The notes below the pieces were generated by a model, which ran no database searches, had not been told where the DNA came from, and saw only the letters and a program-made list of their open reading frames with translations. A stretch of 64,000 nt of DNA from Spongiibacter thalassae (GTDB lineage: Bacteria > Pseudomonadota > Gammaproteobacteria > Pseudomonadales > Spongiibacteraceae). Made by a program: the position numbers and the translations under genes. The stretch is from assembly GCF_012272835.1 (NCBI RefSeq), contig NZ_JAAWWK010000003.1, positions 1 through 64,000 of the forward strand. The letters are read 5' to 3'. Below, one piece after another: positions 1-64,000 of this stretch; position 1 is the first letter of the stretch; the number at the start of each line of letters is the position of its first letter.

Positions 1-70
1 CTTCGCCTTCCTTCAAAATGGTGACGATCTGCTCGTCGGTAAACCGCTTCTTCATGTCCGCATTCTCCAT
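1..70 (-). CDS. IS3-family transposase OrfA, N-terminal fragment
   Basis: Read on the minus strand from the ATG at 70 the product begins MENAD and continues MKKRFTDEQIVTILKEGE, with a second in-frame ATG at 55. This is the characteristic start of the IS3-family OrfA helix-turn-helix protein, which binds the element ends and is normally joined to OrfB (DDE integrase) by -1 frameshifting. Only about 23 codons are inside the window, so whether the element is intact cannot be judged. Confidence 0.8.
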   Translation of the reverse strand, partial: MENADMKKRFTDEQIVTILKEGE

Positions 71-123
71 CGTTTGCGGACTTTACTAAGTTCAGGCTGG
101 TACGGCTAGCGGGGAGCAGGTCA
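1..123 (-). mobile_element. IS3-family insertion sequence, orfA-side end (truncated by window edge)
   Basis: The first codons of an IS3-type OrfA read leftwards off the window. About 50 bases upstream of them, read on the minus strand, lies a sequence starting TGACCTGCTCCCC, the kind of terminus known for several IS3-family groups. I therefore place the element boundary near position 123. The opposite end, OrfB and any target duplication lie outside the window, so the exact boundary is an inference. Confidence 0.7.
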
Positions 124-697
124 GGGTTAACAAGTTAATACCGAGCCAGCACGGTTTCTCAGTTCAGAGGTCATTCCTCTTACTTATTGCTTTTAAAATA
201 TACTCTCAAAGCGCCTCCTGAAAAAGCGAGACGGCTCGGTTTCTGGCACAGCGAGTCCCCTTATCAGCGCGCCACATCTTACTAACCTATTGATATTCAC
301 TTGATTCGTTGGTCTTATCACCTGCAATCTGTGCTGTCGTTGTCGGCAAACCGAGCCACAACTGCGGCACGGTAATGCTCACTCAGCAGCTGTTTGCCGA
401 GCTCGTGAGAGCGCTGCAATCGGTCCTCCATGCTTTGTAAGTGCGAGAGCGGCAACTCGCCGATTGCGCTCGGCACCGTCCCCGAGAAAGACCCTGCTTG
501 ACATTGCCGCGTGCCTCATTACCACGAAAATGATAGTCGTCGGATCGCGTTCAGCGGTCAATCTCGCGCCCCGTGCCAAATGCCTCTAAAACCCTTGGGG
601 GTATGTAATCCTATATATCTTTACAACAAATAAATTTTGTGGCTCAATTAATGAGACAAATAAATAAATCGTCTTATTTCGTTAGCTGAGGCCCACA
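124..697. other. Intergenic region between the IS end and the P450-DUF3237 gene
   Basis: About 570 bases with no convincing intact gene. On the minus strand 431-318 a short frame reading MEDRLQRSHELGKQLLSEHY and ending at a TGA (318-320) looks protein-like and could be the leftover 3' end of a gene destroyed next to the IS, but it is too short to assign. The last 100 bases are AT-rich and hold the likely promoter and operator of the downstream P450. Confidence 0.4.
650..678. promoter_or_regulatory. Inverted repeat, candidate TetR operator upstream of the P450-DUF3237 gene
   Basis: AATGAGAC (650-657) and GTCTTATT (671-678) form an imperfect palindrome, 7 of 8 positions paired, separated by 13 AT-rich bases and ending 20 bases before the ATG at 698. 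Size and position suit an operator for the TetR-family regulator encoded immediately downstream of the P450. Binding is inferred. Confidence 0.4.
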
Positions 698-2464
698 ATG
701 AATACTTCCACTCTCAAGGTCGGTGACGTCGATCTGGCTGATACCAAGGTTTTTGAGCAAGCCGTTCCCCATGACTATTTTGCGCTGCTGCGCCGCGAAG
801 CGCCGATAACCTGGCAGCCCCAGCCAGAAGAGGAGAACGGTGGTTTCTGGAATATCACCCGTTACGCCGATATTGAAGAAATCGAGAAAAATGTTGAGGT
901 GTTTACCAGCCGCTGTGATATCAGCCCCATGCCGGTGCCCCAGTCCACTCTGGAAAACACCATTGATCACTCGATTATTATGAGTGATCCGCCGCGTCAC
1001 GGTTTTTTGCGTCGGTCCATTATGAAGGCCTTTACTCCCAAGGCGATCAAGCAGCTGGAGCAGACAATTCAGACCTGCGCGGTAGATGCGGTTAACGCGA
1101 TTATCGACAAGGGCGAGTGCGACTTGCACGATATGGCTGCGTACACGCCGATAGAAGTCGTGGCTGAAATTCTCGGTGTGCCCGCCCACGATCGTCAGAA
1201 GTTGTTTGATTGGGCCAATGCGATGTTTGGCAGCAGCGATCCCGAACTGTCGGACCCCCAGCGCAATATGATGGGCGCGTTTCAGATGTTTTCCTATGCC
1301 CGCCGTCTGGGCCTGGCGCGCCGGGAGAAGCCCGGTGAAGACGTATTCAGTATGCTGTCTGCCGCCGAGGAAGATGGCGAGCAGCTGAGCGATATCGATC
1401 TTGGCGCCACCTTTATTGTGCTGGCCACGGCGGGTAACGAAACCACTCGAACCCAGTTCCTACAGGGTGCACTGTTGCTGATGGAACACCCTGAGGTGGC
1501 TGCCCAGCTGCGGGAAGATCCCTCGTTGATCGACAATGCCGTTGAGGAAATGCTGCGCCTGACCACGCCGGCCATGTGTTTCGCCCGCCGGGCAACCCGC
1601 GACTACGAGATTAACGGTCAGTTGATTAAAAAGGGCCAGAAGGTTCTGATGTGGTATGTGTCCGGTAATCGGGACGAAAGCGTGTTTGAAAATCCGAATG
1701 TATTCGATATCCACCGCGCCAACGCGAACAAGCATTTGTCCTTTGGTTCCAGCGGTGCGGTGCATCGCTGTCTGGGGGCGAACCTGGCGAGAACGGAATT
1801 AAAGGCGATGTTGTTGCAACTGGTCACTCGCCTGCCAGACATCAAGCTCGCGGGCAAAGTGGATCGTTTGCGCAGCAACTTTACCAACGGTATTAAGCGT
1901 ATGCCGGTAGCGTTCAGTAAAAGCGAGCCAACCGGTGACGCCTCCCATGTCACCATGTATGCCTCGGGCTATGAGGCGGCGCTGAAGCAGGCCGCAGAGC
2001 ACAGTGAACCCGAGGTGATACTGGAAGCCAGCGCCAGTGGCCACGATATTCAGTTGGTGCATTTGGCCAGAGTGGAGTTGCAGCTCGGTGTGCCACAGAT
2101 TATTGCTGAAGGCCCACGGGGTACCCGGCTGATGGTTGATATTACCAAGGCCTCCTGGGAAGGGCCGCGCTTGAAGGCGGTTCAGGCACCGTGTCCTTCT
2201 GGTGACTGGGCAACGGTGAGCCCTGATGGGGCGTTGATGATTGATGTTCGTGCTACGATTGAAACCCACGACGGGGCGACGATATTCGTCACCTACGAGG
2301 GGCGCTCTGACTATTCCAAGGGCGGCACCGCGCCGATTATTGTTACGCCGAAGTTTGAAACCGCTGATCCGCGTTATAGCTGGTTAAACAAGGTGCAGGC
2401 AGTAGGTCGGGGGCGCTCGGAAGGAATGAGCAAGCTGATTTATGAAGTGTACGAAGTGCGCTGA
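698..2464 (+). CDS. Cytochrome P450 with C-terminal DUF3237 domain
   Basis: Residues 1 to about 408 are a bacterial class I cytochrome P450, predicted to hydroxylate a hydrophobic substrate using electrons from a ferredoxin. Visible motifs are the I-helix AGNETT (245-250), ExxR (E284-R287) and the heme-binding loop FGSSGAVHRCLG with Cys358 as thiolate ligand. The AGNETT helix and GANLAR after the loop resemble the CYP125/CYP142 steroid-side-chain group, but the loop is longer than the usual FGxGxHxCxG. Residues about 450-588 match DUF3237/UPF0311 (GTRLMVDI, WEGPRLK, SGDWATVSPDG, DVRATIETHDGA), a small beta-rich domain of unknown function normally found alone. There is no stop or frameshift between the domains, so this is a true fusion. 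A TetR gene follows 12 bases downstream of the stop. Confidence 0.9.
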   Translation: MNTSTLKVGDVDLADTKVFEQAVPHDYFALLRREAPITWQPQPEEENGGFWNITRYADIEEIEKNVEVFTSRCDISPMPVPQSTLENTIDHSIIMSDPPRHGFLRRSIMKAFTPKAIKQLEQTIQTCAVDAVNAIIDKGECDLHDMAAYTPIEVVAEILGVPAHDRQKLFDWANAMFGSSDPELSDPQRNMMGAFQMFSYARRLGLARREKPGEDVFSMLSAAEEDGEQLSDIDLGATFIVLATAGNETTRTQFLQGALLLMEHPEVAAQLREDPSLIDNAVEEMLRLTTPAMCFARRATRDYEINGQLIKKGQKVLMWYVSGNRDESVFENPNVFDIHRANANKHLSFGSSGAVHRCLGANLARTELKAMLLQLVTRLPDIKLAGKVDRLRSNFTNGIKRMPVAFSKSEPTGDASHVTMYASGYEAALKQAAEHSEPEVILEASASGHDIQLVHLARVELQLGVPQIIAEGPRGTRLMVDITKASWEGPRLKAVQAPCPSGDWATVSPDGALMIDVRATIETHDGATIFVTYEGRSDYSKGGTAPIIVTPKFETADPRYSWLNKVQAVGRGRSEGMSKLIYEVYEVR

Positions 2465-2476
2465 CAGGGGGTGGGT

Positions 2477-3193
2477 ATGATGGTGGACGCTGCTGCGCCG
2501 GCGCGACAGGAGAGTGTTTCCGGGGAGGTTTTGGCCGCTGCCGCACGGGTGGTAGCCCGCCTGGGAGTGCACAAGGTGTCGATGGAAGATATCGCCGCCG
2601 AGGCGAAAATGTCCCGGGCCACCCTGTATCGCCGTTTTGGCAACCGCGACATCATTATTGGTGCGCTGATTTCCCAACAGGCGCGCCCCTTTGTTGAAGA
2701 TGCTATCCGCCTGTCCAGTGGTGCAAAGAGTTTTGCTGAGCAGATAGAGATCAACACCGTTCAGGCGGTGTTGAATATCGGCCAGTACAAGGCACTGGCG
2801 GCGATTTTCTCCCAGGGTAATGATCCGCGTAATCTGGTGTTGATTCGCCCGGTGTATCGCGAGGTGGTACTGGTCAACCTGATTCCCTCGCTGGAAGCGG
2901 CCAGGGAGTCCGGGGAGTTGCGCGATGGCCTCGACAACGAAGAAGTTGCCGAGTGGCTGATGCGGGAATTTTTAATGCTGGTGTCCGAGGGGCCGTGGAC
3001 GGCAGAGCGGCTGCGTCGCCGAGTGCGCCAATTCCTGTTGCCGGTGTTGTTGAAGGACATGCCGGGGCAGGCGCAAGTTACCGAAAGCCCCAAGCCGACA
3101 GAGGCCCAGCGGCTCGATAATATGGAAAAGCGCCTGAGTGAAATTCAGCAGGCGGTCGCGCTGATCAGTCACAGTTTGCTGCACAAACCCTGA
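2477..3193 (+). CDS. TetR-family transcriptional regulator
   Basis: A dimeric one-component repressor candidate. The N-terminal helix-turn-helix is clear (VSMEDIAAEAKMSRATLYRR, about residues 37-56), followed by the usual helical ligand domain and a C-terminal tail with a possible short coiled coil (LDNMEKRLSEIQQAVALI). ATG at 2477 is preferred because a G-rich ribosome site (AGGGGG) sits just upstream; a GTG at 2471 is in frame. It begins only 12 bases after the P450-DUF3237 gene and is probably co-transcribed with it, so it most likely controls that P450 in response to its substrate. The palindrome at 650-678 is the obvious candidate site. Confidence 0.85.
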   Translation: MMVDAAAPARQESVSGEVLAAAARVVARLGVHKVSMEDIAAEAKMSRATLYRRFGNRDIIIGALISQQARPFVEDAIRLSSGAKSFAEQIEINTVQAVLNIGQYKALAAIFSQGNDPRNLVLIRPVYREVVLVNLIPSLEAARESGELRDGLDNEEVAEWLMREFLMLVSEGPWTAERLRRRVRQFLLPVLLKDMPGQAQVTESPKPTEAQRLDNMEKRLSEIQQAVALISHSLLHKP

Positions 3194-3210
3194 GGTTTTA
3201 ATCCTGGGTA

Positions 3211-3228
3211 ACGCGCCTTCCGGCGCGT
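3211..3228 (+). terminator. Stem-loop after the TetR gene
   Basis: ACGCGCC / GGCGCGT form a 7-base-pair perfect stem with a TTCC loop, 17 bases after the TetR stop. A run of seven T lies about 13 bases further on rather than directly after the stem, so termination is plausible but not textbook. Confidence 0.4.
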
Positions 3229-3313
3229 ATCACCTGCCACGTTTTTTTGTGTCCAGCCTGTTGGCACCGTAGAATCTCCCTCGTATTCACTCAGCAAACA
3301 GGCAGCACCGCTT

Positions 3314-4747
3314 ATGGATCACTCCGTTGGCAACGATCCCAAACGCGCACACGCCCTCGCCAAGCAAATGATCCAGGATATTGTGGCGGGCAGCCTCGGT
3401 GCCGACGCTTTTCTCGGCCGTGAGCCGGTGTTGCTGGAGCGCTATGGTGTCAGCCGCGATACCTTTCGCGAGGCCCTGCGCCAGTTGGAGTGGCTGGGAA
3501 TTGTGCGCACCCAGCGTGGCGCCAGAGGCGGAGTGTATGTGCAGCCCCCGAATCAGTCGGCAGTGGTGAATGTGCTGCGCGACTACATCGATTTTTCACA
3601 ACCCGGCTTTGGCGATTTACTGGCGGTGAGACGGGTGCTTGAGCAGGAATTGCTGCACGCGGCAATTGCTCGCCTTGAAGACCGCGATATCGTCCGTCTG
3701 CGTATTTTGCAGGGGCAGTTCCAGCGGGATATGAGTCGCGAACATTTCGTGATGCTGTTGTTTCGTTTTTATCGGCAGTTGATGGATATCGCCGACAACG
3801 AAGTGATTACCCTCAGCTTGATGCCGCTGCTGTTTGTGACCGTCGATCTGGCCAATTTTGAAACCCTCAGCGACAGCGCCTTCGCCGACAACAGTGAGCG
3901 AGCCTGGCACACCCTCAGTGCGCTACTCGATGAATTGATTGGCGGCAATGTGGTGGCCGCTAGCGGCCTGTTGTTGAGATTCCTCGATTTTACCGGGGCC
4001 TCGGTGCCGGACCAGATCGCCGCGCTGCACAATGCAGAGAGTTATCCCGACTGGTTTGATGCCCGGCGAAATAAACTGGCCAGGGGGCTGATTTACCGGA
4101 TTCATCAGGACATTCGCCGCAGTGGCTGCCAGCAGGGCGACCACCTGGGCACCGAAGCGGAACTGATGGCCCGCTATGATGTGAGTCGCAACACCTTTCG
4201 CGAGGCCTGCCGTGTGTTGGAGGTGGTGGGTCTGGTGGCGGTGCAAAAGGGTCGCGACGGCGGTTTGAAGGTGGCACAACCCCGCCCGGATAATGCGATA
4301 TCGGCGGTGGTGTACTACCTGAACGCCGTCAAGGTGTCTTATCTGAGTCTGACCCGGGTGCGCAATGCGGTGGAGCTTGCTGCGGTGCCTGCTGCGGTGT
4401 CGTCACTGAGCGACCAAGCGGCTGAGCACTTGACCGAGCTGCTTGCTGTGCAGAAAGCGGTGGTGGGTGATAAGCGCTTTGCGGCGGCGGCCATAGCCAC
4501 ACAGAAAGCGATGATTCGTTACTGCGGTAATCCGATCATGATTTTCTACTATGACGCCCTGCTGGACAGTATCTATTACCGCGATCAGGGAGCGGTGGCG
4601 CTGACCAGGCTGATGGAGCACGCCGAGCCAATAACGGCCAGCCAGTCGGTGATTATCGACGCGATGCTGCACCGCGACCGGGCGCTGGCGCGCCGCCGGG
4701 TGCTGCAGCACCATGCTGCCATCGAAAAATACGTTGGCAGCATGTAG
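3314..4747 (+). CDS. Doubled GntR/FadR-type regulator (two wHTH-FCD units in one chain)
   Basis: GntR/FadR regulators are usually about 230-250 residues: one winged helix plus an all-helical FCD effector domain, working as a dimer. This protein is 477 residues and shows the pattern twice. The first wHTH is near residues 10-75 (LLERYGVSRDTFREALRQLE, then GARGGVYV). The second is near 255-330 (LMARYDVSRNTFREACRVLE, then GRDGGLKV). Each is followed by a helical FCD-like segment. It could therefore act as an intramolecular pseudo-dimer or bind two half-sites with different effectors. It is convergent with the aldehyde dehydrogenase gene (5 bases between stops) and lies inside the catabolic cluster, which it may control. 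Confidence 0.85.
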   Translation: MDHSVGNDPKRAHALAKQMIQDIVAGSLGADAFLGREPVLLERYGVSRDTFREALRQLEWLGIVRTQRGARGGVYVQPPNQSAVVNVLRDYIDFSQPGFGDLLAVRRVLEQELLHAAIARLEDRDIVRLRILQGQFQRDMSREHFVMLLFRFYRQLMDIADNEVITLSLMPLLFVTVDLANFETLSDSAFADNSERAWHTLSALLDELIGGNVVAASGLLLRFLDFTGASVPDQIAALHNAESYPDWFDARRNKLARGLIYRIHQDIRRSGCQQGDHLGTEAELMARYDVSRNTFREACRVLEVVGLVAVQKGRDGGLKVAQPRPDNAISAVVYYLNAVKVSYLSLTRVRNAVELAAVPAAVSSLSDQAAEHLTELLAVQKAVVGDKRFAAAAIATQKAMIRYCGNPIMIFYYDALLDSIYYRDQGAVALTRLMEHAEPITASQSVIIDAMLHRDRALARRRVLQHHAAIEKYVGSM

Positions 4748-4752
4748 GGCGG

Positions 4753-6177
4753 TTATAGCATTTTATCGACGAAGCGCTGTTTCTTTTCGGTAGACGGCGG
4801 CGCCAGATATTTCCCCAGACTGAGCAGCCCCTGTTTATACACCGCCTTTTGGTGGCTGAACTGGAGGAAGCCATGGTGGCCGTGGTAGGCACCCATGCCG
4901 CTGTTGCCGACGCCGGCCAGAGGCAGGTCGGGGCAGGTAATATGTTGGGCAACATCGTTGAGGGTGACGCCCCCTGAGCAGGTTGTGGTGAGTACCTTGT
5001 CAATGTGCGGGCGGTTATGGCTGAAGCAATACAATGCCAGCGGTCGCGGTTTTTGATTGACGTAGGCAATGGCTTCGTCAAAGCGCTTGTAGGTCTTTAC
5101 GCACAGAATCGGGCCGAACAATTCCTCGTTGATTATTTTCAGGCTGTCGTTGGGGTTGACCACAAAACGGAACGGCATTTTGCGCGGAGCCTGAGTGAAA
5201 TCCTCGTTGGCGGGGTTCAGTGTGTCGATGCGACAACCCGCCTGTTCCGCCTCCTCGATATAACTGTTCAGTCGTTGCAGATGGCGGTCGTTAATGATGG
5301 AGGTGAAGTCGTCGTTGTCGGCGAAGCGCGGGAAGAAGCCGGTCATGACCCGCTTGGCGTGGTCGAGGAAGGCCTCTAGTTTGTCTTCAGGCAGCAGCAC
5401 ATAATCCGGCGACAGGCACAGCTGGCCGGAGTTCATCGCCTTCATGGTCATGGTGCGCTCGGCGGCCACCGCGATGTCGGCGTCGCTGTCGATCAGCACC
5501 GGGCATTTGCCCCCCAGCTCAAGGGTGACCGGCACCAGGTTGCGGGCGGCGGCGGCCATGACCGATTTGGCAATTTCCGGCCCTCCGGTATAAACAAGGT
5601 GGTCGAAGGGCAGCTGCGAGAAGGCGATGGCCGTATCCACGCCACCGGTGACCACCGCCATTTCGGTGGGGTCGAAGGCGTCGGCCACCATCGTGTGGAT
5701 TACCTCCGAGGTTGCCGGGGTCAGGTCCGAGGGCTTCAGCATCACCCGGTTACCGGCGGCAATTGCACCAATGGCCGGTGAGAAAGCGAGGTAGGCGGGA
5801 AAATTCCACGGTGACATATTGCCGACCACACCCAGCGGTTGATAGTGAATGTGTGCTTTAGCCCCCAGCAGGTTCATCGGCGCGGGGACTTTGCGCTTTT
5901 GCGGGCGCATCCAGCGTTTGATCTCCTTTTGGGTTTCCTTGGCCTCGCGGGTAGCAGACAGCACATCGGTCACCGTGGACTGAAAGCGGCTGCGGTGGCC
6001 GAAGTCTGCCGACAGGGCCTCAATGAGCGCGTCTTTGTAGCGCAGGTGAATATCGGCAATGCGCTTGAGCCGGTCTATGCGAATATCGGCGCTGGGAAAG
6101 CCCTCTTGCATAAAGCTTTCGCGCTGCTTGGCCAGTAGTTGTTGCAACTTGTCGTTGTCCGATAGAGGTGTAGTCAT
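4753..6177 (-). CDS. Coniferyl-aldehyde-dehydrogenase-type aldehyde dehydrogenase
   Basis: An NAD(P)-dependent oxidoreductase that turns an aldehyde into the carboxylic acid. The Rossmann and catalytic motifs are complete: VVGNMSPWNFPAYL, the general base in TLELGGK (Glu220) and the nucleophile in GQLCLSPD (Cys254), then EELFGPILCV. The 474-residue length and GQLCLSPDYV resemble the coniferyl aldehyde dehydrogenase (CalB) branch, whose members also act on other hydrophobic aldehydes. It is the last gene of a probable minus-strand operon, Ldi-like - TetR - ALDH, with 28 bases between it and the TetR gene. That context suggests it oxidises an aldehyde formed from an isoprenoid alcohol; the actual substrate is not visible. 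Confidence 0.85.
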   Translation of the reverse strand: MTTPLSDNDKLQQLLAKQRESFMQEGFPSADIRIDRLKRIADIHLRYKDALIEALSADFGHRSRFQSTVTDVLSATREAKETQKEIKRWMRPQKRKVPAPMNLLGAKAHIHYQPLGVVGNMSPWNFPAYLAFSPAIGAIAAGNRVMLKPSDLTPATSEVIHTMVADAFDPTEMAVVTGGVDTAIAFSQLPFDHLVYTGGPEIAKSVMAAAARNLVPVTLELGGKCPVLIDSDADIAVAAERTMTMKAMNSGQLCLSPDYVLLPEDKLEAFLDHAKRVMTGFFPRFADNDDFTSIINDRHLQRLNSYIEEAEQAGCRIDTLNPANEDFTQAPRKMPFRFVVNPNDSLKIINEELFGPILCVKTYKRFDEAIAYVNQKPRPLALYCFSHNRPHIDKVLTTTCSGGVTLNDVAQHITCPDLPLAGVGNSGMGAYHGHHGFLQFSHQKAVYKQGLLSLGKYLAPPSTEKKQRFVDKML

Positions 6178-6205
6178 AGTGTGATACCTGTCGAGTCAAC
6201 CGAAA

Positions 6206-6844
6206 TTAGAGATAGCGCAATTTGTCGAGAATCGCGTCGAGTTTGTGATGTACCGTGTCGTCCTGGGTGCTGTCGTCTTGTAACGGCCGCAGGGCATCGA
6301 CGATAAATAGCTGAAGGTAGCGGCCCAGCGCGCCTGCGTCGGGCTTCGGGGTCAGGGGAATACTGACCAGCACCCACATCTGGCGGAGAATCCAGTCGGC
6401 AACCTCCTCGGCGGGAATATCCTGGCGCACCCCGCCATCCCGTTGGCAGGTGGCAATAAATGGCTGAGTAATATCGGTGAAAGCTGCCGGTGCGCGGCTG
6501 TCTTCCCGATATAACAGGTGAATGGCTTGCCCGATGCTGGCCTCATCGCGGGGAAGGTAATCCCGTGACTGAGCGGTGCTGGCCAGCTGTTTGGCAAAGT
6601 GGAACAGCCTTTTGCGCGGACAAGTGGCTTGTTCTGACTCGCTGATAATGGCGCGCAGGCGCTCTGTCCACAGCTGGGTGACCACACAGGTAAAAAGGTC
6701 GTCGAGGTTCTTGAATTCCCGATAGAAGGAGGTGCGTGATACCTCAGCGAGTTGGCACAGCTCGTTGATCTGTGCCTCGGCCAGTGTGTGCTCGCGCAGG
6801 TAGTCAGTCGCGGTGTCGAGGATTTTTTGGCGAATAGAACTCAT
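6206..6844 (-). CDS. TetR-family transcriptional regulator
   Basis: A 212-residue TetR-type regulator. The N-terminal helix-turn-helix (INELCQLAEVSRTSFYREFK, about residues 26-45) is well kept, followed by a helical ligand domain. It sits between the Ldi-like gene (19 bases upstream) and the aldehyde dehydrogenase gene (28 bases downstream) on the same strand, so it is very probably part of that operon and autoregulatory. Its operator may lie in the AT-rich divergent promoter region 8763-9167. The ligand is unknown. Confidence 0.85.
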   Translation of the reverse strand: MSSIRQKILDTATDYLREHTLAEAQINELCQLAEVSRTSFYREFKNLDDLFTCVVTQLWTERLRAIISESEQATCPRKRLFHFAKQLASTAQSRDYLPRDEASIGQAIHLLYREDSRAPAAFTDITQPFIATCQRDGGVRQDIPAEEVADWILRQMWVLVSIPLTPKPDAGALGRYLQLFIVDALRPLQDDSTQDDTVHHKLDAILDKLRYL

Positions 6845-6863
6845 GGATTCTCACTGATGTTGA

Positions 6864-8762
6864 TTATGTACGGACCGCCAGTCGCAGCTGGCAGCGTCCG
6901 TTAACAGGGGTATCAATATGCGCCTTGCCATCGATGTCAGCGGTGGTGGCGGCAATCACGTTGTCGTGCTCGTCGAGCAACACATAGGGGGTTTCCCCTT
7001 GCAGTCGCGAGAAATGCAAGACGTGGGATTCCCCGGTATCGGCACTGCTGCAGAGCGTCATGCTCAGGGTGCTACCGTCGTTGTCGGCGGCGGCTACCAT
7101 AACATCGGGGTAGGGTACTGACTCCAGACGCGGCCCCCGGCGAATGGACGCCGGCACCTCACCGTGGGCCATACGATACCAGCAACCGGGGGTGGCAAAG
7201 CGCGCAATATGGGAAAAGCACTGGGCCATTACCGAGCCTAGGTGGTGCAGAGCGCCGTCTTTCCAGTCGGTGCCCATTTCCTCGTACCGCTGGCGGGCAA
7301 ATTCATAGATCGCCAGATCGCCCATTTCCTTGGCACTTTGCATCAGGGTTATCCAAAAGAAAACGCCGTTCTTGGTGTAGTTGCCTGCGTCCAGCATGCC
7401 GGGGCCACTGGGTGTCCACGCCGCCATATCGTCGCCGAATTCCTCGTTGAGCATGTATTTTGCGAGTGCCCAATACACCTGGGCGAGCCGCGGCGAGGTC
7501 ATGTTCAACAACCAGATATTGCCCAGATACGCAAAGGGTCCGCCACCGGCAAGGATGATGCCGCTGCGGCTGGACATTATGGTCGCCGTGCGTCCCTCGG
7601 CCATAGTGAACTCGGTTTCGATAATATGGTTGAACTTCTCCAGGCGGTCGAGTCCGTGGCGGGTGCCGTGTACCTTGTCGAACACCAGCGCGCCGGTCAT
7701 GCCGAACAGATTGCAAATCGCAAATACCCAATTGGGTTCGCAGGGAAACAGGCTCAAGCGACTGCGGTCAAATTGCTGGCTGACCACCTCAACAATGCGG
7801 GGGAAGTCGTAGCGAAAATAGCGTTTGGGACCTTCTTTCAGGGTCAGTGCATCGGGAGTTGAGTAGCGCAGATCGTCGGTGGCGCGTTCATAGGCGCCCA
7901 ATGCCAGGGCCCACCAGCCCGAGTACATAATGTTGTCCTTTTTGACCGGGTCGGCGTTAAAGCGGAAATTGCCCAAGGCGTTCTCCACCCGCCAGTAGTG
8001 CCACACCCGTCGATCTTTCATCTTTTCAATCGCCCGGCGCTGAGCCTTGTGGAGGTAACCCGAAAATGCCGGGGTGCGGGAGATTTGCAGGGCGGCAAGG
8101 GCGTAGTTGATTGCTACCAGTTGGTAGCGCCAGGCGGCCTCACGGAACTGGTCTATTTTGACAAATCCGTTGAACTGGTCGATGGGCTGCATTGCCAGAT
8201 TGAGTATATAGCGCAGCGAACCGAGTTCCTTGTCGTCGAGCTCCTCTCCCAGTTCATGGGATTTTTCGGGGGTAATAAAGGGCACTTCGCTCAGGTATTT
8301 ATTCAGTGCCTGTGCGCGGACCTGCTTGGCTTTGCGTTGGTGGCGGCCGTGGTACAGATAGCCCGCGAGCATCGCCAGGCTGATGACCGGCACACTGATG
8401 CTGGCGGCCAGTGAAGGTGGGTTGTCGATACTCCATGCCGCGAGCAGGGCTGGCAGTAGCCAGGCCAGTACCGGAAAGATAAAGCCCCCGACCAGCAGCC
8501 ACAGTACCAGCGAGAGGGCGAACAGCCCCATGCAGAGAACAAACCAACCCGGAGCACCTGCGGCGAGAAAACCGCCGCCCGGCAGCCATAGTCCCAGCCC
8601 GAAGGCCTGATAGCCTGAAGTGAAATCGAGCAGTGTGGGCAGCAGGCCTATTGCGGCGAGCACCGCCCAGATTGTCAGTGCCCGCTGGCGAATGCTGCGG
8701 AGTATGGGGCCACCGCCTACAGGGCTGTTTGCAAAGAGTGTGTCGGGTGCCATGGTGCTCAC
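6864..8762 (-). CDS. Membrane-anchored linalool dehydratase/isomerase-like protein
   Basis: Residues 25-140 hold about four hydrophobic segments (near 28-47, 60-90, 92-110, 120-138). They are followed by a large helical domain with motifs of the linalool dehydratase/isomerase (Ldi/Lis) family: NIMYSGW, RYFRYDFPRIV and FPCEPNWVFAICN. Cys341 and Cys350 are nine residues apart, the same spacing as the active-site pair Cys171/Cys180 described for Castellaniella Ldi. Family members interconvert tertiary and primary allylic alcohols such as linalool and geraniol or dehydrate them to alkenes. The membrane part recalls linalool isomerase, which is membrane-bound, rather than the soluble periplasmic Ldi. 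It starts at GTG 8762, or ATG 8753 in frame, and heads an operon with TetR and ALDH. The real substrate is inferred only to be an isoprenoid-like alcohol. Confidence 0.75.
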   Translation of the reverse strand: MSTMAPDTLFANSPVGGGPILRSIRQRALTIWAVLAAIGLLPTLLDFTSGYQAFGLGLWLPGGGFLAAGAPGWFVLCMGLFALSLVLWLLVGGFIFPVLAWLLPALLAAWSIDNPPSLAASISVPVISLAMLAGYLYHGRHQRKAKQVRAQALNKYLSEVPFITPEKSHELGEELDDKELGSLRYILNLAMQPIDQFNGFVKIDQFREAAWRYQLVAINYALAALQISRTPAFSGYLHKAQRRAIEKMKDRRVWHYWRVENALGNFRFNADPVKKDNIMYSGWWALALGAYERATDDLRYSTPDALTLKEGPKRYFRYDFPRIVEVVSQQFDRSRLSLFPCEPNWVFAICNLFGMTGALVFDKVHGTRHGLDRLEKFNHIIETEFTMAEGRTATIMSSRSGIILAGGGPFAYLGNIWLLNMTSPRLAQVYWALAKYMLNEEFGDDMAAWTPSGPGMLDAGNYTKNGVFFWITLMQSAKEMGDLAIYEFARQRYEEMGTDWKDGALHHLGSVMAQCFSHIARFATPGCWYRMAHGEVPASIRRGPRLESVPYPDVMVAAADNDGSTLSMTLCSSADTGESHVLHFSRLQGETPYVLLDEHDNVIAATTADIDGKAHIDTPVNGRCQLRLAVRT

Positions 8763-9167
8763 TTTTTTTACATTATGGTGTGTGAATGTTGATCGGCTTG
8801 GAGCTTAATAAAGATCATGTGTTAAATAGTGTTACATAAATGTGTTCAAATCAATAAATATGTTACAAATTCGCTGTCGGTTTACTTGGGTTGCGATACT
8901 TTTGTTTTAATAAAAAGTAATAAAAACAATAACATATAAAAATCATACATATCAATTATAGGATTTCTTTACAGGCGCCTAAAAAAAGCGATATATTGTG
9001 CCGAAGTTGTTTAGCGCCATTTTGATTTGTGGTTATGGCTAATTATTTAGAGCCGTTACGATAATGTTGCCCTGTTAAGACGGCCTGTGGCGCCTCATTC
9101 AAAAATAAATTTTAAAGCGTCTACTAATAATAGTGTGACGTGATAAGTGACATTAGCTGGAGCGACG
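8763..9167. promoter_or_regulatory. AT-rich divergent promoter region between the two catabolic operons
   Basis: About 400 bases separate the leftward Ldi-like operon from the rightward SDR-P450 operon. The stretch is much more AT-rich than the flanking genes. It contains closely spaced direct repeats of GTGTT (8819, 8829, 8842) and two TGTTACA copies (8830-8836 and 8861-8867) 31 bases apart, i.e. about three helical turns. These are reasonable candidates for regulator sites shared by both operons. I cannot fix the -35/-10 elements with confidence. Confidence 0.45.
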
Positions 9168-9977
9168 ATGAGCAGTAAAACGGTATTGGTGACAGGGGGC
9201 GGCAGCGGTATTGGTCGCCAGTTCGTGAGATTGTTCGCTGCGGACGGCTACCGACTGGTGGTGTTCAGTCTTGTACAGAGTGAGCTGGATGACCTGGCCG
9301 TAGAGCTGCAACGGGACTTTCCCACTGCTGAGTCAGTGCTGGTGCAGCAGGATGTTGCCGCCGAAGGCGCAGCCGAAGAAATGCTCGCCTACTGCCAGCA
9401 GCACCAACTCGTTATTGATGTGCTGGTAAACAATGCCGGTTTTTGCGTGTTTGGTGACCATGTGGCGGTAGACGGTCCGCGGGTTGAAAGCATGCTCAAA
9501 CTTAACGTGATCGCGCTGACCCAGATGTGTCGGGTATTCGGTGACGATATGAAGCGTCGGGGCGAAGGCAAGATTCTCAATGTCGGCTCTATGGCGGGTT
9601 ATATTCCTACAGTAGGTATGGCGGCTTACTGCGCCTCCAAAGCATATGTAAATAACTTCAGTGCGGGTATTGCCGCAGAGCTGGCGGATTACGGTGTGCA
9701 GGTGAGTGTGCTGTGCCCCCCTGCGACCCAGAGCAAGTTCATGGCCACTGCCAAGGGCAACGATGACACCGGCCAGGCCGTGGAAAAATTTGTTTCCGGC
9801 AAAATGTTTAGCGCTGAGGAAGTGGCCACGGCGGGCTACCGGGGGTTGTTGGCCGGGAAGCGTCGAATATCAGTCACACCCATGTTGCGTTTTTCCATGT
9901 TTATGATGCAGCTGTTGTCGCCGGATACTCTGGCCAATATCACGCTGAAGCAGGTGAAAAAACTCAAGTCGGCGTAA
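9168..9977 (+). CDS. Short-chain dehydrogenase/reductase (SDR)
   Basis: A classical SDR of about 269 residues. The N-terminal cofactor motif VTGGGSGIGR, the NNAG motif and the catalytic YCASK are all present, so it should be an active NAD(P)(H)-dependent alcohol/ketone oxidoreductase. ATG at 9168 is chosen because TGGAG lies just upstream; an in-frame GTG at 9147 has no such site. The C-terminal end is hydrophobic (FSMFMMQLL), a possible membrane contact. It is the first gene of the rightward operon SDR - P450 - SDR - ALDH and most likely oxidises the hydroxylated product of one of the pathway enzymes. The substrate is unknown. Confidence 0.88.
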   Translation: MSSKTVLVTGGGSGIGRQFVRLFAADGYRLVVFSLVQSELDDLAVELQRDFPTAESVLVQQDVAAEGAAEEMLAYCQQHQLVIDVLVNNAGFCVFGDHVAVDGPRVESMLKLNVIALTQMCRVFGDDMKRRGEGKILNVGSMAGYIPTVGMAAYCASKAYVNNFSAGIAAELADYGVQVSVLCPPATQSKFMATAKGNDDTGQAVEKFVSGKMFSAEEVATAGYRGLLAGKRRISVTPMLRFSMFMMQLLSPDTLANITLKQVKKLKSA

Positions 9978-10050
9978 GGGCCGAGCTGTCCGCCGGCGGC
10001 TTTGTTTACCGGTGTCGGCGGAGCTTTCCAACGAGGTAGTGTGTATAACA

Positions 10051-11262
10051 ATGTTTAAATCCAAAAATAAAGAACCGCGCATTCCCAGCCATGTTCCGGC
10101 GGCAATGGTCTATGACTTTGATATTTTTACAGACTCGGCCCGAGGCGGCGATGTTCACGCAAGCCATAAATCCCTGCACGAAGCCGCGCCGGACGTGTTC
10201 TATACCCCTCATAATGGCGGCCATTGGATAGCAACGCGCATGGAAGACGTGCGTTACATCATGCAAACCCCGGAGTTGTTCTCCAGCCGCAATGCACCGT
10301 TTTCCCCCGATGTCGGCAAGCTGGGTTTGTCGCTGCCGCCCCAGGATATGGATCGCCCGGATCACGCACTGTATCGCCAGTTGTTGATGAAATTCCTATC
10401 GCCGCAAAAGGTGGTAAAGCTGGAGGCCCAGATTCGTGAACTGGCCATCGGCCTTATCGAAGACGTTAAACCCGAGGGCGGTTGCGAATTTATGTCGTCG
10501 GTGTCGGTGCCTATTCCGGTCAAAACCTTTATGGGGCTGATGCATATGGATCAGTCTCGCTACGAGGAGTTTGTGCGCTGGGCGAACGGTATTCTGGCCT
10601 CTGACACCATGCTCAAACGCCTGCCGCCCTTTGTGCGTATGCACTTTTATTTAAAGTCGTTGATTCGTCAGCGCGTAAAGTCGCCCTCTGACGACCCCAT
10701 TAGCATGTTGCTGGCTGCCGAGGTCAACGGTGAAAAACTGACCCACAAGCGCGTATTGGAAATGTGCAACTTACTGTTCCTCGCGGGGCTGGATACGGTG
10801 ACCAACGCCATGACCTTTTCCATTAAACACCTGGCAGAAAATCCGAAATTTCAGCAACAGCTGCGGGACCATCCCGAAAAGATACCCGCCGCGGTGGAAG
10901 AGCTTTTACGTCGCTACGCTTTTCCGAATATTCCCCGGCGTGTCACTCAGGACACCGAACTTGGCGGCGCGAAAATGCGCGCGGGCGACCGCATTATCTG
11001 CAGCCTGGCGGCGGCGAACAACGACGACCGAGTGTTGGACAACCCCGGCGAGGTCGATCTGGAGCGCCCCAAATTCCGTCATATGGCCTTTAACGGTGGC
11101 CCCCATAACTGTGCCGGTGCAACCCTGGCGCGGCTGGAATTGCGAGTATTTCTTGAAGAGTGGCTGGCGCGGATGCCGCCATTCCAGCTCGAACCCGGCT
11201 TTAAACCTGAAATGCGCGGTGGCGCCGTAATGGCAATGGAAAGCCTAAAACTGCGCTGGTAA
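10051..11262 (+). CDS. Cytochrome P450, P450cam (CYP101)-like
   Basis: A 403-residue soluble class I P450. Motifs: I-helix AGLDTVTNAM (245-254; P450cam has GGLDTV), ExxR (E284-R287) and heme loop FNGGPHNCAG with Cys354 as ligand. The stretch PEKIPAAVEELLRR and the C-terminal region after the heme loop follow P450cam closely. Relatives hydroxylate camphor, cineole, ionones and other small terpenoids, which fits the neighbouring Ldi-like enzyme. ATG 10051 is chosen over the earlier GTG at 10012 because P450cam homologues start close to this point. The phenylalanine of the heme loop is followed by Asn instead of Gly, a minor variant. No redox partner is encoded nearby. Confidence 0.88.
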   Translation: MFKSKNKEPRIPSHVPAAMVYDFDIFTDSARGGDVHASHKSLHEAAPDVFYTPHNGGHWIATRMEDVRYIMQTPELFSSRNAPFSPDVGKLGLSLPPQDMDRPDHALYRQLLMKFLSPQKVVKLEAQIRELAIGLIEDVKPEGGCEFMSSVSVPIPVKTFMGLMHMDQSRYEEFVRWANGILASDTMLKRLPPFVRMHFYLKSLIRQRVKSPSDDPISMLLAAEVNGEKLTHKRVLEMCNLLFLAGLDTVTNAMTFSIKHLAENPKFQQQLRDHPEKIPAAVEELLRRYAFPNIPRRVTQDTELGGAKMRAGDRIICSLAAANNDDRVLDNPGEVDLERPKFRHMAFNGGPHNCAGATLARLELRVFLEEWLARMPPFQLEPGFKPEMRGGAVMAMESLKLRW

Positions 11263-11356
11263 ATCTCAGTGCGGTCTGTGCCGAAAGCCAATAATACGAT
11301 TAATGACAGGCTGATACCGAGGGTCGTCAGCCTCACCCTGAACCAGGAGAAACATA

Positions 11357-12112
11357 ATGAGTTTTGATAATAAAGTAGCCATTGTTACCGGTGCGGCCCA
11401 AGGTATGGGTGCCGCCTATGTTCGTTTGCTGAGTCAACGGGGTGTGGCGGTCGCTGTGGCCGATATCAATCTGGAATTGGCAGAAACGGTTGCGGCGGGG
11501 ATTACCGCCGAAGGTGGCAAGGCGCTGGCGGTGAAGGTTGATGTTGGTTCGCCCGAGTCGTGCAAGGCCTGTGTCGAGGCTACCGTCGCGGCCTTTGGTA
11601 AATTGAATTATCTGGTCAACAACGCCGGTTTGCTCAGCGCGGCGACATTGCCGCCCTTGCAGGATATCAATATCGACGACTACCAGCGGGTGATGTCGGT
11701 GAATATGCACAGCGTGCTGTATATGACCCAGGCAGCGGCCCCGGAAATGAAAAAGCAGGGCGGCGGTGCCATTGTTAATACGTCTTCTATCGGTAGCTGG
11801 CAGGCGACTGGCATTTATTCGGTGTCGAAGGCGGGTGTGAATACCCTGTCGGTGAACCTTGCCCACTCACTGGCTGCGGACAATATTCGTGTTAATGCGA
11901 TTGCCCCCGGCACTGTAGATACCGAAGGCATGAAGCCCATTATGTCGGTGGAGCAAATGGCCCAGTGGGCGAAAATGTCCGGTCAGGCTACCGGTGAAGT
12001 GGCAGGGCCAGAGAAAATTGCTGCGGTAGGGGTCTTCCTGTTAAGTGACGAAGCGGCCTTTGTGAATGGTCAGGTGTTCCCCGTAGACGGCGGCACAGTT
12101 ATCCGCATTTGA
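11357..12112 (+). CDS. Short-chain dehydrogenase/reductase (SDR)
   Basis: A 251-residue classical SDR with TGAAQGMG cofactor loop, NNAG, catalytic Ser in NTSSIGS, YSVSK and the C-terminal PVDGG signature. It starts at an ATG behind a strong AGGAGAAA site. ADIN after beta-strand 2 indicates an acidic residue there and hence NAD preference, i.e. an oxidising direction. It is third in the operon, between the P450 and an aldehyde dehydrogenase, consistent with converting an alcohol to an aldehyde or ketone in the same pathway. It differs clearly from the SDR at 9168 and is not a recent duplicate. Confidence 0.9.
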   Translation: MSFDNKVAIVTGAAQGMGAAYVRLLSQRGVAVAVADINLELAETVAAGITAEGGKALAVKVDVGSPESCKACVEATVAAFGKLNYLVNNAGLLSAATLPPLQDINIDDYQRVMSVNMHSVLYMTQAAAPEMKKQGGGAIVNTSSIGSWQATGIYSVSKAGVNTLSVNLAHSLAADNIRVNAIAPGTVDTEGMKPIMSVEQMAQWAKMSGQATGEVAGPEKIAAVGVFLLSDEAAFVNGQVFPVDGGTVIRI

Positions 12113-12140
12113 TGCCCCTAACCATAACGAGATAATCACG

Positions 12141-13604
12141 ATGACTAACGAATTCGATTCAAGCTGCCCAGCGGGCTGTCTGCTCATTGGCGACGAAGTA
12201 ATAGAACAGGCGTCCGGCGGCGTATATACCCATATCAACCCCGCCACAGGCAAAGCCCAGGCGGAGATTCCTCTGGCCGGTGTTGCCGAAACTGAAAAGG
12301 CCGTAGCAACGGCGAAAACCGCCTTTGAGATCTGGCGTGGCATGCCCGGTCGCGAACGCGCCGCACTGCTGAACCGCTTAGCTGATCTGATTAAACAAAA
12401 CGCCAGTGAATTTCAGCGCCTCGCGGTGATGGAGGGTGGCACGCCCTTTAGTATGGCTGCCGGTGGTGCCGGATTGGCTGAGGAGTGGACTCGCTACTAC
12501 GCCGGCTGGGCCGACAAGCTGGACGGCCAGGTGGTTAGCAGCTACCCCAGCGATGAGTTTATTTACACCCTGCCTGAACCCTATGGCGTGGTGGGTATTA
12601 TTGTCACCTGGAACGGCCCGTTGATTAGCCTGGGTATGAAGGTGATTCCCGCATTGGCAGCCGGCAATACCGTGGTGGTCAAGCCTGCAGAGCAAACCCC
12701 CTTTGTGGCGGCAATGTTCGGAAAATTGGCACTGGAAGCCGGAATTCCCGCTGGTGTCATTAATATCTTGCCCGGTGCAGTAGAATCCGCCCAGGCATTG
12801 ATCGGCCACCCCGACGTACAAAAAATCAGTTTCACTGGCGGACCTGTTACCGCCCGCAAAATCCTCCACCAATGCGCCGAGCTGCTTAAGCCCTCGGTAA
12901 TGGAGCTGGGTGGCAAGTCAGCCAATATCGTATTTGAAGACGCCGACCTCGACAGCGCCGCGCAACACGCCGCCACCATGAGTGTAGGGTTGTTAAGCGG
13001 CCAGGGTTGCGAACTGCCTACGCGACTGCTCGTGCAGGAAAGCGTGTACGACGAAATGGTCGAGCGCGTGGTTGCCATTGCCAAGGCGCTGCCCATTGGC
13101 GACCCCCGAGATGTGAACACCTTTATTGGGCCAGTCATCAACGAAGAAGCCTGTGAGCGTATTCTGGGAATGGTTGAGCGCGCCAAGGAAAGCGGTGCCG
13201 GTCGACTGGTGCTTGGCGGCGAGCGTCTGGGTGGTGAGCTGGCCGACGGGTTCTTCCTGTCGCCCACCATTTTTGCGGATGTCGACCCCCACAGCGAAAT
13301 CGCCCAGCAGGAAGTGTTTGGCCCGGTGCTGGTGATACAGAAATTCAGCACCGAAGAAGAAGTGATCGACATCGCCAACAGCACCCAATACGGATTGGGT
13401 GGCTATATCCAAACCAACGACCTCAAACAGGCGCACCGGGTTGCCGCTGCACTGCGCACCGGCTTTGTTCATATCAATGGCAGCCGTAACATTCCCGCCC
13501 ACGCCCCCTTCGGTGGCCTTGGCCTTTCCGGCTTCGGCAAAGAGGGCGGTCGTCCGGGTCTGGATGAATTTGTGCGACTGAAAACTGTAAGCCTGGCGCA
13601 GTAA
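12141..13604 (+). CDS. NAD(P)-dependent aldehyde dehydrogenase
   Basis: A full-length 487-residue aldehyde dehydrogenase. Cofactor and catalytic motifs are visible: VVGIIVTWNGPL, FTGGP, the base Glu255 in MELGGKSAN and the nucleophile Cys290 in SGQGCELPTR. It starts 28 bases after the SDR gene and closes the operon SDR - P450 - SDR - ALDH. Its likely role is oxidation of the aldehyde made by the preceding SDR to a carboxylate that can be activated to a CoA ester. It belongs to a different branch from the coniferyl-type enzyme at 4753, so the region carries two non-redundant aldehyde dehydrogenases. Confidence 0.9.
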   Translation: MTNEFDSSCPAGCLLIGDEVIEQASGGVYTHINPATGKAQAEIPLAGVAETEKAVATAKTAFEIWRGMPGRERAALLNRLADLIKQNASEFQRLAVMEGGTPFSMAAGGAGLAEEWTRYYAGWADKLDGQVVSSYPSDEFIYTLPEPYGVVGIIVTWNGPLISLGMKVIPALAAGNTVVVKPAEQTPFVAAMFGKLALEAGIPAGVINILPGAVESAQALIGHPDVQKISFTGGPVTARKILHQCAELLKPSVMELGGKSANIVFEDADLDSAAQHAATMSVGLLSGQGCELPTRLLVQESVYDEMVERVVAIAKALPIGDPRDVNTFIGPVINEEACERILGMVERAKESGAGRLVLGGERLGGELADGFFLSPTIFADVDPHSEIAQQEVFGPVLVIQKFSTEEEVIDIANSTQYGLGGYIQTNDLKQAHRVAAALRTGFVHINGSRNIPAHAPFGGLGLSGFGKEGGRPGLDEFVRLKTVSLAQ

Positions 13605-14102
13605 GTTGAAATGACCTTCTGCGGGTTGGCGAGCGCATCGTTTGGTGCGTGAGCCAGCCAGGCGAATTCGATTTGGCTTGTGGGTTCTATAGTCCTGGCT
13701 GTGCGTTGCTTTACCCCGTCGAGTACCGCGTTCGTAACTATACGTTGTGTATTAAAACGCCCCTCTATCTTTTTGCTTTAAATAAAGCAACGCTCAATTC
13801 TGCATGCTGAACTACCCAGTAGATTTTACCCTTGCCAAGGTTTATCCTCGGACTTTGATGCGTGCCTTCGCGCTTTGCGCGTAAAACAAAATATCGTCAG
13901 TACACACTTCAAGCACATAGGATGGTGGCGAGTGAGATACGGAGCACCTACCTTCCTTCAGACCCTGCGGGTTCGGTTTTTTCAGCAGCGTTTTGGCCGT
14001 TAATCGATCTACTTCCATGTAGAAACAAAGATTCGTGCGCTGTTGTGGGTAAAATGAGTGGGCGTGATTTATGGGTGCTAGCCTTAAATATGGAGATACA
14101 CT
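13605..14102. other. Intergenic region after the catabolic operon
   Basis: About 500 bases without a credible gene. Base composition shifts from the GC-rich catabolic genes to the AT-rich islet that follows. Short frames here lack ribosome sites and family features. A GGAG site at 14092-14095 belongs to the TTG-initiated gene at 14103. Confidence 0.4.
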
Positions 14103-14525
14103 TTGAAAAATATCGTAATAGTATTATCAATATTTTTTTCGCTTTCTGCTACGGCAGAGCCAATCAAAGATGTCGGGGGTACAAAGCAACTCTGCCAGCA
14201 AGCAGCTGATGCGTTTGGATCCGGAGATCCAAAGAAATCTATGGAAATTCTTAAGCCTCATTGGCCTTTACCCGTTGAAGAAATCAACAATCTTGCGTAT
14301 CAAGCTGAGAGCCAGTTGAAAATGGTGTCATCCCGATTTGGCTCAATTTTAGGTGCTGATTTTGTAGGAACAAAAGTTGCTGGAAAAAGTTTTATTCAGC
14401 ACACGTATATTGGAAAGTTTGAAAAGCATGCGGTTCGTTATATTTGCGTCTTCTACAAACCAAAGGAAAAATGGGTTGTTAATGCAGTATATTGGGACGA
14501 TCAAACTCCAGCGTTATTTCAATAG
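14103..14525 (+). CDS. Small secreted protein of unknown function
   Basis: Not recognised. The 140-residue product has a typical Sec signal peptide (MKNIVIVLSIFFSLSATA, cleavage likely before EP). The mature region has two cysteines (CQQAA and ICVFY) that could pair, and ends in a beta-rich stretch resembling small periplasmic proteins of the DUF3887/DUF4864 kind (KHAVRYICVFYKPKEKWVV). The start is a TTG with a GGAG site seven bases upstream, which is what produces the signal peptide. Codon use is AT-rich compared with the genes on both sides, and the following membrane protein shares this, so the pair may have been acquired together. Confidence 0.65.
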   Translation: MKNIVIVLSIFFSLSATAEPIKDVGGTKQLCQQAADAFGSGDPKKSMEILKPHWPLPVEEINNLAYQAESQLKMVSSRFGSILGADFVGTKVAGKSFIQHTYIGKFEKHAVRYICVFYKPKEKWVVNAVYWDDQTPALFQ

Positions 14526-14612
14526 ACATAACATGTATAGAAAAGCGCATTTTACGTACGGCCTGCAGCTCTACAAAAATTAATTGCGTGTGGCGGCGTC
14601 GGTAATCAGGGT

Positions 14613-15266
14613 ATGCACATGGAAGACAGTAACAACCCATTCAGAAAGGCGGGTTTTGGCCTCCTTGTAATTGGCATTATTGATCTCGGAATTATAGCCT
14701 ATGCTATTGCCAACAAAATAAGTTACTCGTCGAGTTTTAATATATTCGCAGTTATCGCAGGGATACTTCTTATAAAAGGTGGGGTAAAAACAGCGAGGGC
14801 TGTGCGTTGGTTCAGTGCGTTTCTATTCGTGGCATTTATCGGGCTTCTAGCGGTTATGCCTATTATCACTCCAGTTGGCCTGCTCATAACTCAGATAAAA
14901 CTTAACGCTTTATCCGTAGTGGGTTCTTTTGCCTATGGGTTAGTTTTTGTTGGGGTGCTTATTTGGGTTCACATACAGCTGTCAACTCCAGAATCCTTGC
15001 GTGTTTTGGAGAAAGCAGGATATAAAACTGCCAAGCCTAAATCAGCTTATATTGCCGGTGCTGGATTGTTGGCTCTTGCCGTTGGCCTGTCTACGGCCTT
15101 TCTAAACGGGGAGTCCGCACAAAAGGCTAAAGCCTTAGCTAAGGAACAGCTTGGGCCTGAATTTAACTATCACGTTACCAGTATGACGACCTTCGGTCGC
15201 TCTGGTCATGCTTCAGTAGCTGCATACACAGATAAGGAAATACACCGTGTTCAAGTGCAGTGGTAA
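14613..15266 (+). CDS. Integral membrane protein of unknown function
   Basis: Not recognised. The 217-residue product has about five hydrophobic spans (near residues 14-32, 38-55, 66-90, 105-125 and 145-165) and a short soluble C-terminal domain (AKALAKEQLGPEFNYHVTSM). The N-terminal MHMEDSNNPFRKAG is hydrophilic and there is no signal peptide. A weak AGGG site precedes ATG 14613; ATG 14619 is also possible. It lies 87 bases after the secreted protein in the same AT-rich stretch and may belong with it. Confidence 0.6.
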   Translation: MHMEDSNNPFRKAGFGLLVIGIIDLGIIAYAIANKISYSSSFNIFAVIAGILLIKGGVKTARAVRWFSAFLFVAFIGLLAVMPIITPVGLLITQIKLNALSVVGSFAYGLVFVGVLIWVHIQLSTPESLRVLEKAGYKTAKPKSAYIAGAGLLALAVGLSTAFLNGESAQKAKALAKEQLGPEFNYHVTSMTTFGRSGHASVAAYTDKEIHRVQVQW

Positions 15267-15285
15267 CTCACAACTACAAAGTTGC

Positions 15286-15297
15286 GGGAGCAGGTCA
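15286..15297. repeat. 12-base copy of the IS3-end sequence
   Basis: GGGAGCAGGTCA here is identical to 112-123, the putative terminus of the IS3-family element at the left edge, and has the same orientation. No transposase lies beside it. It may be a solo end left by a lost element or chance similarity; 12 bases are too few to decide. Confidence 0.25.
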
Positions 15298-15445
15298 GTG
15301 AGAGTTACACGATCTAGCGCCGATAGGACGTGGTCTCGTTTGCGATAGGTCGCTGTGGTGAAGCTGTGTCGTCAATGACGGGGGCCGGCGAATATAGTCC
15401 GTTACGTCGCCGCCCGAGCGTTTAACTAACCAACGGAATTCAGCC

Positions 15446-16093
15446 GTGGACAATGACCCAAACCAACCCGCCGGTTTACGCCGAGAGCCCAAACAGGAAC
15501 GCTCTCGACGTATGGTGGCGGCGATAGAACAGGCTGCCCGCAGGATTATGCTGGAGTCCGGTGGCGAGGCCCTGTCTACCACCTCGCTGGAGTTGGTGTC
15601 CGGTGTGCCGAAGGCGTCTATCTATCAGTATTTTCCCAGTCTTGAAGCGGTAAAGGCCGAGGTCTTTCGCCGGGAGATTCGTCAGCATTTTGAGGAGTGG
15701 TCCGAGCGACTTGCCACCCGCTGGGACACTATGGCTTTGGCGGAGGGATTGGCAATGATTGTGGATTCGTCCATTGAGCTACAGTCGTCGTTGATTGATC
15801 TCGACTCGGAGTTTTACCAGTCTCACAGTGGTTATTTTGGTATCTGGACGGCCTACGACAGCTATGCGGATCAGCGCGATGCGGGCGCGGAGCTGTTGAA
15901 GGAGTTTTTTGCCCGCCACTATCCCACGATGGATAGTGAGGCGCTGGATTTGCGAGCCCGGGCGATGGGCCGGGCTGTGGAGCAGTCGTCGTACCATATT
16001 CTGCGGGATAACCCGTCCTATCGACATCAGCCGCTGTTACGGGAGCTGTTGCTGTCTATGGCGTTGAGCTTTTTTGCGCCGTCGTTAATCTAG
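15446..16093 (+). CDS. TetR-family transcriptional regulator
   Basis: A 215-residue TetR-type protein with an N-terminal helix-turn-helix (TTSLELVSGVPKASIYQYFP, about residues 49-68) preceded by the basic arm REPKQERSRRMV. The sensor domain is helical and its ligand unknown. The start is GTG 15446 with a weak GGAA site. It is convergent with the TonB-dependent receptor gene (16190-18565) and is the nearest regulator for the receptor/AveC-like pair, but there is no direct evidence of that link. Confidence 0.85.
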   Translation: MDNDPNQPAGLRREPKQERSRRMVAAIEQAARRIMLESGGEALSTTSLELVSGVPKASIYQYFPSLEAVKAEVFRREIRQHFEEWSERLATRWDTMALAEGLAMIVDSSIELQSSLIDLDSEFYQSHSGYFGIWTAYDSYADQRDAGAELLKEFFARHYPTMDSEALDLRARAMGRAVEQSSYHILRDNPSYRHQPLLRELLLSMALSFFAPSLI

Positions 16094-16189
16094 GTCTGTA
16101 ATCACTAATTGGATTATCGCCTGCTGGAGGTGATCCTTGACTGCAACAGCAGCGAGCAATGAGTGTTAACAGGCCCTGGTTTTCGGGGC

Positions 16190-18565
16190 TTACTCGTCGT
16201 CGTAATGCCAGTTTACCCGAATGCCGTAGCTTTCCGGTTTGGCCAGTTTTCCAACGATGCCAAAGTCGGTTTGGAACTGGTAAATGTAATACCGAGACCC
16301 TTCCAGATTGCCACCGAATAGCGAGATGTCTACGTTGCTGTCGTCGTGGGTGTAGGTCAGTCTGGCGTTCAGTACGGTATAGGCATCCTGTTCAAGCTGG
16401 TTGGCCGCGTCGAAGTAGTAGCCGTCGTTGTAGTAATAGTCGAGGCCAATATTAAGTTCGCCGCCAGGTACGGCTTTAAACCAGTTGGCGCCAAAAGTAG
16501 CGGTTAGCTCGGGGTTGCGCACAATGGTGTTGCCACTGTAGTTTTCGTCGTCGCTGTAGCTACCGGAAAAGCCACCTTCCGCTTCGGTGTAGCCCACGGC
16601 GTCGTCAAAGCGTTCGTAGCGGCCGCGCAGATAGCTGGCTCCCAATGTGAATTTCCATGCGGGGCTGGCGGCCCATTGAATATCGAAATCGGCACCCTCT
16701 ACAGTGGCCAGTTCGGCGTTCTGGAACTGCACAACACCTCCCGACATCAGCGATACGAACTGCGATTGCAGGTCGTCGATTTCAGTGCGGAACATGGCCG
16801 CGTTGATTTGTAGCCGCCGTTCAAACAGCGATGACTTCACCCCCAGCTCTGTCGTGGCGACGGTTTCCGGTCGAATAAAGGTGGGTGATTGGGTGAGGTT
16901 GACGATGTTGTAGCTGCCACTTTTGAAGGCCTGCTGGTAGGAGGCGTAAACAAGCTGGCCTTCTGCCGGGCTGGCCGATAGGGTGAGTTTGGGAGAAAAG
17001 TTGCTCTCTTCAAATTCTTCGTCGGGGTACTGGTTGGCATTGGTTTGCGGCTGTTGGCCTGCAACCTGGGTATTAATATAAAGATTGGCGTTGAATACCC
17101 GACGCTTTTCCCGCTGATAGCGGCCTCCGAGGGTGATATCCAGCCAGTGCAGGGGTGTCCAGGTTATCTGGCTAAAGGCCGAAGCGGCAACGGTGTCCAG
17201 CGAGCCGGTAACGGTTACCTTTGCCTGCACCAGCTCATCCAATGGCGACAAGGCGCCTCCGAAGGCATCTAGAATAGGTGAAAATGCGCTGAAATCCGCA
17301 GGCAGCGGTGGGCTTCCACCCAGCGCGCCGGAGAGGCCGTTGTTCAAACCGCCCAGGGCAAAGCCTACCGGGTCGTAGCCGACGGTGCTGTCGGTGTAGT
17401 ACAGGCCAACAATCCATTCCAGTTGCTCGTTCCAGCGGGAGTCAGTGTTGGAGATCATCTGTAATTCCTGGCTGAATATTTCGCCAAATAGCTGCGGGAA
17501 GTTTTCCTTTTGAGTGCCGTCACCACCAAACTCGACCAGGTTGGCATTTGAACCGTCAAAGTCCACCAGCGATTGGCCATTGGTGTCCTGGTAGGCGGTA
17601 ATCGACTTGATGTCGAATGGGCCGGGGTAAAACTGCAGGGTGAGGGCACCGGCCTTGAGCAGACTGAATGCGGTGTTATTGATATTGGTATTGGCTTTGT
17701 AGTCCGGCGCACAGGAGATGCCCAGCGATGCGCCCAATTGCGAGGGCTGCAAGCAGGCCAGTAATGACGTTCCCACACCCTGCGAGTCAAAGTAGTAGGC
17801 GCTCAACTGCGCTTCGGCCCATTCGGTAGGAATCCACCGGGCACTGAGATTCACCCCGCGTTCACGGTAAGGTTGAAGCTGGTCATAGCTCACCTCATCA
17901 ACGGGGGTGTAGTAGTCTTCTCGGGTGTTGTAAATCAGTGCGCCGCTTACCGCGAGGCGCTCGGAGAGCGGGCCACTCATGTAAACACGATTGTTATTTT
18001 CCTCGAAGCGTTCGTAGCTGCTTGCCGCCTTAAGGGTATGGGTTTCGCTGGGCTGGCGGGTGGTAATACTGATCGCGCCGCCGGTGGAATTTCGACCGAA
18101 CAGTGTGCCCTGGGGGCCTTTTAATACTTCAACCCGTTCAACTTCACCGAGGGAACGGGCCAGGCCAAATGAAATTGGGAAATACACGCCGTCTATATAG
18201 GGGGCAACACTGAGGTCCGCCGAGGGTATAAACGCGTCGGTGCCCACGCCACGAATAAAAATTACCGCATAGTTCACCAGGGTGTCGTAGACCAAGCCGG
18301 GGGTTTTCATGGCAAGGTCGGCCATGGATTTGACCCCGGCTTTTTCCAGACCGTCACCGCTGAAGGCGTTAATCGCGATGGGGACATCATTGACGTTTTC
18401 CGCCCGTTTCTCGGCGGTAACCACTATTTCCTCCAGGGCGTAACTGGAGTTCGCTGCCGCTTGCGCCATCACCACTGACGAGTTGGAGGTGAGAAGCGCA
18501 AGTGCGGCGGCCAGGGTGCTGAGGCGTCGTGGGTATGGAACCCGGGTTGTTGATGTGTCTGTCAT
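16190..18565 (-). CDS. TonB-dependent outer-membrane receptor
   Basis: A 791-residue outer-membrane beta-barrel receptor that imports a large or hydrophobic ligand with energy from TonB-ExbBD. The signal peptide covers about residues 1-35. It is followed by a TonB-box-like EEIVVTAEKR, the plug domain (VPIAINAFSGDGLEKAG, GTLFGRNSTGGAISITTRQP) and a long barrel rich in alternating aromatic residues. Plug features are of the common siderophore/lipid-like class found in many copies in lipid-degrading marine bacteria, with nothing specific for iron. It follows the AveC-like membrane protein by 67 bases on the same strand, probably as one operon. The ligand could be a sterol, terpenoid or similar hydrophobic compound; this is inference. 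Confidence 0.9.
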   Translation of the reverse strand: MTDTSTTRVPYPRRLSTLAAALALLTSNSSVVMAQAAANSSYALEEIVVTAEKRAENVNDVPIAINAFSGDGLEKAGVKSMADLAMKTPGLVYDTLVNYAVIFIRGVGTDAFIPSADLSVAPYIDGVYFPISFGLARSLGEVERVEVLKGPQGTLFGRNSTGGAISITTRQPSETHTLKAASSYERFEENNNRVYMSGPLSERLAVSGALIYNTREDYYTPVDEVSYDQLQPYRERGVNLSARWIPTEWAEAQLSAYYFDSQGVGTSLLACLQPSQLGASLGISCAPDYKANTNINNTAFSLLKAGALTLQFYPGPFDIKSITAYQDTNGQSLVDFDGSNANLVEFGGDGTQKENFPQLFGEIFSQELQMISNTDSRWNEQLEWIVGLYYTDSTVGYDPVGFALGGLNNGLSGALGGSPPLPADFSAFSPILDAFGGALSPLDELVQAKVTVTGSLDTVAASAFSQITWTPLHWLDITLGGRYQREKRRVFNANLYINTQVAGQQPQTNANQYPDEEFEESNFSPKLTLSASPAEGQLVYASYQQAFKSGSYNIVNLTQSPTFIRPETVATTELGVKSSLFERRLQINAAMFRTEIDDLQSQFVSLMSGGVVQFQNAELATVEGADFDIQWAASPAWKFTLGASYLRGRYERFDDAVGYTEAEGGFSGSYSDDENYSGNTIVRNPELTATFGANWFKAVPGGELNIGLDYYYNDGYYFDAANQLEQDAYTVLNARLTYTHDDSNVDISLFGGNLEGSRYYIYQFQTDFGIVGKLAKPESYGIRVNWHYDDE

Positions 18566-18632
18566 GTCGCAAGTCCAGTAAGGTTCAACCTTGGTTGTTT
18601 ATTGTTGTTAGAAAAGGAGCGCACAGGCTGGG

Positions 18633-19553
18633 TCACGGCAGGTATAAACTGTCCCATCCAGTTAAAAGCCGTAACCCAAGTAGCGGCACAATCAGGCACA
18701 GAATAAAGGTAGCATTAAATACAATAATCCAGCTTGCCAGGCGCAGAACGGGCGAAAGCCAGGCGTTGCGAGCGGTAAGGGTGCCATTGCTATTGGTATC
18801 GATGGTGAAACGTGTAAGCGGGAGCAGCGATTCCAGGCGATTGGGGCCGCGCTCGTCGGGCGCGCCCACCAGCCACGAAATCAGATTGGGCCAGATAAAC
18901 ATGGTTAGCATCGGCCACATCAGCGGGAAATTACCCCTGCCCATATCGAGGTAGGGGCCAATGGGTGGGTCATAGGTCCACCAACCCATATAGGCAGCGG
19001 TGCCCTCTACCACAATATTCCAGATGAAGGTAAGCGGCACGGTGAAAACGATAATAGCCTTGCCCAAGCTCGTGCCAGGGTGTCTGGATTGGTAGTAACG
19101 GGCCAGCTCGATAATCGCCCAGGTGTGCAGCACCCAGTACACCGCATACATAAATGGCATCCACGCCGGGTTGTGTGGGGCGGTGTAGGGCAGGTCGAGG
19201 CTGTAGTGCAGAAAGTCAGGGCTGTACAGCAGGTGTTGGCCCCAGTCGCCAAAGGTTTCCAGCCAAAACGTCGAGGCGCTGGCGAGGCACATTAATACCC
19301 ACCAGGTCAGCTCGCCCTTGCGCAGACTGTCGCGAATCAGCACCACTAACACAAGTATCGCCAGGGCCGGGATAAGATAATTCAACACCCAGGGCATGGG
19401 TGGGTCGATAATCCCGCTGGGCAGGCATCTGCCATCCAGCCAGAACGTTCCTTCACCCGCCGCGCAGGCTTCCCCGGGGGGGCCGATTTGCGCCGCGCCG
19501 TTGTCGATCAGTGATTGGTGGGCATTGTTGTTCGACCAGTGAAACGTCGGCAT
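18633..19553 (-). CDS. Polytopic membrane protein, AveC (spirocyclase)-like
   Basis: A 306-residue protein with six to seven hydrophobic segments (near 53-72, 82-100, 130-150, 165-190, 210-235, 265-295). The pattern NYLIPALAIL, FWLETFGDW, the central PHNPAWMPFMY region and GWWTYDPPIGPYLD resembles the AveC family. The Streptomyces founder acts on spiroketal formation in avermectin synthesis; relatives of unknown function occur widely in mycobacteria and lipid-degrading proteobacteria. The hydrophilic N-terminus has two cysteines (EACAAGEG and GRCLPSG). It is transcribed ahead of the TonB-dependent receptor. The family call is from memory of motif layout and is moderate. Confidence 0.5.
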   Translation of the reverse strand: MPTFHWSNNNAHQSLIDNGAAQIGPPGEACAAGEGTFWLDGRCLPSGIIDPPMPWVLNYLIPALAILVLVVLIRDSLRKGELTWWVLMCLASASTFWLETFGDWGQHLLYSPDFLHYSLDLPYTAPHNPAWMPFMYAVYWVLHTWAIIELARYYQSRHPGTSLGKAIIVFTVPLTFIWNIVVEGTAAYMGWWTYDPPIGPYLDMGRGNFPLMWPMLTMFIWPNLISWLVGAPDERGPNRLESLLPLTRFTIDTNSNGTLTARNAWLSPVLRLASWIIVFNATFILCLIVPLLGLRLLTGWDSLYLP

Positions 19554-19936
19554 AGCGGCCTCCTATATTTATTTTTCTTGACGGAAATTATCGCGTGGAT
19601 GATCGGTAGAACGAAGGAAAGTCGGGTCGGATTTAAACGACGTTGATATATTTAGTAACTATTTGATATTTAAAATAATTGTGAGGTTATAAGGGGAGGG
19701 CTGATCGCGTGGGTTTATATTTTGGGGCGAAGGTGGGGTCTGTCCCCTGATAAGCGGGGACAGACCCCGAATGGCCACGAGCAACAGTTGTCTTTGGTTG
19801 ATCTCGAAGCGAGTGTTATCACTGCGTTGCTGCCAGGGGTGTTTAATTGAATTGAGCGAGGCTGTTAGCTGAAGCAGTAGCGCTTCCGGCAGGGAGGCGA
19901 GAAGCTTTCCAGGCACCCTGCGAACGATTTCATTGG
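19554..19936. other. Intergenic region with a REP-like palindrome
   Basis: About 380 bases between two minus-strand genes, with no credible gene. It contains the palindromic element at 19735-19768 and otherwise unremarkable AT-rich and mixed sequence. The gap argues that the VOC gene and the AveC-like gene are separate transcription units. Confidence 0.45.
19735..19768. repeat. REP-like palindrome, copy 1
   Basis: GGGGTCTGTCCCC (19735-19747) and GGGGACAGACCCC (19756-19768) are a perfect 13-base inverted repeat with an 8-base loop, flanked by GGT before and GAATGG after. The same arms and flanks recur at 25183-25218 with a different loop. The GGGGTCTGTCCCC palindrome resembles the dispersed elements that accompany REP-associated tyrosine transposases in other gammaproteobacteria. 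Confidence 0.75.
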
Positions 19937-20440
19937 CTAGGAGTAGGCCCCTTCGCTGTATATCAACTCGTAGCTGTGGCTGTAAATTTCCAGAATGTTG
20001 CCAAATGGGTCTTCCATATAAATCATGCGGTAGGGCTTTTCGCCGGGAAAATAGTAACGCGGTTCTTCCATGCGCTTTTTACCCCCAGCAGCAACAATGC
20101 GCTCTGCAAGTTCCTCGACGTTTGGATCTTGCACGCAGAAGTGGAACACGCCGGTTTTCCAGTATTCAAAATTGTTATCCGGATTGGTCTGGTTGTTAAA
20201 CTGAAAGAGTTCTACGCCAATTCGATCGCCCGTCGATAAATGGGCGATTCGAAAACTTCCCCAGCCCGCGCCAAATACATCGGTGCACATTTCGCCGATA
20301 GCGCTGCCGTCTTCTTCAATCTCAGTCGGTGCCATAATTAAATACCAACCCATGACTTCGGTGTAGAACGTTACAGCTTGCTCGAGGTCGGGCACAGATA
20401 TGCCGATGTGTGAAAAATTTCTTGGGTAAACGTTGCTCAT
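19937..20440 (-). CDS. VOC-superfamily (glyoxalase/dioxygenase fold) protein
   Basis: A 167-residue protein with two beta-alpha-beta-beta-beta modules. Candidate metal ligands are at the usual strand positions: His in FSHIGISV (about 12), Glu in GVELFQF (about 77), His in VFHFCVQ (about 100) and Glu in NILEIYSHS (about 150). All four are kept, so it is probably a metal-dependent enzyme such as a glyoxalase-, isomerase- or extradiol-type catalyst and not just a binding protein. It is divergently transcribed from a LysR regulator gene 94 bases away, a typical arrangement for a LysR-controlled catabolic or detoxification gene. The substrate is unknown. Confidence 0.8.
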   Translation of the reverse strand: MSNVYPRNFSHIGISVPDLEQAVTFYTEVMGWYLIMAPTEIEEDGSAIGEMCTDVFGAGWGSFRIAHLSTGDRIGVELFQFNNQTNPDNNFEYWKTGVFHFCVQDPNVEELAERIVAAGGKKRMEEPRYYFPGEKPYRMIYMEDPFGNILEIYSHSYELIYSEGAYS

Positions 20441-20486
20441 GGTGCGTCCTCTTTTAATGAATCTGAGAACAGATTACGCGGCACAT

Positions 20487-20504
20487 ATAATTACGTATAA
20501 TTAT
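20487..20504. promoter_or_regulatory. Candidate LysR binding palindrome in the VOC/LysR divergent promoter
   Basis: ATAATTA (20487-20493) and TAATTAT (20498-20504) form a perfect 7-base inverted repeat around CGTA. It sits in the middle of the 94-base gap between the two divergent genes and contains a T-rich/A-rich arm pattern typical of LysR-type sites. The region is very AT-rich, so chance is possible. Confidence 0.4.
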
Positions 20505-20534
20505 TGTTATTAATTAAAATGATTATAATATGTA

Positions 20535-21404
20535 ATGATAAACACACTGTGGTTACGTACTTTTTGCACCTTGGTCGAAGTGGGGCATTTCACGCGCACG
20601 GCTGAGCGCCTTCACATGACGCAATCGGGGGTTAGCCAGCACGTGCGAAAGCTGGAGGATCAGCTCGGTGCGGAGTTGCTGGTTCGCCAGGGAAAACACT
20701 TCTCGCTCTCAGGCGCTGGTGAGAGGCTCTACAACGAGGCGCAGGATATCCTGCGGGCGTTGTCGAATCTTTCACGGCAAGTCGGAGAAGACCCTCCGTA
20801 TGAGGGGGAGGTGCGGATAATGTCACCGGGAAGTGTTGGGTTGAAGCTCTACCCACATTTGTTGGCCTTGCAGCGTGCACACCCGATGCTGGCAATCGAT
20901 TATCGGTTTGCGCCAAATTCGGATGTTGAGAGTGGTATAGCGGATTCCAGGGTAGATATTGGATTTATGACGTCGAAATCAGCCCTGGCCGACGTTATTT
21001 GTAAGCCTGTCGCTCAAGAGTCGCTGTTGTTGGTCACGCCCGCTGTGGTCGAGGACCCGGACTGGGGTGCTCTGATGAAGTTGGGGTTTATCGACCACCC
21101 CGATGGAAGTCACCACGCAAATCTACTGCTTGGCGCGAATTACCCTGAGTTTCAGCACAGCAATTTGTTTCCCAAAAAGGGGTTTTCAAACCAGATTGGT
21201 CTGATTCTGGAGCCGATCAGTATGGGTCTGGGTTTTACCGTTTTACCTCAATATGCCGTCGAAGCCTATGGAAAGCAGAAGCAGATCAAAACGTATCGTC
21301 TGGAAAACCCGGTAAGCGAAACACTCTACCTTTGCGTGCAACGTGAAAGGCGGCTTCAAGCGAGAGTGGAAACCGTGATCGCGGAGGTGATGCGTTGGCT
21401 GTAA
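20535..21404 (+). CDS. LysR-family transcriptional regulator
   Basis: A 289-residue LysR-type regulator. The N-terminal winged helix is standard (FTRTAERLHMTQSGVSQHVR and KLEDQLGAELLVRQGK), followed by a type 2 periplasmic-binding-protein fold for a small inducer (about residues 90-285). ATG at 20535 begins MINTLWLRTF, the usual start position for the family. It is divergent from the VOC gene and very likely activates it and represses itself through the palindrome at 20487-20504. The inducer is unknown. Confidence 0.88.
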   Translation: MINTLWLRTFCTLVEVGHFTRTAERLHMTQSGVSQHVRKLEDQLGAELLVRQGKHFSLSGAGERLYNEAQDILRALSNLSRQVGEDPPYEGEVRIMSPGSVGLKLYPHLLALQRAHPMLAIDYRFAPNSDVESGIADSRVDIGFMTSKSALADVICKPVAQESLLLVTPAVVEDPDWGALMKLGFIDHPDGSHHANLLLGANYPEFQHSNLFPKKGFSNQIGLILEPISMGLGFTVLPQYAVEAYGKQKQIKTYRLENPVSETLYLCVQRERRLQARVETVIAEVMRWL

Positions 21405-21488
21405 ATGGAGTCAGTGGTCTTCTGTCGGGGCAGGCCATTCTGTGCGGGTAATAGAAGTTGCGAGGTGCGATATGCGCGTAAAATTTAC

Positions 21489-21512
21489 ACGGCCATTTGT
21501 AAAAATGGCCGT
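21489..21512. terminator. Stem-loop downstream of the LysR gene
   Basis: ACGGCCATTT / AAATGGCCGT form a perfect 10-base-pair stem with a GTAA loop, 85 bases after the LysR stop. A T-rich stretch (TGTTTTT) follows about 10 bases later. It may end LysR transcription; the distance leaves doubt. Confidence 0.35.
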
Positions 21513-21691
21513 AAAGTTACTGTTTTTCAAACATTTCCGTCGGCTGAAAAATCCTTAACATACTGAAAAACATGGAAAATATGATTTTGGCAAGAAGGTT
21601 GCTGTCTACCCTTCAAAGGCTGGTAAAAGCCTGGTAGTAATTTTTCAACGCATTTTTTGGATGCGACATAACTACAGTACGGGAGTGATGT

Positions 21692-23209
21692 ATGAAGCCA
21701 GTGACGCGTAAATCTGTAATGCCGCTTATTGCCGCAGGTAGCTTAACCTTTGCCAGTACGTTGGTGCTGGCCGCTCCGGGAGCAACTGTTGGCGCGGGTT
21801 CCTCGAGTTCCAGTACATCGCCAATAGGTGGCCACAATTCAAATAGCGGGATGATGGGGAGTACGTCGAACTCCGGGCTGAGTGCTAACGGAGAAATGGA
21901 GGCGGCGCTGGAGACCGACATGCTGCGAGAAGAGGAAGAGGCTCAGGTCTCTGCATCGCAGACATCTCAGGAGTCGGCCAATGCCAAGGTACTGCCCGGC
22001 CTCGAAGAGCCGAACACGAATACTGAGACCGATAGTCAGCCTGCTGGTGAAACAGCGGATAGACTCCCCAATAGTAGAGGGGACTCGGTGGCGGAAAGCA
22101 ATTCATCTCCGACACCCTCAACCGGCGATACCGGAGAGGCTGACAATGCTGCCCCTTCGGCACCTTCTACTGATGATGCAGACCGGTCTCCCGGGTTTTT
22201 TGAGCGCCTCTTTGGTGGTGGAGAGTCTCGCCCTGACTCGGCTGAAGAAACCACAGATACCGCACAGAATAGTGTAGCCGGTGCGGATGCGCCGAATGCT
22301 CCCGACAGTGATAGAGAGATGCCATCCGGCTCGTCGGCGCCTGAAAGTGATCGTGCTGAAAAGGCCCGTGAGTCAGCGGAGGATCGAGTATCCAGTGCAG
22401 AGACTCCGGACAAGCCATCAGCGCCGTCCAGTGACGAGGTCGATCGCTCCCCTGGTATATTGGAGCGCTTGTTTGGAGGGGCGGAGTCAACAGCCGACTC
22501 GGCTGACGAAGCCAAAGATACCGCACAGAATCGTGTAGCCGGTGCAGATGCGCCGAATGCTCCGGACAGTGATCGAGAGATGCCATCCGGCTCGTCGGCG
22601 CCTGAAAGTGATCGTGCTGAAAAGGCCCGTGAGTCAGCGGAGGATCGAGTATCCAGTGCAGAGACTCCGGACAAGCCATCAGCGCCGTCCAGTGACGAGG
22701 TCGATCGCTCCCCTGGTATATTGGAGCGCTTGTTTGGAGGGGCGGAGTCAACAGCCGACTCGGCTGACGAAGCCAAAGATACCGCACAGAATCGTGTAGC
22801 CGGTGCAGATGCGCCGAATGCTCCGGACAGTGATCGAGAGATGCCATCCGGCTCGTCGGCGCCTGAAAGTGATCGTGCTGAAAAGGCCCGTGAGTCAGCG
22901 GAGGATCGAGTATCCAGTGCAGAGACTCCGGACAAGCCATCAGCTCAGTCGACCCCTTCCACTGCTGAGGTCGATCGCTCCCCCAGCTTGTTTGAGCGTC
23001 TGTTCGGCGGAGTGGATTCCAACAAAGATGCTGAACCGGTCCGTGAGGCTTTTGGTCGGCTCGATGTTGATGATGATGAGTTGATCTCTCGTCAGGAAGC
23101 TGACGGCAGCCGCCAAGTGAATGCCAATTTTGATGCTCTGGACGCTGACGGCAGCGGGCACCTCAATAGGGAGGAGTTCAGCAAGATCCAGAGTCTTGCC
23201 AGTAAGTAA
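21692..23209 (+). CDS. Secreted acidic repeat protein with C-terminal EF-hand
   Basis: The 505-residue product has a signal peptide (about 1-28, ending LVLAAPG), a Ser/Gly/Asn-rich low-complexity part, then units of 87 residues (261 bases). Each unit opens with a short hydrophobic motif, SPGFFERLFGG, SPGILERLFGG (twice) or SPSLFERLFGG, followed by an acidic disordered stretch. Units 2 and 3 are identical in DNA over almost their whole length, pointing to recent tandem duplication. The end holds a degenerate EF-hand (LDVDDDELISRQE) and a canonical calcium loop (DALDADGSGHLNREEF). No family is recognised for the repeats. The product is presumably periplasmic or extracellular and calcium-binding; the ERLFGG motifs could be docking sites. 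A strong terminator follows. Confidence 0.85.
   Translation: MKPVTRKSVMPLIAAGSLTFASTLVLAAPGATVGAGSSSSSTSPIGGHNSNSGMMGSTSNSGLSANGEMEAALETDMLREEEEAQVSASQTSQESANAKVLPGLEEPNTNTETDSQPAGETADRLPNSRGDSVAESNSSPTPSTGDTGEADNAAPSAPSTDDADRSPGFFERLFGGGESRPDSAEETTDTAQNSVAGADAPNAPDSDREMPSGSSAPESDRAEKARESAEDRVSSAETPDKPSAPSSDEVDRSPGILERLFGGAESTADSADEAKDTAQNRVAGADAPNAPDSDREMPSGSSAPESDRAEKARESAEDRVSSAETPDKPSAPSSDEVDRSPGILERLFGGAESTADSADEAKDTAQNRVAGADAPNAPDSDREMPSGSSAPESDRAEKARESAEDRVSSAETPDKPSAQSTPSTAEVDRSPSLFERLFGGVDSNKDAEPVREAFGRLDVDDDELISRQEADGSRQVNANFDALDADGSGHLNREEFSKIQSLASK
22181..22972 (+). repeat. Three tandem 261-base coding repeats
   Basis: Units begin at 22181, 22442 and 22703, and a partial fourth at 22973. 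Units 2 and 3 match base for base until the last few codons; unit 1 is diverged at its beginning and end. The third unit is nine bases longer at its end. The period is a multiple of three, so copy number can change without breaking the frame. Long open frames on the other strand across this stretch are a by-product of the repeat. Confidence 0.9.
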
Positions 23210-23230
23210 GACAGCTTGATCGAAAAAACA

Positions 23231-23255
23231 GGGCGGCGAAAGCCGCCCTTTGTTG
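23231..23255 (+). terminator. Rho-independent terminator of the repeat-protein gene
   Basis: GGGCGGC / GCCGCCC with a GAAA tetraloop (23231-23248) is followed directly by TTTGTTG, and preceded by a run of A. It lies 22 bases after the stop at 23209. Confidence 0.85.
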
Positions 23256-23455
23256 TGCGGGGTAGTGCACTGAATGAGCTGCTGCGTGGTAAGGACGGCT
23301 CGATTCTATGGCGAAAGAAAGTAGGCGGTTCGATTAGCGTGATTGCGCTGCCGAATTTTTTTACAGCCGAAATGCCATCGACGTATGCAGTCAAAGGGCG
23401 TAATGGAATCCCCCGGCCTATGTCAAAGATCTTTGCGATTACACGGTGGTGAAGG

Positions 23456-23695
23456 ATGAAGTTGGACGAAGTGCCAAAACTATTGGCAGCGCACATTCGC
23501 GATCGCAGGAATAAACCCTTGGGGATCATTCGGGAGCTGCTGGTCAATACAGCAACCGGGCGAATCGAAGGCGTGGTGGTGCAGGCGCATAACCAGCATG
23601 TCACTATTCCCTGGTCAAACCTTGAATTCGACGAGGGCGAACAGGTTCTCAGGGTGGTGACACCTCAAGAGGACTTGATACCGAGGTTTCATTAA
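23456..23695 (+). CDS. Small PRC-barrel-like protein
   Basis: A 79-residue protein: two short beta-rich halves (HIRDRRNKPLGIIRELLVN, then RIEGVVVQAHNQHVTIPWSN) ending DLIPRF. This is the layout of a single PRC-barrel domain, a small fold found in RNA-processing, photosynthetic and stress-related proteins that mediates protein contacts. GAAGG lies immediately before the ATG, with GGTGG a little further up. It is convergent with the sigma54 regulator gene (6 bases between). The role is unknown. Confidence 0.6.
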   Translation: MKLDEVPKLLAAHIRDRRNKPLGIIRELLVNTATGRIEGVVVQAHNQHVTIPWSNLEFDEGEQVLRVVTPQEDLIPRFH

Positions 23696-23701
23696 TTTGT
23701 T

Positions 23702-25045
23702 TTACGCATTGGGCGTATCGTAATCGTTCAGGCGATTGTAAAGCGTTTTTAGGCTAATCCCCAACGCGGCGGCAGTCGCTTTTTTGTTGCCTTCGTTGGC
23801 TTCAAGAGTTGCGAAGATCAGCTTTTTTTCTGAGTCCTCAAGACTCTCACCCACGGATATGCGGAGGTATTCGCTGGACCCCTCGTTGCTGAGCACTTCT
23901 TCGGTAATAAGGTCGGCGGTTATATTGCCATTGGCGAGTAAGTAAGCTCTCTGTACAGCACTGCGCAGCTCACGTACATTGCCGGCCCACGACATTTGAT
24001 CAATTTTGTCTAGCGCTTCTTCGGTAAAGGCGGCGCAATTGCCATCCTGCTCATTGAGTTGCGTTAAAAAATATTGTGCCAGTGCCGTTTTGTCGCCGGC
24101 GCGGTCTCGCAAGGGGGGCAGCCAAACCGGAACCTGGGCGATTCGGTAGTAGAGATCTTCCCTCAGCTTGCCGTCGGCGATCGCTTCCTCGGGCTGACGA
24201 TTGGTTGCCGCAATAATGCGTACGTCTAAGTCGATGTCATTTTCTGAGCCCAAGCGCCTGATTACACCTAATTCCAGAGCCCGCAGCAGTTTTACCTGCA
24301 GCTCTATTGGCATTTCTGTAATTTCGTCGAGAAACAGGGTACCGCCATGGGCAGTTTCAAAGAAGCCTCTGTGAGTGCTGGTAGCACCGCTGAAACTGCC
24401 CTTTTCATGACCGAAGAGCTGGCTCTCGATCAGGCTGGGGCTGATGGCTCCGCAGTTCACTCCGACGAATGGCTGGTCACAGCGCGTTGAGCGCTGATGA
24501 ATGGTTTGTGCGGCGAGTTCTTTTCCGGTACCACTTTCTCCAATCAGCAAGACACTGACGTCACCGGTCGCGACCTTGCGCAATGTGCGATACAGCCGAA
24601 ACATTAACGGGCTGCTTCCCCTCAGCAGGCCGAACTGTCCCGGCGGAGGAGGGGGCGGCGGCACGTTTTCGCTCACCGGGGCTCGCTCCGCAATAACATC
24701 GGCGATCAGGTCGCTGACAAAGGTATCGGAGTCGTTTTTGGTAAAAAAGTAGCTGGCGCCGGCTCGAATAGCTCGATGGACGGTTTCCGGGCAGTCTTCA
24801 TTGCCCATGATGAGTGTTTCACAATCTTCCAGTTGCGGTTGATGCAGTACGGAAAAATCCTGTTCAAGAATTCTTAAATCGATAAACGCGAGATGCGGTG
24901 CTGTCTCGCCCAGCGCAGCGTGGCACTCCTCGGCAGTATGGACAACAGTGACGTCGAAACGGTGATTGCTGAGGCCTTCCTGCAAGGCGACAGGGTATTC
25001 TCCGTCCGGATCGGCGATCAGACAGCGCAATGTACCGCTACCCAT
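23702..25045 (-). CDS. Sigma54-dependent response regulator (REC - AAA+ - Fis HTH)
   Basis: A 447-residue NtrC-type activator. The receiver domain (1-125) keeps the acidic pocket (D12), phospho-acceptor Asp56 in FIDLRI and Lys103. A proline run (129-135) links it to the AAA+ ATPase: Walker A GESGTGKE (169-176), the sigma54-contact loop GSFSGA (216-221; consensus GAFTGA) and Walker B GGTLFLDE. A Fis-type helix-turn-helix ends the protein (TAAALGISLKTLYNRL). It should activate sigma54 promoters after phosphorylation. No histidine kinase is adjacent, so it is an orphan here. A GGGGGG tract precedes the ATG at 25045. Confidence 0.9.
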   Translation of the reverse strand: MGSGTLRCLIADPDGEYPVALQEGLSNHRFDVTVVHTAEECHAALGETAPHLAFIDLRILEQDFSVLHQPQLEDCETLIMGNEDCPETVHRAIRAGASYFFTKNDSDTFVSDLIADVIAERAPVSENVPPPPPPPGQFGLLRGSSPLMFRLYRTLRKVATGDVSVLLIGESGTGKELAAQTIHQRSTRCDQPFVGVNCGAISPSLIESQLFGHEKGSFSGATSTHRGFFETAHGGTLFLDEITEMPIELQVKLLRALELGVIRRLGSENDIDLDVRIIAATNRQPEEAIADGKLREDLYYRIAQVPVWLPPLRDRAGDKTALAQYFLTQLNEQDGNCAAFTEEALDKIDQMSWAGNVRELRSAVQRAYLLANGNITADLITEEVLSNEGSSEYLRISVGESLEDSEKKLIFATLEANEGNKKATAAALGISLKTLYNRLNDYDTPNA

Positions 25046-25182
25046 ACAATTTAACCCCCCGCATATTCACGTAACAGCCATTAATTTTGGTTTTATATAC
25101 CGGAAGCACTATGACACATTTTTGGGCTTGTTGCGCAGCTGAGGCTGGTGGTTTGGAACGCGTGGAGCCCAATCGAAGGGGT

Positions 25183-25218
25183 GGGGTCTGTCCCCAATTA
25201 AAAACGGGGACAGACCCC
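25183..25218. repeat. REP-like palindrome, copy 2
   Basis: GGGGTCTGTCCCC (25183-25195) and GGGGACAGACCCC (25206-25218) around a 10-base AT loop. The arms and the flanking GGT and GAATGG equal those of copy 1 at 19735-19768, while the loop differs. It lies between the sigma54 regulator and the tRNA-Arg terminator. Confidence 0.75.
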
Positions 25219-25261
25219 GAATGGGGAAATAGAAGGAATGTCCTGATTTACTTTATTCCAG

Positions 25262-25296
25262 ACGAAAAAAAAGGCCTGCATTGCTGCAGGCCTTTT
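25262..25296 (-). terminator. Rho-independent terminator of tRNA-Arg
   Basis: On the minus strand AAAAGGCCTGCA / TGCAGGCCTTTT form a perfect 12-base-pair stem with loop GCAA, followed by further T residues. It begins 6 bases after the end of the tRNA gene. Confidence 0.88.
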
Positions 25297-25301
25297 AAAT
25301 A

Positions 25302-25378
25302 TGGCGCGCTCGGGAGGATTCGAACCTCCGACCGCCTGGTTCGTAGCCAGGTACTCTATCCAGCTGAGCTACGAGCGC
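25302..25378 (-). tRNA. tRNA-Arg (anticodon ACG)
   Basis: Read on the minus strand the 77-base gene folds as a cloverleaf. The acceptor stem is GCGCTCG / CGAGCGC with discriminator G and an encoded CCA. The D arm is GTAGCTCAGCTGGATAGAGTAC, shown here only in part as AGCTCAGCTGGATAGAG. The anticodon stem CCTGG / CCAGG encloses loop CTACGAA, giving anticodon ACG, and the T arm contains GGTTCGAATCC. ACG (inosine at the first position) reads CGU, CGC and CGA. A terminator follows directly and no other tRNA is next to it. Confidence 0.96.
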
Positions 25379-25500
25379 GTCGAGGTGGCGTATAGTATGC
25401 AAGCCCCCTCTTGCTGTCAACGATCTTTACCAAAAAAATTCAAAAAACTGTATATTGGGTAAAATTTGAGCAAATATAAGGGCTTACGGGCATTTTTTGA

Positions 25501-26556
25501 TCAGTCAGCAAGCTGGCCCGGGGTTAGTAAATAGTGTCCGACAAACCATTCCTGTCCGCCACGGTAGGCGAAAAGCTCGGCACAGGCGAGTAGGAACATT
25601 CGCCAGCGGTTTAATTGAATTTTGGGGTTGGGAGCGTCTTTCAGCACCGATAGCGCCATGTCCCGATTCATATCCAGTTTTTCCAGCCAGGCTTCCAGGG
25701 TTTTGGCGTAGTGTTCGCCATTGACCCGCCAGCTATCGACGATTCGCATATGTTCCGAGAAGTGCATCAGGGTGTCGAAGGCGGGCATTTGGCCGCCGCT
25801 GAAAAAATTGTCTGTCATCCAGCCGCCATCAAAGGGGTAGTGAAGGTAGGCGTGACAAAAGATATGCACGAACATCAGGCCGTCTGGGTCGAGCCAGTTT
25901 GAGGTGTTCTTTAGCAATTCACGATAGTTGCGTACGTGTTCAAGCATTTCCACGGTAACAATGCGGTCGAAGCGCTGGTCGAGGCTAAGTTCCGCGACGT
26001 CGCAGGTGATAACGGTAAGATTGCGAAGGCCCCGATTGGCGGCGCATTCCTCGATGAATTCCCGTTGCCCGTGGGAGTTGGATACGGCGGTAATCGTGGA
26101 GTTTGGGTAGTGCTCCGCCGCCCATAGGCAAAAGCTGCCCCAGCCGCAGCCCAGTTCCAATATACGCTGACCATCTTCCAGCTGGGCGCGCTCGGCGTAT
26201 ATGCGCAGCATGCGTTCCTCTGCCTCGTCCAGGTCCTGGCAGTCTGCGTCCCACCAGCAGCTGCTGTATTTCAGTCGCTGCCCTAGCATCAACTCGAACA
26301 GCGCGGGTGGCACCTCGTAATGCTGCTCGTTGGCGTCCCGGGTGTTAATGGTGATGGCCGACTCTTTCAGTTGCTGGCGAAAGGCGCGTCTACGGTTCTC
26401 GTTTTGCTGAAGATTGTGACTGGCTTCCTCTGACAGGCGTTCAGAAAGCTGTTTACGAATGCCCCGGCGAACCAGGCTGTCGGGGATCAGGCCTTTTTCG
26501 GCCAGGGTAATGGGGTCTAGCATATGACGCTCCGTATCGGGTGTGTGGCTCGACAT
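25501..26556 (-). CDS. Cyclopropane-fatty-acid-synthase-family SAM methyltransferase
   Basis: A 351-residue methyltransferase. The lipid-binding N-terminal part leads to HYEVPPALFELMLGQRLKYS, a CFA-family hallmark. Then come SAM motif I (LELGCGWGSFCLWAAEHYP, about 133-151), the acidic strand end ITAVSNS and EMLEHVRNY. Members add a methylene or methyl group to an unsaturated lipid or, in some branches, methylate small amines. It is about 30 residues shorter than E. coli Cfa and diverged from it, so cyclopropane formation itself is not certain. It is divergent from the alpha/beta hydrolase gene and stands alone. Confidence 0.8.
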   Translation of the reverse strand: MSSHTPDTERHMLDPITLAEKGLIPDSLVRRGIRKQLSERLSEEASHNLQQNENRRRAFRQQLKESAITINTRDANEQHYEVPPALFELMLGQRLKYSSCWWDADCQDLDEAEERMLRIYAERAQLEDGQRILELGCGWGSFCLWAAEHYPNSTITAVSNSHGQREFIEECAANRGLRNLTVITCDVAELSLDQRFDRIVTVEMLEHVRNYRELLKNTSNWLDPDGLMFVHIFCHAYLHYPFDGGWMTDNFFSGGQMPAFDTLMHFSEHMRIVDSWRVNGEHYAKTLEAWLEKLDMNRDMALSVLKDAPNPKIQLNRWRMFLLACAELFAYRGGQEWFVGHYLLTPGQLAD

Positions 26557-26780
26557 GGTTGCAGGGCCGAGCAGGCTTATTCGCTGTTACTACTTTGTTG
26601 TTACTATTTTTCTGTTAATACGCGGTGGCGCAAAACTCGGATTTTGGCGGCGGCGCGTTTCGGGGAGCACGGGAAAAGGTGTATGCTGTTGTAATCAGCG
26701 AATTTTTTGGCCTTCGGCAATGCTTGAAGGCCAGGTTTTTCCCTCAGCTGAATTTTCAGCGAATGTAAAAGGAGTGGCAG

Positions 26781-27662
26781 ATGGCATCGGAGCTTATTGG
26801 ACCGAGTTCCCATATCTATATTTCGCAGCGGTTGCGGATGCACTACGTTGACTGGGGCAACGCCGGAGCACCGCCGCTGGTGTTGATACACGGTGGTCAG
26901 GATCACTGCCGCAACTGGGACTGGATTGCCAACGAGTTGCGTCACGACTGGCATATTATCGCGCCGGACTTACGTGGCCACGGTGACAGTGCATGGTCGC
27001 CGGACGGGCACTATTCAATAGAGGCCTATGTGTGTGATATCGCCCAGCTTATCAATCAGAAAAACCTGGCTCCGGCGACGATAATCGGCCATTCCATGGG
27101 TGGTGCTATCTCCAGCCGTTACGCGTCAATTTTCCCTGAAAACGTGAAAAAGCTGGTCAGTATTGAGGGCATTATGCCGAATATCGACGATATCGCCGAT
27201 ATAGATCAAAGTTCATATCGACAAAAGATGCGCGAGTGGGTGGATGCTCGTCATGCGATGTCATCGCGGGTGCCACGCCGTTACGCCAAGCTGGAGGATG
27301 CCTTTCAGAGAATGCGCGATGAGAACCCCCATCTGACCATCGAGCAGGCCCGCCATTTAACCTGCCACGGTGCGAGTCAAAATGAAGATGGCACCTACAG
27401 CTGGAAGTTCGATAACTACACGCGCAAGCACAACCGCATTGAAATCAGCGAAAACGAGCTGCGGGAGGTGTTGTCGAATATCGAGTGTCCAACGATGCTG
27501 GCATGGGGCACAGAAACCTTTGTGGAAGACCCGGAAAAAAGTGGTCGCCTGGCCTATTTTCAGAATGCCATTCTCAAGCGCTATCCAGGAGCCAGTCACT
27601 GGTTGCATCACGACCAGTTGGATAATTTCCTCGCCGATGTGAAGGCGTTTATTAACGACTAG
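26781..27662 (+). CDS. Alpha/beta hydrolase
   Basis: A 293-residue alpha/beta-hydrolase. The oxyanion region HGGQDHCRNW, nucleophile elbow GHSMGG (Ser105) and the final His in GASHWLHHDQ (about 278) are in place; the acid is probably in WGTETFVEDPE. A cap-like insertion lies between about 130 and 215. A strong AAGGAG site precedes ATG 26781. The protein could be an esterase, lactonase or C-C hydrolase; nothing in the neighbourhood decides. It precedes hrpB by 56 bases on the same strand. Confidence 0.85.
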   Translation: MASELIGPSSHIYISQRLRMHYVDWGNAGAPPLVLIHGGQDHCRNWDWIANELRHDWHIIAPDLRGHGDSAWSPDGHYSIEAYVCDIAQLINQKNLAPATIIGHSMGGAISSRYASIFPENVKKLVSIEGIMPNIDDIADIDQSSYRQKMREWVDARHAMSSRVPRRYAKLEDAFQRMRDENPHLTIEQARHLTCHGASQNEDGTYSWKFDNYTRKHNRIEISENELREVLSNIECPTMLAWGTETFVEDPEKSGRLAYFQNAILKRYPGASHWLHHDQLDNFLADVKAFIND

Positions 27663-27718
27663 CGGTTGCTCGTGGCAAGGCAATTGCGATGGCTGCCTTG
27701 CCTGCTGTGTGAGATCTG

Positions 27719-30307
27719 ATGTCCGAATCCCTGCCTATTTTTGCCCAGCTTCCCGCACTGCGGGAAGCCTTGCGGGCCCATCACTGTGTCGTGCTTGAGG
27801 CGCCTCCCGGCGCTGGTAAAACCACCCAGGTGCCCCTGGCGATGCTCGACGAGCCGTGGTTGGCTGGGCGCAAAATTCTGATGCTGGAGCCGAGGCGCCT
27901 CGCGGCCCGTGGCGCGGCAGAGCGCATGGCGAGTCAGCTTGGCGAGCGCGCCGGCGACACAGTGGGTTATCGTGTGCGTATGGAAAGTCGGGTGTCCTCC
28001 GCCACGCGCATAGAAGTTATCACCGAGGGTATTCTGGCGCGAATGCTCAATGATGATCCGGCCCTTTCTGAGGTCGGTTTGCTGATATTTGATGAATTTC
28101 ACGAGCGTAATCTCGATGCTGACCTCGGTCTGGCCTTGACGCTCGAGGGGCAGCGTCTGTTCGGCGAATTACGCGAGGCACCGCTGAAGGTAGTGTTGAT
28201 GTCGGCGACCCTCAATGGTGGGCAATTGTCGGCTTATTTAGGCGATGCTCCGCTGCTACGCAGTGAGGGGCGGCAATTCCCTGTGACCAAACACTATGTT
28301 CCGCCGCCCCGGGGCCGGGTAACGGGCCAGTCCGGCAGTCGTAGCCGCGAGGTGTTGTCGGCTATGCCCGCGCAGATCAGACGGGCGCTGGCGGATCACG
28401 AGGGTAATATTCTGGTGTTTTTACCTGGCCAGCGCGAAATCCAGCATATAGCTCGGGCCCTTCAAAGTGAGACGGCCTCGCAAAACATTGTAATAGCGCC
28501 GCTTTACGGCAGCCTTGGGCTGGACGCGCAGCGCAGGGCGATTGCTGCGCCGGAGCCGGGCTGGCGAAAAGTCGTGTTGGCAACTGATATCGCCGAGAGC
28601 AGTTTGACCATTGATGGTATCACTGTGGTAATCGACTCAGGCTTGCGCAGGCAGGCGCTGTTCGACCCCCGCAGCGGTATTGTCAGGTTGGCTGACACGG
28701 GTATTTCCACAGCTTCGGCGGAGCAGCGAGCTGGGCGGGCAGGGCGGGTCGCGCCGGGTGTGTGTTATCGCATGTGGCCCGAGGAGCAGTCGTTGGCGGA
28801 TTTCGCCGAGCCGGAAATCCTCACCAGCGAGTTGTCGACAATGGTGTTGCAATGTCTTCGCTGGGGTATTGATCCTCGGGAATTGCCCTGGATAGATCCG
28901 CCACCCGCGGCCCATCTTGACCAGGCCAGGGATCTGCTGGTGTCGCTGGGGGCCCTCGTGGCCCCCGGCGATGACGGGCGCTCAGCGCCTGAATCGGGAA
29001 CTGTCACCCTGACACCTCTGGGTGAAGCGATGAGTGATTTGCCGGTGGCCCCGCGACTGGCACGTTTGCTGCTCTCGGCAAAGGCCGTCGGCTGCGCCGG
29101 GCCGGCCTGTGATATTGCTGCATTGCTGTCGGAGCGGGATATTGCGTCATCTCAGACTGGGGTAGATGTGTCGGCTCGCTTACAGTTGCTGCGTGCTGGC
29201 AGTGAGCAGGACGGTCGCATCAGGCAGATACGCCGGCAGAGCCAGCAGTATGCTCGGCTATTGGATGTTGAGCGCGACGCCAAAGACAGTCGTCTGGCTA
29301 TGGCGGCCGCGGCCGATCCGGCCCGGTTGGCGGTGTTGATCGCAGAGGCTTTTCCCGACCGTATTGCCCGTTGTCGGCAGACGAATGGTGTGGAATACCA
29401 GCTCAGTAATGGCCGTGCGGCGACGATAGGTGAAAATGATCCGCTGCGGGGCAATGAATTTTTGGCGGTGCTTGAATTAAGCGGTCGTGAGGGTGATAGC
29501 CGGGATGTTATACGGCTCGCCGCACCACTTGCACAGGAGGCTTTTGAGGGGCGTTTGGCACCCTTGGTGCGCCGGGAACTGAGTGCAGATTGGGACGACA
29601 GCAAAGGGCGCTTTGTCGCCCAGCAGCTGGAAAAAGTCGGCAAACTGTTGCTGAACAGCACGGCGGTGAAAAATATCGCCCCCGAGCAGCGTCAACAGGC
29701 CGTGTTCAGTCTTCTGCGCCGCCGTGGTTTGGGGGTGCTAAGCTGGCGGAATGACGACCGCCAGCTGCGCGCCCGTATTGCTCTGTTAGCGAGCTGCGCC
29801 TGTCGGCCCGGTGGTTGGCCTGATGTCGCTGACGAAGGCCTGCTAAGGGCCTGTGAGGCGCGGTTAAGCAGTTTTTTCGATGGTGTGGGTTCACTGCGTG
29901 ACCTGCAAAAAGTTGAGGTGAAGCAATTGCTGCTGGGGCTGCTGAGCTGGGAGCAGCAACAGGCATTGGCCAGGGAGGCGCCGGAGGCGATTGCGGTGCC
30001 CTCGGGATCGAGAATTCGTGTTGATTACACTCAATCACCGCCGGTACTAGCGGTGAAACTCCAGGAAATGTTTGGCTGTGAAACTACGCCCTGTGTTGCC
30101 GAGGGACGCCAGCCGCTGCTGATACATCTGTTGTCGCCCGCCCGTCGCCCCTTGCAGGTGACCAGTGATCTGGCGGGGTTTTGGCGCAGTAGCTATCACG
30201 ACGTTAAGAAAGATATGAAGGGGCGGTATCCCAGGCATCCCTGGCCCGATGATCCACTAGTGGCCAAGGCTACGGCCTACACTAAGCGGCGGGCGGCTGA
30301 TACCTGA
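27719..30307 (+). CDS. hrpB: ATP-dependent helicase HrpB
   Basis: An 862-residue DExH/DEAH-family helicase. Walker A EAPPGAGKTT (about 27-36), DEFHER (about 125-130), motif III MSAT, motif VI AEQRAGRAGRV and a long C-terminal HrpB-type domain are all visible. Length and the HrpB C-terminus (GRYPRHPWPDDP near the end) match the family. HrpB is a conserved proteobacterial RNA helicase homologue whose physiological role is poorly defined. The ATG at 27719 overlaps no neighbour and follows GAGATCTG. Confidence 0.95.
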   Translation: MSESLPIFAQLPALREALRAHHCVVLEAPPGAGKTTQVPLAMLDEPWLAGRKILMLEPRRLAARGAAERMASQLGERAGDTVGYRVRMESRVSSATRIEVITEGILARMLNDDPALSEVGLLIFDEFHERNLDADLGLALTLEGQRLFGELREAPLKVVLMSATLNGGQLSAYLGDAPLLRSEGRQFPVTKHYVPPPRGRVTGQSGSRSREVLSAMPAQIRRALADHEGNILVFLPGQREIQHIARALQSETASQNIVIAPLYGSLGLDAQRRAIAAPEPGWRKVVLATDIAESSLTIDGITVVIDSGLRRQALFDPRSGIVRLADTGISTASAEQRAGRAGRVAPGVCYRMWPEEQSLADFAEPEILTSELSTMVLQCLRWGIDPRELPWIDPPPAAHLDQARDLLVSLGALVAPGDDGRSAPESGTVTLTPLGEAMSDLPVAPRLARLLLSAKAVGCAGPACDIAALLSERDIASSQTGVDVSARLQLLRAGSEQDGRIRQIRRQSQQYARLLDVERDAKDSRLAMAAAADPARLAVLIAEAFPDRIARCRQTNGVEYQLSNGRAATIGENDPLRGNEFLAVLELSGREGDSRDVIRLAAPLAQEAFEGRLAPLVRRELSADWDDSKGRFVAQQLEKVGKLLLNSTAVKNIAPEQRQQAVFSLLRRRGLGVLSWRNDDRQLRARIALLASCACRPGGWPDVADEGLLRACEARLSSFFDGVGSLRDLQKVEVKQLLLGLLSWEQQQALAREAPEAIAVPSGSRIRVDYTQSPPVLAVKLQEMFGCETTPCVAEGRQPLLIHLLSPARRPLQVTSDLAGFWRSSYHDVKKDMKGRYPRHPWPDDPLVAKATAYTKRRAADT

Positions 30308-30448
30308 GCAACACAGTCTTTTTAGAGTATCCATGGACGCACTGCTACACTGATATATCAGATTTCATCTCAGGGGCGGCTGTGGTGGAGGTATGTCATA
30401 GGCTGTGCTAGTAAAAAGCAATACGTTGAGTCCTATGCAAGTAAAGTC

Positions 30449-32041
30449 GTGGCAGAAGGTGTTATTGTTATCATGTTTTCGCGCCGAGCAAGAATATATA
30501 TTGCGTTATTTGCTGCCGCAATGACGGGGTTTGCTGCATTATTTTCATTAATTGGCTGGTATCTTTGGCATCAGTCGGTTGTTGCCGAAGAGGAGCGCTT
30601 GCAGCGTATGGCGGAGCGGCTCGGGCAGCAAGCGGAACATACCATTATTGATGCACGCGCCCTGCTTAATCAGCTAAATGAACTTTCGATCGAAGCGTGT
30701 TCGCAGCAGCATCTTGATGTCATGCAGGAGGTGGCAGTCGCGCGACCCTATGTTCGCGGGATCGGGTACTGGAGGGCCGCCGACCGGCAGTGTGGTATCG
30801 GGTTTGCTCAGAACTTTACGCCGGCTAAAGCGAGTCGTATTTACGCGTCCGGGATAGTAGCGTGGTGGCCGGGTAAAGATACCGAAATTAGTGGCGTGCC
30901 CTTGTTTTTAATGCGTTACGGCCGCCATGACGTGGTGATTGACCCGCGCCTGCTAATGGATCGCAGTTTACTGGAGAATCGCGAGGCAGGCCTTTGGGTC
31001 GAGCACTTGTTGATGGTGACTACCCCTCGCGATGCTGTGTTACCAGCCCCCTCAGGGTTGAAATCCGGTCTTACCATCGATAGTGCCGAGCAGCGAGTTA
31101 TTGCAAGATTTTCCTTAGGCACGATTTTCCCCATAGATGTTGTGGTCGTTCAGCCGATGCGAGATTTTTGGCAAAACTATCTGCCGTCGATACTCACCGC
31201 GGGTGTGTTCGGTTTGTTGGTTATCGGTCTGTGTATGTTTGGCCTAATGCAGTTTTCCCGCCGTAAGCTCAGCCTCGCTTCTGAGTTGAAAGAGGCGATA
31301 GTGGGCGGTGAAATCAAAGCGAGTTATCAACCTATAGTGGATCTTCACACCGGTCGATGTGTGGGAGCTGAGTCGCTGGCTCGTTGGACGAGATACAATG
31401 GCGAGGTGGTTGGTCCCGACGTTTTCGTGCCGCTTGCGGAAGAGTCTGGTTTGCTTACGGGCTTGACCACGGCAATGTTGACGGAAATTGTCAGCGAGCT
31501 GGGCGGGCTGCTTCGTGAAAATCCTGACTTGAGTATTAACCTGAATATATCTGCCCAGGACATCGAGAGCGAAGAGTTTTCTGACGTCTTGTCTAAAACT
31601 CTACTGGACTCAGGTGTTCACCCAAAGTCGATTAAACTGGAAATTACGGAGCGAGCGCTGGTAGACAGTGATGAAGCACGGGGCCGTATAAGCCGATTTC
31701 GTCAAAGGGGGCATGCAATTGCGATAGACGATTTTGGTACCGGATATTCCAGCTTGTCTTATTTGGAAAGTTTTGAAATTGACGCATTAAAAATTGATAA
31801 GGTCTTTGTAGACGCAATTGAGACCCACGCTGTCACGAGTAACGTTATCCCACACGTGATAGATATGGCCAAATCGCTGGAACTCGACATTATTGCAGAA
31901 GGCATTGAATCACGGCACCAGGCTGATTGGTTGAGCGCTCAGGGGGTCAATTTGGGACAGGGCTACTTATTTGCAAAACCGCTGTATGCCGATGAATTTA
32001 TTAAATTTTATCTTGTAGATGGGAAGCGGAAGGGGGGTTGA
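30449..32041 (+). CDS. CSS-motif EAL-domain cyclic-di-GMP phosphodiesterase
   Basis: The protein has an N-terminal membrane span (about 17-37), a periplasmic domain of about 200 residues with the redox-type cysteine region IEACSQQ plus a second cysteine in RQCGIG, a second span (about 250-270) and a C-terminal EAL domain. Catalytic residues are present: ESLARW (Glu of the signature, here ESL rather than EAL), NLNIS, EITE, DDFGTGYSSLSYL, KIDKVF, AEGIE and GQGY. It should be an active inner-membrane c-di-GMP phosphodiesterase with a periplasmic sensor. GTG 30449 is the first in-frame start; ATG 30473 gives a shorter N-terminus and is equally possible. Its stop abuts the TTG of the OmpA lipoprotein gene, so the two are translationally coupled. 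Confidence 0.9.
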   Translation: MAEGVIVIMFSRRARIYIALFAAAMTGFAALFSLIGWYLWHQSVVAEEERLQRMAERLGQQAEHTIIDARALLNQLNELSIEACSQQHLDVMQEVAVARPYVRGIGYWRAADRQCGIGFAQNFTPAKASRIYASGIVAWWPGKDTEISGVPLFLMRYGRHDVVIDPRLLMDRSLLENREAGLWVEHLLMVTTPRDAVLPAPSGLKSGLTIDSAEQRVIARFSLGTIFPIDVVVVQPMRDFWQNYLPSILTAGVFGLLVIGLCMFGLMQFSRRKLSLASELKEAIVGGEIKASYQPIVDLHTGRCVGAESLARWTRYNGEVVGPDVFVPLAEESGLLTGLTTAMLTEIVSELGGLLRENPDLSINLNISAQDIESEEFSDVLSKTLLDSGVHPKSIKLEITERALVDSDEARGRISRFRQRGHAIAIDDFGTGYSSLSYLESFEIDALKIDKVFVDAIETHAVTSNVIPHVIDMAKSLELDIIAEGIESRHQADWLSAQGVNLGQGYLFAKPLYADEFIKFYLVDGKRKGG

Positions 32042-32782
32042 TTGGACAAGGGGGGAGGAGTGCGTCGTATTTTCAGAAGGTCGCTGGTTGTGCGTGCGGG
32101 CACGCTGCTGGGGGTTGTCGCCATTGGCGGGTGTTCCGTGTTCGGTGGGAATGGCGATGAGGGTCGACTACTCGAGCCACAGTTAAAGGAGGTAGCTTCA
32201 CAACCAGCAAGTGAACGCGCCATGGTGCCGTCTATTGCGGTGGTGTCCAATGAGGAACAGAGAGGTCGTTATTTAAGACAGTTGGCGCGGGGTTACGCAG
32301 CCCCATTGAATCGCGAAAATGTCGGATATTATATGGATGTGCAGTTCGCGATGCTTCAGCAGAAGCTGAGTGGACAGGATGTGCACATTAGTCGAGGCGC
32401 AAATGAAATACACATTGTTTTGCCTGGCACACCCACTTTTAGCACAGGTAGTGACCGTATAGATCCGCAGGCGATGTCAGTGTTGTCGGTTATCTCAGAA
32501 GTGCTCGCTGAATACAATAAAACGCTGGTGACTGTGCTCGGGCATACCGACGCCAGTGGTGATGAGTTATATAACAAGGTACTTGCCCATCGTCGAGCTG
32601 GCGCGGTAGGGCGCTATTTGACTGAGCATAATGTCGGGATTGAGCGGTTGTTGCTGATGAGTCTTGGTTCTGCACAGCCGATAGCAAGCAACGACAGTGC
32701 CGAGGGTCGGGCGAAAAATCGTCGGGTAGAGCTTGTTTTGCACCCTATTCTAGCCGACTCGGAGACAGTTAGTCGTGAGTAA
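32042..32782 (+). CDS. OmpA-family peptidoglycan-binding lipoprotein
   Basis: A 246-residue lipoprotein: a basic N-terminus, a hydrophobic stretch and lipobox AIGGC (Cys about 31), then a spacer and an OmpA_C domain (FSTGSDRIDPQA, TVLGHTDASG, NRRVELVL). The start is TTG 32042, directly after the stop of the EAL gene and behind GGAAGGGGGG; an in-frame GTG at 32060 is the alternative. Coupling with the CSS-EAL phosphodiesterase is reminiscent of systems in which an OmpA-type lipoprotein senses the envelope and signals to a c-di-GMP enzyme (for example YfiB with YfiN). This functional link is inference. Confidence 0.88.
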   Translation: MDKGGGVRRIFRRSLVVRAGTLLGVVAIGGCSVFGGNGDEGRLLEPQLKEVASQPASERAMVPSIAVVSNEEQRGRYLRQLARGYAAPLNRENVGYYMDVQFAMLQQKLSGQDVHISRGANEIHIVLPGTPTFSTGSDRIDPQAMSVLSVISEVLAEYNKTLVTVLGHTDASGDELYNKVLAHRRAGAVGRYLTEHNVGIERLLLMSLGSAQPIASNDSAEGRAKNRRVELVLHPILADSETVSRE

Positions 32783-32881
32783 TCCAGTTGGCCCTTCTAT
32801 GTGTCGCCGACGGTATTGCCGATCAAGGTGAATTTGATGTGGATTGGCGTTCCGTTGGAAACATCCAGAGAACCCTTAACG

Positions 32882-32915
32882 AAAAAAGCCCCGGCAGCTT
32901 GCGCTGGCGGGGCTT
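32882..32915 (-). terminator. Terminator of the EF-G2 gene
   Basis: On the minus strand AAGCCCCGCCAGC / GCTGCCGGGGCTT pair with one mismatch around a 4-base loop and run into TTTTTT. It lies about 17 bases beyond the EF-G stop. Confidence 0.85.
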
Positions 32916-32932
32916 GATTAACACCGGGCCAA

Positions 32933-35020
32933 TTACTTGGCGGCGGCTTTCTTTTCTTTCTCTTTGGCGATGACTGCCTCGGCAACGTTGGCAGGGCACG
33001 GTGCGTAGTGGGAGAACTCCATGGAGAACTGGCCACGACCAGAGGTCATTGTACGCAGGGTGCTGATGTAGCCGAACATTTCTGACAGCGGAACGTCTGC
33101 CTTGACGCGAACGCCGGTCGCATTGGGTTCCTGACCGGAGATCATGCCACGGCGGCGGTTCAGGTCGCCGATAACATCACCCACGTGATCTTCGGGGCTG
33201 TACACGTCTACCTTCATCATTGGCTCAAGCAGCTGTGGGCCAGCTTTCGGCATAGACTGACGGAATGCACCTTTGGCGGCGATTTCGAAGGCTACGGCCG
33301 AGGAGTCAACGGCGTGGAAGCCACCGTCGAACAGGTTGATAACAACGTCCAGTACCGGGAATCCAGCCAGCGGGCCAGTACCCATCATTGAGCGGAAGCC
33401 CTTCTCGATAGCCGGGAAGAATTCCTTGGGAACGTTACCGCCGACAACCGTTGAGGTGAAGGTGAAGCCTGAGTTAGGCTCGCCGGGCTCAATGGTGTAG
33501 TCGATCTTACCGAACTGACCGGAACCACCAGACTGCTTCTTGTGGGTGTAGCTGTCTTCGATTTTCTTGGTGATGGTTTCGCGATAGGCCACCTGAGGCT
33601 GGCCGACCACCAGGTCAACACCGTAGGTACGACGCAGAATGTCGACTTTGATGTCGAGGTGGAGTTCGCCCATGCCCTTGAGGATGGTTTCACCGGAATC
33701 TTCGTCGGTTTCGACGCGGAAGGTCGGGTCTTCGGCAACCATTTTGCCAATAGCGATACCCATTTTCTCGGTTGAACCCTTGTCTTTAGGGGTAACAGAG
33801 ATAGAGATAACTGGCTCGGGGAAGACCATGGCTTCCAGCGTACAGGGGTGGTTCGGGTCACACAGGGTGTGGCCGGTCTGTACGTTCTTCATACCAACGA
33901 TGGCGATAATGTCGCCGGCGTGGGCATTGCTCAGCTCGTTGCGCTCGTCAGCCTGCATTTCCACCATTCGGCCGACACGCTCTGTCTTGCCAGTGAAGGA
34001 GTTGTAAATCGTGTCGCCTTTCTTGATTTTGCCCGAGTAAACTCGAACGAAGGTCAGGGCGCCGAAACGGTCGTCCATGATTTTGAAGGCCAGTGCGCGG
34101 AAGGGCTCATCGGGAGAAACGATCGCGTATTCGCCGTTGGGGTTGCCCTCTTCGTCGGTCAGTGGTTGCGGGTTAACTTCGGTGGGCGACGGCAGATAGT
34201 CGACAACGGCGTCCAGCAACAACTGCATGCCTTTGTTTTTAAAGGCAGAACCACAGTAAGTCGGGAAGAAGGCCAGCTCCAGAGTACCTTTGCGGATGCA
34301 GCGTTTGATGTCGTCGATAGAGGGCTCTTCGCCTTCCATGTAGGCCATCATCAGGTCGTCGTCCATTTCTACCGCGGTTTCAATCAACTGCTCGCGGTAC
34401 ATGGCAACTTCGTCCGCCATGTCGGCGGGCACGTCGGTTACGCTGTAGTTTTCAGGTTGTCCGGTTTCATCCCAGATGTAAGCCTGATTGCTCAGCAGGT
34501 CGACAACGCCCTTGAACTCGTCTTCGCGGCCGATGGGCAGCGTCATGATGAGGGGGTTGGCGCCCAGTACTTTCTTGACCTGCTCGGTAACGCGCAGGAA
34601 GTCTGCGCCGACGCGGTCAAGTTTGTTAACAAAGATCAGACGAGATACTTTGGATTCGTTCGCGTAGCGCCAGTTGGTCTCTGACTGGGGCTCAACACCA
34701 CCGGAGCCACAGAATACGCCGATACCGCCGTCAAGAACTTTCAATGAGCGGTAAACTTCTACTGTAAAGTCAACGTGTCCAGGGGTGTCGATAACGTTAA
34801 GGCGGTGACCTTTCCATTCACAGGTAACAGCAGCGGACTGGATGGTAATACCACGCTCAGCTTCCTGTTCCATGAAGTCTGTGGTTGATTCACCTTCGTG
34901 AACCTCACCAAGCTTGTGGATTTTACCCGTAAGCTTGAGTACGCGCTCAGTGGTGGTGGTTTTTCCGGCATCAACGTGGGCGAAAATACCGATGTTTCGG
35001 TAGAAGGATAGATCAGTCAT
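32933..35020 (-). CDS. fusB: Elongation factor G, second paralogue type (EF-G2)
   Basis: A 695-residue translational GTPase. The G-domain motifs are complete: [35 protein letters not shown] and GSAF. All five domains are present through to the lysine-rich end (EKEKKAAAK). The gene stands alone between a lipoprotein and a porin gene, not in an rpsL-rpsG-fusA-tufA operon. The sequence ([33 protein letters not shown]) is that of the second EF-G found in Vibrio, Shewanella and relatives. EF-G2 paralogues may divide translocation and ribosome recycling or act under stress. It has its own terminator. The name fusB follows use in related species. Confidence 0.9.
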
Positions 35021-35202
35021 AGCGCTCTCTAATAAACTGGGTAAAAAATAGGCCGCTACTATAAAGGAAGACGAGCAAATTTTCTCGTAGAAAAAGAAGT
35101 ATCGGACAATTCTTGTTGGTTTTTTTCAGCAATTTGCCGAAAACCGGCCCATTCTATTTATCTTCGGTCGCTTATGCGACCCTCTGGACGGCCTTTATGC
35201 AC

Positions 35203-35226
35203 AAAAAAGGGCCGCAATGGCGGCCC
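35203..35226 (-). terminator. Terminator of the porin-like gene
   Basis: On the minus strand GGGCCGC / GCGGCCC with loop CATT is followed by TTTTTT. It lies 22 bases past the stop of the outer-membrane protein gene at 35248. Confidence 0.85.
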
Positions 35227-35247
35227 CGGGTGCTACAGAGGTTTGGG

Positions 35248-36033
35248 TTAGAAGCGCAATGAGGCGCCGATCAGTACCCCTTCCGTTTCTAAAACCGCGT
35301 CCTGGTCAAAGTAGGCCGCTACCAGTTGCAGATTGGGTTGCGGGAAGTAGCTGAGGTCGAGGGTGACGGTGTCCGAGTCGATATCGCCAACTTCTTCAAG
35401 CTCCGCTGACAGGCCGATACCAAATGCGGGGTTGAAATAGTAGGTGCCGCCCACGCCGATAGCGTGACCGTTGTCGCTGTCGCCGTCGATATAGGCCAGA
35501 GACAGGTCGTAGGCAAAGCTGGCGCCCTGCATCAGTGAATTGACCCCGTGGAAGTCTACGCCCAGACGATCTTCGTCAACACTGTCGTCATCGCTGGTTT
35601 GGTAGGACACAACCACATCGGCATTGGGGGTGAGATAAGTACCGGCGCCAATTCGCACGCTATCGGACTCTTCGTCGCCGTATTCCGTTGTGGAGTAGCC
35701 GGCTTCCAGAATGACGTTTTGCGCGGTGACAGCGCGGCCGCCAAAGCTGAAGGTGTCGAGGTCGTCGGCGTTGTCAAAATCCGGTTCAATGCTGGTAAAG
35801 CCAAAATTGATTGAGCTGCTGCGACTGAGGAAGGCTGCCTCGGCGAGTGGACCTTTGCTGGTATCCACCGGAGCGAAGTGAAGTGCGCCGAGTACTCCGA
35901 ACGTGTCGAAATCAACCTCGTTATTACCCTGGCTGATATCCCCCTGACCGACAAAAGCGCCTGCCTCGAACTGGTAGTCAGCGTGAGCGAAGGCCGCGCC
36001 GAATAGAGCAATGGCAAGTACGGATTTTTTCAT
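35248..36033 (-). CDS. Porin-like outer-membrane protein
   Basis: A 261-residue exported protein with signal peptide MKKSVLAIALFGAAFAHA and a mature domain made of alternating beta-strands rich in Asp, Gly, Tyr and Phe. It ends in ASLRF, the terminal phenylalanine expected for outer-membrane barrels. It looks like a small anion-poor, acidic barrel of the putative general porin type; no specific ligand is suggested. ATG 36033 is chosen because GGGG precedes it by about 8 bases and it gives an exact signal peptide; a TTG at 36045 is not needed. It stands alone, with its own terminator. Confidence 0.8.
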   Translation of the reverse strand: MKKSVLAIALFGAAFAHADYQFEAGAFVGQGDISQGNNEVDFDTFGVLGALHFAPVDTSKGPLAEAAFLSRSSSINFGFTSIEPDFDNADDLDTFSFGGRAVTAQNVILEAGYSTTEYGDEESDSVRIGAGTYLTPNADVVVSYQTSDDDSVDEDRLGVDFHGVNSLMQGASFAYDLSLAYIDGDSDNGHAIGVGGTYYFNPAFGIGLSAELEEVGDIDSDTVTLDLSYFPQPNLQLVAAYFDQDAVLETEGVLIGASLRF

Positions 36034-36209
36034 GGTATTCCCCAAAGAGTATTTACAGAACTGGGTTTATGGTGACGATGCGTCGTTACGCGATTGCGCT
36101 CTGTATTGGTGCGCTTTGTGTGCTGAAACGGTGCATCGAGTAGAGCGTAGCACTGGAGTATGACTACGCAGGTGGGGGTAAAAGTATTTTTTGGCGGAAT
36201 GTGAGGTGG

Positions 36210-36863
36210 TTAAAGTCTTTGGCCATAGCCACGGAACTTTTCGAAAACCGCCATCATCTGTTCTCGATCCAGGAGTTCCGGTTCTCCGCCTTGCCGGGCC
36301 AGCAGGTACATTCGGGCGAGGGATTCGACTTCTGCCGCCAGTGCCAATGCGCGCTGTGGGGTGTCGCCCACACTGATCTGGCCGTGATTTGCCATTAGAC
36401 AAGCCGTGCGATCAGTCAGCGCAAGCGCGACCTGTTCGGCGAGCTGTTCAGTGCCAAACAGCGCGTAGTCGCAGCAGGGGATGGAGTCGCCGCCGGCAAT
36501 GCTCACCATATAATGAAAGGCGGGTATTGGTAGATGTTTGCAGGCCAGTGCCGTTGCAAAGGGAGAGTGGCAGTGGACAATGGCCTGGGTGGCGGGGCGG
36601 CACTGGTACAGCCGCAGGTGCATCAGCCATTCGCTGGACGGGCGCAAAGAGCCGGTATATAGAGGGGCGTCTGTGCTGTCGCCCTCGACAAAAACAAAGT
36701 CGTCGGCTGTGGCCGAGGCGGCCTTGAGGCCGCTGGCGCTGACTAGCATGCCATCGCACCAGCGCGCGGAGATGTTGCCGCTGGCGCCTGGGCTCAGGTC
36801 GCCAGCGGCCATTTCACGCAGACACTGCGCCAAGCTCTGGCGCAGTGGGCCCTCGTCGTTCAT
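36210..36863 (-). CDS. Class II aldolase/adducin-family protein
   Basis: A 217-residue protein of the zinc-dependent class II aldolase fold. Candidate metal ligands are His in [10 protein letters not shown] (about residues 97 and 99) and His in ANHGQI (about 160), with substrate-phosphate or oxyanion loops GASGNISAR and VSASGLK. Relatives include fuculose-phosphate aldolase and methylthioribulose-phosphate dehydratase; the exact reaction cannot be told. Its ATG overlaps the htpX stop by four bases (ATGA), so the two are translationally coupled although their functions appear unrelated. Confidence 0.8.
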
Positions 36864-37747
36864 GCGCCTTTGCGCAGGGCCTGAATGCGATCTTCCAACG
36901 GCGGGTGGGAGCTGAATAGCGCGCCGAAGTCCCGTTTGCTGCCGGTGCGAATGCCGAAGGCGGTGAGCTCATCGGGCATGTCGGCAGGCAGCCCCTGCTG
37001 GCGTTGCAGGGCGCGCAGGGCCGAGATCATATCCTCGCGGTTGGCCAGGGTGGCGCCGGCCTCGTCGGCACGGAATTCCCGCCAGCGTGAGAACTTCATC
37101 ACGATCATCGAGGCGAGCAGGCCCAGTACCATTTCGGCGACAAAGGTGACGATATAGAAGCCGATGCCGTGGCCGCGCTCGGTTTTGAATACGACCCGAT
37201 CAACGGTGTGGCCAATAATCCGCGCAAAGAACATGACGAAGGTGTTCACTACGCCCTGAATCAAGCTGAGGGTAATCATATCGCCGTTAGCGACATGGCC
37301 GATCTCGTGGGCGAGAACTGCGCGGACTTCTTTTGGGTTCATCTGTTGCAGCAGCCCCTCCGACACAGCCACCAGTGCCGCGTTACGGTTCCAGCCGGTA
37401 GCGAAGGCGTTGGCGGCAGGCGAGGGGAAAATACCCACTTCCGGCATACTGATGCCGGCTTTCTGGGCTAGCTCCGCCACGGTTTCCATTAACCAACGTT
37501 CCTGCTGGTTGCGGGGTTGGGTGATGATCTCGGTGCGGGTGGAGCGTTTGGCCATCCATTTGGAGATAAACAGCGACACCAGCGAGCCGCTCATGCCAAA
37601 TACGGCGCAGAAAATAAGCAGGGACCTCAGGTCGAGATCGACGCCATTGGCAGACATATAACTGCTTACGCCAAGCAGGCTGAGGGTGATACTGGCCACC
37701 GCGATTACAGCCAGGTTGGTGGCAAGAAACAGCAGAATGCGCATCAT
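36860..37747 (-). CDS. htpX: Membrane zinc metalloprotease HtpX
   Basis: A 295-residue inner-membrane M48 protease that degrades damaged membrane proteins together with FtsH in E. coli. N-terminal spans are near 5-25 and 35-55, the zinc motif HEIGH is at about 147-151 and the third ligand Glu is in the [11 protein letters not shown] region. Two further hydrophobic segments lie between about 160 and 215. Length and N-terminus ([15 protein letters not shown]) match family members. Expression elsewhere is stress-controlled; no heat-shock or Cpx-type site is obvious here. It precedes the aldolase-like gene with a four-base overlap. Confidence 0.95.
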
Positions 37748-37841
37748 GGGTACAGGTTTCCTATTGGGTTGTAATAACGATTAAGTAATGGGGGCGTCGG
37801 CGGCGGTTTCAAGTGGGCTGCTGCACGCTCAGGCGCTTGGT

Positions 37842-38141
37842 TCATTCGTCTGTGGTTGGCTCTGTCAGGGTTTGCTCTGGCCCCTCGTGCTCTGCTGGCG
37901 TGGCGACCGCGTCGTTGTGGCGGCAGATTTCTACCTGTGGCTGATTCTGCTCATCGGTTTCGCAGGGGGTCGCCACGGCGCGGAGCATAATATCCTTGCT
38001 GCTTTGCTCAAAGATGACATTTACCGCTTCGTCGTAGTGGGCGGTGCGATACAGGGCGCGCCGGTCGCTGCCGTCTGTCCACTCGAACTGTTTGCTCAGA
38101 TATTGTCCGTGTTGGTTTTGTACTACAAATACGTTTGGCAT
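37842..38141 (-). CDS. Small conserved protein of unknown function
   Basis: A 99-residue protein starting MPNVFVVQNQHGQYLSKQ. Similar short proteins with this opening and a GR-ALYRT-H-DEAVN pattern are familiar from pseudomonads and marine gammaproteobacteria, always as hypothetical proteins. The first 60 residues look like a compact beta-rich domain; the last 35 are acidic and disordered (AEHEGPEQTLTEPTTDE). No membrane span or signal peptide. It lies between htpX and the J-domain gene on the same strand. Confidence 0.7.
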   Translation of the reverse strand: MPNVFVVQNQHGQYLSKQFEWTDGSDRRALYRTAHYDEAVNVIFEQSSKDIMLRAVATPCETDEQNQPQVEICRHNDAVATPAEHEGPEQTLTEPTTDE

Positions 38142-38196
38142 GGTTCTGTTGTGTAATGTTGTTGAAGTGAATGTTTCGATGGACGCGGTGGCCCGC

Positions 38197-38682
38197 CTAG
38201 CCGACCGACTTTAGCAGCAGCTCCTTTGCTGCATTGATCTGGCTGGCGAGATAGTCGTTCCCGCCTCGGTCGGGGTGAAGTTTTTGCATGAGAGAGCGGT
38301 GGGCCTGAATGATGTCGCTTTCGCTGGCATCGGCACTGACACCCAGTATGGAGCGGGCCTGGGCGAGATCCATGTCCATTGATGGCGGCGGGCGCTTGCC
38401 TTGCCCGGTGCTGCCGCTTTCCGAACGCTCGCCGGGGCTGAGCTTGTTGTAGATATGGTGCATGACAAATTGGCGAACAAAGGGCATGGCGCCACCGATG
38501 ATGCCCGCCAGCCAGTGGACGCGGCCGGTGATGGAAAGCAGCACCAATGCCGCCGCTGCACTACTGATCACCAGGGTCAGGTAATAGGAGCGGCGCTGTT
38601 CCGGGGGCTGGGAGCGAACATATTTGATAAATCGGAACAGGGCATAAATAACGGCTCCGGCAATGGCCAGCTTAATAATCAT
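38197..38682 (-). CDS. Membrane-anchored J-domain (DnaJ-like) protein
   Basis: A 161-residue protein with N-terminal membrane spans (about 2-17, 33-50, 55-75), a linker and a C-terminal J domain of about 60 residues. The J domain has the HPD motif (MQKLHPDRGGNDY) and the usual ILGVSADASESDI helix I. It should recruit and stimulate an Hsp70 at the membrane, like other type III J proteins with a terminal rather than leading J domain (TIM14/Pam18 layout). The partner Hsp70 is not in the window. Confidence 0.85.
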   Translation of the reverse strand: MIIKLAIAGAVIYALFRFIKYVRSQPPEQRRSYYLTLVISSAAAALVLLSITGRVHWLAGIIGGAMPFVRQFVMHHIYNKLSPGERSESGSTGQGKRPPPSMDMDLAQARSILGVSADASESDIIQAHRSLMQKLHPDRGGNDYLASQINAAKELLLKSVG

Positions 38683-38884
38683 CCGGTTTTCCAGTTTGTT
38701 GGCAAAGTATCAATGCTTCGAAGCGAGCCGCGAACCGGCTCTCAGCCCGAAGCATTTAAGCTGTGCTAGAGTATAGGGCATTGTCGGCTCTGGCCACACC
38801 GTTTGCTGTAGCCGAAGCAACCTCCACCTTCCGCTTGCGGCCACCTATACCCGTTTGGCGTGCAGATAGCCAGTTTGGATCGTT

Positions 38885-39862
38885 ATGTCCCCCCTTAGTA
38901 CAGTTCTTCCTTCTGATTCGCCGCATTCGGCCACGACGCCCGAGCAGCGCTTTGTGTTGTTTCAGTCGTTGTATGAAGCCAGTCAGTCTGACGATAACAA
39001 TTGGCAGCAGTTGGTTGCCCTGTTAAGCAAAGGGGCGCAGGCCGCCCAGCGGGCTCAGTTGGAGGACGTGGCCGAGCAGTTCAGCAGCGGCCAGCAAATT
39101 GTGCTCGATGAGCTGCGTGACGGTGGTGTTTTTCGCGAATGGGAGCTGGGGTTTTTACAGCTGGGGCTGGCGGTGGGTAATCTGGCGAATGTGTATCAGC
39201 GGCTGGCCGAGCACTACCGTATGTTTGCGGAATTTCGTCGTCGCCTGCGCGACAATGCGGTATTTCCTTTTGCATTACTGCTGCTGTTTGCCCTGGGCAC
39301 ACCGCTGGCCTTGTGGGCGCTGGGTGAAATCAGTGTGTTGCAGGCAATGGCTGCAGCGGGGCTGGGCTTGCTGCCGTTGGGTGTGGCGGCGGCAGTGGCG
39401 TGTATATTGCCAAGAGCGCCGGGGCTGGCGCGACGTATCAGCCGGAGCTTGTACCGCCTGCCTGGTATCGGTGCGGCATTGGCGCAATACCAGAGTTATC
39501 ATTTTGTGAATAATCTGGCGGCGTGTCTGGGGGCGGGTTTTCAGTTGCCGCAGGCATTGAAGCAGTCGGCGCGCCGGATGCCGGATACCCCGGTAAAGGG
39601 GCAGTTTAGCGGCCTGGCCAGGCAGGTCGAGCAAGGGCAGCGTTTTTCACAGGCCTTGTTGGACAGTGGTATTCTCAAGGGAGTGGAGTTGCCAATGATG
39701 GCGGCGGGAGCTGACGCCCGTCAGGTGCCAGGGCAGTTAAGTCTGGCGATCCATCGGGCGTGCGAACAGCAGCTTCAATTTTGGGCGGCATCGCTGCCGT
39801 ACCTGCTGCTAGGGCTGTTGCCCTATGTGTTGGTGGTTAATGCCTGGTTTCTTTTACGGTGA
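38885..39862 (+). CDS. Orphan type II secretion F (T2SF) domain protein
   Basis: A 325-residue membrane protein with two T2SF-like four-helix regions (about 20-120 and 195-290) separated and followed by membrane spans (near 125-145, 150-175, 298-325). This is the architecture of GspF/PilC inner-membrane platform proteins. The expected helix motifs are seen in LGLAVGNLANVYQRLAEHYR and LPMMAAGADARQVPGQLS. It is shorter than the usual 400 residues and no ATPase, prepilin or secretin gene lies nearby. It may serve a scattered pilus system or have another role. Confidence 0.75.
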   Translation: MSPLSTVLPSDSPHSATTPEQRFVLFQSLYEASQSDDNNWQQLVALLSKGAQAAQRAQLEDVAEQFSSGQQIVLDELRDGGVFREWELGFLQLGLAVGNLANVYQRLAEHYRMFAEFRRRLRDNAVFPFALLLLFALGTPLALWALGEISVLQAMAAAGLGLLPLGVAAAVACILPRAPGLARRISRSLYRLPGIGAALAQYQSYHFVNNLAACLGAGFQLPQALKQSARRMPDTPVKGQFSGLARQVEQGQRFSQALLDSGILKGVELPMMAAGADARQVPGQLSLAIHRACEQQLQFWAASLPYLLLGLLPYVLVVNAWFLLR

Positions 39863-40019
39863 GGCCTTCCAGCTCTTCGAGGTAGTGGCGGCGTCCCGAT
39901 AGTTCCTGTTCGATGGCAAAACGTTGTGAGGAGTTCTGCCATTCGGCGTTTTTCAGGATTTCCCAAAGTTTACGGCTACACAGGTTTTTTACGTTTATTT
40001 CGGTCGTTTGTTTATTCAT
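39837..40019 (-). CDS. Small conserved protein of unknown function
   Basis: A 60-residue protein beginning MNKQTTEINVKNLCSRKLWE and ending in a charged helical segment (ELSGRRHYLEELEGL). A strong AAGGAG site lies 7 bases before its ATG, which supports real translation. The 3' end overlaps the end of the T2SF gene by 26 bases on the other strand. Similar tiny LW-containing proteins occur in pseudomonads; no function is known to me. Confidence 0.65.
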   Translation of the reverse strand: MNKQTTEINVKNLCSRKLWEILKNAEWQNSSQRFAIEQELSGRRHYLEELEGLTVKETRH

Positions 40020-40199
40020 TTCTAACTCCTTGCGCTTTCTGCGCCTTACATCCTTTGTACATCTCTTAGTGGTCGGACTATCCTTGCCGACGATTATTGG
40101 CCAACGTTGATTGCAGGCTGATGACAGTGAGGCAAATTGTTGTGGTTTGCGCTAGACTGCCCGCTTTTTTGGCCTTGGCTCAAATGAGGCGACCAATTT

Positions 40200-41357
40200 A
40201 TGCACCAGACACTGCTTACTGCTGACGCGTGGCAGCGAATATTGGCTTTTTCTGCCAATAAGCCCACGCCTTGTCTTATTCTGGACCTGGACTTACTGCG
40301 TGAAAAATACCGCGAGCTAACTACTGCCTTCCCATACGCTAGCGTGTATTACGCAGTAAAAGCAAATCCAGATGTCGCTGTTCTCCAATGCTTGAACCAA
40401 CTTGGTGCCAATTTTGACATCGCGTCGGTGTTCGAATTGGACAAACTATTGGCGCTGAATATCCCCGCAGAGCGCATGAGCTATGGCAATACCATTAAAA
40501 AAGCCCGAGATATAGCCTACGCCTATGAACAGGGTATTCGCCTGTTTGCCAGCGACTGTGAATCAGACATAAGAAAATTAGCAAAGTTCGCGCCAGGTAG
40601 CCGGGTTTACGTGCGGGTGCTCACCGAAGGTTCTGATACCGCCGATTGGCCCTTGTCGCGGAAGTTCGGTTGCCAGCGGGACATGGCCATTGAGTTGATA
40701 CTGCTGGCTCGGGATCTGGGTCTGAAGCCCTGGGGGATTTCCTTCCACGTGGGTTCACAGCAGCGCGACATCAGCAGCTGGGATGCGGCGTTGGCCAAGG
40801 TGCGATTTATCTTCGATCAGCTGGCGGGCGAAGGCGTGCAGCTGGAAATGGTCAACATGGGCGGTGGCATGCCGGCCACCTACAAAAGTCGTCGCCACGA
40901 CATCGATGAGTATGGCGCTGCCATCAGCCGCTTTATCGAGGAGGATTTTGGCGGCTCTCCCCCGCACATCATTATTGAACCCGGTCGTTCGCTGGTGGCT
41001 GAGGCGGGGGTGCTGGTGTCTGAGGTGGTGCAGATTTCGACAAAATCACAGGATTCCCACGATCGCTGGGTTTATCTGGACGTCGGCCTGTTTGGCGGAT
41101 TGATTGAAGCTGTGGGAGAGGCGATTCAATATCCCCTTGCGTGGGAGGGCTGTGGTGAAACCCTCGACGAGGTGATTCTGGCCGGGCCAACCTGCGACAG
41201 CATGGATATTCTCTATGAAGACCATCGCTACAGTTTGCCGGTAGACCTGGAGGAGGGCGATCGTCTGTACTGGCTCTCGACCGGAGCCTACACCACGAGT
41301 TACAGCTCGGTGGAATTTAACGGTATTCCCCCGCTGAAAAGCTATATTCTGGAGTAA
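40200..41357 (+). CDS. PLP-dependent ornithine/diaminopimelate-type decarboxylase (fold III)
   Basis: A 385-residue alanine-racemase-fold decarboxylase of the eukaryotic-type ornithine decarboxylase group. The PLP lysine is in YYAVKANPD (Lys54), followed by FHVGSQQ, the glycine loop NMGGGMP, the phosphate-binding EPGRSL and the C-terminal substrate motif GPTCDSMDILY with the cysteine contributed across the dimer. It should make putrescine from ornithine (some relatives also act on lysine). No signal peptide. It is a single gene with a GAGG site about 10 bases before ATG 40200. A second, unrelated decarboxylase lies at 44869-47124. Confidence 0.88.
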   Translation: MHQTLLTADAWQRILAFSANKPTPCLILDLDLLREKYRELTTAFPYASVYYAVKANPDVAVLQCLNQLGANFDIASVFELDKLLALNIPAERMSYGNTIKKARDIAYAYEQGIRLFASDCESDIRKLAKFAPGSRVYVRVLTEGSDTADWPLSRKFGCQRDMAIELILLARDLGLKPWGISFHVGSQQRDISSWDAALAKVRFIFDQLAGEGVQLEMVNMGGGMPATYKSRRHDIDEYGAAISRFIEEDFGGSPPHIIIEPGRSLVAEAGVLVSEVVQISTKSQDSHDRWVYLDVGLFGGLIEAVGEAIQYPLAWEGCGETLDEVILAGPTCDSMDILYEDHRYSLPVDLEEGDRLYWLSTGAYTTSYSSVEFNGIPPLKSYILE

Positions 41358-41448
41358 TCCCGGGCGCCGGGCTCGGGCGCCGGCCTGAGCGCCAGGGTTA
41401 AGGTCTGTACACGCCGTGAATCATTCCTTTTGCCACCAGCCACCGGAT

Positions 41449-41466
41449 TGCCGCTGTACAGCGGCA
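41449..41466. terminator. Palindrome between convergent genes
   Basis: TGCCGCTGTACAGCGGCA is a perfect 18-base palindrome in the 143-base gap between the decarboxylase and the TpsB-like gene, which converge here. It has no loop and no T run, so a bidirectional stop signal is plausible but not established. Confidence 0.35.
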
Positions 41467-41500
41467 TTCGACGGCGCTGGCAGTCACTGGCGGTCAGTCA

Positions 41501-43180
41501 CTAGAAGGTCAGGCGGACTCGCCAGTAAAATTTAACTTCAAGGTTTTCCAGTTGCTGGGGATCGGCAACATCGTCGTATACCGGTAGCGCCGTGGCGATT
41601 TCACTGAGGAAGTTTTTGCCGTGGGTGACGCTCAGTTTCAGTCCGGCGTCGGCCACGCTTTGGGCATCGCCGAGGTCGGAGCGGGTGTTATTGAACCAGG
41701 CACTGCCGTATTCCAAAAATGCCGTTGGGCTGAAGCGCAGACCTGCGCCGTCGAAGCCGGTTTCAATGCTCAAGGTCGCCAGGTAGCCCAGGTCGCCCAG
41801 TAGTGCGCCGGGGAGGTAGGCGCTGAGCCCATCCATGCCGCCGAGTACAAACTGTTGTTGCTGGGGAAGTTGCTCGTCGGCGAACTGGCCGCGCACCTTG
41901 GCGGTCGCCGTGAATTCCGGCGTGATGCGCTGTTGATAGGTTACGCTGGGTAACAGGGCAAAAAATTCCGCATTGCGGGCCTGGGCAACCACATCGGGGG
42001 CCAGGGCCGGGTCACTGAACTGGCTCAGATAATTGTCGTAGTCGTCGAGGGTGCCGCCATCGCCAAAGCCCGCTCGCAGTTTCAGCTCGGCGGTCAGGCG
42101 CGCCGCGTCGCGCTCCTCAGACTGATACCAGGTCTGGATATATTTGCCGCCGAGTTCACCCACATAGTAATTCTCGTCAAGAATGACTTCGCCGGTATCG
42201 TTGCGCTCCAGGGTAGAGTCAACGTATTCGATACGCTCATTGAGGGTGATGCGCTTCCACGGGCTGCTGTACAGCACTTGCTCACCACGGAGGCTGGCCT
42301 GAAGGATCTCGGCTTCCAGCTCTACGGTTTGTGAGGTGGTTTGTGCCGGGGTGCACAACGGGGGTAGTGGCAGGGGGAGCGGAAGGTCGATACAGGTAGC
42401 GGGTGTGGAGCTGTCTACCCGAGGTTCGCGCTGGTAATCCGTGTAAGTAATGTCAAAACCATACAGGCCGCTGGTAAAAGGGTGGTCGATGTTGAAGGTG
42501 TATTGGTTCAGCTCTGTGCCATCCCGGGACTCGCCCAGTTCAGTGAAGGCCGTTTGATAGGCAAGTTGTGCCTGGGTGCCGTTGTCGAACTGGTGCTTGA
42601 CGCCCGCCAGACCGAAATAGCGGCCGAGAAAACGACTGCCCTTGTTGTTGGCCTCGAGAATCAGGTCTGTACCGTCGTGATCGGTGGCGTCACTGCGAGT
42701 GAAGATCATATTCACGGCGTCAGCGCCCTGATCTTCATAACTGATGGAGTAGGTGTCGCCTGCGCGCTCGGCACGTAGATCAGCGAGTACATGTGCGGTG
42801 TGGAATTCGTCGATTTTCAGGTCGCTGTCGTTTTCGATGCCGCTGAAGTAGGGGGTGATGTCCGGATCGCCGGCGACCTGCTTGAGGGTTTTCTGGCTGA
42901 CCAGAATCGCAACGGCGTCGACCATGCGCGCGTAGTTCACCTGTACCAACAGGTGGCCGTCGGTGTAATAGCGTTTGGCGAGGTTGACCACCGCCTCTGC
43001 GGGTGTTTTCGAGGCGGTAAGTACCTCGCGCAATTCAGCGTCGCTGAGGTATTGATTGCCATAGACTTTAACGGCAACACCGTTAATTTGCGTTTCAATG
43101 GCGCGACTGGCGCGAATGGATTGGATCTCTGCGGCGCTGGCACTCTTTGGTGGCATTACCGGTGGCAGATCAATTGCCAT
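41501..43180 (-). CDS. TpsB/ShlB-like outer-membrane translocator (POTRA plus barrel)
   Basis: A 559-residue protein of the two-partner-secretion/Omp85 type. The N-terminal part has a polypeptide-transport-associated (POTRA) domain (INGVAVKVYGNQYLSDAEL then RYYTDGHLLVQVNYA). From about residue 170 it is a beta-barrel, with the barrel-closing GLSAYLPGALLGD region and a last residue of Phe (WRVRLTF). These proteins pass a large partner across the outer membrane. The first methionine is followed by AIDLPPVMPP with no signal peptide. An in-frame TAG lies just upstream and a GGGG site directs translation to this ATG. No TpsA-like exoprotein is adjacent; the upstream gene encodes an OmpA/TSP3 protein 48 bases away. 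Confidence 0.75.
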   Translation of the reverse strand: MAIDLPPVMPPKSASAAEIQSIRASRAIETQINGVAVKVYGNQYLSDAELREVLTASKTPAEAVVNLAKRYYTDGHLLVQVNYARMVDAVAILVSQKTLKQVAGDPDITPYFSGIENDSDLKIDEFHTAHVLADLRAERAGDTYSISYEDQGADAVNMIFTRSDATDHDGTDLILEANNKGSRFLGRYFGLAGVKHQFDNGTQAQLAYQTAFTELGESRDGTELNQYTFNIDHPFTSGLYGFDITYTDYQREPRVDSSTPATCIDLPLPLPLPPLCTPAQTTSQTVELEAEILQASLRGEQVLYSSPWKRITLNERIEYVDSTLERNDTGEVILDENYYVGELGGKYIQTWYQSEERDAARLTAELKLRAGFGDGGTLDDYDNYLSQFSDPALAPDVVAQARNAEFFALLPSVTYQQRITPEFTATAKVRGQFADEQLPQQQQFVLGGMDGLSAYLPGALLGDLGYLATLSIETGFDGAGLRFSPTAFLEYGSAWFNNTRSDLGDAQSVADAGLKLSVTHGKNFLSEIATALPVYDDVADPQQLENLEVKFYWRVRLTF

Positions 43181-43228
43181 ATTTTTCCCCTGCTAATGTA
43201 TAAAAATTTCTATGATCGATGTCTGTCG

Positions 43229-44560
43229 TTATTGGACAATATGAAGCTCTACACGCCGATTCATGGCACGACCTGCATCGGTGTCATTGGTGTCCACGGG
43301 CTGGCTTTCTCCGTAACCTCTGGCCCGCAAACGCTCCTCAGCAATGCCTCGAGTGATGAAATACCCTCGAACAGCTTCGGCACGGCGCTGTGATAGATTC
43401 ATATTGTAATCGTCGGTGCCCATGCTATCGGTATGGCCGGCGATTTCAATAAGTTTGGCATAGGATTGCTGTAAAACCACCACTGCGGCGTCGAGGGTGT
43501 GGATCGACTCAGGGGTTAACGTTGCCTTGTCGAATTCAAACAAGACGCCGTCGAGGCGCAATGGGCTAATGTCGTCCAGGTGGCAGCCATTGTTCAAGAC
43601 TGCCTTACCCTCGGGAGTGTTCGGGCACCGGTCATGGCGGTCGCACACGCCGTCGCCATCAGTGTCGGGGCACTGGTCGTCGCGTAAACCCTCATGGTCG
43701 AGAAGGGCGAGCAGGCCACTGTGATTACTGTCGTTGTCACTGTCGCCGCCGTCTCCATTATCGCCCCCCAATCCTCCCAGGGTGTCATTGACGATGCCGT
43801 TGCCGTCGGCGGTGTTGTCGTCAATGTTGGTCAGTGCATCTTCAATGCTGCCGCCGGTAATTTCGGCGAGCAGGCCGTCAACAGGGTCGGTGACCGGTTC
43901 TACTGCTGCGAGCAAGGGGGTTGTTACCGGGCTGATGGCGTCGAGAAGGGGTTCTCCGAGTTCGGCGTCGATAGCGTCGGTCAGCGGGTCGAGGGCGGTG
44001 TCGGCCATATCCACCAGCGGCGTCAGTGACTGGCCGGCGGGTTGGCTGACCACCGGCACCGGTGAAGCTTCACCGGCTTCGGTGCCGGCGCCGGGGGTGT
44101 TATTGCCACCCAGCAAGTCATTGACCAGGCCGTCGCCATCCGCGGTGTTGTCGTCGATATTGGTTAAGGCATCTTCCAGACTGCCACCGGTCAGCTCGCG
44201 GGTAATGCCATCAACGGGGTCGGTCACCGGCTCAATCGCGTCGAGCAGGGGCTCGCTTAACGGTGCGGCGGTATCCAGCACCGGCGCGACGAGTTGGTCG
44301 TCGATGGGGTCGGTAATGGGGTCGAGGGCAGCGTCGAGGGCCTCTGTCAGCGGTGCCAGTGAGGTGCCCAGCGGGGCGGTGATGGCGGACGCTGGTGACA
44401 GTTCGTGGGTCTCGCCGCCGCCACTGCTGAGTGAGTCAATGACCGGGCCGACAATGGCAGTGAGTGTTGTTGTCTGCGTTTGCGCCATACCGGCGCTGGC
44501 GACCGCCGTGATCGCAACAACTTGAATTAATTTGCCTATATTTGGGACGGAGAGTGACAT
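43229..44560 (-). CDS. OmpA-family protein with duplicated acidic repeats and TSP3-like calcium motif
   Basis: ATG 44560 gives 443 residues starting MSLSVPNIGKLIQ with a signal peptide ending near GMAQ. The mature N-terminal half is acidic and contains two similar blocks (each with EPVTDPVDG, then LEDALTNIDDNTADG or IEDALTNIDDNTADG and a VND-LGG end). A thrombospondin type 3-like calcium motif follows (DQCPDTDGDGVCDRHDRCPN), then an OmpA_C peptidoglycan-binding domain (VLFEFDKATL, GHTDSMGTDDYN, NRRVELH). Such proteins tie the outer membrane to the cell wall. It is upstream of the TpsB-like gene in one probable operon. Earlier in-frame starts up to 44674 would bury the signal peptide and are not used. 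Confidence 0.85.
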   Translation of the reverse strand: MSLSVPNIGKLIQVVAITAVASAGMAQTQTTTLTAIVGPVIDSLSSGGGETHELSPASAITAPLGTSLAPLTEALDAALDPITDPIDDQLVAPVLDTAAPLSEPLLDAIEPVTDPVDGITRELTGGSLEDALTNIDDNTADGDGLVNDLLGGNNTPGAGTEAGEASPVPVVSQPAGQSLTPLVDMADTALDPLTDAIDAELGEPLLDAISPVTTPLLAAVEPVTDPVDGLLAEITGGSIEDALTNIDDNTADGNGIVNDTLGGLGGDNGDGGDSDNDSNHSGLLALLDHEGLRDDQCPDTDGDGVCDRHDRCPNTPEGKAVLNNGCHLDDISPLRLDGVLFEFDKATLTPESIHTLDAAVVVLQQSYAKLIEIAGHTDSMGTDDYNMNLSQRRAEAVRGYFITRGIAEERLRARGYGESQPVDTNDTDAGRAMNRRVELHIVQ

Positions 44561-44828
44561 GTCCATTGCCTCGAAAACAGATGAAAGCAGGTCGTAATAC
44601 TCGACGAATTTCGGGGGCAGCGACGATAACAGGCTTACTGCACTTTCGACATGCGCTGAGATCTTGCTTCCCACGATGCCGTTATAATGAATTTGGATTT
44701 GATTTGTTATCGCATATTCTGCTTTTGCGGAGTCCGGTCACATAAAACCGTGACATAGTGAGATGACCTGGAGGGGCTACAAACAGTAAATACGTGTTTA
44801 TACCTATGCGGTTTTAGCGGGAGGGAGG

Positions 44829-44859
44829 CCGGGCTGTCGCCGTATTCGCGACAGCCCGG
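44829..44859 (-). terminator. Stem-loop downstream of the fold-I decarboxylase
   Basis: CCGGGCTGTCGC / GCGACAGCCCGG form a perfect 12-base-pair stem with a 7-base loop, ten bases beyond the stop at 44869. No clear T run follows, so strength is uncertain. Confidence 0.55.
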
Positions 44860-44868
44860 TCAAGGGCG

Positions 44869-47124
44869 CTAGTCATCGATAACCGCGTCGACGAAATACT
44901 CGTCTACACCGTTGCTCTTCTCTCTGACCAGACCGTGGCAGTCGGTTTCAAAACCGGGGAAGCGCGAGTTAAAGTCCCGTACAAATTGCAGATAGCGCAC
45001 GATGGTGCCATTGAATTTTTCCCCTGGGATCAATAGTGGAATACCGGGGGGGTAGGGGGTAACCAGCATCGCTGTGGTGCGCCCTTCAAGCTCGTCAATG
45101 GGCACCCTTTCGATCTTGCGATGGGCCATTTTTGACCAGGCATCGGCGGGGATCATCGCGGCTTCAATGTCAGACAGGTACATGGTCGTCGTGATACGCG
45201 CGAGATCGTATTCCTTGTATACGCTGTGAATATCATTACACAGGTCGCGCAGGCCGACTTTGTCGTATTTGGGGTGTTTTTTGGCGAACTCGGGCATCAC
45301 CCGCCACAGGGGCAGATTGTTGTCGTAGTCGTCCTTGAACTGTTGCAGCTCGGTCACCATGGAGTTCCAGCGGCCCTTGGTGATACCGATGGTAAACATG
45401 ATAAAGAACGAATAAAGGCCGGTTTTCTCAATAATGATGCCGTGTTCTGCCAGGTATTTGCTGACGATAGACGCGGGAATACCGAACTCGTCGAAATTGC
45501 CGTCGACATCCAGCCCCGGGGTGATGATGGTCGCTTTGATCGGGTCGAGCATGTTAAAGCCCGACTCGATCTTGCCAAAGCCGTGCCAGCTGTCTTCGGA
45601 GTGAATAACCCAGTCATCCCGGTCGCCCATGCCTTCTTCTGCGAGGGTTTCGGGGCCCCAGACCTTGAACCACCAGTCATCGCCGTGGTCGGCGTCGACC
45701 TTGCGCATGGCGCGGCGAAAGTCGATCGCTTCGGCCAGTGACTCTTCGACCAGCGCTTTGCCGCCGGGGGGCTCCATCATCGCTGCGGCGACGTCACAGG
45801 AGGCGATAATCGCATACTGGGGGCTGGTGGAGGAGTGCATCAGATAGGATTCGTTAAAGCGGTGGGTGTCCAGCTTGCGGTTTTTGCTGTCCTGCACCAG
45901 GATCTGTGACGCCTGAGACAGGCCGGCCAGCAGTTTGTGGGTAGATTGGGTGGCAAATACCAGGGTGTCGTCTGCCCGGGGCCGGTCGGCGCTGATGGCG
46001 TGCATATTCTCGTAGAACGGGTGAAAGGCGGCGTGGGGAAGCCAGGCTTCGTCGAAATGCAGGGTGTCAATGGTGGAGTTCAGAATCGATTTGATTTCTT
46101 CCACGTTGTACACAATGCCGTCGTAGGTGCTTTGGGTAATCGTCAGGATGCGGGGCTTCTTGTCTTCCGCATGACGGGCAAAGGGGTGATCCTCGATTTT
46201 CTTGCGAATCGCCTCAGGGGAAAACTCGCTTTTGGGAATCGGGCCGATGATGCCGTAGTGGTTGCGGGTTGGTGTCAGGAACACCGGAATCGCACCGGTC
46301 ATGATAATGCTGTGCAGAATCGATTTGTGGCAGTTACGGTCTACCACCACGATGTCGCCGGGGGCGACGACCGAGTGCCAAACAACCTTGTTGGAGGTTG
46401 AGGTGCCGTTGGTGACGAAAAACAGGTGGTCGCAGCCAAAAATCCGCGCGGCATTGTGCTCGCTGGCGCTGACCGGTCCGGTGTGATCCAGCAGCTGACC
46501 CAGTTCTTCCACGGCGTTACACACATCCGCGCGCAGCAGGTTTTCACCAAAAAACTGATGGAACATCTGGCCTACGGGGTTTTTCAGAAAGGCTACACCG
46601 CCACTGTGACCGGGACAGTGCCAGCTGTAGGAGCTGTCGCTGGCGTAATTCATCAGCGCCTTGAAGAAGGGCGGAGCCAGTGAGTCGAGGTATTTGTTGG
46701 CCTCGCGAATAATGTGCCGGGCGACAAATTCAGGGGTGTCCTCAAACATGTGAATAAACCCGTGCAGCTCCCGCAGAATCTCATTGGGGATGTGGCGCGA
46801 AGTGCGGGTTTCACCGTACAGGAACACCGGAATATCGGTGTTGCGGTGGCGTACGGCCTCAAGGAATTCGCCGATGGACTCCAGTGCCTGATTGACCGCG
46901 TCGTCGCTGCCGTCGCCGAATTCTTCGTCGTCAATGGATAATATAAAGCAGGATGCACGGCTGGCTTGTTGCGCGAAGGCGGTCAGGTCGCCGTAGCTGG
47001 TAAAGCCGACGACCTCCATGCCTTCCTTGCCGATGGCGTCGGCGAGGTCGCGGATGCCTGAGCCGGAAATATTTTCCGAGCGGAAGTCTTCGTCAATGAC
47101 GACAACGGGAAAACGAAATTTCAT
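44869..47124 (-). CDS. Orn/Lys/Arg decarboxylase, fold I (AdiA/LdcA type)
   Basis: A 751-residue PLP decarboxylase of the large bacterial family. An N-terminal receiver-like wing domain (1-130) leads to the catalytic core with HCPGHSGGVAFLKNPVGQ, NGTSTSNKVV and the PLP lysine in STHKLLAGLSQ (about residue 410), then a C-terminal domain with PYPPGIPLL. Length and the region DPIKATIITPGL match arginine or lysine decarboxylases such as Pseudomonas LdcA; the substrate cannot be settled by eye. Together with speD and speE upstream on the same strand it supplies diamine for spermidine-type polyamines. About 200 bases separate it from speE. Confidence 0.88.
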   Translation of the reverse strand: MKFRFPVVVIDEDFRSENISGSGIRDLADAIGKEGMEVVGFTSYGDLTAFAQQASRASCFILSIDDEEFGDGSDDAVNQALESIGEFLEAVRHRNTDIPVFLYGETRTSRHIPNEILRELHGFIHMFEDTPEFVARHIIREANKYLDSLAPPFFKALMNYASDSSYSWHCPGHSGGVAFLKNPVGQMFHQFFGENLLRADVCNAVEELGQLLDHTGPVSASEHNAARIFGCDHLFFVTNGTSTSNKVVWHSVVAPGDIVVVDRNCHKSILHSIIMTGAIPVFLTPTRNHYGIIGPIPKSEFSPEAIRKKIEDHPFARHAEDKKPRILTITQSTYDGIVYNVEEIKSILNSTIDTLHFDEAWLPHAAFHPFYENMHAISADRPRADDTLVFATQSTHKLLAGLSQASQILVQDSKNRKLDTHRFNESYLMHSSTSPQYAIIASCDVAAAMMEPPGGKALVEESLAEAIDFRRAMRKVDADHGDDWWFKVWGPETLAEEGMGDRDDWVIHSEDSWHGFGKIESGFNMLDPIKATIITPGLDVDGNFDEFGIPASIVSKYLAEHGIIIEKTGLYSFFIMFTIGITKGRWNSMVTELQQFKDDYDNNLPLWRVMPEFAKKHPKYDKVGLRDLCNDIHSVYKEYDLARITTTMYLSDIEAAMIPADAWSKMAHRKIERVPIDELEGRTTAMLVTPYPPGIPLLIPGEKFNGTIVRYLQFVRDFNSRFPGFETDCHGLVREKSNGVDEYFVDAVIDD

Positions 47125-47323
47125 AGTAAGCCACTCGTGGTCTGTTCGCAGATGGTGAAATGTATTGTTCCTCTATTCCGTGACAACTTGCCGGGACGAG
47201 AGGGTGAATACGAAACGTGTCGTGCCTTATGCGACATTATTTATCGCCCATTGTGCCGCAATGGCCGTGTGAGCGATAGCAAGGCGGCGCAAAATGCCGC
47301 CAAGGAGGGTAACTCGGCCAGCC

Positions 47324-48172
47324 TCAGGCGAGGCTGTCGAGAATATACTGGGGAAGGGCAAAGGCGCCGGTATGCATGCCGGGGTTGTAATAGCGGGTGC
47401 TGATACCGCTGTCGGCATAGCGACGGGCAATGGTGTCAACGCTGTGCTGCGCCAGGTCTGGCTGGTTGCTGGCCCAGGCAAAGGTCATCACGCCACCGAC
47501 GTAGGTGGGGACCGCGGCGTTGTAGAAGCGGCAGTCCTCGAACAAAGGTGACAGGCGCTTGTGGGTGGTGGTGACTTCGTCCGGTTGCATAAAGGCGACA
47601 CCATTCTGGGCCGCAAACACGCCGCCGGGCTTCAGGCAGCGCTTGATGCCCTCGTAGAACGGAGAGGTAAACAGCACCTCGCCAGGGCCGATAGGGTCGG
47701 TGCTGTCTGACAAAATAACATCGAACTGGCGGTCGCAATTGCGAACGTAGTCGATGCCGTCACCAATCACAATTTCGGCACGTTCGTTATCGTAGGCACC
47801 AGCGGAGTGGTTCGGCAGGTACTTGACGCACATGTCGATCACCGCCTGGTCAATTTCAACCTGAACGGCGCGCTCGACCTCATTGTGACGCAGTACTTCC
47901 CGCAGCAAGCCGCCATCGCCGCCGCCGATGATCAGCACATCCTTGGCGTTGCCGTGGGCAAACAAAGGCACATGGGCGAGCATTTCGTGGTAAATGAATT
48001 CGTCGCGCTCGGTGGTCTGGATAACACCATCAAGGGCCATCACCCGACCAAAGTCTTGGGATTCGAAAATCACCAGGTGCTGATGGTCGGTTTTGCTCTC
48101 AAACAGGACTTCCTTAACGCGAAAGCCCTGGTGATAGCCGCTGTGGAGGGTTTCGTCGAACCACTCAGACAT
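47324..48172 (-). CDS. speE: Spermidine synthase
   Basis: An aminopropyltransferase of about 282 residues that joins decarboxylated SAM to putrescine. Visible motifs: [20 protein letters not shown], the SAM loop [19 protein letters not shown] and the catalytic [16 protein letters not shown] 48172 begins [13 protein letters not shown], the normal start of the family, and lies inside the end of speD with an eight-base overlap (ATGTCTGA), so translation is coupled. The enzyme works with SpeD upstream and the fold-I decarboxylase downstream. Confidence 0.95.
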
Positions 48173-48620
48173 CGTCCATTCTCCCCCGCAGGTTTTCGCC
48201 GACTTCAACCCGCGAGGGGTTGAAGGCCTTCTTCAGTATGTCAACAGCCAGTTCGGGCTTGGCGTCGCCACACATGAAGACATCAAAGGCTGCGTAGTCG
48301 CGCTCGGGCCAGGTGTGCACACTGATGTGTGACTCGGCCAGCACGGCAACGCCGGAGATTCCACCGTTGGGGGTGAAATGATGCATGTGAATGTGGAGCA
48401 GGGTTGCACCGCACTCTTTCACGCAATCCAAAAAGGCTTTTTCCATTCGGGGGATTTCATCGAGATGGGACGCTCCCCACAGGTCGATGATCAGATGAGT
48501 GCCAGCGTATGCAACGCCATCACGCATGATGAAATGGTCGAGGTTCTCGTCAGACGAGGTGATCGGATTAGTGGTGGCAGCACCAGCCTCCAATGAAGGC
48601 ATATGATCTAAGCTTTTCAT
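48165..48620 (-). CDS. speD: S-adenosylmethionine decarboxylase proenzyme
   Basis: A 151-residue class 1 SAM decarboxylase that provides aminopropyl groups for spermidine. The self-cleavage site is [13 protein letters not shown]; cutting before Ser97 would create the pyruvoyl group. It also has [20 protein letters not shown] and the cysteine of DVFMCGDA. It is followed directly by speE with an 8-base overlap, so both products come from one message. This small prokaryotic form is processed into two chains. Confidence 0.95.
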
Positions 48621-48846
48621 CTAGCATAAATCCTCCGCAGGGGTGAAAGAAGCGGCGATTTAAACGTTTTTGTCGTCAAATAGCAATAAAAAAACCCACA
48701 AAATTTACCGTCCCTGTTTGCAGCGAAGCCCTTGGCTCTATTAGGGTTTTTTGACAAAAGCTGAAACGGCGACGGGGGCTGGCTTTGGACGGTGATCTCG
48801 GGGCATAGTAGGGTGTGTTTTGTACCCGCCCGGAGGCCCTGCCGTT

Positions 48847-49488
48847 ATGAGTATTTTTAGCCGCTATAGCAAACCCGCTGTCATCCCTTCTGCCGAGGAC
48901 GCATTGCCTGGCCGATCGGAAGCCATGGTGGTGCCGGAGCGTCACGAGGTGCTTGGTAGTCCACTGGTAGGACCCTTTCCCGAAGACACCGCGCAGATCG
49001 TTGTTGGCATGGGGTGTTTCTGGGGCGCCGAGCGCAAATTCTGGCAAATGGAAGGGGTTTATAGCACGGCGGTGGGGTACAGCGGGGGACATACCCCCAA
49101 TCCTCTTTATGAGGAAGTGTGCTCGGGGATGACCGGTCACAATGAAGTGGTGCTGGTGGTGTATCGACCTGCGGAAGTGCAGCTTGAGTCAATTCTTCGG
49201 TGCTTCTGGGAAAGTCATGACCCGACCCAGGGGATGAGGCAGGGCAACGATGTAGGCACCCAGTATCGCTCGGGGGTTTACGTGAGTGACGAAGGCCAGT
49301 TGGCGCAGGTCAGTGCAAGCGCCGAGGCCTATCAGCAGGCGCTGGCGGTAGCGGGTAAGGGGCCGATCACTACCGAAATTGCGCTTGCAGGGGCGTTCTA
49401 TTATGCCGAGCCCTATCATCAGCAGTACCTCGCCAAGAACCCCGGTGGTTACTGTGGTCTGGGGGGTACCGGGGTTAGCTGTCCTTAG
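48847..49488 (+). CDS. msrA: Peptide methionine sulfoxide reductase MsrA
   Basis: A 213-residue MsrA that repairs oxidised methionine (S form). The catalytic motif GMGCFWGAE (Cys57) is preceded by an N-terminal extension, and the C-terminus carries resolving cysteines ([12 protein letters not shown]). Other family motifs: [29 protein letters not shown] and [11 protein letters not shown] 48847 is chosen with GGAGG upstream. It converges on the GNAT-nitrilase gene, with a strong hairpin between them. Confidence 0.95.
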
Positions 49489-49550
49489 CGCCTGTGATCG
49501 AGAGACCATAGCCCCTAAGTCAGCACTGAATAGTTTGGCTTTGAATGGAA

Positions 49551-49584
49551 AGATGCCGCCCAGGGTCCAGACCCTGGGCGGCAT
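49551..49584. terminator. 16-base-pair hairpin between convergent genes
   Basis: GATGCCGCCCAGGGTC and its exact complement GACCCTGGGCGGCATC are separated by only two bases (CA). It lies between the msrA stop and the stop of the GNAT-nitrilase gene, almost touching the latter. A bidirectional terminator is likely; the poor T runs on both sides make it unusual. Confidence 0.6.
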
Positions 49585-49587
49585 CGC

Positions 49588-51174
49588 TTATTTGCCCCGC
49601 CATTTCATCTGATAGAGGTCGTGGCGGCGGTCGCGCAGGTTCTGCACTGTGCCGCTGTTCCTGGCCATGTGCAGGGCCTCTGGTCTGAGGTCGGCGATCG
49701 CGACGGTTTCCACGTTGGGGGTCGTGTCAGCGGCGATGCCATCTCGGGCAAAGGGGAAGTCGCAGGGGGTCAGAATGCAGCTCTGTGCGTACTGGATATC
49801 CATATTCGCGACATTGGGCAGGTTGCCAACGTTGCCGGACATCACCACGTAAATCTGGTTTTCCACCGCCCGGGCCTGACAGCAATAGCGCACCCGCAGG
49901 TAGCTCTGTCGCTCGTCGGTACAGAAGGGGACAAACAGAATCTGCGCGCCCTGGTTGACGAGGTGTCTGGACAGCTCGGGGAATTCCGAGTCGTAGCACA
50001 CCAGTACGCCAATGGGTCCGCAGTCGGTGTCGATGGCGTGGAGTTCGTTGCCGCCTTCTATATTCCACCAGTAGACTTCATTGGGTGTCGGATGAATTTT
50101 TGGCTGCTCGTCGATACGGCCGTCGCGGTGGAAAACGTAGGAAATATTTTCGACGCGGCCATTGGGCACCCGGGTCGGGTGGGAACCGCCAATAATATTG
50201 ATGTTGTAGCGCACCGCCAGGTCTTGCATGGCTTCGCGGAAGCGCGGGGTGTATTTGGTCAGGGCCTCAATCGACTGGATCGGCGTGAGCTCCTGATCCT
50301 CGATCGACAGCAGCTGCAGCGTAATCAATTCGGGGAATACGACAAAGTCGGCTTTATAGTCGGCGACGACGTCGACAAAGTATTCGACAAAGGACATAAA
50401 CTCATTAAATGAGCTGACCTTGCGCTGCATATATTGCACGGTGCCGACGCGGATGGAATCGGGCTGGCGACCGCCATAGCGTTTTACCTGGGCGCCGTCT
50501 TCATCCCGTTGTATTTTCGGGTTATGCCACACCAAATGGGCGCCGTAGCCCATGGAATCGCGGTCGGTGGACAGGTAGTTTTCAACCAGTCCCAGCGACT
50601 CAAAGCCATTGCGAATCTGAAAAGACAGCACCGGATCATTGGTCTGCTTGTTGATAACAGCGTCCAGGTAGGCCTGGGCGGTGCCGAATTTACGCATACG
50701 GCGGGCCAGACCGGGCAGTCGTCCGACAAAGACGATGCCCTTGAGTTTGAGATTTTCACAGAGTTTCTTCCGTGCGTTGTACAGTCGCTGGCCAATTCGA
50801 TAGCCGCGCACCGTTTTATCAACACAGACCTCCATGCCGTACAGCCATTCGCCATTGGGGTCGTGGCGGCTGCCGTAGCCGTTGGCGGTTATCGACTCCC
50901 AGGTATGGGGTTTCAGGCAGACATTGCCGCTGATACGAAAGGTCGCGCAGTAGCCGACCACGTCGTCGTCGAGGGTGACGACGAATTTACCCTCGGGGAA
51001 ATTATTCAGTTGGCCGCGTAATTCCGCCGCTGAATAGGGGTCGATGCCGGTGCCGTTGTACACCCGGCGGGACAGATTGGCGATGCCGGGAATGTCGGCA
51101 ACCGTCGCGTTGCGAACTCGCAGCCGCTTGCCTGAGGCAGTGAGGTTTTCACCGCCCCGTGAAGAATTACTCAT
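49588..51174 (-). CDS. GNAT N-acetyltransferase fused to a carbon-nitrogen hydrolase (nitrilase family)
   Basis: A 528-residue two-domain protein. The N-terminal 210 residues are a GNAT acetyltransferase (VRNATVADIPGIANLSRRVY, then the acetyl-CoA loop VRGYRIGQRLYNARK). The rest, from about residue 240, is a nitrilase-fold amidase with the full triad: Glu in FVVFPELIT, Lys in EQPKIHPTPNE and Cys in GVLVCYDSEFPE. It could acetylate an amine and hydrolyse an amide or carbamoyl compound. It lies near the polyamine genes, which makes an acylated or carbamoylated polyamine a possible substrate, but this is speculative. The two-domain layout is known as a bacterial fusion type. Confidence 0.88.
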   Translation of the reverse strand: MSNSSRGGENLTASGKRLRVRNATVADIPGIANLSRRVYNGTGIDPYSAAELRGQLNNFPEGKFVVTLDDDVVGYCATFRISGNVCLKPHTWESITANGYGSRHDPNGEWLYGMEVCVDKTVRGYRIGQRLYNARKKLCENLKLKGIVFVGRLPGLARRMRKFGTAQAYLDAVINKQTNDPVLSFQIRNGFESLGLVENYLSTDRDSMGYGAHLVWHNPKIQRDEDGAQVKRYGGRQPDSIRVGTVQYMQRKVSSFNEFMSFVEYFVDVVADYKADFVVFPELITLQLLSIEDQELTPIQSIEALTKYTPRFREAMQDLAVRYNINIIGGSHPTRVPNGRVENISYVFHRDGRIDEQPKIHPTPNEVYWWNIEGGNELHAIDTDCGPIGVLVCYDSEFPELSRHLVNQGAQILFVPFCTDERQSYLRVRYCCQARAVENQIYVVMSGNVGNLPNVANMDIQYAQSCILTPCDFPFARDGIAADTTPNVETVAIADLRPEALHMARNSGTVQNLRDRRHDLYQMKWRGK

Positions 51175-51207
51175 AGTGTCGTCTCAAAACCTGGGGTTTA
51201 TAGGGGC

Positions 51208-51522
51208 TTACTCTTTGCTTTTGCTGGTACTGCTGCTACTGCGCCGTCGGGGGGCGGCTTTTTTGGGTTCCTTTTGGTCAGTGCTTTCGTTGCTATCTTC
51301 ACGACGGCTGGCAATGCCGCTGAGGGTTTTCAGCAGGCGAGTGGTGATATCCACGGTTTTCATCCCTTCAGACATGGCGGTTTTCGCGATTTGCTGAACC
51401 ATTTCAGTGTCGCCATCGCTGATGCGATCTTGCACTGCGCCCCATATCATTTGCATGTCTGGCAGGCCAATCAGGCGGCGCAGTTCTTCCGGCTCGATTT
51501 CCAGTTCTAAATGCACTTTCAT
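51208..51522 (-). CDS. Small conserved protein, DUF6489-like
   Basis: A 104-residue protein. The first 75 residues form a compact domain (MKVHLELEIEPEELRRLIGL, PDMQMIWGAVQDRI), matching small proteins called DUF6489 that begin MK-x-I-x-P-E-E-x-R-x-LGLPD. The last 30 residues are a Lys/Arg/Ser-rich tail (APRRRSSSSTSKSKE). It lies 33 bases upstream of the GNAT-nitrilase gene on the same strand. The charged tail might bind nucleic acid or anionic polymer. Function unknown. Confidence 0.65.
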   Translation of the reverse strand: MKVHLELEIEPEELRRLIGLPDMQMIWGAVQDRISDGDTEMVQQIAKTAMSEGMKTVDITTRLLKTLSGIASRREDSNESTDQKEPKKAAPRRRSSSSTSKSKE

Positions 51523-51602
51523 AGGTTGTTATTTCCCCTGTGTGAAAAGGACGGACAGGTTTCCCTCAATGAGGTCTTGTCCTTGGCTGTCGCGCTGAAT
51601 AG

Positions 51603-54251
51603 TCACTGCTGCAGTTGTGACAGAACATACTGCAGAATACCGCCGTAACGGAAGTATAATATTTCCTGCTGGGTATCGATTCGGCTGCGCCCGAGGACTT
51701 CGTGACGACTTCCGTCCGGGCGGGAAAATATCAGTCGCAGAAGTTGCCTGGGTGCCAGCCCGGGGTCGCAGGGAATTACATCGACTTGTTCGCTGCCGTC
51801 CAGGTCAAGCATATCGATATTGACCTCTTTGTCGAACTCGACGGGGAGTACGCCCATGCCGATCAGATTGGATCTGTGAATACGCTCGAAACTCTCGGCG
51901 ATGACCGCTTTGACACCCAACAGCAGGGTGCCCTTGGCGGCCCAGTCGCGACTTGAACCTGTACCGTACTGCTTGCCGGCAATCACAACCAAAGGCGTTT
52001 CTGCCTCCTGATATTTCATGGCGGCGTGGTAGATGCTGAGGACATCCTTGCCGTTGGGGCCGCGGGTGTAGCCGCCTTCCTTGTCAACCAAACGGTTGTT
52101 CAGGCGGGTATTGGCGAAGGTGCCGCGAAGCATGACTTCGTGGTTGCCTCGCCGCGATCCGTAGGAGTTGAATTCTGCCGGTGCGACGCCAAGGCTTTGC
52201 AGGTAATGTCCGGCCGGGCTCTCGCTGGCGATTTTTCCCGCCGGGGAGATATGGTCGGTGGTAATACTGTCGCCAAACAGGCCGAGTATGCGGCCACCGC
52301 GTAACGGCGGCATCTCCTCACCCCGGTCGCCGGGTTGATCGAAAAATCCGGGGCAGCGTATGTAGGTGCTGTCTTCCTGCCAATTGTAGGTGTCGCCACT
52401 GACGGTTTCGAGCTTTTGCCATTCCTCCGTGCCATTGAGCAGGCCCTGATAGGCCTCACGATACATGGTGCCGCTGACAATTTTACGAATCTCGTGGATT
52501 TCACTATTACTGGGCCACAGATCCTTCAAGTAAACCTTGTTGCCCTTGTTATCCTCGGCGATGGGGTCGTTTTGCAGGTCGATAATGGTGGTGCCAGCCA
52601 AAGCATAGGCCACAACCAGCGGGGGAGATGCCAGCCAGCTGGTTTTGACCTGAGGGTGTATGCGTCCATCGAAATTACGATTGCCGGACAGCAGGGCGGA
52701 TGCCACCATATCGTTGTCATCAATGGCCTTGGATACCGGTTCCGGCAATGGGCCGGAGTTGCCGATACAGGTGGTGCAGCCGAAGCCGACAATGTCAAAG
52801 CCGAGGGAGTCCAGGTCTTCCTGCAGGCCGCTGTCGCTCAAGTACTGGCTGACAACCTTGGAACCGGGGGCAAGGGAGGTTTTTACCCAGGGCTTAACCC
52901 GCAGCCCCCTGGCTCTCGCTTTCCGCGCCACCAGTCCGGCGGCGATCATTACATCGGGGTTGGAGGTGTTCGTGCAACTGGTGATGGCGGCGATGACCAC
53001 ATCGCCGTGGTGCAGGCGCTCGCCCATATCCGGAATGCCGGCGTAGTCATCGACGGTCTTACCCTTTTCCGCCAGGTACTCGCGCATGACCTTACCGAGG
53101 TCGCCCAGGGCAACCCGGTCTTGGGGGCGGCTGGGGCCTGCCAAGCTGGGCTCGACGGTGTCGAGGGCAAGGCTGACCTGATGGCTGAATACAGGTTGGT
53201 CACCGGGCTCTCGCCACAGTCCCTGTTGCTGGCAGTATGCCTTGGTCAGCGCAATGGTGTCGGCGTCCCGCCCCGACAGTTTCATATAGGCGAGGGTGGC
53301 ATCATCAACCGGGAAGAAACCACAGGTTGCGCCGTACTCCGGGGCCATATTGGCGATGGTGGCGCGGTCGGCGACACTGAGTTCGGCGAGGCCGTCGCCA
53401 AAAAACTCGACAAATTTGCCGACTACACCCTCGCGACGAAGAATCTGCACGACCGTCAGCACCAGGTCGGTTGCGGTCACTCCCTCTTTCAAACCGCCCT
53501 TGAGTTCAAATCCGACCACGTCCGGCAGCATCATTGAGTAGGGTTGGCCAAGCAGGGCAGCCTCGGCTTCAATGCCACCTACGCCCCAGCCAAGCACGCC
53601 CAGGCCGTTAACCATAGGGGTGTGACTGTCGGTGCCCAGTACGGTGTCGGGGTAGGCGAGCAGGCCATCACCGTCTTCGCGGCACCAGACGACCTTGGCG
53701 AGGTATTCCAGGTTGACTTGATGGCATATGCCGGTGCCAGGTGGCACGACATTAAAATTGCTAAAGGCTGATTGTCCCCATTTTAAAAAGCGATAGCGCT
53801 CGACATTGCGCTCCATCTCCTTGGCGACGTTTTCCTTGAAGGCCAGTGCCGAGCCAAACTGATCAACGGTCACCGAATGGTCAATGACGAGGTCTACCGG
53901 GATTTGCGGGTTGATGAGCGATACATCGCCACCTTGCCTGGCAACGGCGTCGCGCATGGCCGCCAAATCAACAATTGCCGGGACGCCGGTAAAGTCCTGC
54001 ATAAGTACTCGTGCGGGGGAGAAATTCAGGTCCTGGCCGCCGGTGGCGGTGTCGGTCCAGTCGAGCAGGGCCTGGATCACGCCGTCATCAACGTTTTGTC
54101 CGTCGTAGTGGCGTAGCTGATTTTCCAGCAGGATTTTGAGCGACTTGGGGAGACGCTTGACCCGCTCGTCTGCCAATTTGTCCAAAGCGTAATAGCGATA
54201 ACGCTTGCCGTTGCTCTCCAGCTCGGATACCCACGACACCTGCGAATTCAT
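51603..54251 (-). CDS. acnA: Aconitate hydratase A
   Basis: An 882-residue [4Fe-4S] aconitase of the AcnA/IRP type, interconverting citrate and isocitrate in the TCA cycle. Cluster cysteines are in AAITSCTNTSNPD and FGCTTCIGNSGP. The swivel domain contains GKQYGTGSSRDWAAKGT and SFERIHRSNLIGMGVLP. Length fits the family. A strong AAGGAG site precedes the ATG at 54251. No prpB/prpC or regulator is adjacent, so it appears to be the general aconitase. Confidence 0.96.
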   Translation of the reverse strand: MNSQVSWVSELESNGKRYRYYALDKLADERVKRLPKSLKILLENQLRHYDGQNVDDGVIQALLDWTDTATGGQDLNFSPARVLMQDFTGVPAIVDLAAMRDAVARQGGDVSLINPQIPVDLVIDHSVTVDQFGSALAFKENVAKEMERNVERYRFLKWGQSAFSNFNVVPPGTGICHQVNLEYLAKVVWCREDGDGLLAYPDTVLGTDSHTPMVNGLGVLGWGVGGIEAEAALLGQPYSMMLPDVVGFELKGGLKEGVTATDLVLTVVQILRREGVVGKFVEFFGDGLAELSVADRATIANMAPEYGATCGFFPVDDATLAYMKLSGRDADTIALTKAYCQQQGLWREPGDQPVFSHQVSLALDTVEPSLAGPSRPQDRVALGDLGKVMREYLAEKGKTVDDYAGIPDMGERLHHGDVVIAAITSCTNTSNPDVMIAAGLVARKARARGLRVKPWVKTSLAPGSKVVSQYLSDSGLQEDLDSLGFDIVGFGCTTCIGNSGPLPEPVSKAIDDNDMVASALLSGNRNFDGRIHPQVKTSWLASPPLVVAYALAGTTIIDLQNDPIAEDNKGNKVYLKDLWPSNSEIHEIRKIVSGTMYREAYQGLLNGTEEWQKLETVSGDTYNWQEDSTYIRCPGFFDQPGDRGEEMPPLRGGRILGLFGDSITTDHISPAGKIASESPAGHYLQSLGVAPAEFNSYGSRRGNHEVMLRGTFANTRLNNRLVDKEGGYTRGPNGKDVLSIYHAAMKYQEAETPLVVIAGKQYGTGSSRDWAAKGTLLLGVKAVIAESFERIHRSNLIGMGVLPVEFDKEVNIDMLDLDGSEQVDVIPCDPGLAPRQLLRLIFSRPDGSRHEVLGRSRIDTQQEILYFRYGGILQYVLSQLQQ

Positions 54252-54395
54252 GAAAGACTCCTTTTGGTAAACGCGAACGAACCTGATATCTACACTAGCA
54301 CATGCGTGCCGACTTGAAAGTGCTGGCAGGTAATTCCTCTACCGCAATAGTTAAGAGGCAGCTCTGTACTCGCCTCTATGACCGCAACTTTTGTC

Positions 54396-54641
54396 TCAAG
54401 TGCGGGGAGGCGTGTTGCTCTTGCAGTCGAGGGAGCGAATAAACAGGGCTTCGACCTTTTGTCTCGCCCAGGGCGTTTTGCGCAGGAATTTCAGGCTGGA
54501 GGAAATGCTCGGGTCTGAGGTAAAACATTTGATGCGGATGCGGCGGCCCAACTCCTCCCAGCCATAGGTGTCGACGAGTTGTTTGAGAATGGCCTCCAGT
54601 GTTTGGCCGTGCAGTGGGTCGCGGTTGCCAGTTTGATGCAT
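54396..54641 (-). CDS. VF530-family (DUF2132) DNA-binding-type protein
   Basis: An 81-residue protein starting [20 protein letters not shown]. The conserved core is [30 protein letters not shown], followed by [13 protein letters not shown], as in the VF530 family from Vibrio and Pseudomonas, a small helical protein with a putative DNA-binding role. ATG 54641 is chosen with an AGGA site. It is divergent from rsmJ. Confidence 0.85.
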
Positions 54642-54760
54642 AGGTGTCCTGCTGTTGACAATAAGGGGGTAGCGGGACCAGATCGTAGCACCTGTTACCG
54701 CCCTTGTGTTTGGTGATTGTAGCGGTCGGGGGTACAATTCGCTAAACCCTCCGCCGTATA

Positions 54761-55543
54761 GTGACCACGACCTTGACCTTGTCTGCCCAGCCTTCCGACC
54801 CCCTGGTTGTCGTCAACGGACCGTTGTCTGAGGCCTTGGCCCAGCGTCTTGGTCTGCGAACAGTAGAGGATTTCACTGAGCAACCCGGTCAGCAATACGT
54901 GTTCTATCGTGATGGCACCCTTTATCTGGGCCTCGCGCCGAGTCAGCGAGAGCACCCGGTCTGTGTCGATTTTGCCGAGCAGCATCGTCGCCGTCATCGG
55001 GGCAAAGAGCTGTTGCTGAAGGCGGTTGGCGGTCGGCGTACCGGGCTGCGCATTGTGGATACCACCGCGGGTCTGGGGCGGGACAGCTTACTGTTGGCGA
55101 GCTACGGCGCCGAGGTGACCCTGTGTGAGCGCGAGCCGGTGGTGGCGGAAATGCTGGCGGACGGACTGCGGCGGGGCTTGCAGCAAGCCGAGGTCGCCGA
55201 GTTTGTGGCGCGGATGCGACTGGTGCCGGGGCCAGCCAGTGCCTACCTGCGGGCGATTCCTGAAGCCGACCGGCCTGATGTTATCTATCTGGACCCAATG
55301 TTCCCTGACTCGGGCAAATCCGCCCAGGTTAAAAAGGAAATGCGCTTGTTCCACAGTTTGGTGGGACGTGATGAAGACGATGGGGTGTTATTGCAGGAAG
55401 CGCTGGATTGTGCGAAGCACCGGGTAGTGGTGAAGCGCGCGCCCCGATCAGCCGCGCTCTCTGGTCCCCGACCGCAATTTGCGGTGCAGGGCAAGGCGGT
55501 GCGCTTCGATGTTTACCCGCTGAAGGCCTTTCCCAAGGGCTAG
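54761..55543 (+). CDS. rsmJ: 16S rRNA (guanine1516-N2)-methyltransferase RsmJ
   Basis: A 260-residue SAM methyltransferase. Family hallmarks are [16 protein letters not shown], the SAM loop [21 protein letters not shown], the catalytic [14 protein letters not shown] and VVVKRAP. It methylates G1516 of 16S rRNA in E. coli. The start is GTG 54761. It converges with dapE (2 bases between the stops). Confidence 0.93.
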
Positions 55544-55545
55544 GC

Positions 55546-56691
55546 TCAGCTGAACAGTCGCTGTAACATTTTTTCGTAGATATCACTCAGCGTGTCCAGG
55601 TCCGCGGCGCGCACACACTCATCAACTTTATGTATCGTCGCGTTGACGGGCCCCAGCTCAACCACCTGTGCACCGGTTGGTGCGATAAATCGCCCATCGG
55701 AGGTGCCCCCTGCGGTGGATAGCTCTGTTTCCCGGCCGGTAACGGTGCGCACGGCATCCTGTACCGCTTCTACCAGCGGACCTTCGGCGGTGAGGAAGGG
55801 CTGGCCGCTAAGGTTCCAGTCGATGCTGTAGTCGAGCTTGTAAGTGTCGAGAATATCACGGGTGCGTTGCTGGAGAATGTCGGCGGTCAATTCGGTGGAA
55901 AAGCGAAAATTGAAGACAACGTCCAATTCTCCGGGAATAACGTTGGTGGCGCCGGTGCCGCCGTTGATATTGGAAATCTGAAATGAGGTGGCGGGGAAAA
56001 AATCGTTGCCGTTATCCCACTGTTCCGCCGCCAGGGCTGCCAGTGCCGGCGCCGCCAGATGGATCGGGTTTTTCGCCAGGTGGGGATAGGCCACGTGACC
56101 CTGTACACCGCGTACGGTGAGTACCGCGCCCAGCGATCCGCGGCGGCCGTTTTTGATAATGTCGCCCACCTGTTCGGTGGAAGAGGGTTCGCCGACAAGA
56201 CACCAGTCTATTTTTTCGCCGCGCTCTTCGAGCCATTCCACCACTTTTACTGTGCCGTTTTTGGCCGGACCTTCTTCGTCGCTGGTAATCAAAAAAGCGA
56301 TGCGACCATTGTGGCCGGGATTGTCGGCGACAAAGCGCTCACAGGCGGTGACCATCGCTGCGAGGCTGCCCTTCATATCTGCCGCGCCCCGGCCGCGAAG
56401 CATGCCATCTGAAATTTCCGGCGTGAAAGGTGGGGTCTGCCATTGGTCTTCCGGGCCGGTGGGGACCACATCGGTGTGGCCGGCGAAGCAGAGCAGGGGA
56501 CCGCTGTCACCCCGTACGGCCCAGAAATTATCGACCTCACCAAAGCGCAGAGGTGTGCACTCGAAGCCGATGGCACTCAGCCGCGACATCATCAGCGCCT
56601 GGCAACCGTCGTCCTCCGGGGTAACCGAACGTCGCGCCATCAGGTCGATGGACAGTTGCAAGGTGGGGCTCAAGGTACTGCTGTGGTTCAT
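55546..56691 (-). CDS. dapE: Succinyl-diaminopimelate desuccinylase
   Basis: A 381-residue M20-type dinuclear zinc hydrolase that makes LL-diaminopimelate in lysine and cell-wall synthesis. Metal ligands: [13 protein letters not shown] (His, about 69), [10 protein letters not shown] (Asp, about 102), the catalytic base region [19 protein letters not shown] and the C-terminal TIHKVDECV. The dimer domain is at about 180-295. Length is typical (E. coli 375). ATG 56691 is the only likely start. Confidence 0.95.
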
Positions 56692-56910
56692 GGTTGTCGG
56701 CTCTGTGCGATAAAAGCCGCCATTTTATCAGAGAATGCCCTGCAGTTTGTGTCCGGCTTGGATGAAGTCGAGTCAAGCGGTGGGGCGTTGACCTTTGCAC
56801 TCATTGCCGGTGTCGGTGAGTGGAATTGTCAATGAGGTAGCGCGGGTGGCTGGGTAAGATCAGGGTCTGCACTTGGGTCGCCCTTAAACAGCAAATAAGG
56901 AGAAGGGAAA

Positions 56911-58527
56911 ATGGCTGTGGATTTGGATATTGCCAGCGCTGCCGCGCAATTTGACTATGCCGATCAGGACATTCCGCAGCGCCTGCGTCACTGGGCGCGG
57001 GTCAGGCCAGACCATCCGTTTATGATCTGGGAACCCCACAATGGTGAAGACCTGCGCTGGACCTATGAGGAGTTTGACGAGCAGACCAGCCGTATTGCCG
57101 CCGGACTTTACGCCAAAGGTGTGCGCAAACACGACAAGGTGATGATCCATGCGGAGAATTGTCCGGAAATGGTGCTGGCCTGGTACGCCTGCGCCAAGCT
57201 GGGTGCGGTGGGCGTAACCACCAATACCCGCTGCGTTGGCGGCGAAATTGAATACTTTGCCAGCCACACTGAGGCGGTGGGGGTGATCACCCAGCCCAGG
57301 TTTGTCGACCAAATTCGTCAACATGCCAAGGGCGCTGGCTGGATTGTAGTGACCAAGGACAATTCCGGTGAATTGCCGGATACCCCGGTTGCCGGTGATG
57401 TTGATGACTTTGACAGTCTCTATGGCGATGCCAGCAGCGTTCCCGAGCGGCCCGCTGAGCCTATGTTGCCTGCGGGTATCATGTTTACCTCTGGCACGAC
57501 GTCGCTGCCCAAGGCCGTGGTGCACACCCATGCCAATGCCCTTTGGTCGGGTACCTCCGGTGCCAGCAGCATGGGTATGGATGGCGACAGCGTATACCTC
57601 GGCTTTCTGCCCTTTTTCCATGTTAACTGCCAGAGTTGGGCGTTCTGGGGGGCGCTGGGTGTCGGGGGGACGGCTGTACTGCAGCCCAAATTCTCCGCCA
57701 GCCGCTTCTGGAAAGTAGTGGAAAAGCATCAGGTCACCCATAGCTCGATGATCCCCTTTGTATTCAAGGCCATTGCCATGGAGGCGGTGCCCGAGCAGCA
57801 CAGTCTGAAAGTGATGCCTATGGGGATCATTTGGAAGGAAATTGCCGGTTGGTTGAAAGCGCAGCCCTTTGCCAGCTGGGGTATGACGGAAACGGTAACC
57901 CATGCCACGCGCAGCGATTTTATCCACGACTGGCCACAGGGCAGCATTGGCAAACCGACACCGGGCTACCATCTGGCGGTGGTCAACCCCGAAACCGGAG
58001 AACCTTGTCGGCAGGGGGAAATCGGTGAGCTGTGGGTACACGGTGTACGGGGCGTAAACCTGTTCCTGGAGTACTACAAAAATCCCGAGGCGATGGCGAA
58101 ATCCTTTACCCCCAATGGCTGGTTTAAAACGGGTGATATGGTGCATGTGGGCGAGGAGGGGAACTTCTACTTCAGTGACCGTGATAAAGATGCGTTGAAG
58201 GTCGGTGGTGAAAATGTTTCGGCGCGACAGGTAGAGGAAGTGTGCATGCAGGTGCCCGGTGGTGGCATCGGTGAGGTGGCTGTTGTTGCCCGCTCCCACG
58301 ATATGTTGGACATGGTGCCGGTGGCTTTTGTGATAAAAGGTTGGGGCGCTCCAGAGGACGATGCGGCTTTCGCCGACACGATCATCACTCATTGCAAGGC
58401 GAATCTGGCAGACTTCAAGGTGCCCCGGGCGGTGTATTTTGTCGACGACTTTCCCCGTGCGACGCTGGAGAAAGTGGCCAAAAACCACCTGCGGGAGATG
58501 GCAGAGGCCATGCCGCCTTTGGGCTGA
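56911..58527 (+). CDS. AMP-dependent fatty-acyl-CoA synthetase (ligase)
   Basis: A 538-residue acyl-CoA ligase of the ANL family. ATP-binding P-loop MFTSGTTSLPKAVVHTHAN, A5-type ASWGMTETV, A7-type FKTGDMVHVGEEGNFYFSDR, and KVGGENVSARQVEEV with the C-terminal lysine at about 518 in TLEKVAKNHLR. It activates a carboxylic acid to its CoA ester. Length and motif variants resemble medium/long-chain and methylthiopropionate-type ligases; the substrate is unknown. AAGGAGAAGGG precedes the ATG. It stands alone and is followed by a hairpin at 58535. Confidence 0.88.
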   Translation: MAVDLDIASAAAQFDYADQDIPQRLRHWARVRPDHPFMIWEPHNGEDLRWTYEEFDEQTSRIAAGLYAKGVRKHDKVMIHAENCPEMVLAWYACAKLGAVGVTTNTRCVGGEIEYFASHTEAVGVITQPRFVDQIRQHAKGAGWIVVTKDNSGELPDTPVAGDVDDFDSLYGDASSVPERPAEPMLPAGIMFTSGTTSLPKAVVHTHANALWSGTSGASSMGMDGDSVYLGFLPFFHVNCQSWAFWGALGVGGTAVLQPKFSASRFWKVVEKHQVTHSSMIPFVFKAIAMEAVPEQHSLKVMPMGIIWKEIAGWLKAQPFASWGMTETVTHATRSDFIHDWPQGSIGKPTPGYHLAVVNPETGEPCRQGEIGELWVHGVRGVNLFLEYYKNPEAMAKSFTPNGWFKTGDMVHVGEEGNFYFSDRDKDALKVGGENVSARQVEEVCMQVPGGGIGEVAVVARSHDMLDMVPVAFVIKGWGAPEDDAAFADTIITHCKANLADFKVPRAVYFVDDFPRATLEKVAKNHLREMAEAMPPLG

Positions 58528-58534
58528 CACGAAC

Positions 58535-58558
58535 AGGCGGTCAATGATTTGACCGCCT
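58535..58558 (+). terminator. Stem-loop after the acyl-CoA synthetase gene
   Basis: AGGCGGTCAA / TTGACCGCCT, 10 perfect base pairs with a TGAT loop, 8 bases past the stop. There is no T run, so it may be a weak or Rho-aided terminator. Confidence 0.55.
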
Positions 58559-58713
58559 CAGCATTGTCATAAATCTATCCTTATTCTGTCATCAGTGCTG
58601 CGTAGCATTCCTGTTGCCGATGTGGCAGGAGGCCCTCGGCACCATTTTCCCATCCATTGTTTGCCGTGGTTGGGTCAAAAATATTGCTGATTTCAGAGTT
58701 AAGGAATTTCTGT

Positions 58714-58902
58714 ATGAACCGCTATACGAGACAGGTCGCCTCACATTCGCAGTCATACCAACAGGGCCTTCGCGCGGAAATCTCGCGTCAGGTCGCCGAG
58801 TTTCTTTCCCGGGGTGGACAAATCGAGCAGCTGTCAGGCCCGAAGTTTACGCCGCCAAAATCGGTCAAAATAAACAGCTCGGTACTTGTAGACGTGCTGT
58901 GA
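58714..58902 (+). CDS. Small conserved protein of unknown function
   Basis: A 62-residue protein from ATG 58714, with AAGGA 8 bases before it; an upstream in-frame start at 58657 has no site. The middle contains ISRQVAEFLSRGGQIEQL, a pattern seen in several short gammaproteobacterial proteins near their N- or C-terminus. A basic Ser/Gln-rich N-terminus and the PPKSVK tail suggest a soluble, possibly nucleic-acid-associated peptide. No function is known to me. Confidence 0.55.
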   Translation: MNRYTRQVASHSQSYQQGLRAEISRQVAEFLSRGGQIEQLSGPKFTPPKSVKINSSVLVDVL

Positions 58903-58918
58903 CAGAATAATATTCAGT

Positions 58919-59392
58919 TTAGTCCTGTTCGGCTTGCCACTCTGAAAAGGGGTGCTTGCTCAAATTGGAATTGTAATAGCGGGCATCGTTGCTGACCTCC
59001 GTGCCCAGCCATTCGGGGCGGAGGAATGATTGATGCTCGCTGCTGAGTTCAATTTCCGCCACCACCAGCCCCGCATTTGCACCGGTAAATTCATCGACCT
59101 CCCAGCATAGTTCTCCTGCGGGAATTCGGTAACGTTGCTTGTCGATAATGGGGCCGTCGCACAGAGTTAGCAGGTGTTCAGCGTCAGCAAGCGGAATACT
59201 GTATTCAAACTCGGCACGGCGAATGCCGATGGTTTTTCCCTTCACTGTGAGAAAGCCACTGTCATCGGCAATACGAACCCGCACGCACCGCTCCGGGTCT
59301 CGATTCAGATAGCCCTGCACAAGCCGCTGGGGCTGCCCCTGTCGCCAGCCGTCGCCCGTGACCAGAAATTTTCGCTCTATTTCATCAGCCAT
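58919..59392 (-). CDS. CYTH-domain protein (triphosphate tunnel fold)
   Basis: A 157-residue protein starting MADEIERKFLV, the ExExK signature of the CYTH/TTM superfamily, followed by QGYLNRDPERCVRVRI and an acidic metal-binding segment (WEVDEFTGANAGLVVAEIEL). Bacterial members hydrolyse inorganic triphosphate or act as class IV adenylate cyclases; simple short forms like this are usually triphosphatases. ATG 59392 places ExExK at the exact N-terminus; the earlier in-frame start at 59455 is not needed. It lies 16 bases downstream of the small DUF gene on the same strand. Confidence 0.88.
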   Translation of the reverse strand: MADEIERKFLVTGDGWRQGQPQRLVQGYLNRDPERCVRVRIADDSGFLTVKGKTIGIRRAEFEYSIPLADAEHLLTLCDGPIIDKQRYRIPAGELCWEVDEFTGANAGLVVAEIELSSEHQSFLRPEWLGTEVSNDARYYNSNLSKHPFSEWQAEQD

Positions 59393-59408
59393 ACTGTGAC
59401 ACCGTATT

Positions 59409-59711
59409 TCAATGTGCCCGAAAGCGGGCGCGATAGGCGTCTTCAGCCATGGCATAGACGCGGGAAAGGGGAAGATTTATCGACTGCGCCGACAAGGCAT
59501 TTTGCACCTGCTGACGAAGGTCTGCAGACGCCATTGCCGCGCTCTGCTCGTCATCGAAAATTAAATACACTTCGAGACTGGCGGGAAAGTGGCGATAGTC
59601 AACGTGGTGGGTCAACCAACGAAATTGGGCATGGCTGTCCAAGGCATTTTCGCAGAGCGCGTGCAGCGTCGATACGATAAGCTGTTCTCGCTTTTTGTCG
59701 GATTTTTTCAT
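59409..59711 (-). CDS. Small conserved protein of unknown function
   Basis: A 100-residue protein from ATG 59711 (MKKSDKKREQLIVSTLHALC). Pseudomonads and relatives have proteins with the same opening and the segment FRWLTHHVDYRHFPASLEV, always annotated as hypothetical. It is soluble and mixed alpha/beta, without signal peptide. It is probably co-transcribed with the CYTH gene. Function unknown. Confidence 0.7.
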   Translation of the reverse strand: MKKSDKKREQLIVSTLHALCENALDSHAQFRWLTHHVDYRHFPASLEVYLIFDDEQSAAMASADLRQQVQNALSAQSINLPLSRVYAMAEDAYRARFRAH

Positions 59712-59783
59712 TTGGTCATTTTCGCATAGCCGGGGCGTCGGCGACACTGCCCCAGTCAGGGCGGGTTAACTGAGGAGCATATT

Positions 59784-60137
59784 GTGCATAAACACGAAAA
59801 GCTGAATTACGTTGAGTTCCCCGCCAGGGATATCGCAGCGACCAAGGCGTTTTTTGAGGCAGTGTTTGGTTGGCATTTTGTTGACTATGGCCCGGATTAT
59901 GCCGCCTTTGGCAATGAAGGGCTGGAAGGAGGCTTTTATCGTGCAGAGCTTGCTGGCAGCGTCGAAGAAGGTGGTGCATTACTGGTGTTTTACAGCAGTG
60001 ATCTGAGCGCTACGCAGGCAAAGGTCGAGGCCGCAGGTGGGACGATTAAGCGTGAGGTCTATGAATTCCCCGGCGGTCGCCGCTTCCACTTTTGCGAACC
60101 CAGCGGCAATGAATTTGCCGTGTGGTCCGAGCGCTGA
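59784..60137 (+). CDS. VOC-superfamily protein
   Basis: A 117-residue protein with one VOC repeat pair. Elements: KLNYVEFPARDIAATKAFFE, the GW-HFVDYGPDYAAF strand and the C-terminal PGGRRFHFCEPSGNEFAVW. Metal ligands at the usual positions appear only partly conserved (E in YVEFPA, H in RFHFCEPS, E in GNEFAV), so it may be an enzyme or a binding protein. The start is GTG 59784 with a GAGGAG site 7 bases before. It is divergent from the small protein at 59409-59711 and converges on the DUF1499 lipoprotein gene (1 base between). Confidence 0.8.
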   Translation: MHKHEKLNYVEFPARDIAATKAFFEAVFGWHFVDYGPDYAAFGNEGLEGGFYRAELAGSVEEGGALLVFYSSDLSATQAKVEAAGGTIKREVYEFPGGRRFHFCEPSGNEFAVWSER

Positions 60138-60138
60138 A

Positions 60139-60600
60139 TTATCGCGCTGGCTCAAGTATTGGCGTGGCGGCGAAGCGGCGCAAATACGCCAGGCGGATAT
60201 TTTCAATACGCTGACGATTGACCTGAAAGTCGTAATAGCCGATGCGTGCGGCGCTGCGTATATCCACCCGTTGCAGGCAGGGCTGATACAACAACTGAAC
60301 ATCGTCCCGGTAGCCCATTATTGCGCTGCGCTGTTCAACGTGAAGGTAGTGCTTCGCCTGAGCGATTACCTTGGTGCGGGGAAGGTCGATGAGCAGTTGC
60401 TGAAGATACTGCCATTGGAATTCATTGTGCACGGCGAAGGGGGCAATATGGCTGTCCGGCTCGGCGCTTTGACTGGAAACACAGCGGGGCGCTTCGGGGC
60501 AGGGCGGAAGTTCCCGGGTGATGTGGGTATCGAAGGTGGGCACCGCGCCGCAACCGGTAAGTATTGCCAAAGCGAGCAGTAATCCTGAACGTTGGCGCAT
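60139..60600 (-). CDS. DUF1499 lipoprotein
   Basis: A 153-residue lipoprotein: signal sequence MRQRSGLLLALAILTGC with lipobox LTGC, then a DUF1499 domain (CPEAPRCVSSQ, HYLHVEQRSAIMGYRDDVQL, DIRSAARIGYYDFQVNRQRI). DUF1499 proteins are widespread, often lipid-anchored, with unknown function. ATG 60600 is chosen to place the lipobox correctly. The gene is convergent with the VOC gene and divergent from the transglutaminase gene. Confidence 0.88.
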   Translation of the reverse strand: MRQRSGLLLALAILTGCGAVPTFDTHITRELPPCPEAPRCVSSQSAEPDSHIAPFAVHNEFQWQYLQQLLIDLPRTKVIAQAKHYLHVEQRSAIMGYRDDVQLLYQPCLQRVDIRSAARIGYYDFQVNRQRIENIRLAYLRRFAATPILEPAR

Positions 60601-60713
60601 AAGGCTCTCCACGAGTTTTGCCGAAGAGATAAACGGCGAATATATGCGCTTCTACGCTATGGCCTGTAGATAGGATTTTTCCCGGCGCAAGGACTTCGTC
60701 CAACTGTTATTCT

Positions 60714-62345
60714 ATGTCGCTAAATTGTGCCGAACGAGGGGATATTGTGCCCTTTACCTTGCCTGGCGTCACCCTGCAACGGGTGCTGGTCTGTGTGGTG
60801 TTTTCCCTGGGTGTTGCAGCCTGTACTCCCTGGATAGGGGAGGGTGGGTCGAGCACTGCAGTGAGCAGGACAGATAAGATCGATGAAAATTCAGTCCTGC
60901 GCGAAAGTGTAGTTGATGAGCAACGCTGGTATGCCCTGTTCCTCGGGGAGCAAAAAATCGGCTATCGGTTTATCGAGGAGGCTCGCCTTGACCCCGCGCG
61001 GCGGATGCGGCGGGAAAGGCTGCATATCGTGCATCAACAGCCGGGCGAACTCGCCAGGGTCAGCGAGAGCGAGATATACGCCATCGAGTCGACTGAGGGA
61101 GAGCCTTTGGAAATTCGCAAGGTGCAGCGGTCCGACACGGCCAACCACGAATTTCTGGCAACGGTGGAAGGCAACAATCTTGTAGTGCGAGGGCAGCGCG
61201 GTGAGGCTATGTTTAAACCGCTGCCGCCGCGCTGGCGACTTCACCAGGGACGAAGAAGTGCGTGGCGGGCCGCGGCTGAGCGAGATGGTGCTGTGGTTCT
61301 CGACGAGTGGAGTTTCAGCCTGCAGCGTTTTCGTGTAGTCGAGTATCGCCTGACGCCGATAACCGCTGGCGAGTGGACAGAATCCTTGGTGTCGCGGTTG
61401 CCGGATCTACCCGTTGAAGCGAAATGGCTCCAGCGCATTGAATGGCAGGTAGAGCGCGTTGAGGATGACGGAGGCCGCAGTCAGCTTTATCTCGATGCCC
61501 GGTTTGACATTCTCGCCGAGCACAGCGAAACCGCGGGGCAGTCACTATGGCTTCTGGCCTGCGACGAGCACTGTGCGACCAGCAATATTGAGGCGGTAAA
61601 TCATGTCTACCAGCGCTTGCTACGGTCGCCTTACAGGATCAGCGACAGTGCCTTGAATAGCCGAATCCGCTACGAGCTGGAATGGCCGGACAGCAGTGCA
61701 CCACCCCCCGAAACCGCAGACCAACACGTGGTGCCAGCGAAGGGTGGGCGCAGTGGCTACCTGGTGACGGTTTGTGATCGCTGCGGTGAAGAGCCCATGC
61801 CTGCCGCAAAGGTATTGCAGCAGGCCCTCGAAAATAACTATTGGCTGACATTGCCCGACGCAGCCAGAGCGACGGCGAGGGAGTTGGTCAGCGGCCTTGC
61901 CGACGGTGACATCAGCCGTCGGGGGGCAATGAACCGCCTTACCCGCTATGTCACCGCGCATATGAATGAGGTCGCCTCCTACGCAGGCTATGCGACGGCC
62001 GATGAGGCCTACCGGAGTGGTGAAGGTGACTGTACCGAACATGCATTGCTGTTGGCAGCACTGGCGCGCTCGGTGGGCATTCCGACCCGCATAGCAATGG
62101 GGGTCGCCTACAACAACGAACGTTTTCTCGGCCGGCGTTTTGTCTTTGTGCCCCATATGTGGGTGCAGGCGTGGACGGGTGAGGTCTGGGAGAGCTACGA
62201 CAGTGCTTTGGGGAGTTTTAATGCGGGCTATATTACCCTGGGGATCAGTCAGGGAGAGCAGGACGCCTATCTGGCAATAAATAACGCGCTGGTGAAGGCG
62301 GATGTCTTGTCGGCGGTACAGCTCAGGCGCCGACCTTCGCCCTGA
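60714..62345 (+). CDS. Transglutaminase-like cysteine-protease-fold lipoprotein
   Basis: A 543-residue lipoprotein. The hydrophobic stretch ends in the lipobox GVAAC (about Cys37). A long N-terminal region of beta-rich character (60-360) precedes a transglutaminase-like core: Cys in GDCTEHALLLAALARSVGIP, His in PHMWVQAW and Asp in ESYDSA. The triad is intact. Such exported proteins are thought to be peptidases or amide-forming enzymes; the substrate is unknown. The start may be ATG 60714 or GTG 60747; both give a signal sequence. Confidence 0.82.
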   Translation: MSLNCAERGDIVPFTLPGVTLQRVLVCVVFSLGVAACTPWIGEGGSSTAVSRTDKIDENSVLRESVVDEQRWYALFLGEQKIGYRFIEEARLDPARRMRRERLHIVHQQPGELARVSESEIYAIESTEGEPLEIRKVQRSDTANHEFLATVEGNNLVVRGQRGEAMFKPLPPRWRLHQGRRSAWRAAAERDGAVVLDEWSFSLQRFRVVEYRLTPITAGEWTESLVSRLPDLPVEAKWLQRIEWQVERVEDDGGRSQLYLDARFDILAEHSETAGQSLWLLACDEHCATSNIEAVNHVYQRLLRSPYRISDSALNSRIRYELEWPDSSAPPPETADQHVVPAKGGRSGYLVTVCDRCGEEPMPAAKVLQQALENNYWLTLPDAARATARELVSGLADGDISRRGAMNRLTRYVTAHMNEVASYAGYATADEAYRSGEGDCTEHALLLAALARSVGIPTRIAMGVAYNNERFLGRRFVFVPHMWVQAWTGEVWESYDSALGSFNAGYITLGISQGEQDAYLAINNALVKADVLSAVQLRRRPSP

Positions 62346-62427
62346 GTGCAGAGCCGGAAGGTCTCCGGCTCCAACATATTACCCAGTGATTTTACCCGTC
62401 AGACTTTTGCGGGTGGGGCATCTGGTG

Positions 62428-62646
62428 TTATTCGTAGGCGACAGGCATTTCTGTCAGGCTGTCGTCGCCGGCTACGTCAATATCCGCGACATCGACGTTC
62501 GCGCTGCCCCGCACTGCACCGATAACCGTCACCTCTTCGAGCAACAGTTTGGGCTCGTCGGCCTGGGCAAACAATGCCGCGCTGGTCAGAGTGAGTAGAG
62601 CGCTGATTTTTAATGCCGATTGAAAAAGCGAAGCTGGTTTAAACAC
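62428..62646 (-). CDS. Tiny exported protein with a TonB-box-like N-terminus
   Basis: A 72-residue product from GTG 62646 with an AAGGGGA site about 6 bases before. A signal peptide (ALKISALLTLTSAALFAQA) is followed by DEPKLLLEEVTVIGAVRG, close to the TonB-box region at the start of mature TonB-dependent receptors. The next 25 residues are short and acidic (NVDVADIDVAGDDSLTEMP), and then it stops. There is no plug or barrel. It is not obviously a broken receptor gene, as no barrel remnant follows. It might be a decoy or adaptor for TonB; the role is unknown. Confidence 0.55.
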   Translation of the reverse strand: MFKPASLFQSALKISALLTLTSAALFAQADEPKLLLEEVTVIGAVRGSANVDVADIDVAGDDSLTEMPVAYE

Positions 62647-62878
62647 TATATTTCCCCTTGGCTGCCTATGCAGGCCACATTCCATATGTACGTGATAGGT
62701 GTACGCAACTGGTACGGTAAGCAAGTTCATCGAGCGCCGAGCGCCGATATTTGCGAGCGTGGGCAGTATCCCTGATTAATGTTACGAAGATATGAAGGAA
62801 ATATTTCAAAGGGCGTTTTTGTATGAATTTGTCATGAAATTTTTAATTTCGTGACACGATAACGTCAATAATGTGTTG

Positions 62879-63310
62879 TTAAAGCCGGACATCCAGTCGG
62901 GTGCCGGGTTCGGCTGGCCCCTTGAGTTCAATGATATTGCCTTCAGGGTCGGTGATGTACAGGGACAATCCAAAACCCTCGGCACCGTAGCGGCGTTCTA
63001 CAGAGCTGTGCTCGATGCCGTGCTCCGAACAATAGGCGAGCAGGGCGTCGCCCTCGAATCCGGCCACTTGCAGGCAAAAGTGATCGACGTTATGGCGCTG
63101 GTGGTCCGGTGGATCGCCGCCGGCGCGTCCCAGCGGGCTGTCGACCGGCACAATATCAATCAAGCTGGTGCCCGCCCGCAGCTGATATAAACCGGCGTCG
63201 GCTTCGCAGCGCTCCAGGCTGAGGTTGAGGTGCTGCTGGTAGAATTCCAGCATGGCGTCGAGTTTGCGGGTACGTAATACGATATGGTCGAGGCCGCGAA
63301 TATGAATCAT
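62879..63310 (-). CDS. VOC-superfamily protein (glyoxalase/fosfomycin-resistance-like)
   Basis: A 143-residue metalloenzyme of the VOC fold. Metal ligands: His in GLDHIVLRT (about 8), a His in HNVDHFCLQV (about 77) and Glu in GNIIELKGP (about 127). The pattern LYITDPEGNIIELKG and overall length match lactoylglutathione-lyase- and fosfomycin-resistance-like families. GGAGGAGC precedes the ATG. It follows yaeQ on the same strand, 22 bases away. Confidence 0.85.
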   Translation of the reverse strand: MIHIRGLDHIVLRTRKLDAMLEFYQQHLNLSLERCEADAGLYQLRAGTSLIDIVPVDSPLGRAGGDPPDHQRHNVDHFCLQVAGFEGDALLAYCSEHGIEHSSVERRYGAEGFGLSLYITDPEGNIIELKGPAEPGTRLDVRL

Positions 63311-63332
63311 TGCTCAGCTCCTCCTGAACGCG

Positions 63333-63893
63333 CTACCGAGGTGGTGGAGTGATATCGCCGCACCATACCGTCGGTGTGATTTCAATATTGGCATCTGGGC
63401 TGGAGACCCAAATGCTGCTGTCTTCAAGGGTGAATTGCAGACGCATCCCCCGTTGAGCCATTGCCGCGAGGGCCTGGGACGCGGTGGGGTCAATATCGAC
63501 CACGCTCAGTCGGGGATCGCGGCTCAGCTCCGACGATTTCTCCTGCCACCACTGCTGACTCGAGCGACCGCCGTAGCTGAAAACCACGATGCGGCGGCTG
63601 AGAGAGCGGGCACGGCGCAGACGCTTGTCACTGGGTTGACCCAGCTCCAGCCACAGTTCGATGTCGCCGTTTAAACCGTGTTGCCAAAGGTCTGGTTCGT
63701 CGTCGTTGCTCAGGCCGCGGGTGAAACTCAGTCCCTCATCCGCAAACATGGCAAAGGCCAGCAGGCGCAGCATCATCCTTTCGTCGGTTTCAGAGGGATG
63801 CCGGGCCAGAGTGAGTTTATGGGACTGATAGTAGTGACGGCGCAGGTCACTGATGTCGATTTCGGCTTTGAATATACTTGCGGTGAGTGCCAT
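63333..63893 (-). CDS. yaeQ: YaeQ-family protein
   Basis: A 186-residue protein of the YaeQ family, which has a PD-(D/E)XK nuclease-like fold of unknown role. It begins MALTASIFKAEIDISDLRR and contains the family signature LTLARHPSETDERMMLRLLA and LELGQPSDKRLRRA. ATG 63893 is the normal start. It is followed by the VOC gene, probably in one operon. Confidence 0.93.
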   Translation of the reverse strand: MALTASIFKAEIDISDLRRHYYQSHKLTLARHPSETDERMMLRLLAFAMFADEGLSFTRGLSNDDEPDLWQHGLNGDIELWLELGQPSDKRLRRARSLSRRIVVFSYGGRSSQQWWQEKSSELSRDPRLSVVDIDPTASQALAAMAQRGMRLQFTLEDSSIWVSSPDANIEITPTVWCGDITPPPR

Positions 63894-63910
63894 TACCGGG
63901 CCCTTTAAAA

Positions 63911-64000
63911 TTATAGTGCATTATACCCGAGTATGAGCATGGCGTAGCGTACGCCCTTTCCGAGTGCGACGAGCACGAAAAAGGTCAGTAGAGGAATGCG
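63911..64000 (-). CDS. C-terminal fragment of a YqaA-like inner-membrane protein
   Basis: The minus-strand frame enters from the window edge and ends at TAA 63911-63913. The visible end reads RIPLLTFFVLVALGKGVRYA and then MLILGYNAL, which fits the last transmembrane helix of small SNARE-associated/DedA-like proteins of the YqaA type (GKxxRY motif). Only about 29 codons lie inside the window. Confidence 0.6.
   Translation of the reverse strand, partial: RIPLLTFFVLVALGKGVRYAMLILGYNAL

Follow-up and report, generated by a model that had tools for sequence, protein, structure and literature searches.

The cytochromes P450 of the families CYP125, CYP142, CYP268 and CYP124 oxidise the branched ends of sterol side chains and isoprenoids, and their solved representatives are chains of about 400–440 residues without a C-terminal barrel. 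By nomenclature, a P450 belongs to a family when it shows more than 40% identity to its members. For the DUF3237 domain the best described systems are the enzymes PinX, PhcF and PhcG. PinX carries this domain, is 42% identical to PhcG and 38% to PhcF, and a pinX deletion mutant builds up lariciresinoate above the level of other mutants, as stated in the accessible part of the original report (PMC12607616); the accessible part of a 2026 review treats PhcF/PhcG and PinX as decarboxylases homologous to one another, whose reaction releases CO2 and creates a double bond, and assigns the opening of the furan ring to PinX (PMC12997858). These enzymes play a catabolic role in Proteobacteria and act on aromatic acids of lignin-dimer pathways; PinX shares the DUF3237 domain with the protein described here, to which the three are likened by description rather than by sequence, and the excerpts of the literature on them mention no fusion to a P450. 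A fungal protein, PhnH from Penicillium herquei, is said to have been described in J. Am. Chem. Soc. in 2017 as catalysing an intramolecular hydroalkoxylation. The 149-residue PhnH chain (PDB 6jjs, 6jjt) matches the DUF3237 profile at 9.8e-12, contains no P450 and is without the GADW motif in the alignment. The barrel of the family resembles, more distantly, allene oxide cyclase, dirigent proteins and Diels-Alderases.

The window, i.e., the whole stretch of 64,000 nucleotides analysed, encodes a protein in which a CYP125-like P450 and a DUF3237 domain are joined. The initial annotation of this locus held that DUF3237 has no assigned function and that the fusion could provide its first biochemical context; both statements are out of date because roles or structures have been reported for PinX, PhcF, PhcG and PhnH. 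Neither domain family is new; their combination and gene context are. The P450-DUF3237 pairing is real and conserved, and it constitutes a rare new architecture of two known families. In the parts available to us, the literature on DUF3237/UPF0311/PF11578, including PMC12607616 and PMC8262933, contains nothing on such a fusion, and a literature search for a natural P450 fusion with allene oxide cyclase found none.

Architecture of the fusion protein

The fusion and its parts are as follows.
698..2464 (+): P450-DUF3237 fusion protein of 588 aa, one uninterrupted frame
698..1921 (+): CYP125-like cytochrome P450 domain, about residues 1–408, with heme ligand Cys358, AGNETT at 245–250 and ExxR at 284–287
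1922..2047 (+): linker, about residues 409–450, of low model confidence and low conservation
2048..2464 (+): DUF3237 domain, residues 451–588 and stop, with the complete domain at residues 452–587

That one frame joins a complete P450 to a complete DUF3237 domain, as the initial annotation had read from the sequence, is confirmed by Pfam matches to the P450 family (1.3e-30, 107 bits against a cut-off of 22.8) and to DUF3237 (PF11578; 4.6e-25, 88.5 bits against a cut-off of 24, covering profile positions 2–149 of 149), and by a phmmer alignment of residues 1–417 with a solved P450 over its full length. The signatures given there, i.e., Cys358, AGNETT 245–250 in the I-helix and E284-x-x-R287, are invariant across the three fusions found (see below). 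The C-terminal part is predicted with high confidence to adopt the barrel of the family, in agreement with its assignment to DUF3237, and the conserved polar residues of the family are retained in all six P450-linked rows. In the linker, the block means of pLDDT drop as low as 53 and conservation is lower than in the domains: comparing the window protein with the closest homologue (L004), identity is 74% for the linker, 88% for the P450 and 84% for DUF3237, and with the more distant fusion (L003) it is 40% for the linker and 68% for the P450. An assembly error or a pseudogene is rejected because the frame is the same in three genomes and dN/dS is low.

Among solved structures, the closest to the P450 domain is a reconstructed CYP125 ancestor (CYP125MRCA, solved with sitosterol; 45–46% identity), followed by CYP268A2 (solved with pseudoionone; 36%), CYP124 (35–36%), CYP125 of M. 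tuberculosis (34–36%) and CYP142 (30–33%), so that CYP125, CYP124, CYP142 and CYP268 are its nearest relatives. This supports the CYP125-like nature of the domain, although against the 40% rule only the reconstructed ancestor and not the natural CYP125 of M. tuberculosis exceeds the threshold. The best hits of the fused P450 and of the neighbouring dehydrogenases to NCBIfam models are all below the cut-off or too general. The long heme loop FGSSGAVHRC was considered as a special feature and dismissed, since the loop of the CYP125 ancestor is equally long. A Pfam search of the fusion returned the p450 and DUF3237 domains and no fused reductase or ferredoxin domain, which places the protein outside the class of self-sufficient fused P450s. 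Separate Fer2 genes lie close to the fusion in L003, and separate Pyr_redox_2/Reductase_C genes close to the P450 in L005, L039 and L141; in the first 21 kb of the window no ferredoxin was named by the family search, which covered ORFs other than short ones.

Occurrence and evolution of the pair

A scan of 84,980 species genomes (genome_contigs) with six exact peptide patterns, which detects close relatives only and could therefore miss distant fusions, returned 37 loci. These comprise two further fusions, one split pair, one P450 without adjacent DUF3237 and 33 others, which match one of the two domains only, at 31–42% identity. The same two-domain architecture was thus found in a Zhongshania MAG (L004, genome G018; 86% identity to the window protein) and in a Cellvibrionaceae MAG (L003, genome G021; 64%). 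In Pseudomonas putida 31753 (L005, genome G023) the P450 and DUF3237 are separate neighbouring genes 14 nt apart (P450 end at 9314, DUF3237 at 9329–9751, start of a TetR gene at 9748), and another Pseudomonas (G543) shows the same gene order, so that the stand-alone DUF3237 genes beside CYP125-like P450s, for which the initial annotation proposed a search, do exist. In a third genome (G443) the two genes are 3 kb apart on opposite strands. Herbaspirillum autotrophicum (L039) carries the P450 without adjacent DUF3237, and its sole DUF3237 gene sits elsewhere and falls into another DUF3237 clade.

Across the 21 family genomes, every best match except those of the window genome (G000) and G018 stops by residue 444 and therefore spans the P450 only, weaker matches being listed in part. 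Beyond these two, no P450 fusion appears among the DUF3237 matches listed from 369 class, 398 phylum and 371 order genomes, where matches at 1e-20 or better were listed for the order. Taking 540 aa as the length needed for a P450-DUF3237 fusion, the only other open frames of at least 540 aa among the matches listed are L078, L170 (G740) and L171 (G728), and a P450 profile found nothing in any of them; for L171, L174 and L175, Pfam gives DUF3237 only, and they look like open frames of GC-rich DNA. Among 1305 plasmid records with a match, none covers 80% of the fusion, and the 24 with a DUF3237 match are all below 60% identity. DUF3237 is not generally linked to P450s: a P450 was detected in the flank of only four of 52 DUF3237 neighbourhoods (L097, L141, L142 and L158), two of which (L141 and L142) contain the same P450 clade, and two of six further neighbourhoods contain another P450 (L201 and L202). 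The P450 profile used here was built from 17 rows including this clade, and a custom profile recovered DUF3237 in 51 of the 52 neighbourhoods (16, 19 and 17 fetched regions), some of which have flanks shortened by contig ends and all of which were drawn from the matches listed by the searches rather than at random. Since P450s are rare near other DUF3237 genes, close adjacency is a property of this clade. The window genome also contains a second, free-standing DUF3237 gene (G000:C1:49680-50120; loci L001 and L094), located in an operon-like run with genes for an EthD-domain protein, a zinc-type medium-chain reductase and an enoyl-CoA hydratase/isomerase.

A maximum likelihood tree of 17 P450 rows places seven of them, from the fusions, the split pairs, G443 and Herbaspirillum, in a single clade (100/100), within which the three fusion P450s group together (100/99). 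A tree of 40 DUF3237 rows likewise unites the six P450-linked domains (100/100) and groups the three fusion domains at the lower support of 86/95. The simplest reading of these trees would be an old two-gene partnership followed by a single fusion event, the DUF3237 partner being lost or absent beside the Herbaspirillum P450. Comparing the window with L004, dN/dS is 0.035 for the P450 and 0.064 for DUF3237, and with L003 it is 0.169 for DUF3237 and saturated for the P450; these values are rough because dS is 1.6 or more throughout, and they indicate purifying selection on both domains.

Gene neighbourhood and the Ldi-like gene

The first part of the window contains, besides the fusion, the following genes.
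2471..3193 (+): TetR-family regulator directly downstream of the fusion (TetR_N 2.4e-12)
4753..6177 (-): aldehyde dehydrogenase, MdlD-like (Aldedh 1.7e-71; MdlD model below cut-off)
6864..8762 (-): membrane-anchored linalool dehydratase/isomerase (Ldi)-like protein of 632 aa (PF18566 8e-70; hydrophobic N-terminus)
10012..11262 (+): second P450 (p450 2.3e-26; 38% identical to the second P450 in the P. putida cluster)
11357..12112 (+): short-chain dehydrogenase (SDR), with conserved counterparts in the L003 (68%) and L005 (58%) clusters
12141..13604 (+): aldehyde dehydrogenase (Aldedh 2e-155), conserved in L003 (72%) and L005 (74%)

TetR homologues lie beside the pair in L003, L004 and L005 (with TetR_N in L003 and L005) and, by similarity, in L141 and L142. 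The MdlD-like aldehyde dehydrogenase is less conserved than the one at 12141..13604, with 34% and 36% identity in the L003 and L005 clusters and 76% in L004. L003 encodes a zinc alcohol dehydrogenase that closely resembles benzyl alcohol dehydrogenase, and L005, L141 and L142 contain relatives of it. Several further observations were made alongside. A 477-aa regulator (3314-4747, +) has two stretches each of GntR and FCD within a single chain, which looks like a tandem duplication of the complete GntR-FCD unit, and L004 contains a 65% homologue of equal length. The cluster of L142 (G443, 2644-18313) encodes, besides the P450 and DUF3237, a GMC oxidoreductase, an FMO-like flavin monooxygenase, an epoxide-hydrolase-type protein and DUF1302 and DUF1329 proteins. 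Farther along the window, a 505-aa protein (21692-23209, +) contains extended internal repeats that are almost identical (DRSPGILERLFGGAESTADSADEAKDTAQNRVAGADAPNAPDSDREMPSGS...) and a weak C-terminal EF-hand match, and a 528-aa ORF (49588-51174, -) has a carbon-nitrogen hydrolase domain at 242–499, preceded by approximately 240 residues that resemble an N-acetyltransferase by eye and have no Pfam match.

The Ldi-like gene lies 4.4 kb from the fusion. Its product combines the PF18566 domain with a predicted N-terminal membrane anchor, having three hydrophobic segments within the first 136 residues (Kyte-Doolittle), and matches the solved Ldi weakly (2e-9), i.e., it shares the domain with Ldi of Castellaniella defragrans at only remote similarity. 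According to the available section of its description, Lis of Thauera linaloolentis has 644 aa and a hydrophobic N-terminal anchor with four predicted segments and a GRAVY of 0.94 (PMC4791888). The window protein follows the same plan (632 vs. 644 aa; GRAVY 1.12 vs. 0.94, for the first 139 residues), a likeness in length and hydrophobic N-terminus. Both cysteines of the CEPxxxxxxCN motif, which we take to be catalytic in Ldi, are retained in all ten distinct aligned Ldi-like homologues. In the window protein, a Trp occupies the position of the His of NIMYKGH in Ldi. The excerpts of the linalool and myrcene literature at hand provide background in which DUF3237 is absent (PMC7794910, PMC4847356, PMC10386936, PMC13111069).

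The Ldi-like gene tends to co-occur with the P450-DUF3237 pair. Only two of 199 Pseudomonas genomes contain Ldi, and these are the two with the adjacent pair (G023 and G543); G443 has neither the adjacent pair nor Ldi. In the family, three of 21 genomes contain Ldi, and two of these three contain the fusion. One-sided Fisher tests gave 1.5e-4 for Pseudomonas, where two Ldi carriers are set against three carriers of the DUF3237 clade (counting G443), 0.010 for the same genus once the seed G023 is left out, and 0.014 for the family; these values are indicative only because the genomes are not independent. Across the order, Ldi occurs in nine and the fusion in two of 371 genomes, so that most Ldi carriers are without the fusion. 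The distance from the pair is about 8 kb in G021, about 14 kb in G018, 7 kb in G543 and about 41 kb in G023, and the Ldi genes nearest the pair belong to different subclades (31% identity between the window copy and those of G018, G021 and G023, and 41% to the near G543 copy). In G018 an Ldi gene is accompanied by acyl-CoA ligase, acyl-CoA dehydrogenase, MaoC-like, thiolase-like and ChsH2-like genes, and the second Ldi copy of G543 is flanked by homologues of the SDR and aldehyde dehydrogenases of the window. Ldi-like genes are missing from 18 of the 21 family genomes, whereas the window genome carries four. Besides the one in the window, three are located on contig C1, where one of them is accompanied by thiolase-like and ChsH2-like genes.

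Proposed function and comparison with known systems

Our leading, though still tentative, interpretation, to which we give slightly less than an even chance, is that the fusion is a two-step catabolic enzyme in which the P450 oxidises a branched isoprenoid alcohol and the DUF3237 barrel carries out a follow-on acid-base step. The observations behind it are that the two domains are fused, that the fusion is conserved, that a split form exists, that the barrel fold is predicted and that catabolic and Ldi-like genes lie nearby. In this view the pair is part of a degradation pathway where an isoprenoid-like alcohol probably undergoes rearrangement and oxidation to an acid before passing through CoA intermediates, and the substrates may be branched, probably acyclic, isoprenoid alcohols. 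Judging from the relatives CYP125, CYP124 and CYP268, the P450 would oxidise a branched methyl group or a double bond of the terpenoid with electrons from a separate ferredoxin and ferredoxin reductase. The tethered barrel would then take over the oxygenated product, passed on from one domain to the other, and catalyse a cofactor-free acid-base reaction such as a cyclisation, ring opening or elimination, and alcohol and aldehyde dehydrogenases, CoA ligases and acyl-CoA dehydrogenases would finish the chain. The earlier suggestion of a follow-up reaction by DUF3237 is plausible from fold and relatives, the specific reaction being one that we only infer.

Small beta-barrels commonly bind ligands, and the long, poorly conserved linker indicates that loose tethering is tolerated; the DUF3237 domain could instead lack catalytic activity and serve as a binding module, which would take up a hydrophobic substrate or toxic product and relay it to or from the P450. 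We regard this as unlikely, as the conserved polar residues of the family are kept in all six P450-linked rows and the DUF3237 members found with a reported role, as far as the sources at hand describe them, are enzymes. Less likely still is a role in sterol or bile-acid side-chain degradation, with the P450 as CYP125-type C26 hydroxylase and DUF3237 acting on a steroid intermediate. The closest solved P450, the CYP125 ancestor with sitosterol (45%), speaks for it, as do the thiolase-like genes, which we take to be Ltp2-like, and the ChsH2-like genes that occur in the cluster of L003 and around Ldi genes in G018 and on contig C1, because of which sterol side chains are kept as a possible substrate. 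However, identity to the natural CYP125 of M. tuberculosis is only 34–36%, and the co-occurring neighbour is the Ldi-like gene; we know of no steroid role for Ldi-like genes.

The fusion might also do no more than keep two proteins at a 1:1 ratio that act at different points of one pathway, without any handover from domain to domain. The separate genes of P. putida, whose spacing of 14 nt makes co-expression likely there already, and those of G443, 3 kb apart, fit this explanation, but the fusion has been kept in two families despite synonymous divergence near saturation, and we consider it improbable. Returning to the two-step catabolic enzyme, the fusion and its split form link one P450 clade to an enzyme family about which little is understood so far. 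If the link to Ldi holds, they would point to an aerobic isoprenoid-alcohol route in marine bacteria and pseudomonads, of which we found no description, and a P450 naturally tethered to a cyclase-fold barrel would be of interest to enzyme engineers.

In plants, allene oxide cyclase acts on the product of the P450 allene oxide synthase, and this couple may offer the best functional analogy for the P450 and the DUF3237 barrel. Unlike the fusion, allene oxide synthase (CYP74) and allene oxide cyclase are two separate proteins, and the barrels share only about 10% identity; different chemistry is expected. By this analogy the protein could be a bifunctional oxygenase-cyclase or -lyase, whose P450 makes a short-lived epoxide or hydroxy-enal and whose barrel directs ring closure or opening before the intermediate escapes, an option that we hold to be possible but rather doubtful. 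If true, a single polypeptide would here do for breakdown what the separate allene oxide synthase and cyclase do in plants, and isoprenoids would join the known substrates of DUF3237.
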